Shown here piece after piece: positions 1-64,000 of a stretch of 64,000 nucleotides of DNA. The translations under genes and the position numbers were made by a program. The DNA is from Aquimarina brevivitae (lineage in GTDB: Bacteria > Bacteroidota > Bacteroidia > Flavobacteriales > Flavobacteriaceae), in NCBI RefSeq assembly GCF_004216895.1, contig NZ_SGXE01000007.1:62001-126000 (forward strand). Direction: 5' to 3'. The first letter of the stretch is position 1. The number at the start of each line of letters is the position of its first letter. The notes under the pieces were generated by a model. That model made no database searches. It was not told the origin of the DNA and worked only from the letters and a program-made list of their open reading frames with translations.

Positions 1-156
1 GAGCATTTCTTCCTCGCCATAGACCTTGATTTTACTACCACGCGCGACAATCTTTAACTTCGGAAAGTATTTTTTAAGCAGTTGGATATTATTGTTTTCC
101 AGTCCAAAAAACTCTCTGGGATTTACCTCTGCCAATTCAATTATAAGTTCGTTCAA
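1..156 (-). CDS. PhoH-like ATPase, N-terminal part (cut by window start)
   Basis: An open frame of 52 codons runs off the left edge. It begins at a TTG codon (154-156) and reads LNELIIELAEVNPREFFGLE, then a stretch containing LLKKYFPKLKIVARG. This is the usual N-terminus of flavobacterial PhoH-family proteins, which are cytoplasmic P-loop ATPases of the phosphate-starvation family, often linked to RNA metabolism. The Walker motifs would lie beyond the window. No ATG is available nearby and the family pattern begins at this residue, so TTG is the likely start. The gene is divergent from the SAM-hydrolase-family gene at 394, an arrangement I recall from other flavobacteria. The assignment rests on remembered family similarity over 52 residues only. 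Confidence 0.72.
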   Translation of the reverse strand, partial: MNELIIELAEVNPREFFGLENNNIQLLKKYFPKLKIVARGSKIKVYGEEEML

Positions 157-205
157 AAGCTATACAAGTTTTAGTATGAATTCTTTTTAGGATTATTTAA
201 GTTTG

Positions 206-236
206 TTGCGGTACTGAAATGTATTCAGTCCGGCAA
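206..236. repeat. Imperfect 13-bp-arm palindrome in divergent promoter region
   Basis: In the 237-bp gap between the divergent phoH-like and SAM-hydrolase genes, arms TTGCGGTACTGAA and TTCAGTCCGGCAA pair around a five-base loop with two mismatches. No T-run follows on either strand, so it is not a simple terminator. It could be a dispersed hairpin repeat or a regulator site. Nothing else in the gap is recognisable. Confidence 0.35.
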
Positions 237-393
237 CATAGATAGCTTACACCACCACAATTACTGTGTTTTTTATCAAAGCATACTTTATAAAAATCGC
301 AGTACACCAGTAGTGATAAGCAGTACTCTATACTAAGAACAAATTTACATATTTTTAAAGGCTTACAGTCAAAAGATATTAACAATTATTTAT

Positions 394-1224
394 ATGCCAA
401 TCATCACTTTAACCACTGATTTCGGAGTCAAAGATCACTTTGTGGCGGCGGTTAAAGGAGCTATTTATAGCGAATTGCCACAAGCTACAATTGTTGATAT
501 CTCGCACGAGATCTCGCCTTTTCATATTACAGAAGCCGCCTACATCATACAAAACGCTTACAAGAGCTTCCCCAAAGGAAGCATCCATATCATCGGGATC
601 GATAGCGAACTCACACCCGAAAATAAGCACATTGCTGTAAAGCTGGATGAGCACTATTTTATCTGTGCCAATAATGGCCTGATCTCTATGATCGCCTCCG
701 CTTTTAAACCCGAAAAAATCGTAGAAATCAACATACACGATAAGATCAATACCAATTTTCCGGTACTGGATGTGTTTGTTGCCGTAGCTTGCCATATCGC
801 CCGTGGCGGAACGCTAGAGGTGGTAGGCAAGGTAATCGAAGCGGTGAAAATGATCAAAGGCATCACCCCTATTGTCAATGTAGGTGACAAACAAATTGTG
901 GGCAATGTGGTCTATATTGATAACTACGGTAACCTGATCACCAACATAACCCGCAAGCAGTTTGAAGAAGTGGGTAAAGGCAGACAGTTTACCATCAAAG
1001 CCCGCAGTGCGGTATTTAAAAACATCTATGATCGCTATAGCGATGCCATCAATTTTACGGTAGAAAAAAGTAAGCGCGAAGAAGATGGTAAAAAACTAGC
1101 CATCTTTAACTCCTCGGGCTATCTGGAACTGGCTATTTATAAAAGCAATCCCAAAACCGTAGGTGGAGCTGCCAGCCTCTTTGGACTCAGCTATAGAGAT
1201 ACGGTGAGTATTACGTTTGAGTAG
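394..1224 (+). CDS. SAM hydrolase / SAM hydroxide adenosyltransferase family (DUF62)
   Basis: A 276-residue protein of the DUF62 family, which also contains the fluorinase and chlorinase. Characterised non-halogenating members split S-adenosylmethionine into adenosine and methionine using water or hydroxide. The N-terminus ITLTTDFGVKDHFVAAVKG is the family signature. D70 (in IIGIDSE) and H134 (in VAVACHIARGG) match two members of the Asp-Arg-His triad described for archaeal homologues. The Arg expected seven residues after the Asp is N77 here, with K78 next to it. The C-terminal barrel domain carries DNYGNLITNI. ATG 394 gives the full family length with no signal peptide, so the protein is cytoplasmic. 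The gene is single and divergent from phoH. Family is confident; the activity is inferred. Confidence 0.85.
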   Translation: MPIITLTTDFGVKDHFVAAVKGAIYSELPQATIVDISHEISPFHITEAAYIIQNAYKSFPKGSIHIIGIDSELTPENKHIAVKLDEHYFICANNGLISMIASAFKPEKIVEINIHDKINTNFPVLDVFVAVACHIARGGTLEVVGKVIEAVKMIKGITPIVNVGDKQIVGNVVYIDNYGNLITNITRKQFEEVGKGRQFTIKARSAVFKNIYDRYSDAINFTVEKSKREEDGKKLAIFNSSGYLELAIYKSNPKTVGGAASLFGLSYRDTVSITFE

Positions 1225-1369
1225 TTAGCAGGTGAGTTTTTGAGTCAGTGAGTGTGGGAGTTTTTGAGTATAGGAGTACCTAAGTTCAAATTTTAGGAAG
1301 TTTTTAGAATCTCAGAACTTTTATGTGAATTCATAATAAGTAAACTCTCAATTATCAAATTAAATTCTT

Positions 1370-1735
1370 TGTCATTCGAAACTTTTAGCGTTATTCATTT
1401 CTTTTGCTTGTCCAAAAGAAACGAACCAAAAAAAAGGACACTTTTTCATAGGAATTTTTTAGCTTTCGCTAAAAACCATCTTGCAAACTCCGCGGTGCAT
1501 AGCACCTGAATCTCGGAGCTTTGCCACGATTATTCTTGTGAAAAAGAAGAACTGGTTTTAGCCTTAATAAAATAATTTAAAAGTTTATGGCGTTCCTCTA
1601 AAACCGTGGGTTTTAGCGGCGGGCTCTGACTACAATTCCATTGCTGCCGTGCAGCATCCGGGATTTTCGCGTCGATCCCTAACGCGAAATAGTTTCGATA
1701 ACCAACTCGCATTAGCGTATCTTTATATACGCTTT
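1370..1735. repeat. Probable dispersed intergenic element in a gene-free stretch
   Basis: The 533-bp gap 1225-1757 contains no convincing gene. Its first 80 bases are low-complexity variants of GTGAGTTTTTGAGT. The part from about 1370 resembles a non-coding block I recall recurring between genes in flavobacteria. Landmarks are TTTGCTTGTCCAAAAGAAAC near 1402, GCTTTCGCTAAAAACC near 1463, GGGCTCTGACTACAATTCCA near 1621 and GCTGCCGTGCAGCATCCGGG near 1643, which contains the palindrome GCTGC-CGT-GCAGC. A 60-codon minus-strand frame (1530-1712) lies inside it but has no protein-like features. Whether it is mobile, an RNA or a relic cannot be told from one copy. Confidence 0.4.
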
Positions 1736-1757
1736 CCTATTTCGTTTGTATTCGGTT

Positions 1758-2453
1758 TTAATTTCTAACAAACAACCATTTAACCGCGTGGTAAAAACCA
1801 AGCCCCACATACCCTAAAAGTCCTGCTTTTTTCTTCTCTTTTAAGCGGATGGTGATGGTAGAAAACTCCGATAAATGATTGATCCTTTTCATTTTTCCTT
1901 TTAACAGGTCTATCGTTTCATTTAACCGTTCGAGCTCTTTTTCAACTTTCACTGCGGATTCCACGTCTTCGGCTTTGGCCAATAATTGTAGATACCGCTC
2001 CCGGGACTTCTCTGCATTTTCAAGTCGTATTTGATAATCCAGATATTGTTCGGTCACATCCTTACCCACTAGTGTTTTACGTTGCACTTTGCCGAGCTCA
2101 GCAATCTCCTCTAAGGCCTCTTGTAAACGGTCACTTTTAACGCGTATGATCGTTCTGTAGGTTCCTATTTCATTGACATAGCCTTCATAGCGTTCCGCAA
2201 TTTTAGCGATGTGTACATTAGCAGTATCTGGCACTTTAACTTTTAAGGTAAGAAATGCAGAAAACAAGACCTTCTTGATATTTTTTTCGGCATCGTAATA
2301 ATTGGCAGCATCACTAGTTGGGGATACCTCAGCATCAGCCTGTGCAGTGTTAAATTCATTACCGTAGTTCGCTGTGCTTTTTCTGTAGGATGAACAACTA
2401 AGCAGGGTTGCACTGCATAACACAATCCATACAAATACTTTTACTTTCTTCAT
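1758..2453 (-). CDS. DUF4349 domain lipoprotein
   Basis: A 231-residue envelope lipoprotein. A signal peptide ends in the lipobox LLSC (Cys 20). A low-complexity linker (about 21-60) follows, then the DUF4349 body. That body has a beta-rich segment (FSAFLTLKVKVPDTANVHIA), the family motif AERYEGYVNEIGTYR, and a long charged helix likely to form a coiled coil (about 135-195, KSRERYLQLLAKAEDVESAV onward). The C-terminus is hydrophobic (about 212-229) and could be a second membrane anchor. The molecular function of DUF4349 is unknown. The gene appears to stand alone, with 250 bp to the next minus-strand gene upstream. The domain call is good; the role is unassigned. Confidence 0.8.
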   Translation of the reverse strand: MKKVKVFVWIVLCSATLLSCSSYRKSTANYGNEFNTAQADAEVSPTSDAANYYDAEKNIKKVLFSAFLTLKVKVPDTANVHIAKIAERYEGYVNEIGTYRTIIRVKSDRLQEALEEIAELGKVQRKTLVGKDVTEQYLDYQIRLENAEKSRERYLQLLAKAEDVESAVKVEKELERLNETIDLLKGKMKRINHLSEFSTITIRLKEKKKAGLLGYVGLGFYHAVKWLFVRN

Positions 2454-2623
2454 TTTTTAATGGTTTTTAGTACGCTTTCTATATTCGGAATACCCGCGAT
2501 TACAACACCTATACCAAAAATCAGTCCATAATTAATTGTGTTCCCATATAATTTTGTAAAGCCATCAGCATAAGCGGAAGATTCTACTCTTCTTCTTTCA
2601 GAAGCTTAACGGAGAATGACGAC

Positions 2624-2642
2624 TAGTACCCTAGGCTAGCTA
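2624..2642 (-). pseudogene. 19-bp gene-end remnant shared with the gene at 6121
   Basis: Read on the minus strand, these bases and the few before them encode ..SSIASLGY then stop. The same 19 bases occur at 6122-6140, where they form the end (..GLASLGY, stop) of an intact membrane-protein gene. The upstream codons here do not continue the similarity, so only the tail of a related gene or cassette remains. It lies in the 256-bp gap 2454-2709, which shows no other gene. Confidence 0.4.
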
Positions 2643-2709
2643 TACTACTGTACTTATAATGATATGATTTGATTTTGTGTAATTGTAGGCATAAACCGTT
2701 TAGTAATAC

Positions 2710-3570
2710 TTACTTCCGTTTAAAAATTCGTGGGTCGCCGTCAAATGCTGGTTCATTTGTTAATCGAGTATGCTTCTTTGTCGCTAGATCATAGGCATAG
2801 ATTTCCCAGTTTCCATCTTTGTTTGTTCCATACCATATGGTGTTACCATCCTTAGAAAATCTTGCAATAAGTTCCATTCCTGGACTTTTAGTGATATTTA
2901 TAATATTACCCGTACTTAACTCTTGTAATAGAATATCCTGATTTCCTTCTTCGAACTGGTCCGAACTATACACCAACCGTTGACCGTCTGCAGATAATTC
3001 GCCTCTTTCATTGTTCGCAGGAGTATCGGTTAATTGTGTGCTATTTTTGGTTTTTACATCGTATAAAAACACATCATTAGAACCCAAATGATTGCTTGTA
3101 TACGCTATGTTATGACCATCAGCACTCCAACTGGGATACCGCGCTTGTCCTGCTATGTCTTTTGTAATATTTTCTATTTGTTTGGTATCAGGATCATATA
3201 TAAATATATCATTCTTGCAAGAATAGAGCTGTAGTTGATTTAATGGCGAATACAGTATGTTTTTATCATCCAGAATGCAATTTGTTGGATGCGGTAGCTC
3301 CGTTTCTTGAAGCGTATTTATATTGATTTGTATTCTTTTAATACCTGTTTCATTTTGTCTTAAAAAACTAATCTCTTTTTCATTCATCCAGGTAGGACCC
3401 CATTCTTCATCCTCGGTTTGTGTCAGTGCTAATTGATTTTCTCCATTGAGATCCATCATAAATATGTCCGAATTCCCATTACGGCTTGAAGAAAAAATAA
3501 TTTTTTCAGAACTGTTTTGGCAGCTCATTATGAGCAAGCTGAGACTAAGTAATGCTATTAGTTTATTCAT
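2710..3570 (-). CDS. WD40-like (PD40/TolB-type) beta-propeller lipoprotein
   Basis: A 286-residue lipoprotein. The frame is open further upstream, but I choose the ATG at 3568-3570 because it starts a lipoprotein signal, MNKLIALLSLSLLIMSC, with Cys 17. At least five PD40-type blades follow, each with a strand such as IFSSSRNGNSDIF, YPSWSADGHNIAYTS, RGELSADGQRLVYSS or RFSKDGNTIWYGT, and each ending in an S/T-rich turn like TRLTNEP. Such propellers are usually periplasmic protein-protein scaffolds or surface-exposed proteins. No catalytic site is visible. It could equally be described as TolB-like, but there is no TolB N-terminal domain and no Tol-Pal gene nearby, so a Tol role is not implied. 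Confidence 0.75.
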   Translation of the reverse strand: MNKLIALLSLSLLIMSCQNSSEKIIFSSSRNGNSDIFMMDLNGENQLALTQTEDEEWGPTWMNEKEISFLRQNETGIKRIQININTLQETELPHPTNCILDDKNILYSPLNQLQLYSCKNDIFIYDPDTKQIENITKDIAGQARYPSWSADGHNIAYTSNHLGSNDVFLYDVKTKNSTQLTDTPANNERGELSADGQRLVYSSDQFEEGNQDILLQELSTGNIINITKSPGMELIARFSKDGNTIWYGTNKDGNWEIYAYDLATKKHTRLTNEPAFDGDPRIFKRK

Positions 3571-3699
3571 ATTATATATTGAATTCAAGACAAACAGTAT
3601 TAAAATATGCTGTTTTAAAATATAAAGTGTAATTCTATTCTTACCACCATATAAATAAAATAGCAATTGCGATTTTCTCTACTATTAATAATTTTTCAC

Positions 3700-4098
3700 T
3701 TAAAGCCTTTTATTTCTAGTTATCAAATGTGATAGTACCAAAAAAGCGAAAGCCACACCAAAGCCTAAAACACCAATATTGATTCCAAAAATGGTCTTTT
3801 CGCTACCATCTAAATACTGCATCGAACCACCGTACCCCTCTTTTAAAAAGAAGGCTATTAGAAAACCTCCCATAATAAATGCACTTAATAGAGCACTTAT
3901 GGTGGTTTCTCCTTTAAACCAAACTAACCATAGACAAAATATACCGATACTTGTGTTTGTTAGTAACTGCCATACTTCGTGTATCCTAACGTGTGGTGTC
4001 CAATCTGGATTCCAAATATGTGTATCATTGATTTCTAAAATAGGGACTGCAATCGCGTACAGCAATACGCTAAATGTTATGGCAATTTTCTTTAACAT
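3700..4098 (-). CDS. Small four-helix inner-membrane protein of unknown function
   Basis: A 132-residue protein with about four hydrophobic segments (roughly 5-20, 45-60, 68-86 and 103-123). A polar loop after helix 1 contains NDTHIWNPDWTPHVRIHEVWQ, with several His and Trp residues. The last helix ends in positively charged RNKRL. The His/Trp-rich loop looks conserved in kind and might bind a ligand or metal, but I do not recognise the family with certainty. It is at the left edge of the accessory run of minus-strand genes. ATG 4098 places the first helix directly at the N-terminus. Confidence 0.6.
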   Translation of the reverse strand: MLKKIAITFSVLLYAIAVPILEINDTHIWNPDWTPHVRIHEVWQLLTNTSIGIFCLWLVWFKGETTISALLSAFIMGGFLIAFFLKEGYGGSMQYLDGSEKTIFGINIGVLGFGVAFAFLVLSHLITRNKRL

Positions 4099-4234
4099 AC
4101 GTATTAATCTTAGAGCGCACCAGGCGATATAAGCCTGATATATTAGCTTTGTTGTAAAACAATGTAATAAATATTAATCATATAGCCTACTTAGGCTTCT
4201 GTAGGCTTAGTATTATGTACATTGGGCAGAACAT

Positions 4235-4774
4235 TCATTCCGTAAAGATTATTTCTTCTGTGTCATAATTCACCCTATACTGCAGTTCTAATTTTTGCTC
4301 TTCCTCCAAATGGTTCAGATCAAAGCTGTATAGGAAAAATTCATAGCTTACTAAGCTCAATTTTTTCAATTCTGTATACGGTTGCCTTCCGCTTTTTCGC
4401 CATTTATCCAACAACTTTTTTACTTTAGGATGCGCGTCGGCAATGTCTACAGCTTTTTGTATTCGTTGCACTTCTTGTCCCATATCCATTTCGAACTGAT
4501 TTTTGGAGTCAACGTACCCGTTAAGATCTAGATATTTCCATATCCTTTGGTTATGGAGTGTTACCGTATCCATTAATTCATCAGACACTACATCTCCTGC
4601 AACACCTTTAATACTAAAAGGCCATTTTTGTGCTACAATTCGCTCTGCATGTTGACGCACAAAGTTACCGGTACTAAAAACCGTCCAAATCTCAAGGGTA
4701 TCATTATCTACTGCTGTTTGCGATACTGTCAACTGCGCAAATAATAAGGAAACGAGGAGCGTCAATTTCTTCAT
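4235..4774 (-). CDS. Secreted protein of unknown function
   Basis: A 179-residue protein with a cleavable signal peptide (MKKLTLLVSLLFAQLTVSQT, likely cut near residue 18-20). The mature part is charged and mostly helical, with motifs such as IWTVFSTGNFVRQHAERIVAQ and a central basic KKLLDKWRKSGRQPYTELKK. No cysteines, lipobox or enzyme motif are seen, and I do not recognise the family. It probably acts in the periplasm. The gene stands apart from its neighbours (136 bp downstream, about 96 bp upstream). Confidence 0.55.
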   Translation of the reverse strand: MKKLTLLVSLLFAQLTVSQTAVDNDTLEIWTVFSTGNFVRQHAERIVAQKWPFSIKGVAGDVVSDELMDTVTLHNQRIWKYLDLNGYVDSKNQFEMDMGQEVQRIQKAVDIADAHPKVKKLLDKWRKSGRQPYTELKKLSLVSYEFFLYSFDLNHLEEEQKLELQYRVNYDTEEIIFTE

Positions 4775-4870
4775 TCGAGATTGGGTTATTATTTGTACTA
4801 GCAGTTGCGCTATGTACTTACTTCTGGTTAAGATTATACCACCGCAATTACACCCTTAGTATACGTAGAC

Positions 4871-5224
4871 TCACTCCATTTTTTCATAAGCTACGCTAGC
4901 TTTTGCGATGCCGTTTGGATTAGGATCTAAATATAATTCGTGATCTTTTAAAAGCTTTACTTTCTTTACCTCTCCTTTGGCAATTGCAATTTCTTTTATA
5001 ATCTTATCATCTTGTTGCACTCGGATTGAAAATTCTCTTTTTCCGGTATTCGTTACTACACTGTAGCACTCCTTTCCAAAATAAGGATTGATGGTGGCGT
5101 CTTGACCAGGCCCTTTACCGGTCATGATCATACTCTGAGAGGGTTCAAGAACAAAGTCAGTTTGCGCTTTTGCATCAAGATGTATGAAAAGTATTAATAA
5201 AAAAACGATGATTATTTTTTTCAT
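4871..5224 (-). CDS. Small secreted protein of unknown function
   Basis: A 117-residue exported protein. The signal peptide runs to about residue 20 (LFIHLDAKAQ, with AKA before the predicted cut). The mature 97 residues alternate short beta-like strands (FVLEPSQSMIMTGKG, YSVVTNTGKREFSIRVQQD, KKVKLLKDHELYLDPN) and look like a small beta-sandwich. A single mature cysteine (ECYSV) is present. The family is not recognised. The codirectional neighbours do not suggest a partner. A decayed copy of the block's hairpin repeat (5341-5358) lies in the gap upstream of it. Confidence 0.55.
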   Translation of the reverse strand: MKKIIIVFLLILFIHLDAKAQTDFVLEPSQSMIMTGKGPGQDATINPYFGKECYSVVTNTGKREFSIRVQQDDKIIKEIAIAKGEVKKVKLLKDHELYLDPNPNGIAKASVAYEKME

Positions 5225-5340
5225 TTTTATGTATGTTGTGATTAGTTATCCGATAATTGGGCTGTACTATTCCGCCACTAGTCTAAGATAGTAAATTAGT
5301 AAAGACTTTCCGAGAAAAGGGTTAGAAGCAATTAGCTATA

Positions 5341-5358
5341 ATTACAAACTTTGATGAG
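5341..5358 (-). repeat. Decayed copy of the 27-bp hairpin repeat
   Basis: The plus strand reads ATTACAAACTTTGATGAG, which differs at two of 18 positions from the intact repeat (GTTACAAACTTCGATGAG). The second arm is unrecognisable. It lies 34 bp beyond the stop codon of the gene at 5393, on the same side as the intact copies lie relative to their genes. Confidence 0.5.
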
Positions 5359-5392
5359 TAGGTAACTATTACTTCATCGCAATGACATTTTA

Positions 5393-6034
5393 CTAGAATG
5401 GAATAGTAGTTATTCTTTCAATCTTATCAGTATCATTATTGATAATCCAAACAACCGCATATGCACCTGCACCATCGCTATTCAATGAAGATATGTAAAG
5501 AAGATTATCATTACCATTATAACATACACTCATATCGTTCACATTTGATTCATAAAGGTGTTTCAAGTAATCTTCATTGGTTAACATATACTTTTTATTT
5601 TGAAAATCAATGGTAATATTTTTGTATTCAAATCTGGGTAAATTACCATCTGTATCATAGGAATTTTTGGTATCAATCTCAACCCTTTCAAACTTTTTGC
5701 GCTCTACAAAAATTTTAATTCTATCTGTAAACAGCAACAACTTGTTTTCGTTTATTTTTTTTCGATTAAAATTGTCTTTTTCATTAATATCAAGTATTCT
5801 GGATTTATGTATATATCCACTCCTGTCCTTGTTTTTGATACTCCAAACCTCATACCAATTTCCTAACTGATCATTAATCCAAACCAGGTGGTTATTATGA
5901 AATGTGTCGATAACTTTTGAGATTTTAAAATCATATGTATCCCTTACATTGACAAAACCATCAGTATCCTTAACAAAGCCTTGTGAATAAATGGCTATGG
6001 GTACTATTAGGAAGAAAAATGTTGAAACTCTCAT
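5393..6034 (-). CDS. Secreted SH3-like domain protein
   Basis: A 213-residue protein with a signal peptide (about 1-18, ending AIYSQG). It is followed by a bacterial SH3-type segment of about 60 residues: DTDGFVNVRDTYDFKISKVI, a turn, then NWYEVWSIKNKDRSGYIHKS. Such domains often bind peptidoglycan or other peptides. The C-terminal half (about 90-213) is beta-rich, ends with a strand containing AYAVVWIINND, and resembles no domain I can name. It is probably periplasmic. The gene is followed after 34 bp by the decayed hairpin copy at 5341-5358. Confidence 0.55.
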   Translation of the reverse strand: MRVSTFFFLIVPIAIYSQGFVKDTDGFVNVRDTYDFKISKVIDTFHNNHLVWINDQLGNWYEVWSIKNKDRSGYIHKSRILDINEKDNFNRKKINENKLLLFTDRIKIFVERKKFERVEIDTKNSYDTDGNLPRFEYKNITIDFQNKKYMLTNEDYLKHLYESNVNDMSVCYNGNDNLLYISSLNSDGAGAYAVVWIINNDTDKIERITTIPF

Positions 6035-6120
6035 AGGTAATAGTTGTTAATAACTTTAATTGATTTCGACGTCTCCAAAACTTTACGGAAAACGTTATCA
6101 CATAGCAATACGAATCAACC

Positions 6121-6444
6121 TTAGTACCCTAGGCTAGCTAAACCAAGGAAAAGTAATGATAGGATTATAAAAAAAGAAAAACCGATAACCGAGATGTAAA
6201 ACTGGTAGTTTTTTGACTCCTTATTTTTTATGCTCAATATCGTAAACACGATCCCAGCAATTAAAATCAAAATGGATACAACCGTTGCAATGCTCATATT
6301 CCGTATAAATCGCTCAAAGTTGTGCAATGCGCTATTAAAATTGATTGCTAAATAAAAAGTGACACAATTTAATAGTACTAGATATACTATGAACCTAAAG
6401 GACCACTTTTTATAATTGGTTGGGTTGGTTGTTGTGATTTCCAC
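6121..6444 (-). CDS. Small three-helix membrane protein, unknown
   Basis: A 107-residue protein with hydrophobic helices at about 17-34, 52-71 and 82-103 and a short polar N-terminus. No family is recognised. Its last codons (..LGLASLGY) are duplicated as a remnant at 2624-2642. Among neighbouring cassette-like genes it lacks an adjacent intact hairpin. The segment just past its stop codon contains no palindrome. Confidence 0.5.
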   Translation of the reverse strand: MEITTTNPTNYKKWSFRFIVYLVLLNCVTFYLAINFNSALHNFERFIRNMSIATVVSILILIAGIVFTILSIKNKESKNYQFYISVIGFSFFIILSLLFLGLASLGY

Positions 6445-6568
6445 CTGCTTGTTTTTAAATTATTAAGATTACTTGTGTGCGTTATGTTTATGTAAGCATC
6501 GAAATTAAAAAATTAAAATCAAATTGAAAATATGTTTAGATGTAGTTATCGCAGTTGACATCACAAAA

Positions 6569-6595
6569 GCATCGAAGTTACAAACTTCGATGAGC
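6569..6595 (-). repeat. 27-bp hairpin repeat, copy A
   Basis: Perfect 10-bp arms CATCGAAGTT and AACTTCGATG flank the loop ACA (plus strand), bordered by G on the left and AGC on the right. It begins 6 bp after the stop codon of the gene at 6602. Identical copies lie at 7729 and 9023, and a one-mismatch copy at 10635. On the minus strand a short T-run (CTTTTG) follows this copy only. Confidence 0.85.
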
Positions 6596-6601
6596 CAGTG
6601 T

Positions 6602-6901
6602 TCACCTTTTATCTTCTAAGGTATTAAACTGCACCCAAAGCCACATTGCAAATAACCCAAAAATACAAGCCAAAATACTTTCTTTCCATTTGTCAAATTT
6701 ATCCAAAGGCATAGACCAAATAAATAGTACATAATAGACATAGAAAGAAATGAAGGCTATTAAACACACAACATTCATCAAGATAGTGTCTAGTGATACT
6801 AGTAAAAAGGCAACATACATCAAATGTAAGATGGTAAAGACAAATAGTACCTTTCGCAGCCTCTTGATATCTGATTGTATTTCCTTTTCGGATTTATTCA
6901 T
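6602..6901 (-). CDS. Small three-helix membrane protein, partly duplicated nearby
   Basis: A 99-residue protein with a charged N-terminus (MNKSEKEIQSDIKRLRKV) and hydrophobic helices at about 19-36, 40-60 and 74-92. It ends in a short polar tail (NTLEDKR). Its function is unknown. Bases 6809-6882, coding for roughly residues 7-31, recur at 7759-7832 with one mismatch, so a second copy of this gene once existed. The intact hairpin copy A starts 6 bp after its stop. The gene at 6926 ends just upstream (24 bp), so co-transcription is likely. Confidence 0.55.
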   Translation of the reverse strand: MNKSEKEIQSDIKRLRKVLFVFTILHLMYVAFLLVSLDTILMNVVCLIAFISFYVYYVLFIWSMPLDKFDKWKESILACIFGLFAMWLWVQFNTLEDKR

Positions 6902-6925
6902 TGTTTGTAATTAAGCGTTGCATTC

Positions 6926-7573
6926 TTATGGGCACAAGTACTTTTTATACTTATGTAAATCTTCATTTAGCATAGCTACCACACCCCTGCTGGTCCTGGT
7001 GGCACCAGAAACTCCATCAACAATTTGCGTGGCTGTATTATTTAAATACCTGTCTTGTAAAAGCGTATAGGATTGTTTTGTTAAGTCAACTGTGGTGCCT
7101 ATAAATTGATTAGCAAAGGAAGGTTTTACAATGTTTGCCCCTAGGTCTTTTGTTTCACTTTTATGGTCAAAAGCAATCTTTTCTACCTTCATCGAAGTCT
7201 TATCCAGAAGAACCAATCCCCAAATCCTATCCCAAAGCCCTTTTCCATAAACTGGTAGAATTACCTTAGAGGTATTCTTGATTTCAAAAATTGCATATTG
7301 ACTTGGATTCTCATTCTTGGTGTTAGCAACATAGCTATCCAGGGCTTCTTGAATTGTTATCGAACGTATTTTGCCAGAAATATCGATTACTTTTGCGGTG
7401 ATTAGCGTATTTATCTTAGTTGCGCTAGGCTTCTTTGAAGCGTCGACCATAGTTACGATATATTTTGCCGCCATTCTTCGCTCTTGCTCTTTCTCTTTTT
7501 CCGCTATTTTCAAGTTGGACTTGCAACAAATGATCACGGCTATGATGCCTACTATGAATAATCCTTTTTTCAT
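6926..7573 (-). CDS. Orphan NqrC/RnfG-like FMN-binding protein
   Basis: A 215-residue protein with an N-terminal hydrophobic helix (about 4-18, with CC at its end). It is followed by a charged helix and a periplasmic FMN-binding domain like that of NqrC, a Na+-translocating NADH:quinone reductase subunit. Matching features are PVYGKGLWDRIWGLVLLD, then LGANIVKPSFANQFIG, then DGVSGATRTSRGV. In SGAT the Thr is the residue that carries covalent FMN in NqrC/RnfG. The usual ETPGLG is altered to ETKDLG. No other nqr, rnf or apbE gene is in the window, so it is not part of a complex encoded here. It may be an extracytoplasmic electron carrier; this is inference. Confidence 0.75.
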   Translation of the reverse strand: MKKGLFIVGIIAVIICCKSNLKIAEKEKEQERRMAAKYIVTMVDASKKPSATKINTLITAKVIDISGKIRSITIQEALDSYVANTKNENPSQYAIFEIKNTSKVILPVYGKGLWDRIWGLVLLDKTSMKVEKIAFDHKSETKDLGANIVKPSFANQFIGTTVDLTKQSYTLLQDRYLNNTATQIVDGVSGATRTSRGVVAMLNEDLHKYKKYLCP

Positions 7574-7728
7574 TGTTTATTTAGCTCTGTATGTTTAATG
7601 CGCTCAGTAAAGAAAAGGTTGGGCTATATCCAATCTTCGGATACCAATTAAGGCGAGGCATTGTTATTTCAATTTAGGTATTAATTTGCCGTTAGTAAAA
7701 AAGTGCAAAACTAATAATTTTATGGTAA

Positions 7729-7755
7729 GCATCGAAGTTACAAACTTCGATGAGC
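7729..7755 (-). repeat. 27-bp hairpin repeat, copy B
   Basis: Identical to copy A over all 27 bases. It is separated from the stop codon of the gene at 7844 by the 74-bp duplicated gene fragment at 7759-7832. The hairpin and fragment together look like the tail of a cassette whose gene has been mostly deleted. The rest of the gap, 7574-7728, shows nothing recognisable. Confidence 0.85.
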
Positions 7756-7758
7756 AGG

Positions 7759-7832
7759 GGCAACATACATCAAATGTAAGATGGTAAAGACAAATAGTAC
7801 CTTTCGCAGTCTCTTGATATCTGATTGTATTT
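7759..7832 (-). pseudogene. Fragment of a second copy of the 99-residue membrane protein gene
   Basis: These 74 bases equal 6809-6882 except for one base (T at 7810 against C at 6860). In the intact gene they code for about residues 7-31. Here there is no start codon, the frame is not continued, and the fragment abuts hairpin copy B. The near identity implies a recent duplication or recombination rather than chance. Confidence 0.85.
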
Positions 7833-7843
7833 TATTTAAACGA

Positions 7844-8335
7844 TCAGTAGCTGCAATGTTCTCGATAAGTTTTAAATTCTCTTAAAATAAGTATGGCAAT
7901 AATGACATACTTCAACAACCAAACTGGTGTCTCTATTGCAAAATTTTTCAATGCGTACTGGTCTTGTAAACTGTCGTAGTACGTGTTTTTAAGTTCTAAA
8001 TATTGAGTGGTTTGATATAAACTGGTAACAAAAGGCTGTGCAAAACCCAGCACTTGCGTAATAATATAAGCAAACACAGATGCCATAAAAAGACGTTGCG
8101 TAATTTTAGGTTTGTTAACGTCTATAGTTTTTAGTCTCTTAATTATAACTATAAAAATAAATAGTACAACAATTAATGAGACATATTGCGAAAGCCCATA
8201 GCTATACAATGGTTTCATTTCTGAATATAAAAGAGACTCTTCAAGAATTAGTGAAACCAAAAAAGAAATACCTTGAAGCGTTAAACAAAGGAAAACACCA
8301 ATTCCTATCCATCCTAATAGTTTATCATTGCTCAT
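7844..8335 (-). CDS. Four-helix membrane protein, DUF2975-like in layout
   Basis: A 163-residue protein with four hydrophobic segments (about 9-30, 50-66, 84-103 and 139-153). A polar loop between helices 3 and 4 contains TQYLELKNTYYDSLQDQ. The layout and the final RREF-like charged tail resemble DUF2975-type membrane proteins, but the similarity is weak and the function unknown. It overlaps nothing. The next gene upstream (8362) ends 26 bp away, so the two may form one transcript with it. The stop is followed by the duplicated fragment and hairpin copy B. Confidence 0.5.
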   Translation of the reverse strand: MSNDKLLGWIGIGVFLCLTLQGISFLVSLILEESLLYSEMKPLYSYGLSQYVSLIVVLFIFIVIIKRLKTIDVNKPKITQRLFMASVFAYIITQVLGFAQPFVTSLYQTTQYLELKNTYYDSLQDQYALKNFAIETPVWLLKYVIIAILILREFKTYREHCSY

Positions 8336-8361
8336 AACATTGTTTTATTACGTGCTTAAGT

Positions 8362-8838
8362 TTATTCACTTATCTTCTTTCCTTGCCTATTATTTTCCGC
8401 ATTTTTTATTTCTGAAAACTTTTTAGTTATGGTCGTACCATTCGTACCCTCAATTTTAAGATGTAAAAGAAGTCCGTTAGGCTCACGAGTTATTTCAAAA
8501 ATATATTCGTGTTCATCTGGTACACCGTCCCTAAAATCATTAGGTATAAAATGACGAACTTTTACATAATACTTGTCAGCATAGGTCACTAAAAAGTCAT
8601 TTTCTCCACAAATGGTATTAAAGGCTCTTTTTTGACTGTCTGCAAAGATAATTTTATCTAATCCACTACTCACCAATTTTTTGTCTGATGCTTCACTACC
8701 AGAATAAAAACCATATTGAATTTTTACCAAATCAAGGTCTAAACTATCATTAACAATTACATTAATGGAATTATCTACGGAGTTACAAGAGATTAAAATT
8801 GTTAATATAAATAGAATTACTAAATTGATTTTATGCAT
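8362..8838 (-). CDS. Small lipoprotein of unknown function
   Basis: A 158-residue lipoprotein. The signal MHKINLVILFILTILISC has a clear lipobox (LISC, Cys 18). The mature domain is beta-rich with an acidic start and strands such as DKYYVKVRHFIPNDF, YIFEITREPNGLLLHLKIEG. Two mature cysteine positions are not paired (only ICGEN is seen). No family is recognised. It is probably anchored to the inner or outer membrane facing the periplasm. It precedes the four-helix protein at 7844 by 26 bp and may be co-transcribed with it. Confidence 0.55.
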   Translation of the reverse strand: MHKINLVILFILTILISCNSVDNSINVIVNDSLDLDLVKIQYGFYSGSEASDKKLVSSGLDKIIFADSQKRAFNTICGENDFLVTYADKYYVKVRHFIPNDFRDGVPDEHEYIFEITREPNGLLLHLKIEGTNGTTITKKFSEIKNAENNRQGKKISE

Positions 8839-9022
8839 GTTACTAATTGATTATTGCTTCAATTATAAGTTGAAAATTATAATTTTTCGATAAAATAAAG
8901 TTTTTAGTAATATCAAAGGAGCTTATGGGCGTATATCCTTTTAAAAACAAGAGCGCTAACTCAGAAAATTTAAGATTCTATTTAATCGAATAGGATAAAA
9001 ATTAATCATTCTCTGCATTACA

Positions 9023-9049
9023 GCATCGAAGTTACAAACTTCGATGAGC
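9023..9049 (-). repeat. 27-bp hairpin repeat, copy C
   Basis: Identical to copies A and B. It begins 5 bp after the stop codon of the gene at 9055. On the minus strand the base run after it is CTGTAATG, with no T-run, which argues against a factor-independent terminator. The 184 bp between it and the next gene start (8838) contain no recognisable gene. Confidence 0.85.
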
Positions 9050-9054
9050 ATTTA

Positions 9055-9633
9055 TCAAAGTTCCGTTTTAGACCCTAAGATACGCTTTGCTGCAATTTTT
9101 GCTTCCTTGACATATTTACTGTTTTGGTCTGCAATATTTTGTAATTCAGATTCTGATTTTGACTGAAATTTTAGCTCATACCCTTTAATTCGCTTTTCCA
9201 TTGCTAACTTTTCATTTGCCAACTCAGTATCCGTTATTTCCTTGTTAGGAAACAATTCATTTAGTTTTCCTTTACTACAAACAAAAAACAGAATTAGTAA
9301 CCCCAAAAATACTGGATTAAAAGTAATGAAGCTTGTGCCAAACCCTATACTATATACTACACTTACATGGCTTAATTCAATTATATTCATCAATCCAAGT
9401 AATAATGTCAGAATAAATATATAGATGTAAATTCTTTTTGCTTTAAAATAAAGAACTGTAGAAATTAGTATTAATCCTAACCCTAAGAAAAACTTATAAT
9501 CCAAAACATAATCCGTAAAAAGAGTATCTCCAATAGAAAAGATCAGCAGCACTAAACAAATGAATAAGGGAATGAAATCTTTCTGTATCATCGACGTTAA
9601 TTCTTTTTTAATGAGGTCAATATAATAGAACAC
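9055..9633 (-). CDS. Membrane protein with four helices and a charged C-terminal tail
   Basis: A 192-residue protein. Hydrophobic helices span about 21-38, 47-63, 70-88 and 93-117. A cytoplasmic-type tail (about 120-192) rich in Lys and Glu is predicted to be helical (ELANEKLAMEKRIKGYEL, YVKEAKIAAKRILG) and may form a coiled coil. An internal Met at residue 15 (base 9591) is an alternative start; the first 14 residues are amphipathic. No family is recognised. Hairpin copy C starts 5 bp beyond its stop codon. Confidence 0.5.
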   Translation of the reverse strand: MFYYIDLIKKELTSMIQKDFIPLFICLVLLIFSIGDTLFTDYVLDYKFFLGLGLILISTVLYFKAKRIYIYIFILTLLLGLMNIIELSHVSVVYSIGFGTSFITFNPVFLGLLILFFVCSKGKLNELFPNKEITDTELANEKLAMEKRIKGYELKFQSKSESELQNIADQNSKYVKEAKIAAKRILGSKTEL

Positions 9634-9701
9634 CTTAAGATACTGAGCTATAAAAATAAAATAATTTCGAAACTTCTATATTTCCTGACTCTTAGCATTA
9701 T

Positions 9702-9950
9702 TTATTTCATTACTTCTTTTAACCATTCTTCAAAAGCCGATTTATCTTGTAATTGAACTTCTGAATAATCAAGGTTATCTAGATCTAAAACAATTAGAGG
9801 ATACTCTTTTTTACTAATTCCTCGTATAGTTTCTAGTGTTTTGTTCCAAGATGTATTTGTCCAAGGTTTGTCTCCACCAAAATCCCATTTAGGAAGTGTT
9901 ACTGATTTAGAGTTATTAGTTGTTTTTATTCGATATCCTTTTAAATACAT
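9702..9950 (-). CDS. Small acidic-tailed protein of unknown function
   Basis: An 82-residue protein with no signal peptide, probably cytoplasmic. The first half is polar with several Trp (LPKWDFGGDKPWTNTSWNK). The second half contains a strand and acidic helix (YPLIVLDLDNLDYSEVQ, then FEEWLKEVMK). A size and layout like this are common in immunity or antitoxin proteins, but no specific match is seen. Its start overlaps, in another frame, a protein-like open stretch (9916-10070), so the local gene structure may be damaged. Confidence 0.4.
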   Translation of the reverse strand: MYLKGYRIKTTNNSKSVTLPKWDFGGDKPWTNTSWNKTLETIRGISKKEYPLIVLDLDNLDYSEVQLQDKSAFEEWLKEVMK

Positions 9951-10070
9951 TCAAAATTAATTTATCGGTATAGCTTTGATCTAATGCTAATTGAATGTTT
10001 AAAATTAAACCAAGATTATACTCTAGATCAGTTCCCCATTGTTTCGTAATTATCGATAACAAATCAATTT
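9916..10070 (-). pseudogene. Possible gene remnant overlapping the 9702 gene start
   Basis: A minus-strand frame without an ATG reads about 50 residues of normal-looking protein, including IITKQWGTDLEYNLGLILN and IQLALDQSYTDKLILNVFKR, then stops at 9916. It overlaps the end of the gene at 10050 and the start of the gene at 9702 in other frames. It may be the C-terminus of a frameshifted gene, or a short gene starting at TTG. Low confidence. Confidence 0.25.
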
Positions 10071-10526
10071 AATTCTTTCTTCGTTGATATCAAGAGCAAA
10101 TTCTCCAACGCTTTCTATTATTTCTTGAATCTTTATTAAGTTTTGTTCTAACAATGGCTCAGTACTCACGCGTTTAGGAAAAATCAGATATTCAATTTCT
10201 TTAAAAGTTAGCCAACCTCCTAATGAATTATGACCCTCAAATCCGTTTTGCCAATAATCAAAACCATATGTTATATCTTCTTCCAAATAAAGTTCGCCTA
10301 TCTGTTCATTTTGTACTTTCTTGAATTTAATTTTTTCGATCCAATTTAAATTATCCACAAGGCTGTCTACCAACCGAACCCATTTTGAGTTTGACATAAG
10401 ATGTTCCGAGAAACGAACTATTGATTTTTCAATTTCTCGATCAATTTGCTCATCATATCTTTTTGCTTTTTTTGTTCTCATTTTAGTTGTAAGTGACTTA
10501 TTTAAATACTTTCCAAAAGTAACCAT
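10050..10526 (-). CDS. Cytoplasmic protein of unknown function
   Basis: A 158-residue soluble protein with no signal or membrane segment. The N-terminal third is basic and helical (TTKMRTKKAKRYDEQIDREI). The middle holds an aromatic patch (DITYGFDYWQNGFEGHNSLG GWLTF split by a turn). The C-terminus is an amphipathic helix ending LICYR. I recognise no family. The next gene upstream (10665) ends 138 bp away, past hairpin copy D. Internal Met codons at residues 16 and 43 are possible alternative starts. Confidence 0.5.
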   Translation of the reverse strand: MVTFGKYLNKSLTTKMRTKKAKRYDEQIDREIEKSIVRFSEHLMSNSKWVRLVDSLVDNLNWIEKIKFKKVQNEQIGELYLEEDITYGFDYWQNGFEGHNSLGGWLTFKEIEYLIFPKRVSTEPLLEQNLIKIQEIIESVGEFALDINEERIKLICYR

Positions 10527-10634
10527 TTTGGTGTTTTATAAAATATGAGCTCCTAACAATGAACTATTTACTTCAAAAGATATAACATTTCACGTAGATA
10601 AGCTTAACGCAATAAAAATACTGTCAATCACTTT

Positions 10635-10661
10635 GCATCGAAGTTACAAACTTGGATGAGC
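10635..10661 (-). repeat. 27-bp hairpin repeat, copy D
   Basis: The same 27 bases as copies A-C except for one change in the second arm (CTTGGATG for CTTCGATG), which leaves one mismatch in the stem. It begins 3 bp after the stop codon of the gene at 10665. The 10-mer AAGCTTAACG lies about 26 bp further on (10600-10609) and recurs at 2602-2611. Confidence 0.85.
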
Positions 10662-10664
10662 AGG

Positions 10665-11234
10665 TTATTTTAATTGTCCTTGATTAAATTTGTCATTATA
10701 CGTCTTAATTTTTCCATTGATTTTAACTTTAGAGAAGTCAAAGTTGTCCAATTGACTTTTTGACACCAATATATTACCACCAACTCTTTTAAGTGATGAT
10801 ATGTTATGACATGTAGTCTTTCTTAAATTTAAATTTCCTCCAACCTCCTCTAAAGACTCCAAAGTTGCATGTGTATTTTTTAAATTTAAATCACCGTGAA
10901 CAATTTTTAATGGTTTGATAGATTCTAAATTTTCTTGATAAACATGATTAGAAAACCACAAATCTCCACCAACTTCGGTTAAATTCCCAAAGTCATTCAT
11001 CTTACCATCAATGCCTATAGTTCCGTTTATTTTTTCTATTTGTCCAAATGTTTTAATGAAATTTTCTTGAATAAACCCATTATAACCATTATACTTTTCT
11101 CTGACAATCAAGTCTCCATTAATAAATTTCGTTGCGAGTACTAAAAAATAATTCCTAATTCCTCTCTCAATCTGTAATAAAAATGGTTTTTGGTTTAATT
11201 CAGCTAGTTCGAAGAGCGTTTTAAATTCATCCAC
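10665..11234 (-). CDS. Leucine-rich 'VGG' repeat protein, possible C-terminal half of a frameshifted gene
   Basis: About 189 residues from a GTG codon at 11232-11234. The C-terminal half has repeats of the form L..VGG(D/N)L.L (LTEVGGDLWFSN, LEEVGGNLNLRKT, LKRVGGNILVS) of about 20 residues. These are typical of receptor-L-like or right-handed solenoid folds in Bacteroidota. The frame stays open upstream of GTG for about 18 more codons and reads sensibly (KAQEEVAINWLKDTTGY). It overlaps the end of the gene at 11255 in another frame. No ATG is available, so the true N-terminus may belong to that upstream gene. Hairpin copy D lies 3 bp after the stop. Confidence 0.5.
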   Translation of the reverse strand: MDEFKTLFELAELNQKPFLLQIERGIRNYFLVLATKFINGDLIVREKYNGYNGFIQENFIKTFGQIEKINGTIGIDGKMNDFGNLTEVGGDLWFSNHVYQENLESIKPLKIVHGDLNLKNTHATLESLEEVGGNLNLRKTTCHNISSLKRVGGNILVSKSQLDNFDFSKVKINGKIKTYNDKFNQGQLK

Positions 11235-11254
11235 AATATAACCTGTGGTATCTT

Positions 11255-11659
11255 TTAGCCAATTAATAGCAACTTCTTCTTGGGCTTTTTATCTAGTTTG
11301 AATTTATTTGGAAAATCGGGTGCTTTTACGTTAGGATGATTATGGGTAGAAATAATTAATTCCCCTTTGTTTATGATTCTATCTGTAGTTTCATCAGATT
11401 CAATTTTCAGTCTATTTAAAATGTCATCTTCCTGAATTCTTATTGAGAAGCTAGCTAACTTTTTAAATGGAATACCTTTCTGGTCAATATAATTGTAAAT
11501 TTTGGACATTCCGATTATTTTCTTTTCAGCTTGAACACAACGTTTAATATATGTGTCGTAGTAGGGCAAATTGTTACCAAGCCATCGACTTTCCTCCGCA
11601 TTGATTGCTAACTTATCCATTTCGCAAGCATTGCGCCTTACCAAAAATATAACAACCAT
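11255..11659 (-). CDS. Protein with THNHP motif (JAB/toxin-like), possibly frameshifted
   Basis: A 134-residue soluble protein. The segment GELIISTHNHPNVKAPDFPN resembles the His-x-His part of JAB/MPN-type or polymorphic-toxin metallopeptidases, but the later Asp of a JAMM site is not clear. A second Met at residue 14 (MDKLAINAEESRW) is an alternative start. The C-terminus becomes a run of Lys and Leu (KKPKKKLLLIG) just before the stop. Adding one A to the five-A run near 11289 would join this frame to the downstream VGG-repeat frame. Either two overlapping genes or one broken 330-residue gene is possible. Confidence 0.4.
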   Translation of the reverse strand: MVVIFLVRRNACEMDKLAINAEESRWLGNNLPYYDTYIKRCVQAEKKIIGMSKIYNYIDQKGIPFKKLASFSIRIQEDDILNRLKIESDETTDRIINKGELIISTHNHPNVKAPDFPNKFKLDKKPKKKLLLIG

Positions 11660-11708
11660 TGGATTTATTACTTAGCTGTTATGACATCATATATCGTGTT
11701 GGCAGCAG

Positions 11709-12545
11709 TTATTTATGTTTTGAGATAAGATAGTTTACGAATGCAGAACAAGCGATTAACATAAATCTGGCTTCTTCTAATTCTGGAGCTATCTGATCAG
11801 TCAAAAGTCCGTGTCTAATTCCTCCACTATCCGAAGTGTAACCATATATAGCACTAAAACCGGATTTTAAACTTTTAGGTAACGGGTGTTTTTGGTCAAT
11901 TATTTTTAAAGCTTGCCCAAGAGTTGTTTTATCATTTCCGATTATAATTTTACTTAAAGACTCTACTGCTGATATTGATTCCTTAATTGAATTTCGATAA
12001 TCAGGATTACGTTTATCCGTTATAAGCTTTAAAGAACTTTCAAGATGTAGCTTTACAGTCCGATATTTCATACTCGAATTTAATGCCTTTTCGATCTCTT
12101 CTATTTCCTTTGAAGAGTCTATTTCAAGTAAAGTTAATCCAACAAACCTGAAAGCAGATAATTCACGTTCAAGATATGGATTACAAACTGCTACGAATGG
12201 ATCCTTAAATTCCTCCGCACAAAATTCTAAATATTCATAAATCTCATACTATTTGGCATCAAAAAACCATTTTCTTACATAATTATATGCATCTTCTGGA
12301 TAAATTTTACCGTCATAGATTTGTAAGTTGTCAATTGGTATTTTGAAAAAATCTCTCCAGAGATGACGAAAAAAATTTGCTAATGCAGATGGACCATTTC
12401 CATATCCATTATTATGATTTGATAGTCTTCCAAAAGTTTCATCACAAATAATAGACCATAGAGTATTTCTGAGATCATCGGGCATTTGATCTTTTTCTAA
12501 TTTTGTTCTGGGTTTGAACAATCCAAGTCTTTCAGAAAACTTCAT
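11709..12545 (-). pseudogene. AbiJ (NTD4)-like abortive-infection gene with an in-frame TAG
   Basis: Codons from ATG 12543-12545 run in one frame to the stop at 11709, a product of 278 residues, except for a single TAG at 12249-12251 (codon 99). Before it: MKFSERLGLFKPRTKLEKDQ, DDLRNTLWSIICDETFG, then KWFFDAK. After it: YEIYEYLEFCAEEF and a C-terminal HEPN-like part with SGFSAIYGYTSDSGGIRHGL. Homologues of this family, as I recall them, have a Trp-Tyr pair at the break, so TGG to TAG is the simplest change. AbiJ-type proteins give phage-triggered abortive infection. The downstream 120 residues could still be translated from the ATG at 12071. Start, order of parts and single frame are seen directly; the family is by recall. 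Confidence 0.75.
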
Positions 12546-12778
12546 TTGTATTGATTGTTTTTATTGCTGCCAACGTAAGAATAAACACACCGGTATAGTT
12601 ATTCCCTCGTTTCATAGTATAAAAGTACATGAATTCATAAATCCTTAAGCACTTATCCTATTTACCTTTCAACAATAATCAGCTTTTTTTTCAACAAAGT
12701 GTTGGGTAAGGATATGTCGTCGATACTTGCTACGGGTTACGGAACAACTATAGCCATCAAAAAAGCTTAAACGTAACT

Positions 12779-13675
12779 TTAGAGTTTATTATCCAAAATA
12801 CTCTTTTCGTAGGCATTGTGGATCAAGATGATAAGCAACCCAAAAGCCACTGCAGCAACAATCAATATAGTGCTGGTTAAGCCGCTGGTGCCAAAGGACA
12901 TCCGGATCAGTATGGTAGAGATCACAAAACCAGAGTTCCTGATAATTTTATGGAAGAGATTGGTGTAAAAAAAGGAAATCAATAGCAGCACCACATCGAC
13001 CAAAATCAAAATGGTAAAAAACTGATCAAAAAACAGGTTGTTGATGCCTTCAAACGGAGTGACCCCATCGTAATTGGAGAGCTCCACCGCCCATTCAACG
13101 AGCGTATAACATCCAATACCTACAAACAACGGCAATAATACGATAGCAATTACCTTTTTCTTTTCAATAAAGCGGTCAATGATGGGTTGGATCTCCTGCC
13201 GATCGATGTATTTGATTTTTACCTGTTTTTCGAATATAAAAATCAGGTAAAACAGTAATAACGAGGCGATAATATCATAGGTAAACTGCAAGTCGCCCTT
13301 GATCTCAAACCAATTCGAAGACAGCTCTAAGTCCGATAAATCTTTGAATATTTTACGAATAATAATTAGCGTAATGATTTCATACTGTTTGCTGATGTAG
13401 ATGGAAAACGATTTGGGCAAATAATAAATCAACAAATACACCTCATAGATCAGGATAAAAGAAAAGGGCGTATACACTGCAGAGATAGGGTTGGTTAGCA
13501 ACTGTGAGGTAGGTGACAGTGTCATCACCTCAAAGCGCACCAGATAGATCACCACCAAATGCACAAAGAAACTCAGCAAGGCTACATAAAGTATCGCCTT
13601 CTCTGCTTTTTCCTTGGTCTCCTCAGAGAGTAGGTATCGATATACTTTGTTGACAAGCCTATTTTTTTGCTGCAT
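12779..13675 (-). CDS. Polytopic membrane protein of unknown function
   Basis: A 298-residue protein with about six or seven hydrophobic segments (approximately 27-47, 66-86, 132-147, 174-196, 214-240 and 252-284). A central charged loop (FEKQVKIKYIDRQEIQPIID) is probably cytoplasmic. No transporter or enzyme motif is seen. Base composition returns to that of the conserved flavobacterial genes to the right, so it probably marks the end of the accessory block. The 233-bp gap 12546-12778 before it holds no gene; GCTGCCAAC at 12566-12574 is inverted at 11698-11706 on the other side of the AbiJ pseudogene. Confidence 0.6.
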   Translation of the reverse strand: MQQKNRLVNKVYRYLLSEETKEKAEKAILYVALLSFFVHLVVIYLVRFEVMTLSPTSQLLTNPISAVYTPFSFILIYEVYLLIYYLPKSFSIYISKQYEIITLIIIRKIFKDLSDLELSSNWFEIKGDLQFTYDIIASLLLFYLIFIFEKQVKIKYIDRQEIQPIIDRFIEKKKVIAIVLLPLFVGIGCYTLVEWAVELSNYDGVTPFEGINNLFFDQFFTILILVDVVLLLISFFYTNLFHKIIRNSGFVISTILIRMSFGTSGLTSTILIVAAVAFGLLIILIHNAYEKSILDNKL

Positions 13676-13867
13676 AGCTTTGTGTGATCACTAATTGGTT
13701 TTATCCGTTTTTGGCGTATTTGCCGTGTACCTGGTGTTTACAGATCGCTACGGAAAGATACTAAAAAGTACAGCCAACACGGTAGACTTTCTCCATCCAT
13801 TACACACTTTTATACATCTTACAAAAAGCATTGCCCAGCGTATCACTTTTGGTAAAAACCACTTGGT

Positions 13868-14428
13868 TTATTTTAAAAGAATGTAATCTATGCATAGTTG
13901 AAATTGCTCTGGCTTTTTATTCCCGATCAAAAAGCGGAGCTCTTCAATTGTAGGATGCGCAAATTTGGGCATATTCAGTTTTCTACCTCTATACGTAGGA
14001 TACATTTCGCTAAGTGGTATTTCAATATCTTGCCACTCCCCCGTAGTTTCAAACGGATACACATAGGATTGATAATCACTGGCATCGGCTTTAACCCTAA
14101 ATTGATACGTGGTCTTGGCTCCCTTAACCCGTAATACCACTTTGGTGTATTGACTTACATTTACAGCATCAAAACGATAGCGTAGCGAAGAAAACCCTCC
14201 ATTATTGGCTAAGGAAATCTTACCTTCAAAAACACCGTGACCTTCATCATTCAATCTAAAATTACCAGAAGATCGACCGCCCATTACCACATCGTCCACA
14301 ATCTGCCATTGGTCTACCGTTGCGTTTTTGCTAAAGTCAAATAACATTTGGGTCTGTGCCGGATGCGAATTACTGCTCATCATAACAATTACTACTAAAA
14401 ATATCATCATATTGCTTTCACTAGTCAA
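13868..14428 (-). CDS. CIA30 (NDUFAF1-like) domain secreted protein
   Basis: A 186-residue protein. After an N-terminal hydrophobic segment (Met 7 or 8 may be the true start) comes a complete CIA30 domain: WQIVDDVVMGGRSSGNF, GVFEGKISLANNGGFSSLR, YQFRVKADASDYQSYVYPF, then WQDIEIPLSEMYPTYRGRK. This galactose-binding-like fold is named after a mitochondrial complex I assembly factor. Bacterial members are extracytoplasmic and of unknown role, so assembly of complex I is not implied. It is transcribed away from the gene at 14555. The 190-bp gap 13676-13867 shows nothing. Confidence 0.85.
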   Translation of the reverse strand: MTSESNMMIFLVVIVMMSSNSHPAQTQMLFDFSKNATVDQWQIVDDVVMGGRSSGNFRLNDEGHGVFEGKISLANNGGFSSLRYRFDAVNVSQYTKVVLRVKGAKTTYQFRVKADASDYQSYVYPFETTGEWQDIEIPLSEMYPTYRGRKLNMPKFAHPTIEELRFLIGNKKPEQFQLCIDYILLK

Positions 14429-14524
14429 CTAAGATAGCACTTCACTAGCGAAGCCGGGTGCTCATCTGCAACTATTTTGTGCTCAACTGTGCTCCCATAT
14501 TCCTAAAACTCTATAGCAATTTTG

Positions 14525-14532
14525 TAGCTTTG
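14525..14532 (+). promoter_or_regulatory. Candidate Bacteroidota -7 box (TAGCTTTG)
   Basis: TAGCTTTG matches TAnnTTTG, the -7 consensus of the Bacteroidota housekeeping sigma factor, 22 bp before the ATG of the small monooxygenase-like gene. No good TTG at -33 is seen, so confidence is modest. Confidence 0.4.
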
Positions 14533-14554
14533 TGCCGATAAAAAAAATCGTGTA

Positions 14555-14857
14555 ATGATCACCAGAATTGTAAAAATGGGCTTTGAGCCAGCTAAAGTAG
14601 ACGCTTTCTTAGCGGAATTCAATGCTAAAAAAGCAATGATCCGTAATTTTGAAGGCTGTCATCATTTAGAATTATTAAGGGATGTACAACATCCCAATCA
14701 ATTTTTTACCTATAGTTACTGGGAATCGGAAGCACACCTCAATAACTATCGCAACTCTGCGTTATTTAAAGAGGTCTGGGCGAATACTAAGATTAAATTC
14801 AATCAAAAACCAGAAGCCTGGAGCGTTCAGTCGTTATATAATGTAGAGAAATCGTAA
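14555..14857 (+). CDS. Antibiotic biosynthesis monooxygenase (ABM) family protein
   Basis: A 100-residue ferredoxin-like-fold protein of the ABM family. Members include quinol monooxygenases and heme-degrading enzymes as well as many proteins of unknown substrate. Typical features are the opening strand ITRIVKMGFEP, then EGCHHLELLRDVQHPNQFFT, SYWESEAHLNNYRNSALFKE and a C-terminal strand. It acts as a dimer in characterised relatives. The gene lies 60 bp before the gldFG fusion on the same strand, but nothing links the two functionally. No catalytic residue assignment can be made from the sequence. Confidence 0.85.
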   Translation: MITRIVKMGFEPAKVDAFLAEFNAKKAMIRNFEGCHHLELLRDVQHPNQFFTYSYWESEAHLNNYRNSALFKEVWANTKIKFNQKPEAWSVQSLYNVEKS

Positions 14858-14917
14858 TTTTAGGTTTTCAACATAGATCACAACATAAACATACACACCT
14901 CATAAGCACATTACACT

Positions 14918-17308
14918 ATGCTGGCTATTATTAAAAAAGAATTCAACAGCTTCTTTTCTTCTGCAATTGGATACCTCGTCATTGCCATATTTTTACTCAT
15001 CAATGGTTTGTTTTTATGGGTGTTTAAAGGGCAATTCAATATTTTTGATAGTGGATTTGCAGACCTGTTGCCTTTCTTTCAATTAGCACCCTGGTTGCTG
15101 CTATTTCTCATACCAGCCATTACGATGCGCAGTATTGCAGAAGAGCGAAAGCAGGGTACCTTGGAATTATTAGTAACCAAACCATTGACCAAAACAAAGT
15201 TAGTGCTTGGTAAATATTTCGGTAGCCTGGTGTTAATTCTTATGGCCTTATTACCCTCATTACTCTATGTGTTGACGATAGCACAGTTAGGTGATCCTGT
15301 AGCCAATTTTGATGTAGGGAGTACCCTAGGATCTTATATCTCATTATTCCTGCTCTGCGGTGCTTTTACGGCTATGGGTATTTTTGCATCTTCGTGTAGC
15401 GCTAATCAAATCGTTGCCTTTTTATCCGCTACCTTTTTGTGCTTTTTGTTCTATTTTGGTTTTAGCGGTTTATCTAATTTTTCGGTTTTTGGCAGCGCAG
15501 ACTACTACATCCAACAAATCGGAATGCAAGTGCATTACGAAAAAATAAACCAGGGGGTATTAGACAGTAGAGCTATCTTTTATTTTATAGGGTTTACGGT
15601 TTTTTTTATTGCCATCTCGGTTACGCTACTACAGCAATTACCCTTGAAAAAAACACTGAGGCGGATTGGAGTTAATCTTATTGCTTTATTGGTGTTTAAT
15701 GGTATTATCTCCTACAGTTATTTCAGAATCGATCTTACCGAAGACCAGCGCTTTACCTTATCCGAAGCCACGACTACACTGGTGAAAGATGTACATGGAA
15801 CCATTGCTATCGACGTATTGCTCAAAGGTGATTTTCCGGCTGAGTTTAGGAAATTACAATACGAAACTCAGCAACTCTTAGAAGAGTTTAATGCGCTCAA
15901 TCCAAAGATTCAATTTGTATTTACCAATCCTATTGAGGAGGAAGAATTTAGGAGCGAAACCATTGCAGAGCTGCAACGCTTTGGGTTGACTCCAATGGAG
16001 GTTACGGTCAAAGAAAGCGGTAAAACCGAAATTGAAACGGTAGTCCCCTGGGCGATTATGAATTATCAAAATCAAAGCGTTAAAATACCGCTGATCAAAA
16101 ATACCATCGGGGCGACCACCGAAGAACGGGTAACCAATTCCATACAGCAATTGGAATTTACGTTTGCCGATGCCTTAAAAAAATTATTACAACCCAGAAA
16201 ACACAAAATAGCAGTGCTCAAAGGGAATGGTCAATTGCCAGATATCAAGATTGCAGATTTTATCAAAACGCTACAAGACTACTACCTACTAGGCGCGTTT
16301 ACCCTTGATTCTGTGGCTACCAATCCAGAAAAAACGGTAGCAGACTTAAAAAAATACGACCTGATTATCAATGCCAAACCTACAGAAGCCTTTTCTGAAA
16401 AAGAAAAATTTGTGCTGGATCAGTTTATTATGAACGGAGGTAAATCCCTTTGGCTGGTGGAATCCGTGGCGATGGATATTGACAGCCTACTCAACCCCGA
16501 AGGAGTGAATGTAGCGGTTTATCGCGATTTGAATCTGGATGATCAATTGTTTTCGTATGGGGTTCGGGTGAACCCTGTTTTGATCAACGACTTGCAATCT
16601 ACCCCTTTGGTATTGGCCAGCGGCCAGGGCAATAATACACAGTTTACCCCCTATCGATGGTTTTACACCCCCTTAGCTCGCAGCTATGGTGAGCACCCGA
16701 TTGTAAAAAATATCGAGTCCGTAAAATTTGATTTTGCCAATCAGATCGATACCTTACCCAATAGCATTGACAAAACTATTTTGTTGACCAGTTCTGATCA
16801 AACCCGATTGGAAGGGGTTCCACGACCATTGAATATTGAAATGATCAGGGAGAAACCTGATTTTGGCACCTATACCGCCGGTCCACAACCTTTAGCTGTT
16901 TTGCTCGAAGGCAATTTTACATCTGCCTATGCCAATCGAATTAAACCTTTAACTACAGTTGATTTTACAACCACTAGTGCTCCTACAAAAATGGTTGTTG
17001 TAGCTGATGGGGATGTTATAAAAAACACCGTACGCCGAGGACAACCGCTACCTTTGGGATTGGATCCCTATCTCAACCTTACCTACGGTAACAAAGAATT
17101 TTTGTTAAATACGGTAAACTACCTGCTCGATGATACCGGCTTAATTGAGGTACGCGGCAAAGACGTTCAGATTCCGTTTTTGAATGTAGAAAAAGTAGTG
17201 GCACAGCGCACCAGCTGGCAATTCATTAACACTCTAGTTCCTATACTGGTCTTAATCGGTTTTGGTGTACTCTTTACCTGGATACGACGCAAAAGATATC
17301 AGCGATAA
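14918..17308 (+). CDS. gldFG: Fused gliding-motility ABC transporter protein GldF-GldG
   Basis: A 796-residue protein that combines two normally separate gliding proteins. Residues 1 to about 240 are GldF, the ABC-2 type permease: KKEFNSFFSSAIGYLV, the motif RSIAEERKQGTLELLVTKPL, and six membrane helices. From about 242 (LKKTLRRIGVNLIALLVFN) it is GldG: one helix, SYFRIDLTEDQRFTLSEAT, a long extracytoplasmic domain, and a C-terminal helix (about 768-788) ending RRKRYQR. The stop and start that separate the genes elsewhere are absent. With an ATPase GldA, not in this window, GldF/GldG form the transporter needed for gliding in Flavobacterium. The gene is followed by dnaN, with 289 bp between. 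Confidence 0.9.
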   Translation: MLAIIKKEFNSFFSSAIGYLVIAIFLLINGLFLWVFKGQFNIFDSGFADLLPFFQLAPWLLLFLIPAITMRSIAEERKQGTLELLVTKPLTKTKLVLGKYFGSLVLILMALLPSLLYVLTIAQLGDPVANFDVGSTLGSYISLFLLCGAFTAMGIFASSCSANQIVAFLSATFLCFLFYFGFSGLSNFSVFGSADYYIQQIGMQVHYEKINQGVLDSRAIFYFIGFTVFFIAISVTLLQQLPLKKTLRRIGVNLIALLVFNGIISYSYFRIDLTEDQRFTLSEATTTLVKDVHGTIAIDVLLKGDFPAEFRKLQYETQQLLEEFNALNPKIQFVFTNPIEEEEFRSETIAELQRFGLTPMEVTVKESGKTEIETVVPWAIMNYQNQSVKIPLIKNTIGATTEERVTNSIQQLEFTFADALKKLLQPRKHKIAVLKGNGQLPDIKIADFIKTLQDYYLLGAFTLDSVATNPEKTVADLKKYDLIINAKPTEAFSEKEKFVLDQFIMNGGKSLWLVESVAMDIDSLLNPEGVNVAVYRDLNLDDQLFSYGVRVNPVLINDLQSTPLVLASGQGNNTQFTPYRWFYTPLARSYGEHPIVKNIESVKFDFANQIDTLPNSIDKTILLTSSDQTRLEGVPRPLNIEMIREKPDFGTYTAGPQPLAVLLEGNFTSAYANRIKPLTTVDFTTTSAPTKMVVVADGDVIKNTVRRGQPLPLGLDPYLNLTYGNKEFLLNTVNYLLDDTGLIEVRGKDVQIPFLNVEKVVAQRTSWQFINTLVPILVLIGFGVLFTWIRRKRYQR

Positions 17309-17468
17309 CCTAGGTTTCATCCGCTTATCAAACGCTAGCTATGCATTGTAGTCGATAGTATTTAGGAAATTCAGCAGAATCGACATATAGCCTGTAATAG
17401 TCAATAACTAATGGGTGTTTGTTAATAACTAACGTTTTTAACATACTACAATCCACTGATAATACAAT

Positions 17469-17476
17469 TATATTTG
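17469..17476 (+). promoter_or_regulatory. Candidate promoter -7 box (TATATTTG) for dnaN
   Basis: TATATTTG fits TAnnTTTG and lies 121 bp before the dnaN start. This would give a leader of roughly 110 bases in the otherwise featureless gap 17309-17597. No matching TTG is found at -33. Confidence 0.4.
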
Positions 17477-17597
17477 CGGTACCATAGCCTAAAAATCAAG
17501 GGTTGTTGCACTACTGCAGTTCGTTTGTTTTTTGTAGTGTAAAACAGCCTGGTATTGGTTTTGGTTTTTATTTATTAATTCTAAAATTAGATAACGA

Positions 17598-18716
17598 GTG
17601 AAATTTATAGTATCCAGTTCCTATTTATTGAAACAACTTCAGGTATTAGGCGGTGTGATCAACAGCAGTAACACCCTTCCTATTTTGGATAACTTTTTAT
17701 TCGAATTAGATAATAACACCCTTACCGTTTCCGGTTCGGATTTAGAGACTACGATGTCTGCGAAGTTAGAAGTAGAATCTTCTGACACTGGTGTCGTTGC
17801 TGTGCCTGCACGTTTGTTGTTAGACACCTTAAAAACGTTCCCAGAGCAACCGCTGACCTTTGTGGTAGGCGATAATAATACGGTAGAAATTAGTTCTAAT
17901 CACGGTAAATATGCGTTAGCCTATGCCGATGGAGAAGAATTCCCTAAAGCGGTAGAGTTAGAAGATCCTAGCTCCACAACCATCTTAGGAGATATTTTAG
18001 CAACAGCGATCAGCAAAACGATATTTGCTACCGGTAATGATGATTTACGACCGGTGATGAGTGGTGTATTCTTCCAATTTTCAACCGAAGGATTGACCTT
18101 TGTAGCGACAGATGCGCATAAATTGGTAAAGTACTCCAGAGCAGATTTAAAAGCGTCACAAACGGCAGAGTTTATTATGCCTAAAAAGCCTTTAAATCTT
18201 TTAAAAGGGATCTTAGCAGGAAGCGATACGGATGTGGCTATCGAATACAACGAATCGAATGCTAAATTTTCATTTGATAATATCGAATTGATTTGTCGAT
18301 TAATCGACGGAAAATATCCTAATTACGAAGCAGTTATCCCAAAGGAAAATCCAAACAAATTAATCATTGCCAGAAATCAATTCTTGAATTCGGTAAAACG
18401 GGTATCTATATTTTCTAACAAGACAACACATCAGATACGTCTCAAAATTGCAGGTGCAGAGTTAAACGTATCCGCAGAGGATATTGACTACTCTAACAAA
18501 GCAGAAGAACGATTGACCTGTGATTATCAAGGTGATGATATGCAGATCGGTTTTAACTCTAGATTCCTTAGTGAAATGCTAAGCAACCTGAATGCGGACG
18601 ATGTGCAGTTAGAAATGTCATTACCTAACCGCGCAGGAATTTTAACTCCGGTAGACGGACTCGATGAAGGCGAAAATGTAACCATGCTGGTAATGCCGGT
18701 GATGTTGAATAACTAA
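17598..18716 (+). CDS. dnaN: DNA polymerase III beta subunit (sliding clamp)
   Basis: A 372-residue protein of normal beta-clamp length, starting at GTG (17598-17600) with KFIVSSSYLLKQLQVLGGVI. It is the ring-shaped clamp that tethers DNA polymerase III to DNA. The three repeated clamp domains (about 1-120, 121-245 and 246-372) are visible. Conserved stretches include FATGNDDLRPVMSGVFFQ, FVATDAHKLVKYSR, IPKENPN and the C-terminal MLVMPVMLN, part of the hydrophobic partner-binding pocket. The gene follows gldFG and is not near a recognisable replication origin here. A terminator follows at 18741. Confidence 0.97.
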   Translation: MKFIVSSSYLLKQLQVLGGVINSSNTLPILDNFLFELDNNTLTVSGSDLETTMSAKLEVESSDTGVVAVPARLLLDTLKTFPEQPLTFVVGDNNTVEISSNHGKYALAYADGEEFPKAVELEDPSSTTILGDILATAISKTIFATGNDDLRPVMSGVFFQFSTEGLTFVATDAHKLVKYSRADLKASQTAEFIMPKKPLNLLKGILAGSDTDVAIEYNESNAKFSFDNIELICRLIDGKYPNYEAVIPKENPNKLIIARNQFLNSVKRVSIFSNKTTHQIRLKIAGAELNVSAEDIDYSNKAEERLTCDYQGDDMQIGFNSRFLSEMLSNLNADDVQLEMSLPNRAGILTPVDGLDEGENVTMLVMPVMLNN

Positions 18717-18740
18717 AAACATACCAACACGATAGTATAA

Positions 18741-18772
18741 AAAATTCCGATCCTAAACCGATCGGATTTTTT
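18741..18772 (+). terminator. Rho-independent terminator after dnaN
   Basis: Stem TCCGATC / GATCGGA with a seven-base loop, extended by A-T pairs and followed by six T, 25 bp after the dnaN stop. Confidence 0.85.
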
Positions 18773-18933
18773 ATTTCCACGTATTGAATAACTCTTAAGA
18801 ATGCCGTATCTTTTATCTTACAAATTATATACTCAAAAAAGCGGGATATAAGCTTTTATTGCTGGCAATGAATTATCCTACCTACAATTAATTACCTATC
18901 TTGCTAAGGGACAAACTATAAACCACTAAGATT

Positions 18934-19476
18934 ATGGATAAAGCCTTACAAACCATGATTGATAACATGCCTGAGAAAACAGGTAAATCATTAGCGCAAT
19001 GGAAACACATTCTAAATGAAAAGTCATTTGCCAAACACGGTGAAGCAGTCAAGTTTCTGAAAGAATCACACGGAGTTACCCACGGTTTTGCCAACACCAT
19101 CGTTGCTTTATCCAAAGAAGCTACAGACACTCCCGATGATTTAGTTGCAAACCAATATAAAGGAAAAGAAGACTTGCTTCCTATTTACGAAAAACTACTA
19201 AGCCTAGTGAAAGCATTAGGTACCGATGTAACCATTACACCAAAAAAAACCAGTGTTAGTATTATTAGAACCAAACAGTTTACACTTATCAAACCTGCCA
19301 CGAAAACCAGAATTGACCTTGGCCTAAAATTACCCGGTAAACCCACCACAGATCGATTACTAGATTCTGGTCCATTTGGAACCATGTGTACTCATAGGGT
19401 GCAACTAAAAGCTGTTGATCAGGTAGATCAAGAGTTGATCGACTGGATTAAAGAAGCTTATGAAATGGCAAAATAA
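18934..19476 (+). CDS. DUF4287 plus DUF5655 domain protein
   Basis: A 180-residue cytoplasmic protein. Residues 1-70 are DUF4287 (MIDNMPEKTGKSLAQWKHI, FLKESHGVTHGFANTIVALS). Residues about 80-178 are DUF5655 (LLSLVKALGTDVTITPKKTS, RTKQFTLIKPATKTRIDLGL). Both domains are widespread in bacteria and their biochemical role is unknown; the second resembles a DNA/RNA-binding-like fold in transport-associated proteins. The gene is followed after 16 bp by the spermidine-synthase-like gene, so the two are probably co-transcribed. Confidence 0.85.
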   Translation: MDKALQTMIDNMPEKTGKSLAQWKHILNEKSFAKHGEAVKFLKESHGVTHGFANTIVALSKEATDTPDDLVANQYKGKEDLLPIYEKLLSLVKALGTDVTITPKKTSVSIIRTKQFTLIKPATKTRIDLGLKLPGKPTTDRLLDSGPFGTMCTHRVQLKAVDQVDQELIDWIKEAYEMAK

Positions 19477-19492
19477 CTAGCATACAAAACTC

Positions 19493-20134
19493 TTGAAAAA
19501 ATTAGCCAGTTACATCATACCCTTTACCAAAACCATAAGCTCTAAGATTAGTGGAACACTAGAGATTACGTGGATAAACGGCAAAAAAGTATTAGATAGC
19601 CAAAATGCCAATTATTCTTATGGATCTTTACAACGTGTACTGGAATATGGCATATCTAAGATCTATTTTGATAGCAAGTCCGATATCTTAGTTTTAGGTT
19701 TAGGCGCTGGAAGTGTCCTACATTCCTTACGAAAAAAATTTAAGCATCAAGGCAGCATTACGGCAGTAGAATTAGATCCTGTAGCTATAGATTTGGCGAA
19801 GCACGAATTTGAAGTCGATAGCCTCGACAACATAACTATCATCGAATCCGATGCATTCGATTATGTGGCTCATTCCAAAAACACCTATCATTTTATAATC
19901 GTTGACCTTTTTATTGACGACCAGGTACCCGAATCCTTTTACAGTCAGGAATTTTGGGATCATATCATTTCCATCCTGAAGCCCAAAGGAACAGTGTTAT
20001 TTAATGCCGGCATCCAACTTAAAAATCATCAAAAACTAGAACAGCTGATCGCGCTGTATACAGATACTATGGTTTTCAATATCCATAACGAGGTGCTAGG
20101 CACCAATACCTTAGTAATCGGAAGAAAGCAATAA
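19493..20134 (+). CDS. Spermidine synthase-like methyltransferase-fold protein
   Basis: A 213-residue protein with the Rossmann core of the spermidine/spermine synthase family: DILVLGLGAGSVLHSLRKKF (the nucleotide-binding glycine loop), then TAVELDPVAIDLAKHEF and FIIVDLFIDDQVPESFY. It starts at TTG 19493, since no ATG is in register. It is shorter than a true spermidine synthase (about 280 residues) and the N-terminal beta domain is reduced. It may therefore be a family member with another substrate rather than a polyamine enzyme. It is co-oriented with the DUF4287 gene 16 bp upstream. Confidence 0.8.
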   Translation: MKKLASYIIPFTKTISSKISGTLEITWINGKKVLDSQNANYSYGSLQRVLEYGISKIYFDSKSDILVLGLGAGSVLHSLRKKFKHQGSITAVELDPVAIDLAKHEFEVDSLDNITIIESDAFDYVAHSKNTYHFIIVDLFIDDQVPESFYSQEFWDHIISILKPKGTVLFNAGIQLKNHQKLEQLIALYTDTMVFNIHNEVLGTNTLVIGRKQ

Positions 20135-20183
20135 GCCATATTATTTGTACATTTACGAGTCGATCACTATTGCAAAATACACT

Positions 20184-21119
20184 ATGACCGCCAGAGCATT
20201 ACTAGACACCCATCTGCGTATTAAACCGTATATCCACAACACGCCGGTGCTTACCTCAACGCTATTAAATGAAATAGCAGAAACGGAGCTATATTTTAAG
20301 TGCGAAAACTTTCAAAAAATGGGAGCATTCAAAATGCGTGGTGCGACCAATGCGATCTTGCAATTAACTGATGCACAAAAAGAAAAAGGTGTTGTAACGC
20401 ATTCTTCGGGTAACTTTGCGCAAGCATTATCGCTAGCGGCAAAACAACTGGGCGTAAAAGCCTACATCGTTATGCCGAGTACTGCTCCCCAAGTCAAAAA
20501 AGATGGCGTAAAAACTTATGGAGGCGAAATTATTGAATGTCCACCTACGCAGCAGGATCGTGAAGCCACAGCACTGGCCATCCAAAAAGAAAAGGGAGCT
20601 ACCTTTTTGCATCCTTACAATATGAAGAACGTTATTTTAGGCCAAGGAACTGCAGCTATGGAATTATTAGAAGATCATCCTAATTTAGATTATATTTTTG
20701 CTCCAGTAGGTGGTGGCGGACTGATTGCAGGTACGGCCCTAGCCGCTTCACATTTTAGTAAGGGTTGTGAAGTAGTCGGTACTGAACCTTTTGAAGTAGA
20801 CGACGCGTATCGAGCATTACAATCCGGTAAACTAGAAACCAACCCCACCACTAATACGATTGCTGATGGTTTAAAAATGGCACTGGGCGATCAAACCTTC
20901 CCTATCATTCAACAACACGTATCCAAAATTATACGTGTTACCGAAGCTGAAATAATAGAAGCGATGCGATTGATCTGGGAGCGTATGAAAATTATCATAG
21001 AGCCCTCTTGCGCTGTTCCTTTTGCTGGGCTGTTAAAAGAAAAGTCAACCTACGCCAACAAAAAAATCGGAATTATTTTAACCGGTGGCAACGTAGACTT
21101 AACGAATCTTCCTTTTTGA
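20184..21119 (+). CDS. Threonine dehydratase / serine racemase family PLP enzyme
   Basis: A 311-residue fold-type II PLP enzyme. ATG 20184 (MTARALLDTHLRIKPYIHNT) is preferred to the upstream TTG because it matches the usual N-terminus. Lys50 in AFKMRGA is the Schiff-base lysine. HSSGNFAQ (73-80) contacts the substrate. VGGGGL (175-180) binds the cofactor phosphate. A serine/threonine side-chain elimination is expected. The length lacks the C-terminal ACT regulatory domain of biosynthetic IlvA, so this is the short catabolic or serine racemase type. The real substrate (Thr, Ser, or hydroxyaspartate) cannot be fixed from sequence. It lies 49 bp after the spermidine synthase-like gene. Confidence 0.9.
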   Translation: MTARALLDTHLRIKPYIHNTPVLTSTLLNEIAETELYFKCENFQKMGAFKMRGATNAILQLTDAQKEKGVVTHSSGNFAQALSLAAKQLGVKAYIVMPSTAPQVKKDGVKTYGGEIIECPPTQQDREATALAIQKEKGATFLHPYNMKNVILGQGTAAMELLEDHPNLDYIFAPVGGGGLIAGTALAASHFSKGCEVVGTEPFEVDDAYRALQSGKLETNPTTNTIADGLKMALGDQTFPIIQQHVSKIIRVTEAEIIEAMRLIWERMKIIIEPSCAVPFAGLLKEKSTYANKKIGIILTGGNVDLTNLPF

Positions 21120-21219
21120 ATTTGATTTTAGGCGTATTTAGCAAAAACGTACATAATCCTACCAAACCAACTAATCGCTTTCGCATAAACTAATTATCTT
21201 TTGTAAAAAAGATAAAATT

Positions 21220-21729
21220 ATGTTGAAACCAAGAAAGAAAGTACCTAATTTAACCTTAGATTTAATCAATGATACGCATTGGAAACTGCTAGACCAAACA
21301 CCTGATAAATATACCCTCCTTATATTTTATAGAGGCTTACATTGTCCGATTTGCAAATCTTATTTAGAAGATTTAAAATCCAAACTAGATGAATTTATCG
21401 ATAGAGGTATCAATGTAATTGCCATTAGTGGTGACAGTGAGGAACGGGCCAAAAAAACAGGCGAAAAATGGAATATAGATGCGATACCCGTTGGATATAA
21501 CCTTAGTATGGATACCGCAAAAGAATGGGGATTATATATCTCTGCTGGGATCAGTGACAAAGAACCTGATGAATTCTCTGAACCAGGGCTATTTTTAGTT
21601 GAACCCGATGGAAAGCTATATTTTTCTGCAGTGCAAACCATGCCTTTTGCTCGCCCTAATTTTGAAGACGTATTAAAAGCTGTTGATTTCATTGAAAAAG
21701 AGGACTATCCAGCCCGAGGTGAGCAATAA
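21220..21729 (+). CDS. Peroxiredoxin-like (AhpC/TSA) family protein
   Basis: A 169-residue protein with a thioredoxin fold. FYRGLHCPICKSYLEDL puts a CxxC (C42, C45) where AhpC/TSA proteins have the peroxidatic cysteine. GLFLVEPDGKLYFSAVQTMP is the typical second strand pair. Its substrate is not known. The 5-prime region carries TTATCTTTT and AAAAGATAA in opposite orientation (21194-21215), just before the ATG at 21220. This could be a weak hairpin or operator near the ribosome site. No signal peptide, so cytoplasmic. It shares a bidirectional terminator with the next gene. Confidence 0.85.
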   Translation: MLKPRKKVPNLTLDLINDTHWKLLDQTPDKYTLLIFYRGLHCPICKSYLEDLKSKLDEFIDRGINVIAISGDSEERAKKTGEKWNIDAIPVGYNLSMDTAKEWGLYISAGISDKEPDEFSEPGLFLVEPDGKLYFSAVQTMPFARPNFEDVLKAVDFIEKEDYPARGEQ

Positions 21730-21746
21730 ACACTATACCTCGCAAC

Positions 21747-21784
21747 AACAACAAAGCTTCAGTGTCCACTGAAGCTTTGTTGTT
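21747..21784. terminator. Bidirectional terminator
   Basis: An 18-bp perfect stem (AACAACAAAGCTTCAGTG and its complement) with a two-base loop sits between the convergent genes ending at 21729 and 21804. Confidence 0.85.
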
Positions 21785-21803
21785 TATAAACGTATCTATT
21801 TTT

Positions 21804-24800
21804 TTAAAAACCGATACCGATTCCACCTTGTACCATAACTCCTTCATTAGATCCAAAAACACCTATATTGGCAGCAAAGGTTTCCGCGCCACTTAGCCAT
21901 ACTCCGCCTCCAAAAGAGGTATGCCAAATGTTCGAATCCTCACCATCTACCCATACTCTACCATAGTCAAAGCCTCCATAAGTACCTAGTGTAACCGGAA
22001 AAACAGAGGTAACAAATCGTTTTATTCTAAACTTAAGATCAGAGCTTTGATAGAAGTAGGTATCGCCAGAAAAACGATCATTTCGATATCCTCGTAACCC
22101 ATTATTACCACCAATCGTTGGCGCGTGATAAAAAAAGTAATTATCACCTATATTAGTTTTGATCTCCGCAGTACTACTAAGCACCAAATCCCCAGAAGGG
22201 ATAATTTTATGCCCGGCACCCAGTGCAAAACTCAGATAACCAAAATTATTTTCTGAATTATCAATATTTTGCTTAAACCCACCTTGTAGCTCAAACGATA
22301 ATGATTTAGTCGGGAAATCAAGGGCATTTTGAGTATCAAATGAAATACCTGTTTCGAGACCAACATAGGCATTTCGATCAAAAACTAATGCATCTACATT
22401 GGTGGTGGTAAAAAAGCGTTCATTGTTTTGCTGCACATCAAACGATTCATAAAGTCCTTTTAAGAATAAGGATCGATAACTGATTTTGGCGCTTACAGCT
22501 GTTTGCTGCATTTGTGCACGGTTGAAGTCTTCACCTAACTGCTCATCATCATTCTCAGATTCATTACCTAAACCAAAGAAATTATCCGTAAATCCATCTG
22601 AGGTAACTCTTCCTTCTAAGGTCAAATTCCAATTCGGGAAAATATTAGCGAAAATACCTTCATATAAAAATTCAACGGTTTGAAATTGAAAATAATAATT
22701 ACCCGTCAATTGATGCTTTTGTATAAAGTCTCCCCCATCACTATGCAAACCTTTTTTAACAAAGGTGTTGGACAAGCCTGCAAAAACACCGTCATCGTTT
22801 CGGGTTCCTAAGGTAGGCATTAGCGTATTGTAGTCTTTTTGAAAATAGCGCCAATGCAGGGTATTGCTTTCATATAGATTGGTTAATCTGGCAGAAGGCT
22901 TTTTCTCTTCAAAACTGGATTTTTCGAACTTCCAGTCAAAAACGGTTACTTTTCGTTTGTTCTGTATCTGATACACATCGTCTCCGTAACCCCCGATAAT
23001 TTTTAAACGACTATGTCCTTTGACTTCCCCTTTTACACTAAAGATATCATCATCATTTAAACCGTATACCAATACTTGTTTAGTTACCTTTCCATCAATA
23101 ATACGTTCGTAAAAGATTTCATTTTTTTCGTCACTCAAATTTCGTCGTACCACAATCCTGGTTTCTTGATTAGGTAAACGTTCTATCTCAAAAATATCGT
23201 CCTTGTGTGTTCCGTAAACCACCACTTGATTATTGAGATAAGTCGCATATTTTTTGGCATATTCATCTAAGTCTTCGAGCCGTTTTTTTAGATTGTTTTT
23301 AATCTCATTCGTAATGGAATCGTTTTTGATTTCATTAGGAAGGGAGGAAAAAGCGTTCTCTATAGCGTCTGCTTCCAAGTGTTGCTGGATAAATTTCGCT
23401 TCTTCAATCCAGGTTTGAACGCCAAATTTATTGGCTATAGTGATATCTAAATCATAACCTTCTCTATTGAACCACTTTAAGTTTTTAATCGTATCGTCAT
23501 AACTTTGCCAACCTCTTGTCATGGGCGAAAACATTTTTATCAAAGGAAAAGCAATACCATCGAATTTAGAGAAGGTATTATCTCGGTCTCTCGGCACAGG
23601 AATGAAAATAGTCTCATCTTCATCTTCCACCTCGTACTCTACCCATCTCCATTGATCTTGGTGTCGATCCCAATCACCAATTAACATATCAAAAACTCTC
23701 GATCGGATATAGGTTTTTTGATCCACCTTATACGACTCATCTTCCTTAATCTTCTCTAACATATCGGTGGTGCTTTCAAAATCTGGTATTTCACCTTCTT
23801 TTTCGGGATCTGCCCTGCGATATCCAGAATATTTCTTTTGTTCCTCACTAGGTCGTTGCTCAATGAAGTATAGAGCATCACCATAAGCTTCATTATAGAC
23901 TCCTAATGCTTTTTGTTTAGGAATATAATACAATTGGGTATTAGAATGATTGACATCTACCTGAGCAGCAAGACCATCGATAACCATTTGCATATACGGA
24001 TGTGCCGTTGTAAAAAAGTCTGAAACTAACTCTTCGGTCACTGTGTCTTCATAATCTGAAGTGTCATACGCCACCCCTTTTACTTTAAAGGTCAAAAACT
24101 TCAACGCTTCTTTTTTCAAAGAACGCATGGCATACTGTTTATTATTTTTATCGACTAAACGCAAGGAGTTAGATTGGTGCCCTCCTCCTTCTTGAATTAT
24201 TCGTAAACCACCATACAGTGTATCCAATATAGCCACTGGAGCGGTTACTTTCTTTCCGAATAAGGAACGATAGCGATCTCCCCAAATAAATTTATAAAAA
24301 CCCGATTTATTAAGTGCGGATTGCTCTTTAACAATAGCTGCTTCAACAGTTTTAGGATAGTCTTTTTGAATAAAATCACCACTAGGTTTTTCCACAAAAG
24401 CCTCCTGATCATTGAAATAATAGGAGTTTTCATCGGTCGTTACAAATTCGACAGCTGATGACCCATCGGTATAGTAGCGCAAAATTGCAAACCCCTGCTG
24501 CCCATAGGCAAACTTACCGGTATAATCTAATGATCCACCGGGTGCATTGATAAATCCATTAGCCAAGTCTGCTGGTGCTGTTGCGGCTATAGAACCACTA
24601 ATGACCTGATTTAACCCTTTACTTTTGAGGTATTGTAAACTTGCTTCGTGTGCGGAAACTACGGTAACTCGTTTGGATTTTTGTGCCAATGCACTTACCA
24701 AAATTCGAAGGTAACGGTATCTTGGAAAATCCAATTGGTTTCTGGATAAATTGGCTAAATCATAGGCTTCAGTGATTGCTGTTCCTAATATCGGAACTGG

Positions 24801-25538
24801 TAATAAATGATTCTTTAATGTATTTGACCCCGCATATGTACCATTACTAAAAACGGGATGATGCATCGCTATGATCAAGTTTTTGCCTTGGGCATCATTG
24901 ATATATCCTTCTAACTCTTCAATAAACCTTTTTTTGGTGGTTATATTGGTACATTTTTGATTGATATTATGAATTCTGTCCCAATTCGAAACGAACCAAT
25001 AACTATTTACAATAATAAGGTCAAGTTGCTCATCAATCACTCGATACTCCAATGGACATCCATTTTTCTCCTCAAACTCTAGATTTTTGAGACCTTTATC
25101 ATCTACATAATCTTCATATTCCTCTAGCTTTTCAACATCTAAATACTTCCATTCATTTACGCCTGACATGAAATAGGTATAGCCTTCGAATTCTTTTGCC
25201 AGCCCCAATTGTTCGTCTAATAGTTTGTTATCATGCTCCTCCTGATTTTTCTTAGGCGAAATATTATCTCCCAGAAAAAGTAATAGACTATTATTATCAG
25301 CTGCGCTTAAGCTTTCTTTTAATTTAGTAGTGATGTTCGCCTGGCTAGCTTTATCCTTGGTATTCCCGTAGCCCCCAACGAGATAAACCGTTTGTGTTAC
25401 TGTTTTGTTGGACTGGAGTGATTGCATGCTCTCGGTACCATCCGTTTGTACCTGATAGGTAGCGCACGCACTACCTAAACATAAAACGCCAATTAGTATC
25501 CAAAAATTAAACCTCAGACCTCTTTTTATAGTATTCAT
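21804..25538 (-). CDS. Lipoprotein with decayed phosphoesterase, kinase-like middle and Omp85-type barrel
   Basis: A 1244-residue protein. An N-terminal lipoprotein-type signal ends in LGSAC (Cys 25). Residues 50-310 resemble a calcineurin-like phosphoesterase: VGGYGN (54-59), FLGD (88-91), GVNEW (126-130), HHP (226-228) and AHEAS (296-300). Compared with the expected GDxG, GNHDW and GHDHxLQ, most metal ligands are lost. Residues about 455-660 carry a lysine strand (YAMRSLKKEALKF), then LIGDWDRHQDQWRW and IPVPRDRDNTF. This pattern suggests a FAM20/HipA-type atypical kinase. From about 930 the tail is beta-barrel sequence (APTIGGNNGLRGYRNDRF, surface-antigen type) ending in F. The sequence shows the motifs; the domain names are by recall. 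Confidence 0.75.
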   Translation of the reverse strand: MNTIKRGLRFNFWILIGVLCLGSACATYQVQTDGTESMQSLQSNKTVTQTVYLVGGYGNTKDKASQANITTKLKESLSAADNNSLLLFLGDNISPKKNQEEHDNKLLDEQLGLAKEFEGYTYFMSGVNEWKYLDVEKLEEYEDYVDDKGLKNLEFEEKNGCPLEYRVIDEQLDLIIVNSYWFVSNWDRIHNINQKCTNITTKKRFIEELEGYINDAQGKNLIIAMHHPVFSNGTYAGSNTLKNHLLPVPILGTAITEAYDLANLSRNQLDFPRYRYLRILVSALAQKSKRVTVVSAHEASLQYLKSKGLNQVISGSIAATAPADLANGFINAPGGSLDYTGKFAYGQQGFAILRYYTDGSSAVEFVTTDENSYYFNDQEAFVEKPSGDFIQKDYPKTVEAAIVKEQSALNKSGFYKFIWGDRYRSLFGKKVTAPVAILDTLYGGLRIIQEGGGHQSNSLRLVDKNNKQYAMRSLKKEALKFLTFKVKGVAYDTSDYEDTVTEELVSDFFTTAHPYMQMVIDGLAAQVDVNHSNTQLYYIPKQKALGVYNEAYGDALYFIEQRPSEEQKKYSGYRRADPEKEGEIPDFESTTDMLEKIKEDESYKVDQKTYIRSRVFDMLIGDWDRHQDQWRWVEYEVEDEDETIFIPVPRDRDNTFSKFDGIAFPLIKMFSPMTRGWQSYDDTIKNLKWFNREGYDLDITIANKFGVQTWIEEAKFIQQHLEADAIENAFSSLPNEIKNDSITNEIKNNLKKRLEDLDEYAKKYATYLNNQVVVYGTHKDDIFEIERLPNQETRIVVRRNLSDEKNEIFYERIIDGKVTKQVLVYGLNDDDIFSVKGEVKGHSRLKIIGGYGDDVYQIQNKRKVTVFDWKFEKSSFEEKKPSARLTNLYESNTLHWRYFQKDYNTLMPTLGTRNDDGVFAGLSNTFVKKGLHSDGGDFIQKHQLTGNYYFQFQTVEFLYEGIFANIFPNWNLTLEGRVTSDGFTDNFFGLGNESENDDEQLGEDFNRAQMQQTAVSAKISYRSLFLKGLYESFDVQQNNERFFTTTNVDALVFDRNAYVGLETGISFDTQNALDFPTKSLSFELQGGFKQNIDNSENNFGYLSFALGAGHKIIPSGDLVLSSTAEIKTNIGDNYFFYHAPTIGGNNGLRGYRNDRFSGDTYFYQSSDLKFRIKRFVTSVFPVTLGTYGGFDYGRVWVDGEDSNIWHTSFGGGVWLSGAETFAANIGVFGSNEGVMVQGGIGIGF

Positions 25539-25644
25539 ATAGCTGAAAGTGGTATATTTTCAATGATTATTATCAAACCATTAAATACGAAATAATTGCT
25601 TCAGCCTGTTAGCTCAAATCATTTTTTTGTTAGTCGGAATACAA

Positions 25645-25674
25645 CAAAAAATCCTGCCAATATTGACAGGATTA
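25645..25674 (-). terminator. Terminator of the gltB-gltD operon
   Basis: Stem AATCCTGCCAA / TTGACAGGATT with one mismatch and a two-base loop. On the minus strand it is followed by a run of T. It lies 27 bp past the gltD stop. Confidence 0.8.
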
Positions 25675-25699
25675 TAGTTCTACTGAATGATGCGTAGAT

Positions 25700-27163
25700 T
25701 TATATTCTCGGCAAATCACCTTCACCTTTTAAGGGTAAATTAGAACTCCCCATAAGGTATTCGTCTACATAATAAGCTGCCTGCCTCCCTTCTGAGATTG
25801 CCCATACGATTAAAGACTGACCTCTGCGGGAGTCTCCTGCTGCAAATACACCTTTTACATTGGTTGCATAATTATTTTCTGAAGCTTTCATATTGGTACG
25901 CTCATCCAATTGGATGCCTAATTGTTCTGCTAATACTGGTTCTGATCCGGTAAATCCAAGTGCTAATAATGCCAGTTCGCAATCCCATTGTTTTTCTGTT
26001 CCTGGAACTTCTTTGAGTGTAAACTTGCCATTTTCTTTTACCCACTCCACTTCTGTAGTAATCAAGCCCTTCAGGTTACCGTCTTTATCGCCTACAAATT
26101 CTTTGGTAGAAATACTCCAGTGTCTATCCACACCTTCCTGGTGCGAAGAACTGGTTCGCAATCGCATTGGCCAATAGGGCCACGGTTGATTTTCGGGTCG
26201 CTCCGTAGATGCTTTTCCCATAATCTCAAAGTTAGTCACGGATTTTGCTTTTTGTCGGATAGAAGTACCGATGCAGTCGGATCCTGTATCTCCACCTCCA
26301 ATAACAATTACATTTTTATCCGATGCTAAGATTTCCTCATCAAACTCCGTACAACCATCTACACGTCGATTATTTTGTGGTAGAAAATCCATAGCTTGTA
26401 CTACACCTTTAAGGTCTGATCCCTTGATAGGCAATTTTCTCCTTACGGTAGCTCCTGTGCATAAGACCACTGCATCAAAATCAGCTTTTAATTTTTCTGC
26501 TGCGATATCCTTACCTATACTTGTATTGGTTGTAAACACAATGCCTTCTTCCTCCATTACGGCAAGGCGTCGATCAATTACGTGCTTTTCCATTTTAAAA
26601 TCAGGAATTCCATATCGCAATAGCCCGCCTGGTTTTTCATCTCGTTCAAAAACAGTAACCAGGTGTCCTGCTCTATTTAATTGTTGTGCAGCTGCGAGCC
26701 CTGCAGGCCCAGAACCGATCACGGCAACCGTTTTGCCTGTTCTCTCTTTAGGAGGGTTCGGTTGAATCCAACCATTTTCAAAAGCACGCTCCGCTATATT
26801 TTTTTCAATATTTTCAATAGTTACCGGATCTTCATTGATTCCTAACACACAAGCCTCTTCGCAAGGTGCAGGACATAACCGACCCGTAAACTCCGGAAAG
26901 TTATTTGTGGCGTGTAATATTTCTGAAGCTTTTTGCCATTTCCCCTTATAAACTGCATCATTAAAATCAGGTATCAAATTACCTAGCGGACATCCACTAT
27001 GACAAAATGGAATACCGCAATCCATACATCGCGCGCCTTGGTTTTTTAGCTTTTCTTCCGATAAAGGAACGGTAAATTCTTTGTATTCTTTAATCCTATC
27101 TTCGACAGGTGCATACGGTTCAGTTTCTCTTTCATATTCTAAAAATCCTGTTATTTTTCCCAT
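25700..27163 (-). CDS. gltD: Glutamate synthase small (beta) subunit
   Basis: A 487-residue NADPH-dependent partner of GltB. It oxidises NAD(P)H and passes electrons through Fe-S and FAD to the large subunit. Cys 46, 49, 54, 58 (CMDCGIPFCHSGC) and Cys 97, 101, 105 (CPAPCEEAC) bind the 4Fe-4S centres. VAVIGSGPAGLAAA (about 146-159) binds FAD. VIVIGGGDTGSDC (about 285-297) is the second nucleotide site. The C-terminal VKGVFAAGDSRRGQSLIVWA is typical. The gene follows gltB by 10 bp on the same strand. Confidence 0.97.
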   Translation of the reverse strand: MGKITGFLEYERETEPYAPVEDRIKEYKEFTVPLSEEKLKNQGARCMDCGIPFCHSGCPLGNLIPDFNDAVYKGKWQKASEILHATNNFPEFTGRLCPAPCEEACVLGINEDPVTIENIEKNIAERAFENGWIQPNPPKERTGKTVAVIGSGPAGLAAAQQLNRAGHLVTVFERDEKPGGLLRYGIPDFKMEKHVIDRRLAVMEEEGIVFTTNTSIGKDIAAEKLKADFDAVVLCTGATVRRKLPIKGSDLKGVVQAMDFLPQNNRRVDGCTEFDEEILASDKNVIVIGGGDTGSDCIGTSIRQKAKSVTNFEIMGKASTERPENQPWPYWPMRLRTSSSHQEGVDRHWSISTKEFVGDKDGNLKGLITTEVEWVKENGKFTLKEVPGTEKQWDCELALLALGFTGSEPVLAEQLGIQLDERTNMKASENNYATNVKGVFAAGDSRRGQSLIVWAISEGRQAAYYVDEYLMGSSNLPLKGEGDLPRI

Positions 27164-27173
27164 CGTACTTCGT

Positions 27174-30100
27174 TTATGCTTTTGCTAATTTATCTTCTTC
27201 TAATCGCTTTAATGCCTGTTTATATTCCTCAGGGAATATTTTAATGAACTTGGGCAATTCGTTTTCCCAGTTTTCGAGAATTCGTTGTGCCAAAGGACTT
27301 AACGTAGCGTTATAGTGATTTTCAATCAATCCTTTCAACTCATCAATATCCAGTTGCTCTACCATAGGCTCCAGATTTAGAGATTCTTTGTTACAGTGTG
27401 CTTCAAAAGTATTTTTATCATCATAGATGTAGGCAATACCGCCAGACATCCCTGCCCCGAAATTTCTACCTACTTGACCTAATATTACAGCAACTCCCCC
27501 AGTCATATACTCGCATCCGTGATCTCCTATCCCTTCTACAACTGCTTTTGCGCCCGAATTACGAACACAGAATCGTTCTCCTGCTTTACCATTTATATAG
27601 ACCTCTCCATCTGTAGCGCCATATAAAGTTACGTTACCGGTGATGATGTTATCCTCTGGAATAATAGTAGCTTCTTCAGGGATTTTGATTATCAATCGCG
27701 CACCCGACAGTCCTTTCCCTAAATAATCATTGGTATTTCCATTGACTACCATGGTTAACCCCTTGGTGGCAAATGCCCCAAAACTTTGACCTGCAGAACC
27801 GGTAAAGTTCAATTTAAGCGTATTATCCGGTAAGCCTTGTGCGCCATAGATTTTGGAAATTTCATTACTCAAAATCGCTCCGACTGCCCGATCTGTATTA
27901 TGAATATCAAAATGAAGTGTGGTTTTTTCTTTTCTAAACAATGCAGGATGCGCTTGTTCAATGATATCAAAATCCATGGCTTTTGAAAGCCCGTGGTCTT
28001 GTGCTTCGGTGTGATAAATAGATACCGTATCCGGAGCTTCCATTTGATGGAGTATTGGACTTAAGTCCAGTCCTTGCGCTTTATAATGATTCAGCACCTT
28101 ATGGTGATCCAATTTGTTAACCTGTCCAATCATTTCATTGAGCGTTCTAAAGCCAAGCTTTGCCATAATTTCTCTCAATTCCTGAGCCACGAAATACATA
28201 TAGTTGACCACATGTTCAGGTTTGCCTTCAAACTTCTTACGTAGTTCAGGGTTTTGAGTAGCAATACCTACGGGACATGTATTTAAGTGGCATACCCGCA
28301 TCATAATACATCCTGAAGCGACTAATGGAGCCGTAGCAAAACCAAATTCTTCAGCACCCAATAAGCAAGCGATAGCAACATCTCTACCTGTTTTGAGCTG
28401 ACCATCACATTCGAGCACTACTCTACCTCTTAAATCATTACCCACCAGGGTTTGTTGTGCTTCTGCGATGCCTAACTCCCAGGGTAATCCTGCGTGTTTC
28501 AATGAGGTCAGCGGAGAAGCTCCGGTACCGCCATCAAAACCAGAAATGAGTATAACATCTGCCTTTGCCTTTGCGACACCTGCAGCTACTGTACCTACCC
28601 CCACTTCAGATACTAATTTTACATTAATTCTTGCCTGTCGGTTTGCTGATTTGAGATCATAAATTAATTGCGAAAGATCTTCAATAGAATAAATATCGTG
28701 ATGTGGTGGTGGTGAAATCAGCCCTACGTATGGTGTAGAGTTTCGTGTTTTGGCAATTTCAGGATTTACCTTGGGTCCCGGTAGTTGCCCACCCTCGCCA
28801 GGTTTAGCTCCTTGTGCCATTTTGATTTGTATCTCACTAGCATTGGTTAGGTAATTGGAGGAAACTCCAAATCTACCCGAAGCAACTTGTTTTATGGCGC
28901 TATTTTTCCAATCGCCATTTACGTTTTTATAGAAGCGTTCTGGGTTTTCGCCACCTTCACCCGAATTACTTTTACCCCCAATCCGATTCATGGCGATGGC
29001 TAAATTTTCGTGTGCTTCCTGACTTATGGAACCATACGACATTGCACCCGTTTTAAAACGCTTTACAATTTCTGTCCAGGGTTCTACCTCATCAATAGGA
29101 ATAGGATCGTAATTTGAAAATTCTAATAATCCTCGGATCGTCATTAAATCTTTGGACTGTTGATTTATTAAATCTGCGTATTCTTTATAGGTTTTTGGAT
29201 CATTGGTCCGTACAGATTGCTGTAATTTTGCAACGGTTAAGGGGTTAAACTGGTGTTTTTCACCATTTCTACGCCATCTATACTGTCCACCTATTTCTAG
29301 ATCTAAACTGGTTTCTACGCCCCGTTCTTTATACGCACGTTCGTGTCGTTTTTCAATTTCTTTTTCGATTTCTTGTAACCCAATACCCTGGATTCTGGAT
29401 ACGGTATTGGGGAAATAATGATCAACGGTTTTGGTGTTGATCCCAATACATTCAAATAACTGTGATCCGCGATACGAGTTCAAGGTAGAAATCCCTATCT
29501 TATTCATCACCTTTAAAACCCCCTTACCTACTGCTTTGTTGTAATTGTATATCGCTTCTTCGGCCGTAAGTTTTGTAATCGTATTTTCTTGAATCTGTTC
29601 AGCTATAATTTCATTAACCATATACGGATTAATAGCACTAGCACCGTAACCAAACAACAACGCAAAATGATGCACTTCTCGGGGCTCCGCAGACTCAACA
29701 ATTATACTTATTTGAGATCGTTTACCTAGTTTCTGTAAACCGCTGTTGACATATGAGCACGCTAATAATGCTGGTATTGGCGCTCTATGTTTACTGACAT
29801 TCCTATCTGATAGAATAATGATATTCGAACCTTTGTCTACAGCTGCAGAGACATCTTTTAATAATTTTTCTAAGGCATCTTCTAAACCATTGAGCCCTCG
29901 ATTGATATTGTACAATATTGGGACTGAAGTAGCTTTGAAGCCCTTTTCGTTAAAGGTTTTGATTTTATCCAAATCTTCCTTAGAGATCACCGGATTCTGA
30001 ATCTTCAACTTGTTACATTGCAGTTCGTTGATATCAAAAATATTGTGGTCTTTACCTAGTGTTAGACTGATGTCACAAATCAACTCTTCGCGTATCCCGT

Positions 30101-31673
30101 CTAATGGTGGATTGGTTACCTGAGCAAACAACTGTTTGAAGTAATTATAGATCAACTGTGGACGCTCAGACAGCACTGCAATAGGAGTATCGGATCCCAT
30201 CGAACCAATAGGTTCTTTTCCTAACTGCGCCATAGGTGCGATAATGATATCAATATCCTCTTGGGTATATCCAAAAATCTCTTTGCGCTTAGTAACTGTT
30301 TCTTCCCCCAAAAATAAAGGGCAATCGTTATAAGGAATATCCTTGAGGTGCACCATATTCGTATCCAACCATTTTCTATATGGATATTTGGATGCAATTC
30401 TTTCTTTTATTTCTTCATCATTTACAATTCTTCCTTCTTTCATATTCACCAAAAACATTTTACCCGGCTCAAGGCGACCGTGGTATTCAATATTTTTAGG
30501 ATGAATATCTACTACCCCAGTTTCTGAAGACATGATGACGTAACCGTCTTTAGTGACCGAATATCTAGAAGGTCGCAAACCATTTCTATCCAAGACTGCT
30601 CCTATATATTTACCGTCTGTAAAGGGAATAGACGCTGGGCCATCCCAAGGTTCCATTAGACAGGCATTAAACTCATAAAAAGCGCGTTTGGCTTCGGACA
30701 TTTCAGGATTCTTTTCCCAGGCTTCGGGTACCATCATCATCATTACCTCTGGGAGGGATCTACCGGTCATTAATAGTAACTCAACGACCATATCCATAGA
30801 GGCAGAGTCCGACTTACCAGGCAGGACAATAGGAATGATCTTTTTGATATCCTCGCCAAATAATTCACTTTGCATTAACTCTTCTCTAGAAGTTACTCTA
30901 CTTACATTGCCCCTAAGCGTATTAATTTCGCCATTATGACACATATATCTAAAAGGTTGCGCTAAATCCCAGGTCGGAAACGTATTGGTAGAAAAACGTT
31001 GGTGCACTAGCGCCAAACGCGTAACTACCCTAGGATCCAATAAATCCTGGTAATATAATTTAATATCCTCTGGCATCAACAACCCTTTAAAAATTAAGGT
31101 TTTGGTTGACAAACTTGGGACATAGAAATACTTATTTTCTGAAAGTTTAGATTTATAAATGGTATGTTCTGCTACTTTGCGCGCTGTGAAGAGCTTCAAG
31201 TTAAAATCAAATAAACTCTGAGCTTGCTCCTGCTTACCAACAAATACTTGTTTTATAAAGGGTTCTGTGCTGGCTGCTATTTCTCCCAGATGGATAGGAT
31301 CTACAGGTACATCGCGCCAACCTAATAAGGAAAGTCCCTGTGCTTTAATCGCTTCTTCGAATACGGAAATGCAATAGGTTCTTTGGTTTTCTTTTCGCGG
31401 TAAAAAAACATTGCTCACTGCATATTCACCCTGCTCGGGCAGTTCAAAATCACATTCTGCTGTAAAAAAATCGTGTGGGATATCAATAAGAATTCCTGCA
31501 CCATCACCTGTTTTACCATCAGCACTTACAGCTCCTCTATGCTCTAATTTTTCAAGAATCTCTAAAGCCTTATGAATGATATCGTTAGACTTTTTACCTT
31601 CTAAACTACATATAAATCCGGCACCACAAGCATCATGCTCAAATTCTGGCAGGTACATTCCTTGTTTCTTCAT
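27174..31673 (-). CDS. gltB: Glutamate synthase large (alpha) subunit
   Basis: A 1499-residue GOGAT large subunit, the usual length. It makes glutamate from glutamine and 2-oxoglutarate in the GS-GOGAT route. The start [20 protein letters not shown] gives a 15-residue propeptide before Cys 16, the nucleophile of the N-terminal glutaminase. An FMN-binding barrel sits in the third quarter ([28 protein letters not shown]). Cysteines in [14 protein letters not shown] (about 1120-1133) bind the 3Fe-4S cluster. The C-terminal glycine-rich beta-helix follows. Divergent from glnB-amtB, as expected for nitrogen genes. The operon with gltD is clear from the 10-bp gap. Confidence 0.98.
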
Positions 31674-31968
31674 ACTATTTATGCGTCTATTTTATATTTC
31701 AGAATCTTGAATTTAGTGATTGGTTCTTTGTTGCGAAAGAAAACCAGCGTTTAAGTTTCCATTTTTCTGAGGCTGCTAAAAAATGGTGTGTCTAAATATA
31801 AATATCACAAAATATGATCTTCTAATTACGAATTTCGTAATGCAAAATTTATACTTCTAAAAATACGCAAAATATTGTTTTTCAATTAATTAAATAACTA
31901 CAAGGTTTTCGATAGCCGTAAAGTGTTTATAACGTACATTTCTTAATTATAAACCATATAAAATGAGA

Positions 31969-31988
31969 ACCCCTAATTTTTTAGGGGG
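31969..31988. promoter_or_regulatory. Hairpin in the gltB-glnB intergenic region
   Basis: Arms CCCCTAA and TTAGGGG pair around a short T-rich loop. A T-run is absent on either side, so a terminator is less likely than an attenuator or binding site. Confidence 0.4.
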
Positions 31989-32032
31989 TGATTATTTCAT
32001 ATTGATAAAAATTAACCCTTTACCCTATAAAA

Positions 32033-32065
32033 TTTGGTTATACCAATCAAATTAACATATTTTTG
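32033..32065 (+). promoter_or_regulatory. Promoter of glnB-amtB (TTTG, N21, TATTTTTG)
   Basis: TTTG at 32033-32036 and TATTTTTG at 32058-32065 are separated by 21 bases. This matches the Bacteroidota -33/-7 pattern and lies 37 bp before the glnB ATG. Confidence 0.6.
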
Positions 32066-32101
32066 AAATGCATTTAACACTAATTTTAATTTTTAGGCTT
32101 T

Positions 32102-32440
32102 ATGAAGAAAATAGAAGCAATTATAAGAAGGTCAAAGTATAGAGCTGTTAAAGAAGCTTTACACGATAAAGGCGTTATGTTCTTTTCTTACTGGGATGTT
32201 ACCGGTGTAGGACACGAAAAGAAGGGGGCTGTATACCGAGGTATATCCTATAGCACCAGTGATATTCAACGCAGATTTTTATCCATTGTGGTCAACGATG
32301 ACTTTGTGGAAGCTACCATAGCGGCAATCTTGGAAGCAGCAAAAACTGGAGAAGTGGGAGATGGAAAAATATTTGTTTCTGATGTTTCTGAAGCCTATCG
32401 CATCCGAACTGGGGCCAAAGGAGGCGAAACCTTAAAATAA
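32102..32440 (+). CDS. glnB: Nitrogen regulatory protein P-II
   Basis: A 112-residue PII trimer-forming signal protein that senses ATP/ADP and 2-oxoglutarate and controls ammonium uptake and assimilation. It opens MKKIEAIIRRSKYRAVKEAL. The T-loop contains GHEKKGAVYRGISYS, with Tyr 50 at the position of the E. coli uridylylation Tyr 51. The C-terminus carries DGKIFVSDVSEAYRIRTGAKG, the usual PII signature. The T-loop has a few non-standard residues. The gene precedes amtB by 45 bp, the classic glnK-amtB arrangement, so it could equally be called glnK. Confidence 0.95.
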   Translation: MKKIEAIIRRSKYRAVKEALHDKGVMFFSYWDVTGVGHEKKGAVYRGISYSTSDIQRRFLSIVVNDDFVEATIAAILEAAKTGEVGDGKIFVSDVSEAYRIRTGAKGGETLK

Positions 32441-32485
32441 GCCTTCCTAATTAATCAACTAAACACCAAATTAAAACACTTTTTT

Positions 32486-33778
32486 ATGAGCAACATACAA
32501 CAACAAGAAGAAATTAAAAAAGCAGTAGACGCGGCTGTTGAAGGAATCAATGCAGATCTCGGCATTCTATGGATTCTGGTTGCTGCGATTCTTGTATTTT
32601 TTATGCAAGCGGGCTTTACGCTGGTTGAAACGGGTTTTACCCGATCTAAGAACGCCGGAAATATTGTAATGAAAAATTTTATGGACCTTAGTATTGGTTC
32701 TTTAATGTTTTGGGTAATCGGCTATTCGATAATGTACGGGGGTGACACTATATTGGGCGGTTTTATGAGAGATCCTTTTGATCTAGCCTTTTTTAGTCAA
32801 GATGATTGGCATAACTTATTTTTCCAAACTGTTTTTTGCGCCACTGCAGCAACCATTGTATCTGGAGCGGTAGCCGGTCGTACCAAATTTTCTACCTACC
32901 TGATCTTTTCGGCAGTACTAACCACAATTATCTACCCTATTTCAGGAAGCTGGCTATGGCCGTTTGATGATAAAGCCTGGTTAAATAATCTTGGTTTTAT
33001 CGATTTTGCTGGTTCTACCATTGTGCACGCAGTTGGTGGATTCGCCGGACTTGTAGCCGCTGCTTTAATTGGTCCACGACTTGGTAAATATAAAAATGGT
33101 CAGGTCAATGTAATCCCTGGGCATAATTTAGTATTAGGTGCTATTGGTGTTTTTATATTATGGCTAGGATGGTTTGGCTTTAATGGCGGTTCACAATTGG
33201 CCTTTGGCGGAAGTGATTCTGTAGCTGTTGGTAGTGTAATCATCAACACCAACTTAGCGGCAGCCTTAGGTGCTATTACTGCCTTGTTTTTCACTTGGGC
33301 GAAATATAAGAAACCAGATATTTCCATGACCCTTAACGGATGTTTAGCTGGACTAGTTGGAATCACTGCTGGATGTGGTAATGTTAATGCTGTTGGTGCT
33401 GCTGCGATCGGAGTCATCTCTGGTTTAGTAGTTGTGTTATCCATAGAATTTATAGATAAAAAATTAAAGATTGACGATCCTGTAGGAGCCATATCTGTAC
33501 ACGGAGTTTGTGGATTTTTAGGCACTGTATTGGTAGGAGTATTTGCCATCCCTGGAGATGATTTTGCTGGGGGTTTGCTCTATGGAGGAGGATTTAAACA
33601 ACTTGGAGTTCAAGCTTTAGGTTCGGTTTCTATGATTGGATGGGCAGTATTGGCTAGTTTTATAGTATTATTTATTTTAAAGAAAACCATTGGACTTCGA
33701 GTTTCTGAGAAAGAGGAAGTAGAAGGATTAGATATCCACGAACATGGGTTAAGTGCTTTTGGAGAAGATAACGATTAA
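32486..33778 (+). CDS. amtB: Ammonium transporter
   Basis: A 430-residue inner-membrane ammonium channel of the Amt/Rh family with 11 membrane helices. A short amphipathic N-terminus (QQQEEIKKAVDAAVEGINAD) precedes the first helix. FVETGFTRSKNAGN-like residues (MQAGFTLVETGFTRSKNAGN) form the family signature. His 181 (STIVHAVGG) and His 339 (AISVHGVCGF) form the twin-His pore pair, and GNVNAVGAAAIGVISG is another conserved stretch. It works with the GlnB product encoded just upstream, which blocks the channel when ammonium is ample. A strong terminator follows. Confidence 0.97.
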   Translation: MSNIQQQEEIKKAVDAAVEGINADLGILWILVAAILVFFMQAGFTLVETGFTRSKNAGNIVMKNFMDLSIGSLMFWVIGYSIMYGGDTILGGFMRDPFDLAFFSQDDWHNLFFQTVFCATAATIVSGAVAGRTKFSTYLIFSAVLTTIIYPISGSWLWPFDDKAWLNNLGFIDFAGSTIVHAVGGFAGLVAAALIGPRLGKYKNGQVNVIPGHNLVLGAIGVFILWLGWFGFNGGSQLAFGGSDSVAVGSVIINTNLAAALGAITALFFTWAKYKKPDISMTLNGCLAGLVGITAGCGNVNAVGAAAIGVISGLVVVLSIEFIDKKLKIDDPVGAISVHGVCGFLGTVLVGVFAIPGDDFAGGLLYGGGFKQLGVQALGSVSMIGWAVLASFIVLFILKKTIGLRVSEKEEVEGLDIHEHGLSAFGEDND

Positions 33779-33812
33779 TTACACTTGCTGTAATTCTTCT
33801 TTTTAAATAGGT

Positions 33813-33848
33813 AAAAAGGCTATTACGCATCACGTAATAGCCTTTTTT
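33813..33848. terminator. Bidirectional terminator after amtB
   Basis: A perfect 15-bp stem (AAAAAGGCTATTACG and complement) around a five-base loop lies 34 bp after amtB and before the convergent gene ending at 33869. The ends are A- and T-rich, fitting termination on both strands. Confidence 0.9.
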
Positions 33849-33868
33849 ATATGGAATTGGTATACTCT

Positions 33869-34207
33869 TTATTTAATTATGGAAAGCGATAAGGGATAAT
33901 ACGGTTGCTCTCCTTGATTGGCTTTTACAGCATTTACTATTGGAAAAACGATACACATTACTCCTATAGCGATTAAACCTAAAATACCTAATCCGAAAAG
34001 AAGCATTAACGGAATACAAATGATCGCATAAATGAACATGCTAATCTGAAAATTCATAATCGATTTACCATGCCCGTCCATCGCTAAAACCTTATCTCTT
34101 TGGGTTAACCATAAAATCAACGGCACTATAAATCCACCAAAACCTGTTACCACATCTAATAACTGTGTTAAATGAGTAACCACTAATAATGATCTGTCTT
34201 GTCTCAT
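33869..34207 (-). CDS. DUF4870 membrane protein
   Basis: A 112-residue protein with three hydrophobic segments (about 17-34, 52-70 and 73-92). It carries the family motif THLTQLLDVVTGFGGFIVPL and a polar stretch after it (TQRDKVLAMDGHGKSIMNFQI). DUF4870 proteins are small Tic20-like membrane proteins of unknown role. The N-terminus MRQDRSLLVV is the usual length. The gene is convergent with amtB and apparently alone. Confidence 0.85.
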   Translation of the reverse strand: MRQDRSLLVVTHLTQLLDVVTGFGGFIVPLILWLTQRDKVLAMDGHGKSIMNFQISMFIYAIICIPLMLLFGLGILGLIAIGVMCIVFPIVNAVKANQGEQPYYPLSLSIIK

Positions 34208-34318
34208 GTTTCTATTTTTTTTGATTGATGATAGTTTGTGCTAATAATATTAGCATATATACTTATGAGACGCGAAAACTTCAAATTTGTTACAGGGTTA
34301 GATTCAGTTTCTAATCAA

Positions 34319-35503
34319 TTATTTGTTTAATTCCGCTTCAATAGTACTTATCAATTCCTCCTGACGAAATCCTGTTTTGGCATATACAATTTTCTTATCA
34401 CTATCTAATACAAAAAAAGTAGGGGCGCCAACTACTCCCCAAGTTTTTGCCACTCCTTGACCCCTATAGATTGTGGGGATGGTCATATTATATTTTTCTA
34501 CGTAATCCTTTAGTTTCTGTTTGTCTTTATGTGGCGTAATAAATTCAATACCATAAACGCCTAACCCTTGATCTGCATAGGTATCTCTAATTTTTTCGAT
34601 TTCAGGATAAGCCTTCATACAGGGACCGCAACCACGGAACCAAAACTCCAACAGAATTACTTTATCTTCTAATAACCCTAGGTTGGTAAACGAACCCTCT
34701 AAATTAGGCAGATTAAAGCCTGGAGCAGTTTTATTAACCCAACCTCTCATAGTAGATTCCTGTTGCCCATAAAATTCGCGCTCAGAGATCATAAAATAGT
34801 CACCCTCTAAGCGATCCATTGTCCATATTTCTTCAGCTTGCTTGGTATCAAATTTTATGTCTTCAATTCTAGAAACAATCACCTGATTACCTTCAGAATT
34901 AGAGGTTCTCACCATAACTGGAAGCATGGTTTTTTTATTAATAAAAAGTTCATAGGTACATACATAGTCCTTATGAATAGTTGCAGGCTCTAACTTAAAA
35001 TACGCTATATACTGATTTGGCAACCTAAATTCAAACTTATAAGCTGCTTGTTGATCAATAAGCGTATCCTTTCTTGGCGTCCTTTGTATGGTTTCATCAT
35101 TAAGGATTTTTGGAAGCATTATTTTAGTTTCTAATAAAGATCCGCCTATATAAATAGAGCCACCTAAATGATGTAACCTAGGTTTATTCTCATATATTAC
35201 CCTCTTATCTTTTTCAATAATCCTAAAAATACTTTTACCATTATATACATGTTGCCACTCATCTGCATATGCCACATATTTTGCACCTACCAGTTGATCA
35301 TCACTAGTAAAATCAAAATAGCAGGTAGCCTCATAATGCCCGTCTCCTTCTTTCATACTGGGATAAAAATCAACAATAGATTTATACTCAACAGTGGTTA
35401 AATCATTCAATTTTTGAACGGTTTCTTGCAGTATTTTCGCATCTTCTTTTTGAGCTTGAGATATGAACGTAAGGAAAAAGAATACTAAGGTTATTTGTTT
35501 CAT
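34319..35503 (-). CDS. TlpA-like thioredoxin with long N-terminal domain
   Basis: A 394-residue periplasmic protein. The signal peptide ends near residue 17 (LTFISQAQ). Residues 20-255 form a beta-rich domain of the type seen in Bacteroidota lipoprotein or carrier-like proteins, with long repeated strands. A thioredoxin-fold domain follows: PGFNLPNLEGSFTNLGLLED, then FWFRGCGPCMKAYPEIEKIR with the redox pair CGPC (290-293) and the cis-Pro region WGVVGAPTFFVLD. It probably handles disulfides or another redox job on exported proteins. A terminator lies in the downstream gap of the upstream protease gene (35595). No partner gene is adjacent. Confidence 0.85.
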   Translation of the reverse strand: MKQITLVFFFLTFISQAQKEDAKILQETVQKLNDLTTVEYKSIVDFYPSMKEGDGHYEATCYFDFTSDDQLVGAKYVAYADEWQHVYNGKSIFRIIEKDKRVIYENKPRLHHLGGSIYIGGSLLETKIMLPKILNDETIQRTPRKDTLIDQQAAYKFEFRLPNQYIAYFKLEPATIHKDYVCTYELFINKKTMLPVMVRTSNSEGNQVIVSRIEDIKFDTKQAEEIWTMDRLEGDYFMISEREFYGQQESTMRGWVNKTAPGFNLPNLEGSFTNLGLLEDKVILLEFWFRGCGPCMKAYPEIEKIRDTYADQGLGVYGIEFITPHKDKQKLKDYVEKYNMTIPTIYRGQGVAKTWGVVGAPTFFVLDSDKKIVYAKTGFRQEELISTIEAELNK

Positions 35504-35594
35504 AGATTTGGTTTTTATGTTTGAAAAGATACTAATAATTAAATAAAGTTATCCAATTCTCAATAATTCCAGCCTACCAAACCTTAGCATAAAA

Positions 35595-35624
35595 AAAAGC
35601 ATTCTGAGTAAACAGAATGCTTTT
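35595..35624 (-). terminator. Terminator after the T9SS protease gene
   Basis: An 11-bp stem, AAAAGCATTCT and AGAATGCTTTT, with an eight-base loop. T residues follow on both strands, 54 bp after the stop at 35678. Confidence 0.8.
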
Positions 35625-35677
35625 CAATAAAATAACTACTAATTTAAGTTCTATAGGTTGGTTGTTTGGTAAGTTGG

Positions 35678-38122
35678 TTAGTTGACGATTAGTTTTTGCG
35701 TTCCTAATTCTACATCAGGTCCTGTAAATTTAATAAGATATATTCCCGGATTCAATCCAAAAGCTGAAGAGGAGACTGCATTATTACCTTTTTGCAAAGA
35801 CAATACTCTGACTCGTTTACCCAACACATTATAAATCGTACCTTGAATATCCTTATTATAATTGGATACTTGTATGGTAAAGGCACCTCTGGTGGGGTTT
35901 GGGGCAATTTTTACCTGAATCGCACTAAATTCATCTTCGGTACCCATAATAGGCGTTTTGCTTTCGAGATCCGCAATAGCATTTTCTGCAGATAATAAGG
36001 CTCCACAAGTACCTTCGTATATCTTAACATTAGAGAACGTAGAGGTATTACCAGAACCGCTATCATTATCATTGATAAATACCAAGCGATCCATAGTACC
36101 GGTGTAGAAATTACCAACCGCTATTGTATATTTTTTCGTTCCTCCGGCATAATCATCATAATTACGAATACCATAACTTTGGGTACCGTGCACCTTAAAC
36201 ACTCTTGAGGAGCTCAAGGAATTATCATTTTCAAAAGCGATTCCGTGGATTTCTCCTTGCGATGTGCTGCTAAAATCAAATTCAATAACCGTATTTGGTG
36301 TAACCGTATAATTCAACGGTATAAACTTCCATGTATTATTAGCCATAGAAATTGCTGCACCCCCACTACCTATACTATAATTACCAGCGGCATCCTGATT
36401 AGCAAACGAATTGATAGAAAAATCATTAAAATCAAGACTATCACATACTGGGGGTGGTGGCGGAGTATTATCTCCATCCGAAATGGTCACCTCATCTATC
36501 GCAATATCACTTTGCCAACCTCCTGATCCGCTACCGGTAGTGACTCTAAAACGCAACTGCACGCTGGATACTCCTGCATAGGACGTAAGTGGAATCGCGG
36601 CAGCATTCCAGCTATTACCTTGATCTCCTGATCTGCTAAAAACAGTAGCCCAGTCACCCGTATTATTGGTTCTAGCCTCTACCACCAATTCATTGATCGC
36701 ACTACCATACATGTGATATTTAAAGCTTACTGAAGGTTCAGTGACACCACTAAAATCTAAACATGGTGAATTCAATATGGCCGATTTATCCGGATAGCCA
36801 GATCCATTACCAGAAGCTTCTACATATACATAATAGTTCCCCGCTGCAGCGGAAGAAGGCCCTGTATTACTCGATGGTGTACCGTTAGCATCTATGGTCC
36901 AGTTGATATCATCGATAGTCGACTGCGTCCACGCGCCGAGGGTGTTTTCAAAGCTTTCGCTTAACGGGAAGGAAGAAACATTACCCACACAGTCTTCTGT
37001 TGGCGGTGGTGGCGGTGTACCATATCCCATTGCGATCCAAAAATCGGAAATCGTGGCACGTTCACCAGAATTGCTTCCAGATCCGTTGGTCGAACATCCC
37101 CCATAAGCGTGCACACCAACTGCCTTACCTGTAGCCGTATCAATAATCGGACTCCCCGAGTTTCCTCCTTCAGTATCGGTTACATAACGCACAAAGGTGT
37201 CCGTATAAGAAGCGGTGGGACCTGTATGTGTTTGTTGCGTTTGATTATCGATACCAGAGTCCACACCATAACCTGTAATCGTAATATCACTACCTGGATC
37301 ATCTTGGGTTACTTCGAATGCCTTGCCTTGTGCTTGAAAGGCGGTTAACCCAGTCTGTGAGTTCGGACCGGCCTCAAAGACTGCCCAGTCATTAGCTTGT
37401 GAAGGAATACTCGGATAAGGAGATACGTAACTATCTATAGGATATTGATCTTCGGGACCAGGATGTATAATGGATCGGTCCGGGTTTGATTTTGGGACAT
37501 TAAATTCTAATACCTGAGCTCTACTCCCTACACAATGCCCTGCCGTAACATATTTGCCTGTAGAAATGATCCAACCTGTACAACCTACAGGTACGATTCT
37601 ACCGATAGCATCATCAGCAGAATCCACGCGATTATCTACCGACCCACATTGTGATTTACTGGTAGGATCGGGATCCCCTACGCCCAATTCTTTAATTGAA
37701 GCCCGTATATTGGTTTCTCCTGCAGCTACCGTCAATGTAATTGTAATTTGATCTCCATTAAAATATGCACTGGTATTTTTCCAGGTTTTTATGCTTTCTG
37801 CGGTAAGCGTCTGTGAAGCTCCGTCAAGAGTGGATGTAATGGTTAAGGTACTTTCTTTTCCTAAGTTTACATCTTTAAAAAACAATCGCAACCAGGTTGC
37901 TCCCTGTTGCGAAATCGTTTCGGTAACGACTTGATTGGTACTTTTGGCTGTTGCCGTTGCTTTTAGCTGTACATCAAAAGGAACGTAGTGTCGTTTTAAT
38001 TCATTAGTTTGCCCCTTAGTCAACAGTGGTATGCTCAACAAAACTACTAAAACCAATAGTTTTCGCTGAAGCGTCATTGTTGTTCTAAGAATACGAGTTG
38101 AGTTTGTGTAATTGGTATTCAT
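35678..38122 (-). CDS. Trypsin-like serine protease with T9SS type A sorting domain
   Basis: An 814-residue secreted protein. The ATG at 38077 (Met 16) would give a cleaner signal peptide than the ATG at 38122. An N-terminal beta-rich domain leads to a trypsin-like fold with His in TAGHC (about 194), Asp in NDWAVFE (about 245) and Ser in GGNSGSP (about 321). The Asp-His-Ser triad is therefore complete. A MAM-like adhesion domain follows (SFENTLGAWTQSTIDDINWT). It is flanked by poly-Pro linkers and a second beta-sandwich domain. The end (IAPNPTRGAFTIQVSNYN, then ...IYLIKFTG) is the type A T9SS signal. It is exported to the surface or medium and may digest protein. The gene is single. Confidence 0.9.
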   Translation of the reverse strand: MNTNYTNSTRILRTTMTLQRKLLVLVVLLSIPLLTKGQTNELKRHYVPFDVQLKATATAKSTNQVVTETISQQGATWLRLFFKDVNLGKESTLTITSTLDGASQTLTAESIKTWKNTSAYFNGDQITITLTVAAGETNIRASIKELGVGDPDPTSKSQCGSVDNRVDSADDAIGRIVPVGCTGWIISTGKYVTAGHCVGSRAQVLEFNVPKSNPDRSIIHPGPEDQYPIDSYVSPYPSIPSQANDWAVFEAGPNSQTGLTAFQAQGKAFEVTQDDPGSDITITGYGVDSGIDNQTQQTHTGPTASYTDTFVRYVTDTEGGNSGSPIIDTATGKAVGVHAYGGCSTNGSGSNSGERATISDFWIAMGYGTPPPPPTEDCVGNVSSFPLSESFENTLGAWTQSTIDDINWTIDANGTPSSNTGPSSAAAGNYYVYVEASGNGSGYPDKSAILNSPCLDFSGVTEPSVSFKYHMYGSAINELVVEARTNNTGDWATVFSRSGDQGNSWNAAAIPLTSYAGVSSVQLRFRVTTGSGSGGWQSDIAIDEVTISDGDNTPPPPPVCDSLDFNDFSINSFANQDAAGNYSIGSGGAAISMANNTWKFIPLNYTVTPNTVIEFDFSSTSQGEIHGIAFENDNSLSSSRVFKVHGTQSYGIRNYDDYAGGTKKYTIAVGNFYTGTMDRLVFINDNDSGSGNTSTFSNVKIYEGTCGALLSAENAIADLESKTPIMGTEDEFSAIQVKIAPNPTRGAFTIQVSNYNKDIQGTIYNVLGKRVRVLSLQKGNNAVSSSAFGLNPGIYLIKFTGPDVELGTQKLIVN

Positions 38123-38381
38123 AAGAATAAGATAAATAGTTAATGGTTTGACATTTATTTAGTTTTTGGTTGTTCACTATCACATCCTTGCAACAGGATG
38201 GTTATATTCCAAATGTCATTTCCAATATTCTTATTCCTATAGTAAGGAAAGTTTACTTTTGCAGCGTTTTTTGTCGTAGGTTGCGCTGCGGTTTTTGTTT
38301 TATTAGATCTTAAATATAAGTAAGTTACTGGTAATCACAAAAACTTTAGTGTATAACATTTTAGATGATTTCTTTAATATG

Positions 38382-38389
38382 TATTTTTG
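38382..38389 (+). promoter_or_regulatory. Candidate -7 box (TATTTTTG) for mnmE
   Basis: TATTTTTG fits TAnnTTTG and lies 15 bp before the mnmE ATG. The implied leader would be very short. The rest of the 282-bp gap 38123-38404 shows no gene or repeat. Confidence 0.35.
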
Positions 38390-38404
38390 CCTTTTATAGT
38401 TTTT

Positions 38405-39796
38405 ATGATTTCACAAGATACTATAGTGGCTTTAGCCACTCCTCCAGGATCAGGAGCCATTGCCGTAATACGGGTCTCCGGAACTGAAGCTATGGCTATC
38501 TGTAGCCCTCTTTTTAGATCCATAAGTGGTAAAAAATTGGAACAGCAAAAGACGCATACCATTCACTTAGGTCATATCGTGGATGAAGAACGGGTATTGG
38601 ATGAAGTTTTGGTATCACTATTTAAAAATACTAACTCGTATACGGGTGAACCCACCGTAGAAATATCGTGCCACGGTTCTACCTATATACAACAAGAAAT
38701 TATTCAACTTTTACTTCGTAAAGGCTGTAGAGCGGCTGATCCTGGCGAATTTACTTTACGTGCCTTTTTAAATGGTAAACTCGATTTGTCTCAGGCCGAA
38801 GCGGTAGCCGATCTTATTGCTTCGGACTCGCAAGCGTCGCATCAAGTAGCGATGCAACAAATGCGAGGTGGCTTTTCTAATGAAATCAAAAAACTACGCG
38901 ATGAGCTCCTCAATTTTGCATCCCTTATTGAATTAGAACTCGATTTTGCAGAAGAAGATGTAGAATTCGCCGACCGAAAACAATTCAGGGAACTGGTGGA
39001 TCGCATCACCCACGTGTTGAAGCGACTTATTGATTCTTTTGCCGTCGGCAATGTGATTAAAAATGGAATTCCTGTCGCTATTGTTGGAGAACCTAATGTC
39101 GGTAAGTCCACCCTACTCAACCTACTCCTCAATGAAGAGCGCGCTATTGTTTCTGAAATTGCAGGTACAACAAGAGATACGGTAGAAGATGAAATTAGTA
39201 TTGGCGGGGTTAATTTTCGATTTATAGACACCGCGGGAATACGCGACACTGAAGATGTAGTAGAAAGTATTGGGATCAAAAAAACATTTGAAAAAATAGA
39301 ACAAGCTCAGGTAGTCGTATACCTTATCGACAGTGCTGTACAAACTGAAGCTACATTGGCAAAATTGAAGATAGAGATCGAAAAGGTAAAAAATAAATAC
39401 CCTCAAAAACCCTTGATCGTGGTAGCGAATAAAGTGGACAAACTTGACCCTGAAGCCATTGCTATCATCACTGAGCAAGTTCCGAATATCCATTTACTAT
39501 CCGCAAAAACTGGATTAGGTGTCGAAGAACTTCAAAATAAATTTTTAGAATTTGTCAATACCGGAGCCTTGCGCAATGATGAAACCATCGTAACTAACTC
39601 CAGACATTATGATGCCTTACTGAAGGCTCTTGAAGAAATCCAAAAAGTACAATACGGTTTGGACCAGGAATTATCTGGAGATCTTATGGCCATTGATATT
39701 CGGCAGGCGCTGTTTCATCTGGGAGAAATCACTGGCGAGATCACTACTGATGACTTGCTAGGGAATATCTTTGCGAATTTTTGTATCGGGAAATAA
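38405..39796 (+). CDS. mnmE: tRNA modification GTPase MnmE (TrmE)
   Basis: A 463-residue GTPase that, with MnmG, installs the wobble-uridine modification xm5U in some tRNAs. ATG 38405 (MISQDTIVALATPPG) is the usual start. The tetrahydrofolate-binding N-terminal domain is followed by GEPNVGKST (228-236), DTAGIRDT (about 275), and NKVD (about 341), the nucleotide-binding motifs. The C-terminal CIGK (460-463) contains the essential cysteine. All catalytic parts are present. A terminator follows closely (39821). The gene is single here. Confidence 0.97.
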   Translation: MISQDTIVALATPPGSGAIAVIRVSGTEAMAICSPLFRSISGKKLEQQKTHTIHLGHIVDEERVLDEVLVSLFKNTNSYTGEPTVEISCHGSTYIQQEIIQLLLRKGCRAADPGEFTLRAFLNGKLDLSQAEAVADLIASDSQASHQVAMQQMRGGFSNEIKKLRDELLNFASLIELELDFAEEDVEFADRKQFRELVDRITHVLKRLIDSFAVGNVIKNGIPVAIVGEPNVGKSTLLNLLLNEERAIVSEIAGTTRDTVEDEISIGGVNFRFIDTAGIRDTEDVVESIGIKKTFEKIEQAQVVVYLIDSAVQTEATLAKLKIEIEKVKNKYPQKPLIVVANKVDKLDPEAIAIITEQVPNIHLLSAKTGLGVEELQNKFLEFVNTGALRNDETIVTNSRHYDALLKALEEIQKVQYGLDQELSGDLMAIDIRQALFHLGEITGEITTDDLLGNIFANFCIGK

Positions 39797-39820
39797 ATTT
39801 GAATTATATACAAACAAAAC

Positions 39821-39842
39821 ACCCCTCAATATCTTGAGGGGT
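39821..39842 (+). terminator. Terminator after mnmE
   Basis: A nine-bp stem (ACCCCTCAA / TTGAGGGGT) with a four-base loop, followed by TATTTAGTTT. It lies 25 bp after the mnmE stop and may also serve the convergent gene at 39868. Confidence 0.75.
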
Positions 39843-39867
39843 ATTTAGTTTAAGTCTGTTTTTTTTC

Positions 39868-40734
39868 TTATAAATTATACTTCAATATAAAGTCTAAGGA
39901 GCCATCCGTATCCGCTCTAGTAAATTCTGAAGTTATAAAATCATAAGATAATCCAATTGTCATTGGTTCAAAAATCTTAACCAAACCATAGGTGGTCACC
40001 ATACGATCAAATCTATGATTTACACCAAAAGTGAATCGATCATACATATCAAGCGAAGCACCAATATCAAAAGTATTCTCAAAATCCTCAAGTAAACGAG
40101 CAAAAGCTCTTGGACTCAAAATAAAATTATCACTTAATGTGAAATGGTATCCTGCTCCAACGTAAAAATTAATTCCGTCGGGCTCCGTACTATTTTCAAT
40201 ATTTTCTTTTAAGAATTGTGGCGTTGAAATGGAAATATAATATTTAGGGTTAACCAAATAAGCTCCTACCCCTCCGACCAAAGTAACCTCATTTATATTT
40301 TCAAAAGATACAGGATCCGGATCGGTAGTTTGAAGTTGTGAGTAATTAATATTTAAAATATTAACACCCGCTTTCAATCCTAAAAAAAGATTTGTAGCAC
40401 CACTAATCTTCAATTTATATGAAAAATCTGAGGTAATAACCGTCCGATTAGTAATTGCAAACTCGTTGTTAAATATGCTAATGCCTAAACCAATCTTTTC
40501 TCCTATCCCTTGTGAATACGATGCACTAATATATCTTGGAGCATCAGGGAGACCTAACCATTGACGTCTGTAAGCTAAAGTAACCCCTTTTCCTTCTTCT
40601 GTACCTGCATAAGCAGGGTTTAAAAGGTTCATATTATAGTTGTATAATGAAAAGTCAGGATCTTGTTGTGCTTTAACGTAAACAGTACTTAACAGGAATA
40701 CCGCTATACATATTAATTTTATATTCTTAATCAT
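39868..40734 (-). CDS. PorP/SprF-family outer membrane protein
   Basis: A 288-residue protein with a signal peptide (about 1-22, ending VYVKAQ). The mature N-terminus DPDFSLYNYNMNLLNPAYAG and GVTLAYRRQWLGLPDAPRYI are the PorP/SprF signature. The rest is alternating beta strands of an outer membrane barrel, ending in NL. In T9SS systems each giant type B adhesin is accompanied by such a protein, needed to move it to the surface. The adhesin gene at 40743 ends 8 bp away upstream on the same strand, so the pair is an operon like sprB-sprF. Confidence 0.92.
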   Translation of the reverse strand: MIKNIKLICIAVFLLSTVYVKAQQDPDFSLYNYNMNLLNPAYAGTEEGKGVTLAYRRQWLGLPDAPRYISASYSQGIGEKIGLGISIFNNEFAITNRTVITSDFSYKLKISGATNLFLGLKAGVNILNINYSQLQTTDPDPVSFENINEVTLVGGVGAYLVNPKYYISISTPQFLKENIENSTEPDGINFYVGAGYHFTLSDNFILSPRAFARLLEDFENTFDIGASLDMYDRFTFGVNHRFDRMVTTYGLVKIFEPMTIGLSYDFITSEFTRADTDGSLDFILKYNL

Positions 40735-40742
40735 AATCTTTA

Positions 40743-43700
40743 TTATCTTAAAATCATTAGGTAACCTTTTCTAGCGTTCTTATTTGGAATCTCTATAACG
40801 TAATAATATGCGCCATCAGGAAGATTAGCTCCACCACTTCCAGTACCAGACCAGGTATTATCGTAGTTCTCTTGCTCAAAAACTACGGTTCCATATCTGT
40901 TAAAAATGGTAACCTTATTATTAGCAACATTATTAATTCCAGGAATAATCCAAGCATCATTAACTCCATCTCCATTAGGAGTATATGCGGTTGGTACAGT
41001 AATTTCAACCTGCTCACAAGCGTCTCCTACCCCATCATTGTTCTCATCTGCCTGATCTCTGTTTGCAGTATCTCTACAATTGTCGCAAAGATCTCCTATA
41101 CCGTCTCCATCGGCATCAGCCTGATCCGCGTTTGCTGTAGAAGGACAATTATCACTATTATCACCGATACCATCACCATCTGTATCCTCCCACTCACTAG
41201 CATCAAAAGGAAAAGCATCACAAACAAATCCATCACCATCTAAATCATCAGGATCATATTCTACACCCGGTGGACAATCAGAAGCCCCCGTTATAGTTAT
41301 CGTTATTTGTTGTTCTGTACCATCGCCACTTACTATTGTAATTACATCCTGTAGGCTTTCACCTGGATCTAATTCATTTACTGTAGTATTTGAATTATCC
41401 AAAGTATAACTCCAACTACCTGATGCATTTATAGAAAATGTCCCGTAACTCGCACCACTTACAGGAGTAGTATTGATGGTTGGGTTATCCTGATCATCTA
41501 AATCAGAGATCGAAAGCTGTCCTGTAATTGGTGTTGTAGAATTTTCTACAACCTCACCAACAATATCCCCATTAAACACATTTGGATTGTCGTTAATACG
41601 ATTTATAGTGATTGTTACCTGAGCTTGCGTAGAAGAATTGGGCCCGTCTGAAGCAGTAACTCCAACATTTAGACTTGTAAGATCAACACCCACATCTGAA
41701 TTAATAGCAGCAACACCTGCAGATGTTAATGTTACATTTCCGTTATCATCGATAACAAAATAGCCATCCGCATTGCCAGAAGAAATATCATAACTTAATA
41801 AATCCTGATCATCTAAATCTGAAGCCATAAACGTAGCTACTATTTCACCCACACTTATAGCTTCTTCTGTTATCGCAGACCCTGCTGCAGTATCAATGGA
41901 AGGTGGATTATCACTTACACGATTAATCGTTACTGTTACCTGAGCTTCTGATGAAGAATCGGTACCGTCAAATGCAATAGCACCTATGACTAAACTTAAA
42001 AGGTCAACTCCTACATCTGAATTTATTGCTGAAACACCTGTTGATGTTAAGGTTACATTACCATTATTATCGATAGTAAAATAGCTATCTTCATTTCCTG
42101 TAGTGATGCTAAATGTAATTGTATCTGAAGCATCTGGGTCATTTGCAGAAAATATCCCTACTACATCTCCAACGCTTAATGATTCTTCAACGATGGTAAG
42201 ACCTAATTCTGGCAGTATTGTTGGTGGTGTATTGCCGTCGGTAGTACCATTAATATTGACTGTTATCTGTCGTTGAGTACCATCATCACTTTCTATAGTA
42301 ATTACATCTTCCAAGGTATCACCATCATTAAGAGCATCTACTGAAGCATTAGTATCATCTAAGTCATAGCTCCAATTGCCTAATGGATCAATGCTAAAAG
42401 TTCCATATGTCGCGTTTACAACAGGTGTTGTACTAAAATTATCCTCACCAGTATCTGGATCTGTTATGGTTAATGCCTCATTAATAACAGCTCCTGAATC
42501 TTCAGTTACTGTTCCACTAGACACTCCTCCTATTACGGCTGCATCATTTGCTCCAGTTATATTTATTGTAATCTGCTGTTGGGTATCATCTGTAGATGCC
42601 ACGGTTATTACATCTTGAAGAGATGCTCCTAATGGTAGCGCATTAACCGTTGAGTTGGTATCATCTAAATCGTAAGACCAATTTCCTGAAGCATCGATGC
42701 TAAAAGTTCCATACACCGCATTTATAACAGGTGTTGTATTAAAATTATCCTCACCAGTATCTGGATCTGTTATGGTTAATGCATCATTAATAACAGCTCC
42801 TGAATCTTCAGTTGTTGCTCCACTAGTCACTCCTGCAATTAGGGCTGCATCATTTGCTCCAGTTATATTTATTGTAATCTGTTGTTGAGTGCCATCAGTA
42901 GAGGCTACGGTTATTACATCTTGTAGCGGTGCTCCTTCTGATAAAGCATTAACTGTTGAGTTAGTATCATCTAAATCGTAAGACCAATTTCCTGTAGCAT
43001 CTATAATAAAAGTTCCATATAAAGCGTTTATTACAGGTGTCGTATTAAAATTATCCTCACCAGTATCTGGGTCTGATATAGTTAATGCTTCATTAATAAC
43101 AGCTCCTGTATCTTCAGTTACTGCTCCACTAGTTACTCCTCCTATTGTAGCAGGTGTATTAACCGCATTTACTGTAATTGTAAAGGTTTGATTGGCAGAA
43201 GTATCTATTCCTCCATTAGCAGTCCCGCCATTGTCTGATAAATTCAAAGTAACTGTAGCTACTCCGTCAGCAGAAGGTGTATAGGTCAAAATTCCTGAAG
43301 CATCAACTGCTGGTTGTACACTAAAAATCGCATTATTATCATTACTCACATTGAATGTTAACGTTTGAGAATTCTCATTAGAAGGTCCTGCACTAATCGC
43401 AGTGGCCCAACCATTTACTGTTTGTGCTCCAGCATTTTCATCTACGAACTGATCAGCTCCTATTGTAAAAGAAGGAGCATCGTTAACTGCAATGATATCA
43501 AACATCACTGTTGCAGTGTTAGAATCCACTGTCCCGTCATTAGAAGTAATCGCTATTGACCCGGCATTGTTTCCATTAAAATCTGAAATTGGAGAAAATA
43601 TTGCCGCATCCAAAGCAAAATTGATATCGGTCAACGATCCCTGTGCAGTAAAATTAGAACTCCCGTTACCGCCACCTCCAAAAGTTATACCTGTTGTTCC

Positions 43701-44447
43701 CAAGGTGACTGCCCCACCGGTTACAAGAATGGTTACGGTTTGTGTATCTCCCGGATCAACGTCTGATACTTGTATGTTATCTGCTAGTGTGGTGTTAACA
43801 TCTTCTAATACTGAAGGTGGTGAAGGTGCTGTTACAACCGGTGCACTGTTCCCTCCTCCCCCTGAAACAATATCAAATTGAAAGGTATCAAAGGTCCCGA
43901 AGTAATCTGTATCCGTAATAATTCGCACTTCATCCACATCGCCAAAAACACTATTAGGAAAATCAGATGGAGAATATGCATTGACATTTCCTGCGAGTAA
44001 TGTTAGCGTCACAGATCCTGTAGAAGCTCCATCTTTGAAACCTTCTACATTCACATTTAAATCTGCACCAAAAGAAAACTCAGCGGCATCAAAGCCCTGA
44101 AAATCAAATTCTGTTCCATCATTTGATGTAATTGATACTCCACGCCAAGCGGTTGAAATCGGGTCGGTTGTTATCGATAGACCTTCCTCGAATCCAGGGA
44201 TACCCGAGGTATTGTAAAATAAATCAGCGTTTGTTGCTATGCCTGAAGCATTGATCGCAATGATATCGATTTGAACGCCGGTAATATCTGTAGAGCCTCC
44301 TTCACCATCAATAGCTACTGGACCCAGATTTGTATTATCAGCAGTATCAAAATTTATTGTCTCAGGGCCTGTTATCTGACTATAACTCAGCGTAAGACCT
44401 GACAAAAAAGTTAATAACACTAATACTAGAGAATAATTTTTTACCAT
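40743..44447 (-). CDS. Giant surface adhesin with VCBS, cadherin-like and T9SS type B domains
   Basis: A 1234-residue adhesin. ATG 44447 (MVKNYSLVLVLLTFLSG) starts a signal peptide; the frame upstream is not used. In order: a beta-rich N-terminal domain (about 25-205), two bacterial Ig/cadherin-like repeats (about 205-430), three VCBS repeats (about 430-736) of the form TEDTGAVINEALTISDPDTG with period near 102 residues, two cadherin-like repeats (736-962), a further VCBS repeat (962-1055), thrombospondin type 3 calcium repeats (1061-1147, DADGDGIGDLCDNC) and the T9SS type B C-terminal domain (VPTAYTPNGDGVNDAWII to WSGTGSGGANLPDGAYYYVI). It follows SprB-like proteins and is the likely partner of the SprF-like gene just downstream. 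Confidence 0.93.
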   Translation of the reverse strand: MVKNYSLVLVLLTFLSGLTLSYSQITGPETINFDTADNTNLGPVAIDGEGGSTDITGVQIDIIAINASGIATNADLFYNTSGIPGFEEGLSITTDPISTAWRGVSITSNDGTEFDFQGFDAAEFSFGADLNVNVEGFKDGASTGSVTLTLLAGNVNAYSPSDFPNSVFGDVDEVRIITDTDYFGTFDTFQFDIVSGGGGNSAPVVTAPSPPSVLEDVNTTLADNIQVSDVDPGDTQTVTILVTGGAVTLGTTGITFGGGGNGSSNFTAQGSLTDINFALDAAIFSPISDFNGNNAGSIAITSNDGTVDSNTATVMFDIIAVNDAPSFTIGADQFVDENAGAQTVNGWATAISAGPSNENSQTLTFNVSNDNNAIFSVQPAVDASGILTYTPSADGVATVTLNLSDNGGTANGGIDTSANQTFTITVNAVNTPATIGGVTSGAVTEDTGAVINEALTISDPDTGEDNFNTTPVINALYGTFIIDATGNWSYDLDDTNSTVNALSEGAPLQDVITVASTDGTQQQITINITGANDAALIAGVTSGATTEDSGAVINDALTITDPDTGEDNFNTTPVINAVYGTFSIDASGNWSYDLDDTNSTVNALPLGASLQDVITVASTDDTQQQITINITGANDAAVIGGVSSGTVTEDSGAVINEALTITDPDTGEDNFSTTPVVNATYGTFSIDPLGNWSYDLDDTNASVDALNDGDTLEDVITIESDDGTQRQITVNINGTTDGNTPPTILPELGLTIVEESLSVGDVVGIFSANDPDASDTITFSITTGNEDSYFTIDNNGNVTLTSTGVSAINSDVGVDLLSLVIGAIAFDGTDSSSEAQVTVTINRVSDNPPSIDTAAGSAITEEAISVGEIVATFMASDLDDQDLLSYDISSGNADGYFVIDDNGNVTLTSAGVAAINSDVGVDLTSLNVGVTASDGPNSSTQAQVTITINRINDNPNVFNGDIVGEVVENSTTPITGQLSISDLDDQDNPTINTTPVSGASYGTFSINASGSWSYTLDNSNTTVNELDPGESLQDVITIVSGDGTEQQITITITGASDCPPGVEYDPDDLDGDGFVCDAFPFDASEWEDTDGDGIGDNSDNCPSTANADQADADGDGIGDLCDNCRDTANRDQADENNDGVGDACEQVEITVPTAYTPNGDGVNDAWIIPGINNVANNKVTIFNRYGTVVFEQENYDNTWSGTGSGGANLPDGAYYYVIEIPNKNARKGYLMILR
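42240..43155. repeat. Three tandem VCBS repeats, near-identical in DNA (period about 306 bp)
   Basis: The sequence AAATTATCCTCACCAGTATC recurs near 42436, 42743 and 43048. The similarity at DNA level spans most of each unit, which suggests recent duplication or gene conversion inside the adhesin gene. Confidence 0.8.
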
Positions 44448-44576
44448 ATTTATAAAATTACATTGTAGATTTGGTTTAATAACAAACAAAGAAACAAAAA
44501 ATCATCGTTAAAATACAACAACAATCCATATAAAACTTTTTTGATTACAAAAATACTTAATTAAGTAAGTGTTAAC

Positions 44577-47312
44577 TTACAAATTATACCGTAATCTAAA
44601 GGTGAGAAATCGCGGCTGAATAAAAGTTTGTGTTAAGGACACAAAAAGATTGGTAGCACTGTTATTGACTCTAGCATCGATGTCTAAAATGTTAGTGGCT
44701 TTGATTTCGTACTCCCATTTAGCATCACGATCTTTTTTGTAGGACAACGAAGCATTCCAAGTTTGAAAAGAATCGGCCTCCCCTCCTTCTCTTCTCTGTT
44801 CTGTATAGGTATAATCCGTAATAAAGGTGAAGGATTTAAAAATATAGGCGTCAAAATCAATGGAGGGTGCGTGAGTATAAAAGGTGGTCTCGTTGGATCC
44901 CTGATTGTTATTAGCGATGGCATAATTATATCGAACGCTTATATTAGGAGCGGTCTTAAAATTAGTACGTAACCCTGGAGTATAACTTTGTGTAAAACCT
45001 TCGTTTACTGATCTTCGCCCTTGTATGAACTGGTTTATCTTGGTATAGGATAAATTGGTGTTCAATGTCGCTCTGATTTTACCAAATGTACGTTGTACCC
45101 TACCGAAAGCGGACACACTTTCGTCCGCAAAAGCGGAGTTAAAAAAAGTACTGGTCCGTATTACATTTTCAAAATTGGTAAGCCCTCGTATTTGATCTAT
45201 GTTTTTGACGTAAGCTACTCTTGCAAATACATTGGTATAATTGAACAGGTTAAAACTAGAATAAAAAAGACTTACGTTATGCGATAGTGCATTTTGCAAC
45301 TCAGGTTCCCCGAACTGTATATTATTAAAGTTATTGATGACCAATCCCTGAGCCAAGCGAGTTACATCCGTAAATTGATTGCGCATATCATATCTAAACG
45401 TTAGGCTTTCATTTTTCTTAAACTGAATACGGGTTTCAAAATCAGGTAATACTCGAAAAAAATTGTCTTTAAATTCCTGCCCAAACTGCATGTTTTTATT
45501 TCCATATGCGTGTATGGAAGCTCCGGGGGTTATGATAAATATTCCGGCTTTAAACCGGTAATGTATACCAGCATACAAGTCGCTAAAATTGTATTCGGTA
45601 TCATTGACTGCCAAACCATCATTAATTATTGGTGTCGGGTCAAATTGATTATTAGCGTCTAAAAATTGAAAGAGTCTTGAATCAAAGCGTTGCTGACTCA
45701 AAATAGTACCAAATGTAAGATTCAAATTACTTTTGGCATTGATAATATAAAAATAATCCAATTTAGCATCCAATTGATTCGATTTGATACGACGATCCTG
45801 ACCTAAATTGTAGTTGTTCAAACTTTGATCTAAGCCTAAGGCTTCTGCAGTGGTATCATAGGGATCTTTATCATTAGGATCTGTTTCATTGTTATTGGTT
45901 GGATCATTCGCCAAAACAGCATTGTAAAATGGGTCTTCATCTTTCAACAAATGTTGTACTTCTAAGGCAAAAATATTATCCTCATCAAGGGTATAATAAT
46001 AATTTAAACTTTGATTAATACTAAAAGGGGTTGCGTCCTCGGCCTCCAAAGAATTTCCGATTACTGAAGAAGTAAAATTTTGGTTTTGAATATCCTTTGA
46101 AACACGACCCAAAATATCATAATCGATTTGATTATTCACATTGGGTTTATAGGATGCACTTAATTTTAATAATCCCTGATCTGATCGTTCTTGCGTGCGT
46201 TGTTCTGTTGCTTCATCAGGTATGCCAAGATCCGCATCCGTATATTCCACAAAATTAGTCTGCCGAGATGTTAGACGATTGACATTAAAAATAGCAAAAC
46301 CACTTAGATCTAAAGCCTTAGTCGGAGAATAACTAAAATTCGCTGCTCCCAATTGATTTTCAATTTCTACTGCATTGTTTTGGTTGGTAATAAAGTTTAG
46401 GCTATTGTCTCCTAAATTGATAGTGGTACCACTACTTCTACTAGGGGCTCTAAAGCCACCGCCAAAATTTCGTATATCTCTACGAGAAAGTGCAATTTCT
46501 CCTGTGTTATTAAAATCTCCTATAAAATTGATGGTATATTTAGGACTGTAGTAAAACAGTTTGGGTTGGGCCAGGTATAAGTTTTCATTTGGAGAGGCTC
46601 CTCCTCCTACGGTGACATTACCAAACCAAAAGTTTTCTTTGCCTTCTTTTAGTTTAATATTGAGTGCCACATTATCTTGATTATTAGTGACACTGCGCAA
46701 TTGGCCAACCTCAGCATAATTACGAAGCACCTGGACTTTGTCTACTGCATTTGAAGGAATATTTTTGGTGGCTACCTTGGTATCTCCATCAAAAAAATCC
46801 TTTCCATTAACCATTAATTTATTCACCACTTTACCTTCGACCTCGACTTGTCCGTTTTCATTGATTTCTACTCCAGGTAAATTTTCAAGCACATCTTCTA
46901 ACTTACGTTCCGTACCGGTATTAAAAGAGTCAGCGTTGTAAATTAAAGTATCCCCTTTAACCGTTACAGGCATTTCATAGGTCAATTCTACAGCGTCTAA
47001 GGTATTTTCTAATTCTAAGGTGATGTTTTTAGTAATATCGCTTTCTTTAACCGAAATGACTTCTTCATAGGGTTGCATCCCCACATAATTTGCGGTAAGC
47101 TTAAAGGTGGTATTTTTTTTCAGGTTTAAAACATATTTTCCATTTTGATCCGTTGCGGAATAGGCTTCAAGAATATTCGTTTCTTGATTAATAGCCACCA
47201 CATTGGCTAATTCTAATGGATTGTTTAAACTGTCTTTGACGACCCCTTGTACTTTGATTTGTGCGAAAATACTATTGGAAATCAATAGTATCAAAATGGT
47301 AAGTATTCTCAT
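44577..47312 (-). CDS. Outer membrane beta-barrel protein with carboxypeptidase-like domain
   Basis: A 911-residue outer membrane protein. Signal peptide 1-17. Residues about 20-105 form a carboxypeptidase-regulatory-like (CarbopepD_reg-2) domain (VQGVVKDSLNNPLELANVVA, GKYVLNLKKNTTFKLTANYV). A plug-like part with the TonB-type motif LPGVEINENGQVEVEGKVV and NKLMVNGKDFFDGDTK follows. The long barrel ends with an aromatic-rich stretch (FRLRYNL). It belongs to the outer membrane beta-barrel family seen next to GLPGLI genes, and indeed a GLPGLI gene lies 41 bp upstream. The substrate is not evident. Confidence 0.88.
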   Translation of the reverse strand: MRILTILILLISNSIFAQIKVQGVVKDSLNNPLELANVVAINQETNILEAYSATDQNGKYVLNLKKNTTFKLTANYVGMQPYEEVISVKESDITKNITLELENTLDAVELTYEMPVTVKGDTLIYNADSFNTGTERKLEDVLENLPGVEINENGQVEVEGKVVNKLMVNGKDFFDGDTKVATKNIPSNAVDKVQVLRNYAEVGQLRSVTNNQDNVALNIKLKEGKENFWFGNVTVGGGASPNENLYLAQPKLFYYSPKYTINFIGDFNNTGEIALSRRDIRNFGGGFRAPSRSSGTTINLGDNSLNFITNQNNAVEIENQLGAANFSYSPTKALDLSGFAIFNVNRLTSRQTNFVEYTDADLGIPDEATEQRTQERSDQGLLKLSASYKPNVNNQIDYDILGRVSKDIQNQNFTSSVIGNSLEAEDATPFSINQSLNYYYTLDEDNIFALEVQHLLKDEDPFYNAVLANDPTNNNETDPNDKDPYDTTAEALGLDQSLNNYNLGQDRRIKSNQLDAKLDYFYIINAKSNLNLTFGTILSQQRFDSRLFQFLDANNQFDPTPIINDGLAVNDTEYNFSDLYAGIHYRFKAGIFIITPGASIHAYGNKNMQFGQEFKDNFFRVLPDFETRIQFKKNESLTFRYDMRNQFTDVTRLAQGLVINNFNNIQFGEPELQNALSHNVSLFYSSFNLFNYTNVFARVAYVKNIDQIRGLTNFENVIRTSTFFNSAFADESVSAFGRVQRTFGKIRATLNTNLSYTKINQFIQGRRSVNEGFTQSYTPGLRTNFKTAPNISVRYNYAIANNNQGSNETTFYTHAPSIDFDAYIFKSFTFITDYTYTEQRREGGEADSFQTWNASLSYKKDRDAKWEYEIKATNILDIDARVNNSATNLFVSLTQTFIQPRFLTFRLRYNL

Positions 47313-47353
47313 TAATTAGCGTAGTGCATTTGTTTTTTATTCAACTATTTGGA

Positions 47354-48178
47354 TTACCTACCTGGTCTTCGTCTTCCTCGATTTTCTCGCATTTCCTGCA
47401 TTTTTGCAGTGATAATCTCCTTGTATTCTTCTTTAGTTACCTCTTTTCCACGTTTTGGAGCTTCGATTTCAATTTTTTCATCCGGATTCATCACAACCTT
47501 AAAGCATAGCATAGTGGTATTACCGACATTTACTTCCAAAATTAAACCTGGAAGACCATAATACTCGGATGGACCATTACTTACCGGAATCTGCAAAGTG
47601 TACCAAGCTGTAATCTCGGTCACAGGGACCTCATCTGGTGCTTCTTCGTTTGTAGCTGCTCTTAACTCACTCCAACTAAATTCATACCAGGACAACTGCT
47701 CTGAAGGAATAGTAGCAGTTGCTTTATAACAAGTATATCCTCCTATTTGTTTAGTTTCTGCCCCCATCGTCCATTGAATCGGAATGAGTGCATCTTGTAC
47801 CAAAAACACCTTGCCATAAAACTCTTGGTTTTGGACTAGCGTCTTTGATTTTATGTTTTTATACTGTTCTCCAGGCGAAAAATTTTTACCCCAAGAATCA
47901 GTGGCTCCTGACAAAGCATCAACATCTAATTTTTCATCTTCTTTATAGACCGATTCCTCTTTATTAAAAGTTAAGATATAGGTTTTCTCTAATCGATTTT
48001 TGAGGCGAGCCATCACTTGCTTTTTTTGAGCTTCACTCAACCTGGCACCCCAGCGACCTAGCTCCATAGTTGATTTTGAATAGTAATATGCCTTTCCTTG
48101 AAAATCCTGAGCTTTGACACTCCAAGCGGTAAAAAATACTAAGATACCAATGCCAAAACTAACCCATTGTGTTTTCAT
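47354..48178 (-). CDS. GLPGLI family protein
   Basis: A 274-residue exported protein, with a signal peptide (cut after WSVKAQ). The family is named from a motif, seen here as YYGLPGLILEVN. The mature part is a beta-rich envelope protein of unknown role. The C-terminus is basic, ending NRGRRRPGR. It lies 41 bp upstream of the outer membrane beta-barrel gene, the usual pairing in Bacteroidota. I infer the two act together at the outer membrane. Confidence 0.92.
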   Translation of the reverse strand: MKTQWVSFGIGILVFFTAWSVKAQDFQGKAYYYSKSTMELGRWGARLSEAQKKQVMARLKNRLEKTYILTFNKEESVYKEDEKLDVDALSGATDSWGKNFSPGEQYKNIKSKTLVQNQEFYGKVFLVQDALIPIQWTMGAETKQIGGYTCYKATATIPSEQLSWYEFSWSELRAATNEEAPDEVPVTEITAWYTLQIPVSNGPSEYYGLPGLILEVNVGNTTMLCFKVVMNPDEKIEIEAPKRGKEVTKEEYKEIITAKMQEMRENRGRRRPGR

Positions 48179-48462
48179 TTGTGTAAATTTTTGTTTAACG
48201 AATATACATTAATACTCAACAAACAAATGTTTTTTATTAAAACATTAACGGTATAATAACTTTTGAAAATAAGCCCCATAAATTACTGAAAATAAAGAAA
48301 CTAAAATTATTCATCATCCATTTTGATTAAGACTAGCTAGTATTAGACTCGTTGATGCCTAAAAGGTTTAACATAAAATATTGGAATATGGGGGTAGGGA
48401 TATCCTAAAGTACTTCGTCATATAAATGTAATCCGCAATACAAATATTGATAATAGAACATT

Positions 48463-49731
48463 ATGACTTATAAAATTACACCTTCCTTTTTCATTGGCTG
48501 TTTTCTCTTCGTGGTAACTAATACCAGCTTTGCTCAACTTAGTAACCGATCCTATATATTTGGACATAGCTTAGTCAATCACAGCGCTGATCAGACTACT
48601 CAAAATCGCAGTAATATCCCTGATTGGTTACATTTATTAGCAGAACAAGCGGGAAATGATTACGCTGTTGATGGGCAATTTAACTTTTTACCTTTTCAAC
48701 AATTGCCACCTATTTATCATTGGAGTTTTATCGATGCCCAAAGGGCCAGAACAGATGAATCCAATACTGATTTTGGTAGTATCGATTACGATAATGTCAT
48801 TGTGACTTTAGCCAATTTTATACAACCCTCCTCTGCACCTTCAGACAATGCGTTTTGCGACCAACAATATATCAATAACTGTAATGAAGACCCTAACGCC
48901 CTAAGCTCTGTTGAGGCAGTAGTAAGAATCTTAGATTTTGCACGACAAGAAGAACCTACTATTGATTTTTACATTTACGAAAACTGGCCCGAATTTTACG
49001 GCACCTTTCCTCCTACTTCAGATGAAGAAGAAGCCACTGAATTTGGAGCATTTTATGATTATACTCGAGGGGATTTTCATAATTGGTGGATTGATCTGCA
49101 GGACGAAGTTCTTGCAGCTAGACCAGATTCTAACGTTAAATTAATACCTGTAGGACCTATATTGGCAGATTTATTTTCGGACACCGGTATCCTAGCGGAT
49201 ATTCCTGCTGCCACTTTGTACGAAGATGCTGCCCCACACGGTTATCCGGTAGTGTATTTTTTAACCGCACTTATACATTATTCCGTATTATATGGAGAGC
49301 AACCACCAGCCGACTTTCAATTTCCTGATGAAAACTTAGCTGCGCCTATTCGGATTCCAGATTTGGTAAAAAACAACTACAATACTATTGTAAGTTATAT
49401 ATGGGACCGATTACAGGACTACACCTTTGCTAGCGGAGAAAGTAGAGTTTTTGTTAATGACCCCACCTTATCTGTTGATGAACTGAGCTTACAACAAGAA
49501 AAGATTTTATTATATCCAAATCCGGGTTCTGAGCGTTTTATGCTAAGGGTGCCACAAAATACAGCTTTTCCCATATCATTACATATCGTAAATACCTTAG
49601 GGCAATTAGTTGAAAATATTTCAATTACCGATCCTCAATTAACCGAATTTCGTTTTAATAAAAAGGGAACGTTTTTTGTTAATGTACAGGGAGAACAGTT
49701 TTCGGACACCATTAAAATGGTAGTGCAGTAA
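48463..49731 (+). CDS. T9SS cargo protein with SGNH-hydrolase-like core
   Basis: A 422-residue secreted protein, signal peptide 1-24 (TNTSFAQ). The core begins RSYIFGHSLVNHSAD, with GHSL in place of the GDSL of block I and the Ser kept. Later LYEDAAPHGYPVVYFLTALIHYSVLYG resembles the block V Asp-His region. VTLANFIQPSS and IDFYIYENWPEF support the SGNH fold. The catalytic triad is probably present, but the D-H spacing (DAAPH) is one longer than DxxH. The C-terminus (ILLYPNPGSERFMLRVPQNT and TFFVNVQGEQFSDTIKMVV) is a type A T9SS sorting domain, so it is released or bound at the surface. The substrate is unknown. Confidence 0.75.
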   Translation: MTYKITPSFFIGCFLFVVTNTSFAQLSNRSYIFGHSLVNHSADQTTQNRSNIPDWLHLLAEQAGNDYAVDGQFNFLPFQQLPPIYHWSFIDAQRARTDESNTDFGSIDYDNVIVTLANFIQPSSAPSDNAFCDQQYINNCNEDPNALSSVEAVVRILDFARQEEPTIDFYIYENWPEFYGTFPPTSDEEEATEFGAFYDYTRGDFHNWWIDLQDEVLAARPDSNVKLIPVGPILADLFSDTGILADIPAATLYEDAAPHGYPVVYFLTALIHYSVLYGEQPPADFQFPDENLAAPIRIPDLVKNNYNTIVSYIWDRLQDYTFASGESRVFVNDPTLSVDELSLQQEKILLYPNPGSERFMLRVPQNTAFPISLHIVNTLGQLVENISITDPQLTEFRFNKKGTFFVNVQGEQFSDTIKMVVQ

Positions 49732-50055
49732 AACAAGCAACCTAGCTACATCATAGAAGCAATTTCATAAAGCTAACTGACGATAACTTTAATCCACTAA
49801 GGCTAGACAATAGCAGCAATGGAAAATAGGGATCTCTGGTTAGCTTTTTTACTATATTATATGATCCATACTTATAATGTGCATTCACTTTCCATCGTAT
49901 ACAATCTCTTAGCCTTGTAGTACTCTTTTTTTTAGGTAATACCGTTATATTTGCCCTATGGAACTTTTAATACCTTGTATTACTTTCCAATGCGTGTCGC
50001 TTATCTGGTTGCTTTGCACAGGTGATATTGTAATCCATGGTAAAAACAAATAACA
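49732..50055 (+). other. 324-bp leader region of the TonB receptor gene
   Basis: No gene of note. A -7 box TATATTTG lies at 49946-49953. A 31-codon open frame, ATG 49958 to stop 50053, ends 2 bp before the receptor ATG. Because the box would place transcription start near that ATG, the small frame is probably not translated, but it could be a leader peptide. I see no clear regulator site such as a Fur box. Confidence 0.45.
49946..49953 (+). promoter_or_regulatory. Candidate -7 box (TATATTTG) for the TonB-dependent receptor
   Basis: TATATTTG matches TAnnTTTG, 103 bp before the receptor ATG. A good -33 element is not seen (nearest TTG at 49915-49917 is too far). Confidence 0.4.
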
Positions 50056-52233
50056 ATGAAAATTAATATAGTAAGCTTTTGGCTTATAATTTCTTGTATC
50101 ACCCTAGCTAATGCGCAACAAAATCAACTTAAAATTAAGGTAGTTGCGGAGACTACCCAATCTCCTTTACCTGGAGCTTCTGTAGTTATTGAAAATACCA
50201 ATCAAGGAGGTATGACAACTATGGATGGGTGGGTAACATTTGACCAATTAGCAACCAAAGAATATACCTTTGTCATATCATTTCTTGGATATCAAACAGT
50301 AGAAAAAATTATCCAAGTCAAAGGAAATCAAGAAGTAGTTATTTCCTTAAAACAGGATACAGATGCTTTAGAAACTATTGTTATACAAACCAACCGAAGT
50401 ACACGAACTATCAAGAAAATTCCAACAAGAATTGAATTTATTGGTGGCGAAGAATTGATGGAGAAGAATATGATGAATTCCACCAATATCTCTATGGTAC
50501 TTAGGGAAAGTACGGGTATTCAAATGCAACAAACCTCGTTGAGTAGCGGCAATTCTAATATTCGTATACAGGGACTGGATGGTAGATATACCCAATTACT
50601 GAGAGATGGTTTTCCGCTATATGGAGGATTCTCTAGTGGCTTAAGTATTATGCAAATACCTCCTTTAGATATCAAGCAATTTGAAATCATCAAAGGAAGC
50701 TCCTCTACACTTTATGGCGGTGGAGCCATTGCCGGACTTGTCAATCTGGTGTCCAAAACCCCAGAAGAAGATCCTGAATTAGATCTAATGTTTACCCAAA
50801 CCCAGGCACTCGGAAGTACTGCAAATGTTTTTTATAGTGAACGAAACAACAAATTTGGTTGGACACTTTACGGATCTGGAAATTATCAAAAAGCCTATGA
50901 TCCGGATGATGATAATTTTAGCAACTTACCCGAAACCACTTCGGTGAGTTTTAATCCGAAGCTTTTTTACTATCCCTCAGAAAAAACCACGTTTTGGATA
51001 GGCCTCAACGGAACCTATGATCAAAGAACGGGGGGTGATATGACTGCTATAGCGGATTCGAGTGCTGATTTATATACAGAAAAAAACACATCTAAAAGAG
51101 TTAGCTCTCAATTAGCCTTTACTACAAAAATTGATTCGTTGAAATCGGTAACTATTAAAAATAGCGTTTCCTATTTTGATAGAGCGCTGGAGCTACCTGA
51201 CTTAAACTTTATCGGCACCCAATGGAATTCTTTCAGCGAAGTCAATTATAACAGCAATGGTAGAAACACAGACTGGGTACTAGGAGCAAACGTATACACC
51301 ACCTCTTTTAACGAAGAGTCAACGTCTATTGAAAGAGATCAACAAGATATTACCTATGGAGCCTTTGTCAATTCAATTGCTGATTTATCCGAACAGTGGA
51401 TTTTAGAAGCAGGTTTGAGAACAGATTATGCAGAGGACTGGGGATTATTTGCCCTACCTAGACTATCACTACTTTTTAAAAACGACAAAGGATTTTCGAG
51501 TAGAATTGGAGGAGGATTAGGATATAAAATACCTACCTTATTTACAGAAGCCGCAGAATCCATTTTTTACAGAAATGTGCTGCCGATTGATAAAAATATA
51601 TTGGAAGCAGAGCAATCTTTTGGCGGCAATCTCGATTTCAATTATCAAACCATGCTTTTTGAAACCATTGGTCTCAGCTTCAATCAATTATTTTATGTAA
51701 CGGCTATCAAAAATGCATTGCTTTTAAATAGTGTTGGTGACGATCAATTACAATTTGAAAATGCTATCGACAACATTGTAAGTAAAGGAGCAGAAACGAA
51801 TATCAAGTTTAGTTATAAAGACTTTAGATGGTTTTTAAACTATGCCCTTATAGATACGCGACTGACCTATTTGCCCGGGAATCCTCAAAAACCGCTAACC
51901 GCAAGACATAATGCCGGTAGTGTTGTTATGTATGAATCCGAAAAATGGAGATTTGGATTTGAAACCTATTATATAGGCGAGCAGGTACTTTCCAACGGAA
52001 ATGAAACTACAGATTATGTATTGATGGGATTATTAGGGGTTAGAAATTTTGATTGGGGAAGTATATATATGAATTTTGAAAACTTTACGGATCGTAGACA
52101 AACCCGCTTTACGCCTTTAGTACTTCCTCCAAGAGATAATCCTACCTTTACTGAAATTTATGCTCCTGCTGAAGGTTTTATCCTAAGTTTAGGAATCATT
52201 ATCAAACCTTTTGGCAACGAGGGACATCACTAG
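50056..52233 (+). CDS. TonB-dependent receptor
   Basis: A 725-residue outer membrane receptor. The signal peptide ends near ANAQQ. A carboxypeptidase-like beta domain (about 25-110, PGASVVIENTNQGGMTTMDG) precedes the plug (about 125-240): IRIQGLDGRYTQLLRDGFPL and EIIKGSSSTLYGGGAIAGLVNLVSK split into the plug signature. The barrel fills the rest and ends LGIIIKPFGNEGHH. It imports an unknown substrate using TonB energy. The plug motif is close to those of metal, cobalamin or siderophore receptors, so iron-complex uptake is possible but not shown. No neighbouring lipoprotein of the SusD kind is present, so glycan uptake is unlikely. Confidence 0.92.
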   Translation: MKINIVSFWLIISCITLANAQQNQLKIKVVAETTQSPLPGASVVIENTNQGGMTTMDGWVTFDQLATKEYTFVISFLGYQTVEKIIQVKGNQEVVISLKQDTDALETIVIQTNRSTRTIKKIPTRIEFIGGEELMEKNMMNSTNISMVLRESTGIQMQQTSLSSGNSNIRIQGLDGRYTQLLRDGFPLYGGFSSGLSIMQIPPLDIKQFEIIKGSSSTLYGGGAIAGLVNLVSKTPEEDPELDLMFTQTQALGSTANVFYSERNNKFGWTLYGSGNYQKAYDPDDDNFSNLPETTSVSFNPKLFYYPSEKTTFWIGLNGTYDQRTGGDMTAIADSSADLYTEKNTSKRVSSQLAFTTKIDSLKSVTIKNSVSYFDRALELPDLNFIGTQWNSFSEVNYNSNGRNTDWVLGANVYTTSFNEESTSIERDQQDITYGAFVNSIADLSEQWILEAGLRTDYAEDWGLFALPRLSLLFKNDKGFSSRIGGGLGYKIPTLFTEAAESIFYRNVLPIDKNILEAEQSFGGNLDFNYQTMLFETIGLSFNQLFYVTAIKNALLLNSVGDDQLQFENAIDNIVSKGAETNIKFSYKDFRWFLNYALIDTRLTYLPGNPQKPLTARHNAGSVVMYESEKWRFGFETYYIGEQVLSNGNETTDYVLMGLLGVRNFDWGSIYMNFENFTDRRQTRFTPLVLPPRDNPTFTEIYAPAEGFILSLGIIIKPFGNEGHH

Positions 52234-52253
52234 TTTTAACTTATTAGAATGTA

Positions 52254-54011
52254 TTAAGAGTTCAGTTTAGGCGCTAACCAAAGGTAACCCAACCCTATCA
52301 TCGCTATGCCGAATAGCCATAGCAGATTGACAGGTCGCTTTTGGTTGGTTTGCTTTGTTTGGGCTGTAGCTTGATTAAAGTACCTACTATTTGCCTGGCG
52401 TGTCTGATAATGATCAAGTGTTTGCCAGTAGTGTGTATCTGATACATAAAAACTAAAGGTGGCTAGTGTATCTTTCGTAAAGTATAACTGCTGCCAGCCT
52501 GGTTCCTTAGGATAAAGAACACCCTTCCATTTTTCTTCAATGACCAGGTCGTTTCGTAAAGGAATATAATATCCCTTATCACTCCGTAGTTCTTGATTGT
52601 TTTTGGCATAGACCGTAAATTCAAAAGGTTCATCCGGGTATGCAAGTATTTTGCTGGTTTCAAAATCCGCAGCACTTTGTTTTCTTTTGGCTAAAGTGCT
52701 CAATATGGAAGACCATAACTCTTGATAAGCATCATCTTTACCAACCAATTGCAGCGTATAACTTGAAGCTATTAGAGAGGTACCCACCCTACCTTTTTGC
52801 CAGGCCTTAAAGGCAACAACTGGTTCATTGTTGATAGTGGTTATTATGGGGTAAATAGTATTTGTATTAGCAAAAACTTTTTTAAACTTTTCGACTTCAA
52901 CCTTTTGAGTAGTGATAGCAAGCTCTGCTTTAGATGTACTGTGGTTTACCCACTTAAATCCGCCAAAATTATCACTACTATTCACCATATAATCATCAGG
53001 TTGTATGAATAGGCCTAATCCGTTTTGCGTTATTTGAGTTTTAATCAACTCTTGAGCAGTTTGACCTAAATTTAAAAAGGCTCGATAATCAGCAATAACA
53101 AGGTCTATATCCTCTAAAAAAGTAGGATCTTGATACGCTACAGGGACTTTGGGAGTATTAAGGAATTCATACTTAAATTTAGCCTTTGTAATTTTAGTTC
53201 TAAGTAAAACCTGATGTCCCTCTGCCGCCAAATAATTTTTTAAGTAACGTGTTTCAAAGGAAGGGGCACTATTAAGAATCAAGATTTTGAGTGCATTAGG
53301 TTCTTCCACCCTAAGGGGTAAAACATCAGTGTTTATTAAATTCCCTATACTATCTTTTTCTTCTATCGTAAATAAATAGTTACCTACCACTTTTGGTTTG
53401 GCGCTGAGCTCAATTAAGGTATCCTTGGTTTCTGAGAACACCACAGAATCCAACGCTATCCCGGTTTGATCTTTCAATACCAATTTTGATTGCAGCTTTG
53501 GCTGAAGATAAAGTCCTTTGAACTTTAGTCTTTTTCCTAAAGCTACCTTATTATCATACTTCAGTTTTATAATACCTTTTAAAGGCTTACCCGGTAAAAA
53601 AACCACAGCATGCTTTTGTAATTTCCAAAAATCGTGTGTTGCAATTCCGTCGCCTAATAGAAAAACTGTATCTGAACTGAGCGATTGCAAACTGCTTTCT
53701 TCCTCGGGATCATATTGTATAATTTTCGCTTTTCTATGTCTTTTTTTAAGGCTATCTAGGACTTGTTCATTATAATTTGAGGTTAGTACAATTACTTTTT
53801 TGTTATTTTTAGGTGAGCTCGTTTTTTGAGGTTGAAGCGCGGCAATACTTAATACAAGTATTACTACCATACCTATTATACTATTAAGTATCCAATACTT
53901 TTTGTTTGCAGTTTTATATTCCTTATACACGAAAAGTATCCCTAATAGCAAACCTGCTATTAGCACAGACCACAACCAATCTCCGTTAGCAAAAGAATAG
54001 CTACTATTCAT
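52254..54011 (-). CDS. Large membrane-anchored protein of the MoxR-vWA operon
   Basis: A 585-residue protein, last gene of the operon. ATG 54011 is preferred to TTG 54020; the ATG overlaps the upstream stop by 8 bases, indicating translational coupling. Helices at about 10-27 and 39-57 and near the C-terminus (about 560-580) frame a large beta-rich extracytoplasmic domain. In this domain ILILNSAPSFETRYLKNYLA and IDLVIADYRAF match the glutaminase-like part of vWA-operon membrane proteins. No catalytic residues can be assigned. It presumably helps form the complex moved by MoxR. Confidence 0.8.
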   Translation of the reverse strand: MNSSYSFANGDWLWSVLIAGLLLGILFVYKEYKTANKKYWILNSIIGMVVILVLSIAALQPQKTSSPKNNKKVIVLTSNYNEQVLDSLKKRHRKAKIIQYDPEEESSLQSLSSDTVFLLGDGIATHDFWKLQKHAVVFLPGKPLKGIIKLKYDNKVALGKRLKFKGLYLQPKLQSKLVLKDQTGIALDSVVFSETKDTLIELSAKPKVVGNYLFTIEEKDSIGNLINTDVLPLRVEEPNALKILILNSAPSFETRYLKNYLAAEGHQVLLRTKITKAKFKYEFLNTPKVPVAYQDPTFLEDIDLVIADYRAFLNLGQTAQELIKTQITQNGLGLFIQPDDYMVNSSDNFGGFKWVNHSTSKAELAITTQKVEVEKFKKVFANTNTIYPIITTINNEPVVAFKAWQKGRVGTSLIASSYTLQLVGKDDAYQELWSSILSTLAKRKQSAADFETSKILAYPDEPFEFTVYAKNNQELRSDKGYYIPLRNDLVIEEKWKGVLYPKEPGWQQLYFTKDTLATFSFYVSDTHYWQTLDHYQTRQANSRYFNQATAQTKQTNQKRPVNLLWLFGIAMIGLGYLWLAPKLNS

Positions 54012-56214
54012 CAAAATCAAGTTCTTTTAATAGTAATTCATCGATGGTTTTATAATATACATTTTGCTGATCTATGGCTGGTTCAGCCTGCGGTATTACC
54101 TGCAAGAGATCTTTATGAATTTTATCGATCGCTACAGTTTTAAATGATTTTGTATCCAAACTATTTTTTAAGCGTTGAAGCGTACTCAAATATTTACCGG
54201 GATTACGGATAGCTTCTTCCGCCAATTCATCAGCTGCTTTTTCTACTACATTAAAATCAAATTTTACCTCTTCTTTAGTATCTTTTTGTTGTAATAGATT
54301 GATCAATTTTTTGATGTACACGTATTTTTCATCCTTCGTCAAATTTTGTTGTTCTCGTTTTGTTTTGATATCCTCTAGCTCTCCTGTAAGTCGCTTTTCC
54401 TCTTTAATCGGTGGTGGATCAAAACCAATACGGTGAACATAGATCCTAGCACTATTTTTAATTTCTTTTATCAATTTTAGCGCACGGTATTGATAGGGTA
54501 ATGACTTTTGTGGCTGATATAGTCTTAAATATAGTTCAGCATCCCACATTTCATTAAGCGCTTGTCGTAGTTTACTCTTTAAGGATTGGGTAAACAATGT
54601 CGATTCCTCAGGATCATCATGGTTATGCAAATATTCGGACAAAGGATCATCCGCTGAATTTTCGGTTTCATCGCTATGGTTTTCTTCGTGATGGGCGTGT
54701 CCTTCCTCGTGATCGTGGTCGTGGGTATAAGCAGCTAGCGGATCTTCCTTACTTTTTTCTGAGGCATCAGGCGTTTCAGACTCTGTGATTTCCACTCCCG
54801 GACCGTATTCGGCCTCATCTCCCATAAACTCTCCGTATTTTAAACGAAGTACCTTTTGATCGTATCCTAATTCGTTGCTTTTTGATTTGAACTCTTTGGT
54901 GGTAAGCTTAGCTTTAGATGCTATTAATTTTTCGGTATCAATAATAATCTGGCGTTGACTTCTAAAATACTCGGGCATCAGGTCAACCCCCATCGTGCCC
55001 TGAACCGCAAATTGATCCCTAACCGTATCTCTAATCACAGCAAAATAGGTTTCACTACGCGTATAATTGGGTGTTGGTTTTTTAGTATCCACGGCTTCCA
55101 CATAAAAATACAATTCATCCCCAGGTGTCATTTTTAGGGCTTCTAATTCAATTCTTTTATTGAGATCGAGTTGTTTTGCATATTTAGAGACAGGAGTTGA
55201 AAACCGAAGTTTCTCTTCTCTAAATTTAACGGATTCACCAGATCCCTTGCTCACCGTGGCGATAATATAGGCATCCTCGATTCCGTAATCGTCTTTAAGT
55301 TCAGCTTGTAACTCAATAATTTTGGTATCTGTATAGTCAAATTGTGTATACTCCTCTAGATTCTTAAGCGTTACCACGGGCGGATTATCCTGATAAACTT
55401 CAATAGCAAAAAGATCCGACACATATTCTAAACCTAATCTATAGAATTTAAAACTATAAAACCCAGATTTATCTATCGAAGTACCATAGGTATAACTTTC
55501 ATTTTGCAACTGAAATTTTCGACGCCTATCTAGTCGTTCTATAAATACAGAATCAATAGACTGATCAAATTGTAGCCTCCAGCTAAGTTTAGACCCTTCT
55601 AAAACCTTGCAGTTCATAGTTGACGATAATGTCGCCTTTTTGTTGGTGTAGTTAGGGTAAACAATGCGCAAGGATTGTTCTATAATTTTAGGAGCACGAA
55701 TTTCTTTGGACAGCGTATCTGTAGGTTGTAAAGTTATACGGTTTTCTTCTGTTTGTTGAGTTGTATTCGTAGTCCTTAGTTGTATTCCAGAAGCCACTAA
55801 CAGTGCCACGATCAGCGATGTAAAAACTAAAACTCCAAAAAGCTTCCATATCGTTTTATACGGAAAAATAGTTGTGATCCGTTGCCGTACAATTTTGACC
55901 GTTTTCGATTTTTGAATTCTTGCAAGATCTGATAATTCTGAATCCTTTACCAGTAATAAATCAGCACTATAATGAATAGCTTCAACTTTAGTATTTATGT
56001 AGTGTACCGATTTTTGATCATTATATTGCCAGGGTTTAATAATCCATAGAGTGATTAAAAGAGAGCCTATTAATATCAAAGAAATAATGATTGGCGGAAC
56101 AGCCAAAACATACAGTAGGATGGGTAAAGCTATGGGGTAACTAACAGCTTCAAGCCATTTTAAAAACCGCCATTTCAAAGCAAAATTATGTACCATCGCT
56201 GCTTCACTCATCAC
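54004..56214 (-). CDS. DUF4175-like membrane protein with histidine-rich segment
   Basis: A 736-residue protein with two or three N-terminal helices (about 22-60 and 125-145) and a long extracytoplasmic part. LRIVYPNYTNKKATLSS and the coiled-coil stretches (ELEDIKTKREQQNLTKDEKY) are typical of these operon proteins. A striking segment at about 495-533 is rich in His and acidic residues (THDHDHEEGHAHHEENHSDE). It could bind metal ions; this is inference. The C-terminal end overlaps the start of the next gene by 8 bases. The family is probably DUF4175. Confidence 0.75.
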   Translation of the reverse strand: MMSEAAMVHNFALKWRFLKWLEAVSYPIALPILLYVLAVPPIIISLILIGSLLITLWIIKPWQYNDQKSVHYINTKVEAIHYSADLLLVKDSELSDLARIQKSKTVKIVRQRITTIFPYKTIWKLFGVLVFTSLIVALLVASGIQLRTTNTTQQTEENRITLQPTDTLSKEIRAPKIIEQSLRIVYPNYTNKKATLSSTMNCKVLEGSKLSWRLQFDQSIDSVFIERLDRRRKFQLQNESYTYGTSIDKSGFYSFKFYRLGLEYVSDLFAIEVYQDNPPVVTLKNLEEYTQFDYTDTKIIELQAELKDDYGIEDAYIIATVSKGSGESVKFREEKLRFSTPVSKYAKQLDLNKRIELEALKMTPGDELYFYVEAVDTKKPTPNYTRSETYFAVIRDTVRDQFAVQGTMGVDLMPEYFRSQRQIIIDTEKLIASKAKLTTKEFKSKSNELGYDQKVLRLKYGEFMGDEAEYGPGVEITESETPDASEKSKEDPLAAYTHDHDHEEGHAHHEENHSDETENSADDPLSEYLHNHDDPEESTLFTQSLKSKLRQALNEMWDAELYLRLYQPQKSLPYQYRALKLIKEIKNSARIYVHRIGFDPPPIKEEKRLTGELEDIKTKREQQNLTKDEKYVYIKKLINLLQQKDTKEEVKFDFNVVEKAADELAEEAIRNPGKYLSTLQRLKNSLDTKSFKTVAIDKIHKDLLQVIPQAEPAIDQQNVYYKTIDELLLKELDFDE

Positions 56215-56215
56215 G

Positions 56216-57505
56216 CTACTGTTTTTTATACATTGCTAAGATCCGTTCTACCATGAAAATTACTACAATAGCTAGCCAAAACCAAGAAGACAAACTCAAG
56301 GTATCAATCATTTGGTAGTTTTTATTCAATTTTCGATGCTTCGATTCGGGTTTAAATTGTTCCTGATCCAAGCTGCGCTGATCCATATTAGATACTAAAG
56401 GTTCAATTGCTTCATATGGGTGTAACAAGGTCGCTATTTGGGTTGCGAAATTTTTATCAATACTGTTTTCTTTAGTTAACGCGGCTGTTAGGTAATACCT
56501 ATTTGGCTGATGAGATGCCTCGATAATCAAATTCGCTAGTGGATCTGGTTTAAAAATTAAAACCGGAATGGAGTCCATCGCTGGCGCGGCAGTTTGATCT
56601 AGCCAAATTAGTAAATCGCAATTTGATATAGCATCACTTTCTTTATTAATATTTGAAATATCAATAATGCTACTGGTATAAGTCGCTATAGCTTTGAGAC
56701 TAGCTTTTATAAATTTAACCTGACTTTGTAAACTATCTGAAGCATGAATGTTAACGATAAGCTTATCTCTCTTCAATAAGGGCAACGCTTTGTTATTCAA
56801 CTGCAAGCTATCTTTACCAAATTCCTTGAGCTCCTTTTTTTGAAGTTTTGATTTTTGAAATTGTAAATTATGATTACGTAGAATTGCCTTCCAAGCTACA
56901 AACTCTTCTTCTTGTTGCATCACAGCAAAGGTTTCACTACTGGAAGCTTTTTTGGGATCGATTTTAATCCAATTTATTTTTTTAGATAATTCCGGACGTT
57001 TACCTTTAATTCCTGTCACTAAACCTTTGCTGAGTACTATGATACTATCTGTTGGCAACTGGTTTAGTTTTGGTACTACTTGCCAATAATCAGGAGGATG
57101 TACATCTAAAACAGCGACATCCACTGAACTATCATACCGAGGTAAGTCGGGCTGTAATAACCTAACATCATAGTTTGATTCAGCAGCCGTAATTATGTTA
57201 TTCACACCCTGATCATTAAGTAAAGAAGGTTCAATGATGTATGTAAGTGTCAATCGTTCTTTATTGCCTTGTATGACCGGTTGTGCTATGGCTAGCACGA
57301 TCAATCCAACTATTAATAACCTAAGCAGTAACAGAAGAAGTTCATTTAACTGTATGCTACTTGCTCTTTTTGTTTCTGAGGCTTGCAGGTTTTGAATACT
57401 TCCTATTTTTATCACCTTTCCTTCTTTTTTGCTCCACAAATGAATGATGATAGGTACTGCCAAACCTAACAACCCCCATAAATATGTAGGAAACAAAAAT
57501 TGCAT
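56216..57505 (-). CDS. BatA-type aerotolerance-regulator domain protein
   Basis: A 429-residue protein whose first 80 residues contain the BatA double-helix domain: MQFLFPTYLWGLLGLAVPII HLW-type start, then LNELLLLLLRLLIVGLIVLA. The rest is a large extracytoplasmic domain with a C-terminal anchor (FWLAIVVIFMVERILAMYKK). The start ATG overlaps the last base of the DUF58 stop (TAATG), and it ends 1 base before the next gene, so translation is coupled. No vWA domain is obvious here. Role in the MoxR complex is inferred from position. Confidence 0.85.
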   Translation of the reverse strand: MQFLFPTYLWGLLGLAVPIIIHLWSKKEGKVIKIGSIQNLQASETKRASSIQLNELLLLLLRLLIVGLIVLAIAQPVIQGNKERLTLTYIIEPSLLNDQGVNNIITAAESNYDVRLLQPDLPRYDSSVDVAVLDVHPPDYWQVVPKLNQLPTDSIIVLSKGLVTGIKGKRPELSKKINWIKIDPKKASSSETFAVMQQEEEFVAWKAILRNHNLQFQKSKLQKKELKEFGKDSLQLNNKALPLLKRDKLIVNIHASDSLQSQVKFIKASLKAIATYTSSIIDISNINKESDAISNCDLLIWLDQTAAPAMDSIPVLIFKPDPLANLIIEASHQPNRYYLTAALTKENSIDKNFATQIATLLHPYEAIEPLVSNMDQRSLDQEQFKPESKHRKLNKNYQMIDTLSLSSWFWLAIVVIFMVERILAMYKKQ

Positions 57506-58404
57506 TAGTGTAATCTATTACGTTGTTTAACAAAATGATGAATTACCTCAGAGATATTATCATCTAATGAAATGGTGTGATAACCGATTGCCCGATCAGC
57601 TAGCTCTTTTTTGTGTAATGCTATAGATTTTTCCCAGTTTTTGACGTACTGCTGGCGAGATGCATTGGCATCCACTTTAATTCGCTTACCGGTTTCTAAA
57701 TCTTCAAAAGTTACCACCCCTTGATATCCTAAATTCTGTTCTTTTTTTGATATTAAATGCAACACTAAAACTTCATTTCTTAGTGTTTTGAGCTCCTTTA
57801 AAAACTTACTCAACTCCCCATGTTCTTGATACATATCGGTAATAAAGAAAATAAGTTCTTTTTTCCCTCTTGAATGTAGCGTAGCGCTGGCAGAAGATTC
57901 TTTTGGCCAAATGCCTTCACTAGTAATGGTAAGCAAGGCCTGAAGAAACCTGTTGTAATGTTGCTTATTAATTTTGGGATACAACTTAATTTCAGATGTA
58001 TTGTTTAATGCATAAACCCCTATTTCATCACCTTGTTTATTTGACAAGTAACCCAAGGTTGCCGCTAAAACCTTAGCATACTCTAATTTACTAATCTCAT
58101 TTTCTTTAAAGGACATGGAAGCACTAGCATCGATAATGAACTTTACCACTACATTAGAATCCTGTTCTGCTTGTTTAATATAGTATCGCGTAGATCTGGC
58201 CAGCATTTTCCAATCCAAAAGTCTCAAATCATCCCCTGGTTCATAATTTCGATACTGGCTAAACTCCATACCTGAAGCTGTTTTTTTACTATGATGAATC
58301 CCCGAATAAAAACGATCTACTATGACCCTAGCGATTAGGGCTAATCCGGATACACTATTTATAATATCCGGTACAAGTAGCGATTTGTAATTGTTGGAGT
58401 TCAC
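57505..58404 (-). CDS. DUF58 domain protein with vWA-like core
   Basis: A 299-residue protein. GTG 58404 starts directly after the MoxR stop. The DUF58 signature FSQYRNYEPGDDLRLLDWKM (about 48-67) is followed by a vWA-like domain with a metal-ion motif DASASM (92-97), where D, S and S align with the D-x-S-x-S site. ELIFFITDMYQEHG is a further vWA strand. These proteins work with MoxR AAA+ ATPases in membrane-protein complex assembly or stress tolerance. No membrane helix is evident. Confidence 0.92.
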   Translation of the reverse strand: MNSNNYKSLLVPDIINSVSGLALIARVIVDRFYSGIHHSKKTASGMEFSQYRNYEPGDDLRLLDWKMLARSTRYYIKQAEQDSNVVVKFIIDASASMSFKENEISKLEYAKVLAATLGYLSNKQGDEIGVYALNNTSEIKLYPKINKQHYNRFLQALLTITSEGIWPKESSASATLHSRGKKELIFFITDMYQEHGELSKFLKELKTLRNEVLVLHLISKKEQNLGYQGVVTFEDLETGKRIKVDANASRQQYVKNWEKSIALHKKELADRAIGYHTISLDDNISEVIHHFVKQRNRLH

Positions 58405-59406
58405 TTATGCGGTTAATTGAGTTGAATTTAAGATCTGGGTAGTTACATCATCAGCAGTAATCCCTTCTGCTTCGGCTCTAAAATTGATAATAATTCTATG
58501 GCGTAATACTGGGTACGCTACTTCTTTAATATCTGTTGGTAGTACTGAAGTTCTACCGCTCAGTAAAGCCTTGGCTTTTGCGGTTACAATCATGGCCTGA
58601 CCCGCTCTAGGACCAGCACCCCACTCTACCCAGTTTTTCACATAATCGTTTGTGGTACTATCTGGCCGTGTCGCCCTAACTACATTACTTACATACTGTA
58701 CTAATTCATCGCTTATCGGAACTTCTTTTACCAAGTTTTGCAGTCGAATTATTTCCTCCCCTGTAATTACCCTATTAATTTCTTTTTTCTGGATTCCGGT
58801 AGTAGCTTTTAAGATTTCTATTTCTTCGGTCGCTGTGGGATACTTCACCTTTATATATAGTAAAAAACGGTCTTGCTGTGCTTCGGGTAGCACAAAAGTA
58901 CCTGATTGTTCGATCGGATTTTGGGTAGCTAAAATGAAAAAGGGCTTGTCTAATTCATAGGTTTGATTGGCATAAGTCACCTCAAACTCCTGCATGGCTT
59001 CAAGTAGTGCTGCCTGTGTTTTAGGAGGTGTTCTATTGATTTCATCCGCTAAGATTATATTCGAAAAAATAGGACCTTTGTTAAAGGCAAAGAATTTCTT
59101 TCCTGTAGTATGATCTTCTTCCAAAATTTCGGTACCAATAATATCAGAAGGCATTAAATCTGGAGTAAATTGTATCCGTTTAAATTTAAGATCTATAGCT
59201 TGCGCTAAGGTCCTAATCATTAGGGTTTTTGCTAATCCAGGAACGCCCTCTAATAAGGCATGTCCTCCTGCCAAAAAAGTAATTAGCAATTGATCGACGA
59301 TCGCCTCTTGCCCTATGATAATTTTACCAATCTCCATTTTTAGCTGGCTTAGCTTGTCAACCAAACTATTAACTTCTTGTTCTATACTTTTTAAATCTTT
59401 GCTCAT
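58405..59406 (-). CDS. MoxR family AAA+ ATPase
   Basis: A 333-residue ATPase. ATG 59406 (MSKDLKSIEQ) is chosen; two upstream codons from TTG add nothing. Walker A is GVPGLAKT (54-61), Walker B IILADEINRTPPKTQAALLE, and the sensor region QNPIEQSGTFVLPEAQQDRF all match the MoxR class. It presumably remodels or assembles the vWA-type proteins encoded downstream. The gene lies 10 bp from the DUF4159 gene upstream and abuts the DUF58 gene downstream. Confidence 0.96.
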   Translation of the reverse strand: MSKDLKSIEQEVNSLVDKLSQLKMEIGKIIIGQEAIVDQLLITFLAGGHALLEGVPGLAKTLMIRTLAQAIDLKFKRIQFTPDLMPSDIIGTEILEEDHTTGKKFFAFNKGPIFSNIILADEINRTPPKTQAALLEAMQEFEVTYANQTYELDKPFFILATQNPIEQSGTFVLPEAQQDRFLLYIKVKYPTATEEIEILKATTGIQKKEINRVITGEEIIRLQNLVKEVPISDELVQYVSNVVRATRPDSTTNDYVKNWVEWGAGPRAGQAMIVTAKAKALLSGRTSVLPTDIKEVAYPVLRHRIIINFRAEAEGITADDVTTQILNSTQLTA

Positions 59407-59416
59407 ATTCAATTAC

Positions 59417-60037
59417 TTATGACATCATCGCATACATTACGATATTGACCCCAAATCGTGTATTATCAATTTTATACCATCGTTTATTTCTAAAATCATA
59501 ATCCCACTCGCATCCATAGTCTTTATTACTAAATAGTACTCCGATCCTTCCATCAACCTCTATAGCTTTTAGATAATCATGTACCAAATCATCTCCCCAC
59601 CCATTGAGCTCCTGAGAAGTGGTAGGTGGCCCATCTTCAAATTCAAAAAATGAAGTATATATTTCGTGATTATTCGGAATTTTTTTTAACTCATCTTTAC
59701 CAAAGATTTCGTCCATCTGTCTCACAAAAGATTTGGAAAATAATCCGTCTATATCGTGATTACAATCATCCACAAAAACAAATCCACCATTGTTGACATA
59801 AGCTTTGAAATTTTCTTTTTCCTTTTTTGTAAACTGTACTAATTTATGCCCTGATAAATAACAAAAAGGACTTTTAAAAATTTCATCGCTGCTTAAAGGA
59901 ATAATCTTTTCTTGGGTATCAACAGGTAGGGTGGTATACTCCACTAAAGAGTTTAACAGATTGGATGGCATACGCTGATCTACATCCCAATCTCCTGACT
60001 CATACTGCAATCTGGTAAAAAAAAACTGACTATTCAA
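59417..60037 (-). CDS. DUF4159 domain protein
   Basis: A 206-residue protein, first gene of the MoxR operon. FTRLQYESGDWDVDQRMPSN and NGGFVFVDDCNHDIDGLFS are DUF4159 features. The start is TTG 60037, since a stop codon lies 15 bases upstream in frame; the usual secretion signal of many DUF4159 proteins is missing, so this one appears cytoplasmic or start-shortened. The glutaminase-like fold is expected. It precedes MoxR by 10 bp. Confidence 0.82.
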   Translation of the reverse strand: MNSQFFFTRLQYESGDWDVDQRMPSNLLNSLVEYTTLPVDTQEKIIPLSSDEIFKSPFCYLSGHKLVQFTKKEKENFKAYVNNGGFVFVDDCNHDIDGLFSKSFVRQMDEIFGKDELKKIPNNHEIYTSFFEFEDGPPTTSQELNGWGDDLVHDYLKAIEVDGRIGVLFSNKDYGCEWDYDFRNKRWYKIDNTRFGVNIVMYAMMS

Positions 60038-60060
60038 TAGTATTTTAAACTAAAAACAAG

Positions 60061-60094
60061 CACACTTAGTCCTGCAGTTGCAAGACTAAGTGTG
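60061..60094 (-). terminator. Terminator after pmbA
   Basis: A perfect 11-bp stem (CACACTTAGTC / GACTAAGTGTG) around a 12-base loop. On the minus strand it is followed by CTTGTTTTTAG. It separates the tldD-pmbA pair from the MoxR operon. Confidence 0.88.
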
Positions 60095-60113
60095 TTGAAT
60101 ATTGTTATGACTT

Positions 60114-61430
60114 CTAAACTGCGTCGGATAAACTTGTAAAGGTAAAGTCTCGTATTTTCATATACGGAACCAGGTTACCGTCAATCCTAACTTGCTTTCC
60201 TAATTTTTCTAGGTTATTAAGCATAATAATAGGACTCTCATTAAATCTGAAGTTCTTTACAGGGTGCTTAATCTTACCATTTTCGATATAAAACGTTCCA
60301 TCTCTGGTCAGCCCAGTATATAGTAACGTTTGTGGGTCTACTCCTCTGATATACCATAATCGAGTTACTAAAATCCCTTTTTTGGTATCTTTAATTAAAT
60401 CTTCCAAGGAAGCATCGCCACCTTCCATAATAAAGTTAGATGGAAAAGGAACCGGATTTACGCCTTTTTCTTTTGCCCAGTATCTACTATAGGCTAGATT
60501 CTTTACGGCGCCGTTTTCAATCCATTGCATCTTTTTAACCGGCTGTCCAGAACCATCCCAAGTACCTGTAGGAACCCGAGGATCCAGAGGGTCTGACCAA
60601 ATATTGACACGTTCATCTACAATTTTTTCTCCTAATTTGGTTCCGCCTCCTTCTTTAGACATAAAGCTTCTTCCTTCATCTGCAGTACGTGCATCAAAGG
60701 CTCTACCCATATTACCTAATAGCCCTACGGACGCAGCGGGTTCCAAAATCACTGTATATTTTCCAGGCTCAATTGCCTTTGCCTTACTCGACATTATAGC
60801 CTTATCAATTGCCACTTTAGAAGCCTCTGCTGCATCAAATTGCGTAATATCGTTATAGTCTCTAGTTACCCAACCAGATCCAGTACCGTCTTTTGTACGC
60901 ATGGTAACGGTAAAATCCATATTGGTGGACTTATTATAGGCAAACAATCCATTAGAATTTAGCATAGCGCTAAATCCAGCAGAATCATTAAAAAACCCAG
61001 CAGCGGTTACATCCTTTGCTGCGGCAGGATTAATACTCTTTGCCGCAACTTCCGCTCTATATTCTGGAGAGACGTTGGCTGTTGACTCCTTAAAGGTTAA
61101 CGAGTCATCATAGGTTTGTGGTCCAAGTGGATCCATGAATTCTGGGCTTTCTGGTGAAAGCTTAGCCAACTCCTCCGCTCTGCGTACTACCTTTTCTAAG
61201 GATTTATCATCGAACTCATCTATAGTAGCTGTTCCTGATTTTTTTCCAAAATTTGATTGGACAACCAAAGTTTGGTTTGATCTATGTCCTGAAGTGGTTA
61301 CTGTATTTCTGGCGTATCGAATATTACCACTTTCGCTTCCGCTCATATTGATCACACAACCATCAGCTTTAGAAAAACTGAGGGCTTTTTCCATGATCTG
61401 TTTCGCTTCTTCTTTTGTATATATTGCCAT
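60114..61430 (-). CDS. pmbA: TldD/PmbA family protein (PmbA/TldE-like partner)
   Basis: A 438-residue protein of the TldD/PmbA family, shorter than TldD and lacking HExxxH. It opens with SFSKADGCVINMSGSESGNI and shows the later family stretch ARTADEGRSFMSKEGGGTKLGEKIVDERVN in part. It ends with the family C-terminus MKIRDFTFTSLSDAV. In the E. coli complex PmbA (TldE) is the non-catalytic partner of TldD in a peptidase that unfolds and cleaves small peptides. No signal peptide is visible, in contrast with the neighbouring TldD. It lies 29 bp after tldD on the same strand. Confidence 0.93.
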   Translation of the reverse strand: MAIYTKEEAKQIMEKALSFSKADGCVINMSGSESGNIRYARNTVTTSGHRSNQTLVVQSNFGKKSGTATIDEFDDKSLEKVVRRAEELAKLSPESPEFMDPLGPQTYDDSLTFKESTANVSPEYRAEVAAKSINPAAAKDVTAAGFFNDSAGFSAMLNSNGLFAYNKSTNMDFTVTMRTKDGTGSGWVTRDYNDITQFDAAEASKVAIDKAIMSSKAKAIEPGKYTVILEPAASVGLLGNMGRAFDARTADEGRSFMSKEGGGTKLGEKIVDERVNIWSDPLDPRVPTGTWDGSGQPVKKMQWIENGAVKNLAYSRYWAKEKGVNPVPFPSNFIMEGGDASLEDLIKDTKKGILVTRLWYIRGVDPQTLLYTGLTRDGTFYIENGKIKHPVKNFRFNESPIIMLNNLEKLGKQVRIDGNLVPYMKIRDFTFTSLSDAV

Positions 61431-61459
61431 GATGTTTTTTAATTTGAAATGAACAAAAA

Positions 61460-63100
61460 TTAAATTTTTCTTCCGGTGTTGATTACATTGACGCCATTAA
61501 AACGTGCTGTAGAACTACCATGTGAAACCGCACTTACCTGAGAAGGTTGCCCTTTACCGTCAAAGAATGATCCGAATAATCTATAATCACTCTCATCACA
61601 TATCTTAACACAAGAATTCCAAAACTCCTGTGTATTTGACTGATAGGCTACATCATCAAGCATACCTACAATCTTTCCGTCTTTAATTTCATAAAAAACC
61701 GTTCCTCCAAATTGGAAATTATAACGCTGTTGATCAATAGAATACGATCCTCTACCAGCGATATAGATTCCTTTTTCTACATCTTTGATCATATCATCAA
61801 TTGAATACTTTTCTTTTCCAGGTTCTAAGGAAACGTTTGGCATACGTTGAAACTGTACGTCATTCCAGCTTTGTGCATAACAACAACCGTGAGATTCATT
61901 TTGATCAATCATATGCACCTGATCTCTAATCGCTTGATAATTAACTAAAACTCCATCGCGTACCAAATCCCATTTCTTAGTTTTTACACCTTCATCATCA
62001 TAACCTACAGCCCCTAAAGAACCAGGCTGTACTTTATCCGCAACTAGGTTAACGATATTACTACCGTATTCAAAATCTTTTGATTTCCATTTATCAAGGG
62101 TTGCGAAACTTGTTCCTGCATAGTTAGCTTCGTAGCCAAGAACTCTATCTAACTCCAGCGGATGTCCAACAGATTCATGAATCGTTAATCCTAAATGATT
62201 AGGCTCTAAAACGAGATCATATTTACCTGCTTCAACTGACTTAGCCGTTAACATTTGCTTGGCTTGCTTAGCAGCCATTGTAGCATCCTCAATGATATCA
62301 TAGCTGTTACGATATAAGATTAAATCATCTGGTCCCTTAATCTTTTCACTAGCCAATCCATCCATATATTCATAACCCATTCCCATTGGCGCGCTTAAAG
62401 CCTGACGGGATTTGAACTTTCCTGTGGAACGATCAATAGCAGTCACCCCAAATGTTGGCCAAATACGATGAACATCCTGATCGATATAAGATCCTTCGGT
62501 AGAAGCAAAATACTTTTGCTCGTTGACCATAAATAGTGCCGAGTTTACAAAGTTAGCACCGTTCTGTTGAGCAGCTGCGTTGGCACTTAATAAAAGGTCT
62601 ACTTTTTCTGATACTGGAACTTCTTTGAAATCCTTTTTAATTGGAGTTTTCCAGGTCACCTCACCGTGAGATTCTACGGGAGCCAATTTCACTTCTTCCT
62701 TTTGGATTTTAGCGTTGGCTTTAGCGATGGCTACTGCTTGATTGGTAGCTTTTTTAATACCGTCATCAGATACATTGTTGGTGGAGGCAAATCCCCAGGT
62801 ACCGTTGGCTATAACACGAATACCAACTCCAAAAGATTCTGTATTGACAACATTTTGCACCTTATCCTCTCTAGTGAAAACATATTGATTTAAATACCTA
62901 CCGATACGTACATCTGCATAAGAGGCTCCTAAGGATTTGGCTGTGTTTAATGCCACATCTGCTAAAGCCTTTTTGATAGCTACATCCATTCCTGGATCCA
63001 ACAAGGCTTCTGCAGAAATATTATTTCCTAACAGTAATGAAGGCATCATTAACGCTCCTGCCCCCAAGCCTGCATATTGAACAAATTCTCTCCGTTTCAT
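61460..63100 (-). CDS. tldD: TldD-like metalloprotease with Tat-type signal
   Basis: A 546-residue protein with catalytic metal site HESVGH (about 306-311), a zinc HExxxH followed by PLELDR. Family hallmarks include GSYSIDQQRYNFQFGGTVFY and the C-terminal MVHGSS-like GSSTARFNGVNVI. The N-terminus (MKRREFVQYAGLGAGALMMP) is a twin-arginine-type signal, KRREF plus hydrophobic stretch, with a likely cut after about residue 28. E. coli TldD is cytoplasmic, so export here is notable. First gene of the pair with pmbA. Confidence 0.92.
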   Translation of the reverse strand: MKRREFVQYAGLGAGALMMPSLLLGNNISAEALLDPGMDVAIKKALADVALNTAKSLGASYADVRIGRYLNQYVFTREDKVQNVVNTESFGVGIRVIANGTWGFASTNNVSDDGIKKATNQAVAIAKANAKIQKEEVKLAPVESHGEVTWKTPIKKDFKEVPVSEKVDLLLSANAAAQQNGANFVNSALFMVNEQKYFASTEGSYIDQDVHRIWPTFGVTAIDRSTGKFKSRQALSAPMGMGYEYMDGLASEKIKGPDDLILYRNSYDIIEDATMAAKQAKQMLTAKSVEAGKYDLVLEPNHLGLTIHESVGHPLELDRVLGYEANYAGTSFATLDKWKSKDFEYGSNIVNLVADKVQPGSLGAVGYDDEGVKTKKWDLVRDGVLVNYQAIRDQVHMIDQNESHGCCYAQSWNDVQFQRMPNVSLEPGKEKYSIDDMIKDVEKGIYIAGRGSYSIDQQRYNFQFGGTVFYEIKDGKIVGMLDDVAYQSNTQEFWNSCVKICDESDYRLFGSFFDGKGQPSQVSAVSHGSSTARFNGVNVINTGRKI

Positions 63101-63419
63101 ATTAGCTTGTAAATTTGATTGAGTGAATACTTAATTTATCAGATAAAGTCTTGATATAAATTCTTTACCTGCTCTAAAATAGAAAATAAATCTTATAATA
63201 ATTATGGCTGGTGCTTACGAAAAAAGAGAAGCATTATGTTAAATGTTAGCTCAATACAAAAGTTAAACACTTTTCAAATAACTGAATAACAATGTTTTAA
63301 ATCCATATTTGAAATAAATATGGAAGAATATACTATGAATTTAAAGGCGTGGATACTGCCTTATTTATCTGATTAAAGTTTTGTTAAACTTTGTAAATAA
63401 AATAATAAGAAATATATAT
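63101..63419. other. 319-bp gene-free region upstream of tldD and the small membrane gene
   Basis: No gene is seen. A short palindrome CCATATTT-n-AAATATGG lies near 63302-63322. No promoter box of the TAnnTTTG form could be placed with confidence for either flanking gene. Confidence 0.45.
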
Positions 63420-63560
63420 ATGAAGATGAATTGGTCTAAAAAAAATAGTTGGATTTTGGGTATAGCGGCACTAATTACAATAATAGGAATCGTTACAGGA
63501 TGGTACCTTTTTATTTTTGTTGTACTTCCTCTTGGGTTATTTTTCAATAAAAGAAAATGA
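63420..63560 (+). CDS. Small 46-residue membrane protein
   Basis: ATG 63420 opens a 46-codon frame: MKMNWSKKNSWILGIAALIT, then a hydrophobic stretch (IIGIVTGWYLFIFVVLPLGLF) ending NKRK. Two helices of about 14 and 18 residues are predicted, with basic ends. It looks like a real small membrane protein rather than a chance frame: composition is normal, and it is followed one base later by the bidirectional terminator at 63561. No family is recognised. Confidence 0.5.
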   Translation: MKMNWSKKNSWILGIAALITIIGIVTGWYLFIFVVLPLGLFFNKRK

Positions 63561-63582
63561 GCCTCCTATTCAAATAGGAGGC
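63561..63582. terminator. Bidirectional terminator
   Basis: An 8-bp GC-rich stem (GCCTCCTA / TAGGAGGC) with a six-base loop lies between the small membrane gene and the convergent gene ending at 63594. Confidence 0.75.
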
Positions 63583-63593
63583 ATACCATTAGT

Positions 63594-64000
63594 TTAATGA
63601 TGGATGTCAATTCCATCTACTCTAGTTGAAAAATGATCCCTACTCACATCTCCATTAGGTTTGGTAATGGTGCAACGTACTCTAAAAGTGTTAGTTCGAT
63701 GTGGTGCCAAATAACTTGTCATTTTAAACCTAACCGTAGTGTTACTACTGCTCGAATTTGGTAAACGCCCCCACGAAGAAGAATTTGGATACTTATATTC
63801 CCACTTGTAATTATAGCTTGAGTTTATGACATTTGTCGTATAGGTAACATAGCTAAATACATCTGCATAGTTTGTTCCAGAAATAGTATGCTCAAAATCA
63901 TTTATAAAGGGTCCTACATATACTTTTTGTAAAGCTATTTTATCATAATAAGAAAACTGACCGTTGTCGTGAGCAATAGCAGGAGCCATTACTGATAAGG
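63594..64000 (-). CDS. Secreted beta-rich protein (5-prime end beyond window)
   Basis: The frame is open from the right edge of the window, so the first Met inside it (63989) is probably internal. The residues seen, LSVMAPAIA then HDNGQFS, look like the end of a signal peptide with an AxA cut. The mature part is beta-rich with paired aromatic strands (YADVFSYVTYTTNV, YKWEYKYPNSSSWG) and a C-terminal strand FRVRCTITKPNGDVSRDHF. It resembles an Ig-like or lectin-like small secreted domain, but no family is recognised. At least 135 residues are present. Confidence 0.5.
   Translation of the reverse strand, partial: LSVMAPAIAHDNGQFSYYDKIALQKVYVGPFINDFEHTISGTNYADVFSYVTYTTNVINSSYNYKWEYKYPNSSSWGRLPNSSSSNTTVRFKMTSYLAPHRTNTFRVRCTITKPNGDVSRDHFSTRVDGIDIHH

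What the first reader, a model, noticed from the sequence alone, without database searches (positions are those of the whole stretch)
5341..10661. Hairpin-punctuated one-direction gene array in the accessory block
Four copies of a 27-bp palindrome (6569, 7729, 9023, 10635; three identical, one with a single change) plus a decayed half at 5341 lie within 5.3 kb. Each intact one sits 3-6 bp beyond a stop codon, except copy B, which follows a duplicated gene fragment. All genes in between point the same way, are small, unrelated and mostly membrane or secreted proteins. Only copy A has a T-run, so they are not ordinary terminators. The layout recalls integron gene cassettes with their attC site at the 3-prime end, or REP elements moved by a RAYT transposase. 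No integrase or RAYT gene is in the window and clear attC core sites (GTTRRRY) are not seen.
Basis: partly seen in the sequence, partly recalled or inferred. Interest (0 to 1): 0.7.

Follow-up and report, generated by a model that had tools for sequence, protein, structure and literature searches.

The report
GCTC-tagged REP hairpins behind stop codons
The repeated hairpins are small mobile-type DNA palindromes that belong with a broken transposase gene elsewhere in the same genome and tend to sit just behind the ends of accessory genes; they are not an integron-like gene-cassette system.

Summary
Four 27-bp palindromes (three identical, one with one change) and a 22-nt relic lie in 5.3 kb, all in one orientation; three start 3, 5 and 6 nt after a stop codon, and copy B abuts a truncated copy of a gene. 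They are REP-type elements with an unusual tag: a 10-bp stem with a 3-nt loop, preceded by unpaired CYGCT(C) instead of GTAG or CGTC. Elsewhere in the genome, hairpins with the same core flank a RAYT (Y1/HuH) transposase gene that carries one in-frame stop. In named relatives, 15 of 71 hairpin loci (14 genomes) have a RAYT of at least 45% identity within 1.2 kb, against 0 of 20 control stretches. Over 141 distinct hairpins the tag side faces a stop codon within 20 nt in 23 cases (control 1.8%; opposite polarity 2). No integron integrase scores over its cut-off. The array lies in a 13.7-kb gap between two genes that are 1.1 kb or less apart in 46 of 47 relatives; nothing shows gene-plus-hairpin units moving as blocks. 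REPs behind stop codons are known; I did not find this core, nor a link to toxin-immunity and defence genes, in the papers searched.

The parts
6569..6595 (-). REP hairpin copy A, 6 nt after the stop of the gene at 6602-6901
   Evidence: the only copy with a terminator-like T-run
7729..7755 (-). REP hairpin copy B, joined directly to a truncated gene copy
9023..9049 (-). REP hairpin copy C, 5 nt after the stop of the gene at 9055-9633
10635..10661 (-). REP hairpin copy D (one stem mismatch), 3 nt after the stop of the gene at 10665-11234
5342..5363 (-). relic of the same element (tag and 5' arm), no longer folds
   Evidence: (0.01 expected for the whole search)
7759..7837 (-). 79-bp duplicate (96%) of 6809-6887, a piece of the 99-aa gene, ending at the 5' boundary (CCTGCTC) of copy B
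6602..6901 (-). 99-aa protein, membrane-like by eye, source of the duplicated piece
   Evidence: no Pfam match over cut-off
1225..14917 (.). 13.7-kb stretch between the 276-aa gene at 394-1224 and the 796-aa gene at 14918-17308, mostly lineage-specific; it holds the array. Its right end (100-aa gene at 14555-14857) has a look-alike in the gap of G042, so that end is probably not part of the extra DNA

Best explanation
The hairpins are solo copies of a REP-type family that belongs with a RAYT (Y1/HuH single-strand transposase) of Bacteroidota. Shown: a conserved stem-loop whose outer pairs change together; a CYGCT(C) tag on one side; many copies; RAYT genes flanked by hairpins with the same core in this genome and relatives; polarity, with the tag facing a nearby stop codon more often than chance. 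Inferred: the RAYT recognises tag plus hairpin on single-stranded DNA, cuts near the tag and pastes copies; copies survive mainly in the gap just behind stop codons, where they break nothing, and often in accessory islands. Once there the hairpin may act on the mRNA 3' end (slow ribosome release, or protect from 3' exonucleases). In this genome the cognate RAYT carries an in-frame stop, so the array is probably a relic of past activity.
For: RAYT gene with hairpins of the same core on both sides in the own genome. RAYT of at least 45% identity within 1.2 kb of a hairpin in 15 of 71 named loci (14 genomes), none in 20 control stretches. In 52 genomes of the genus, the 7 whose best match is a RAYT of at least 60% identity over 100 residues or more carry hairpins in numbers 12, 1, 12, 0, 7, 19, 4, more than the other 45 (Mann-Whitney p 6e-4; 4 or more copies, Fisher p 1.6e-4); with two genomes that hold shorter or borderline pieces added p is 0.003 and 9e-4, without the own genome 0.003 and 0.002 (counts, tests). 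HuH histidines, catalytic Tyr and NP are invariant in 10 of 10 aligned RAYTs; the model matches a RAYT bound to a REP hairpin (4er8) best (E 1.3e-6). Stem: 33 cells changed on both sides, shuffles 12.1 (sd 3.3), 0 of 500 as high; slid controls at most 9. Tag faces a stop within 20 nt in 23 of 141 hairpins, control 1.8%; opposite polarity 2 of 141, control 1.4%. 64 of 141 share a longer 3' unit with another hairpin and 22 of 141 have an inverted partner within 200 nt, like REP doublets.
Against: The tag is neither GTAG nor CGTC. The own cognate RAYT is broken (or misassembled, it lies near a contig end), so no present activity can be claimed; the Lacinutrix RAYT (L077) is split over two frames too. 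G010 and G025 have 7 and 5 hairpins without a RAYT of at least 60% identity, and G035 has such a RAYT without an exact hairpin. In one search two of the five measures, those least open to relatedness (pairs changed on both sides, further pair types), do not exceed the shuffles. 31 of 141 hairpins lie inside a called ORF (many of these look spurious, not checked). The four window copies share only 27-29 bp, without the longer unit of many other copies, and only B and D have the CCY before GCTC. Copy number (12 exact cores) is low for REPs. I have no clean before/after pair of sites for a single insertion.
Confidence: 0.85

Rival explanations
1. An integron-like or other cassette system in which gene plus hairpin moves as one unit.
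For: One-direction small accessory genes with a hairpin behind several stops; the block is absent at this site in relatives; one gene piece plus hairpin occurs twice; in L121 two genes with hairpins share 239 bp downstream at 90%, which looks like a duplicated module.
Against: No integron integrase over cut-off; no attC core; 2-3 genes per interval; of 17 island proteins none found directly beside a hairpin of another genome (held loci only; two had homologues in hairpin loci L071 and L095, not adjacent); in L097 and L077 most neighbouring genes run opposite to the hairpins; the hairpins belong with a RAYT.
Confidence: 0.05
2. Transcription terminators or mRNA 3'-end stabilisers kept for the host, without mobility.
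For: Polarity and closeness to stop codons; copy A has a T-run; terminator-like structures within 200 nt downstream of 22 of 141 hairpins against 23 of 282 random stretches and 9 of 141 on the other side (Fisher p 0.03 against random).
Against: Three of four window copies lack a T-run; patchy occurrence, 7 of 299 genomes of the family with the stricter pattern and 24 of 52 in the genus with the looser one; association with RAYT genes. An effect on the mRNA can coexist with mobility.
Confidence: 0.08
3. Operator sites of a dimeric DNA-binding regulator.
For: Near-perfect palindrome.
Against: Sites follow stop codons; outer stem bases change together (with the limits given above); one-sided tag; RAYT linkage.
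Confidence: 0.02

Closest known systems
GTAG REP elements with RAYT/TnpA-REP (REPtrons, REPINs/BIMEs)
   Same: Short palindrome with a one-sided tag, several copies, close behind 3' ends of genes, inverted doublets, RAYT gene flanked by copies (compare PMC3733652: abstract, two sections and passages seen; PMC8266576: introduction and passages seen)
   Different: Tag CYGCT(C) instead of GTAG; low copy number; Bacteroidota; clustered in accessory regions
TnpA-Y1 subclass 2.6 of Quentin et al. 2018 (PMC6006769: abstract, four sections in whole or part, passages seen)
   Same: Mostly Bacteroidetes; genes flanked by atypical structures without GT[AG]G, copies elsewhere in the genome; NH[LIV]H motif
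   Different: Y motif here mostly YIHLNP rather than YIH[QN]NP, and QFWK where the table gives WQ; the main text prints no sequence of the atypical structures that I could find, so identity could not be checked
Integron attC cassettes
   Same: Hairpin behind the gene, one-direction array
   Different: No integrase over cut-off, no core sites, 27 bp, several genes per interval

Membership tests
REP element (general) | 20-40 bp palindrome that folds as a single strand | tested here: met
   (A, B, C, and D more weakly)
REP element (general) | repeated copies near gene ends | tested here: met
   (23 of 141 within 20 nt behind a stop, control 1.8%)
REP element (general) | copies flank a RAYT gene | tested here: met
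GTAG or CGTC REP superfamily | GTAG or CGTC tag at the foot of the stem | tested here: not met
   tag is CYGCT(C): (GCTC fixed in part by the search patterns; the positions before it were free: C in 96 and 102 of 141 at -3 and -2, T or C in 101 of 141 at -1)
RAYT / class 2 TnpA-REP | HuH motif, catalytic Tyr with NP (Y---NP) | tested here: met
   10 of 10; fold match; Y1_Tnp over Pfam cut-off in 3 of 3 scanned relatives
RAYT / class 2 TnpA-REP | binds and cuts its REP as single strand | not testable with these tools
   needs a bench assay
TnpA-Y1 subclass 2.6 | NH[LIV]H, WQ, YIH[QN]NP motifs | tested here: inconclusive
   NH[ILVM]H; QFW in 9, QVW in L088; YIHLNP in 7 of 10, YIHMNP in L104, YMHLNP in L108, YIHNNP in L088
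Integron | integron integrase in the genome | tested here: not met
   six matches, none over the cut-off
Integron | attC with RYYYAAC and GTTRRRY core sites | tested here: not met

The most novel reading that the evidence does not exclude
The RAYT/REP family is aimed at, or kept at, the 3' ends of toxin-immunity and defence genes, and its tag-to-tag recombination (as the gene-piece/hairpin junction at copy B hints) helps reshuffle such genes in islands: a HuH-driven, integrase-free analogue of a gene-cassette array.
Probability: 0.08. Interest if true: 0.75.

Novelty: new variant of a known kind. Interest (0 to 1): 0.4.

Why it matters
It names a concrete sequence and cognate transposase for REP-like elements in Bacteroidota, where a survey reports only 'atypical secondary structures' (PMC6006769). 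The family has a different tag, so it offers a natural test of how RAYTs choose their guide sequence, and its polarity behind stop codons makes target choice versus selective survival testable. It may also serve as a marker for accessory toxin-immunity and defence islands in Flavobacteriia, if the small sample here holds up.

Tried and rejected
Integron: rejected. Portable-terminator idea (hairpin plus terminator as one mobile unit): looked attractive in single loci, but the count is only about twofold over control, and by eye a paralogue in L068 has a similar terminator with a different palindrome in front, so it is left as weak. Rfam at gathering thresholds: no match in the window. Before/after site for one insertion: the L068 paralogue pair was not clean. 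Array proteins beside other hairpins: none directly adjacent in the held loci. Operator site: disfavoured. Literature: the core string in four spellings is in no held paper; the letters GCTC do not occur as a word start in the four papers opened; 'RAYT' with 'stop codon' and 'terminator' none; 'RAYT' with 'polymorphic toxin' gave three listings that look unrelated from title and start of abstract, not opened. Other listings.

Limits of the counts. Genes were called as ORFs of 60 aa or more without a trained caller. The 141 hairpins were collected with patterns that fix the inner stem and most of the tag; copies nearer than 200 nt to the start or 300 nt to the end of a held stretch were dropped, and loci of one genome or of close relatives are not independent. 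The RHS motif is a regular expression of my own and the name is recalled, not from a family search. Control stretches were placed by me at round coordinates in six genomes of the genus, whereas the 71 named loci span Bacteroidota. In one search the gap was measured in 48 of 52 genomes (both genes on one contig); four could not be used. The genus name Aquimarina is inferred from unnamed contigs that equal named ones in length and hairpin position (for example G049:C1 and CANMTP010000001.1), not stated by a tool. Of 35 ORFs that end near a hairpin 3 are the window's own, 30 were scanned and 2 were dropped as very short or overlapping the hairpin.

Full report
What was reported. The window holds four 27-bp palindromes and one relic in one orientation, at the coordinates given. 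They are far beyond chance: a 22-mer taken from them has five places in 64 kb at up to 3 mismatches, 0.01 expected, and in the 3.88-Mb genome the pattern with up to 3 mismatches has 10 places against 0 for the reversed pattern. Read along the minus-strand genes the unit is GCTCATCGAAGTTTGTAACTTCGATGC: an unpaired GCT, a 10-bp stem and a 3-nt loop. A, B and C fold at -9.2 kcal/mol as single-stranded DNA, D at -3.9, and the relic does not fold. The tag lies 3, 5 and 6 nt after stop codons for D, C and A.

What it belongs to. The hairpin core occurs 12 times exactly in the genome (count, places): three in the array (D has a mismatch), four at contig C2 95-99 kb, one at C2 996 kb and four at the start of contig C1; decayed copies lie at C2 992-993 kb. 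At C1 a RAYT-type gene (C1:1278-1877, 68% identical to an intact relative, one in-frame stop) has hairpins of the family at both sides. Pfam Y1_Tnp rings twice over cut-off in the genome, both at C1; the other is a second RAYT of about 41% identity with a different palindrome around it. In named relatives RAYT genes are flanked by the hairpins (for example L068, L125, L126, and the frame-split one of L077). Of 71 named loci found by pattern, 17 hold a RAYT match and 15 of them (14 genomes) have one of at least 45% identity within 1.2 kb of the hairpin; 20 control stretches of 20 kb hold none. Across 52 genomes of the genus RAYT and hairpin numbers go together, with exceptions: G010 and G025 have hairpins without the close RAYT, G035 the reverse. 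Ten RAYT sequences share the HuH histidines, the tyrosine and NP. Sequence search of solved structures gives only a weak hit to 4er8 (E 0.16), but the predicted model, of modest confidence (mean pLDDT 66, C-terminal third under 50), matches 4er8, a RAYT bound to a REP hairpin, best.

Selection on structure. Among 52 distinct 27-mers the two outer stem pairs at positions 5:25 and 6:24 change on both sides (33 cells, shuffles 12.1, 0 of 500 as high; covariation score 0.138 against 0.042; 93.7% of cells paired against 88.1%). The other two measures, pairs changed on both sides (2 against 1.9) and further pair types (8 against 7.6), do not exceed the shuffles, and the tool warns that related sequences can exceed shuffles on cell counts. 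In the named scan the four bases of these pairs were free, so the pairing there is not made by the search. The bases at -3 and -2 before the tag are C in 96 and 102 of 141, at -1 T or C in 101 of 141; of the window copies only B and D fit.

Position and polarity. Over 141 distinct hairpins, 23 have the tag within 20 nt behind a same-strand stop, 1.8% expected from random positions in the same loci; 2 have a stop at the same distance on the other side, 1.4% expected. Without the window's own three the figure is 20 of 137. REPs close behind 3' ends are known for GTAG and CGTC families (PMC3733652, genome-distribution section read), and REPs within 15 nt of a stop are reported to stall ribosomes (passages of PMC12306157, citing earlier work).

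Rearrangement at copy B. A 79-bp piece of the 99-aa gene is repeated at 96% and ends where the consensus 5' boundary CCTGCTC of copy B starts. This is one junction; strand transfer at the tag is a possible cause but not shown.

Where the array sits. The 276-aa gene at 394-1224 and the 796-aa gene at 14918-17308 are neighbours in the genus: in 47 other genomes where both lie on one contig the gap is 25-1082 bp in 46 and 3523 bp in one, but 13,696 bp here. Most of the block is thus lineage-specific at this site; loss in all others is possible but less likely. Of 17 of its proteins scanned, Pfam matches over cut-off are FMN_bind, an AbiJ N-terminal domain and a marginal receptor-L match.

Company. 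RHS core motifs (own regular expression) occur in 7 of 71 named hairpin loci and in none of 400 kb of control; the chance that all seven fall in the hairpin share is 0.018. The own C2 95-99 kb cluster also lies beside such a gene, the own C1, C2 992-996 kb and window clusters do not. Of 30 genes ending close before a hairpin, 8 match Pfam at 1e-3: Imm-NTF2-2, Imm11 (just below cut-off), MORN_2 twice (one below), eCIS_core with MgtE_N, AIPR, SMC_N (below) and OsmC. This suggests toxin-immunity and defence neighbourhoods, but numbers are small and 22 of 30 have no match.

Known or new. In the held papers I found no print of this core sequence. Quentin et al. (PMC6006769, sections read) report that subclass 2.6 RAYTs, mostly of Bacteroidetes, are flanked by atypical structures lacking GT[AG]G; this family may be among them, but I found no sequences in the main text (supplements were not open to me) and the RAYT motifs fit only in part, so membership is open. 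I therefore call it a new variant of a known kind.

Noticed in passing
window 11709-12545: Two minus-strand ORFs match the C-terminal and N-terminal parts of the candidate defence protein PDC-S32 (AbiJ-like): a split, probably broken defence gene.
   Followed up: partly
window 1225-14917: 13.7-kb gap between two genes that are neighbours in the genus; one other genome (G042, L170) has a 730-aa protein resembling a glycoside hydrolase by eye in the same gap.
   Followed up: partly
L010 (G000:C1) 180-890: A second RAYT-type gene, about 41% identical to the query RAYT, has a different palindrome around it (CTCGACTCCTGTCGAG) and another palindrome inside beside an in-frame stop.
   Followed up: no
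L121, downstream of the gene at 4036-7974 (minus strand): RHS-like gene followed by a small gene, and two hairpins whose downstream 239 bp are 90% alike, as if orphan modules were duplicated with their hairpins.
   Followed up: partly
L023 7170-10900 (G000:C2:992-996 kb): A second one-direction run of small genes in the same genome with three variant hairpins, two of them about 7 and 13 nt behind called stops; they lack the exact tag and are not among the 141.
   Followed up: partly
L068 1413-3100: Paralogous genes whose stretch between stop and terminator holds a different palindrome in each (by eye).
   Followed up: no
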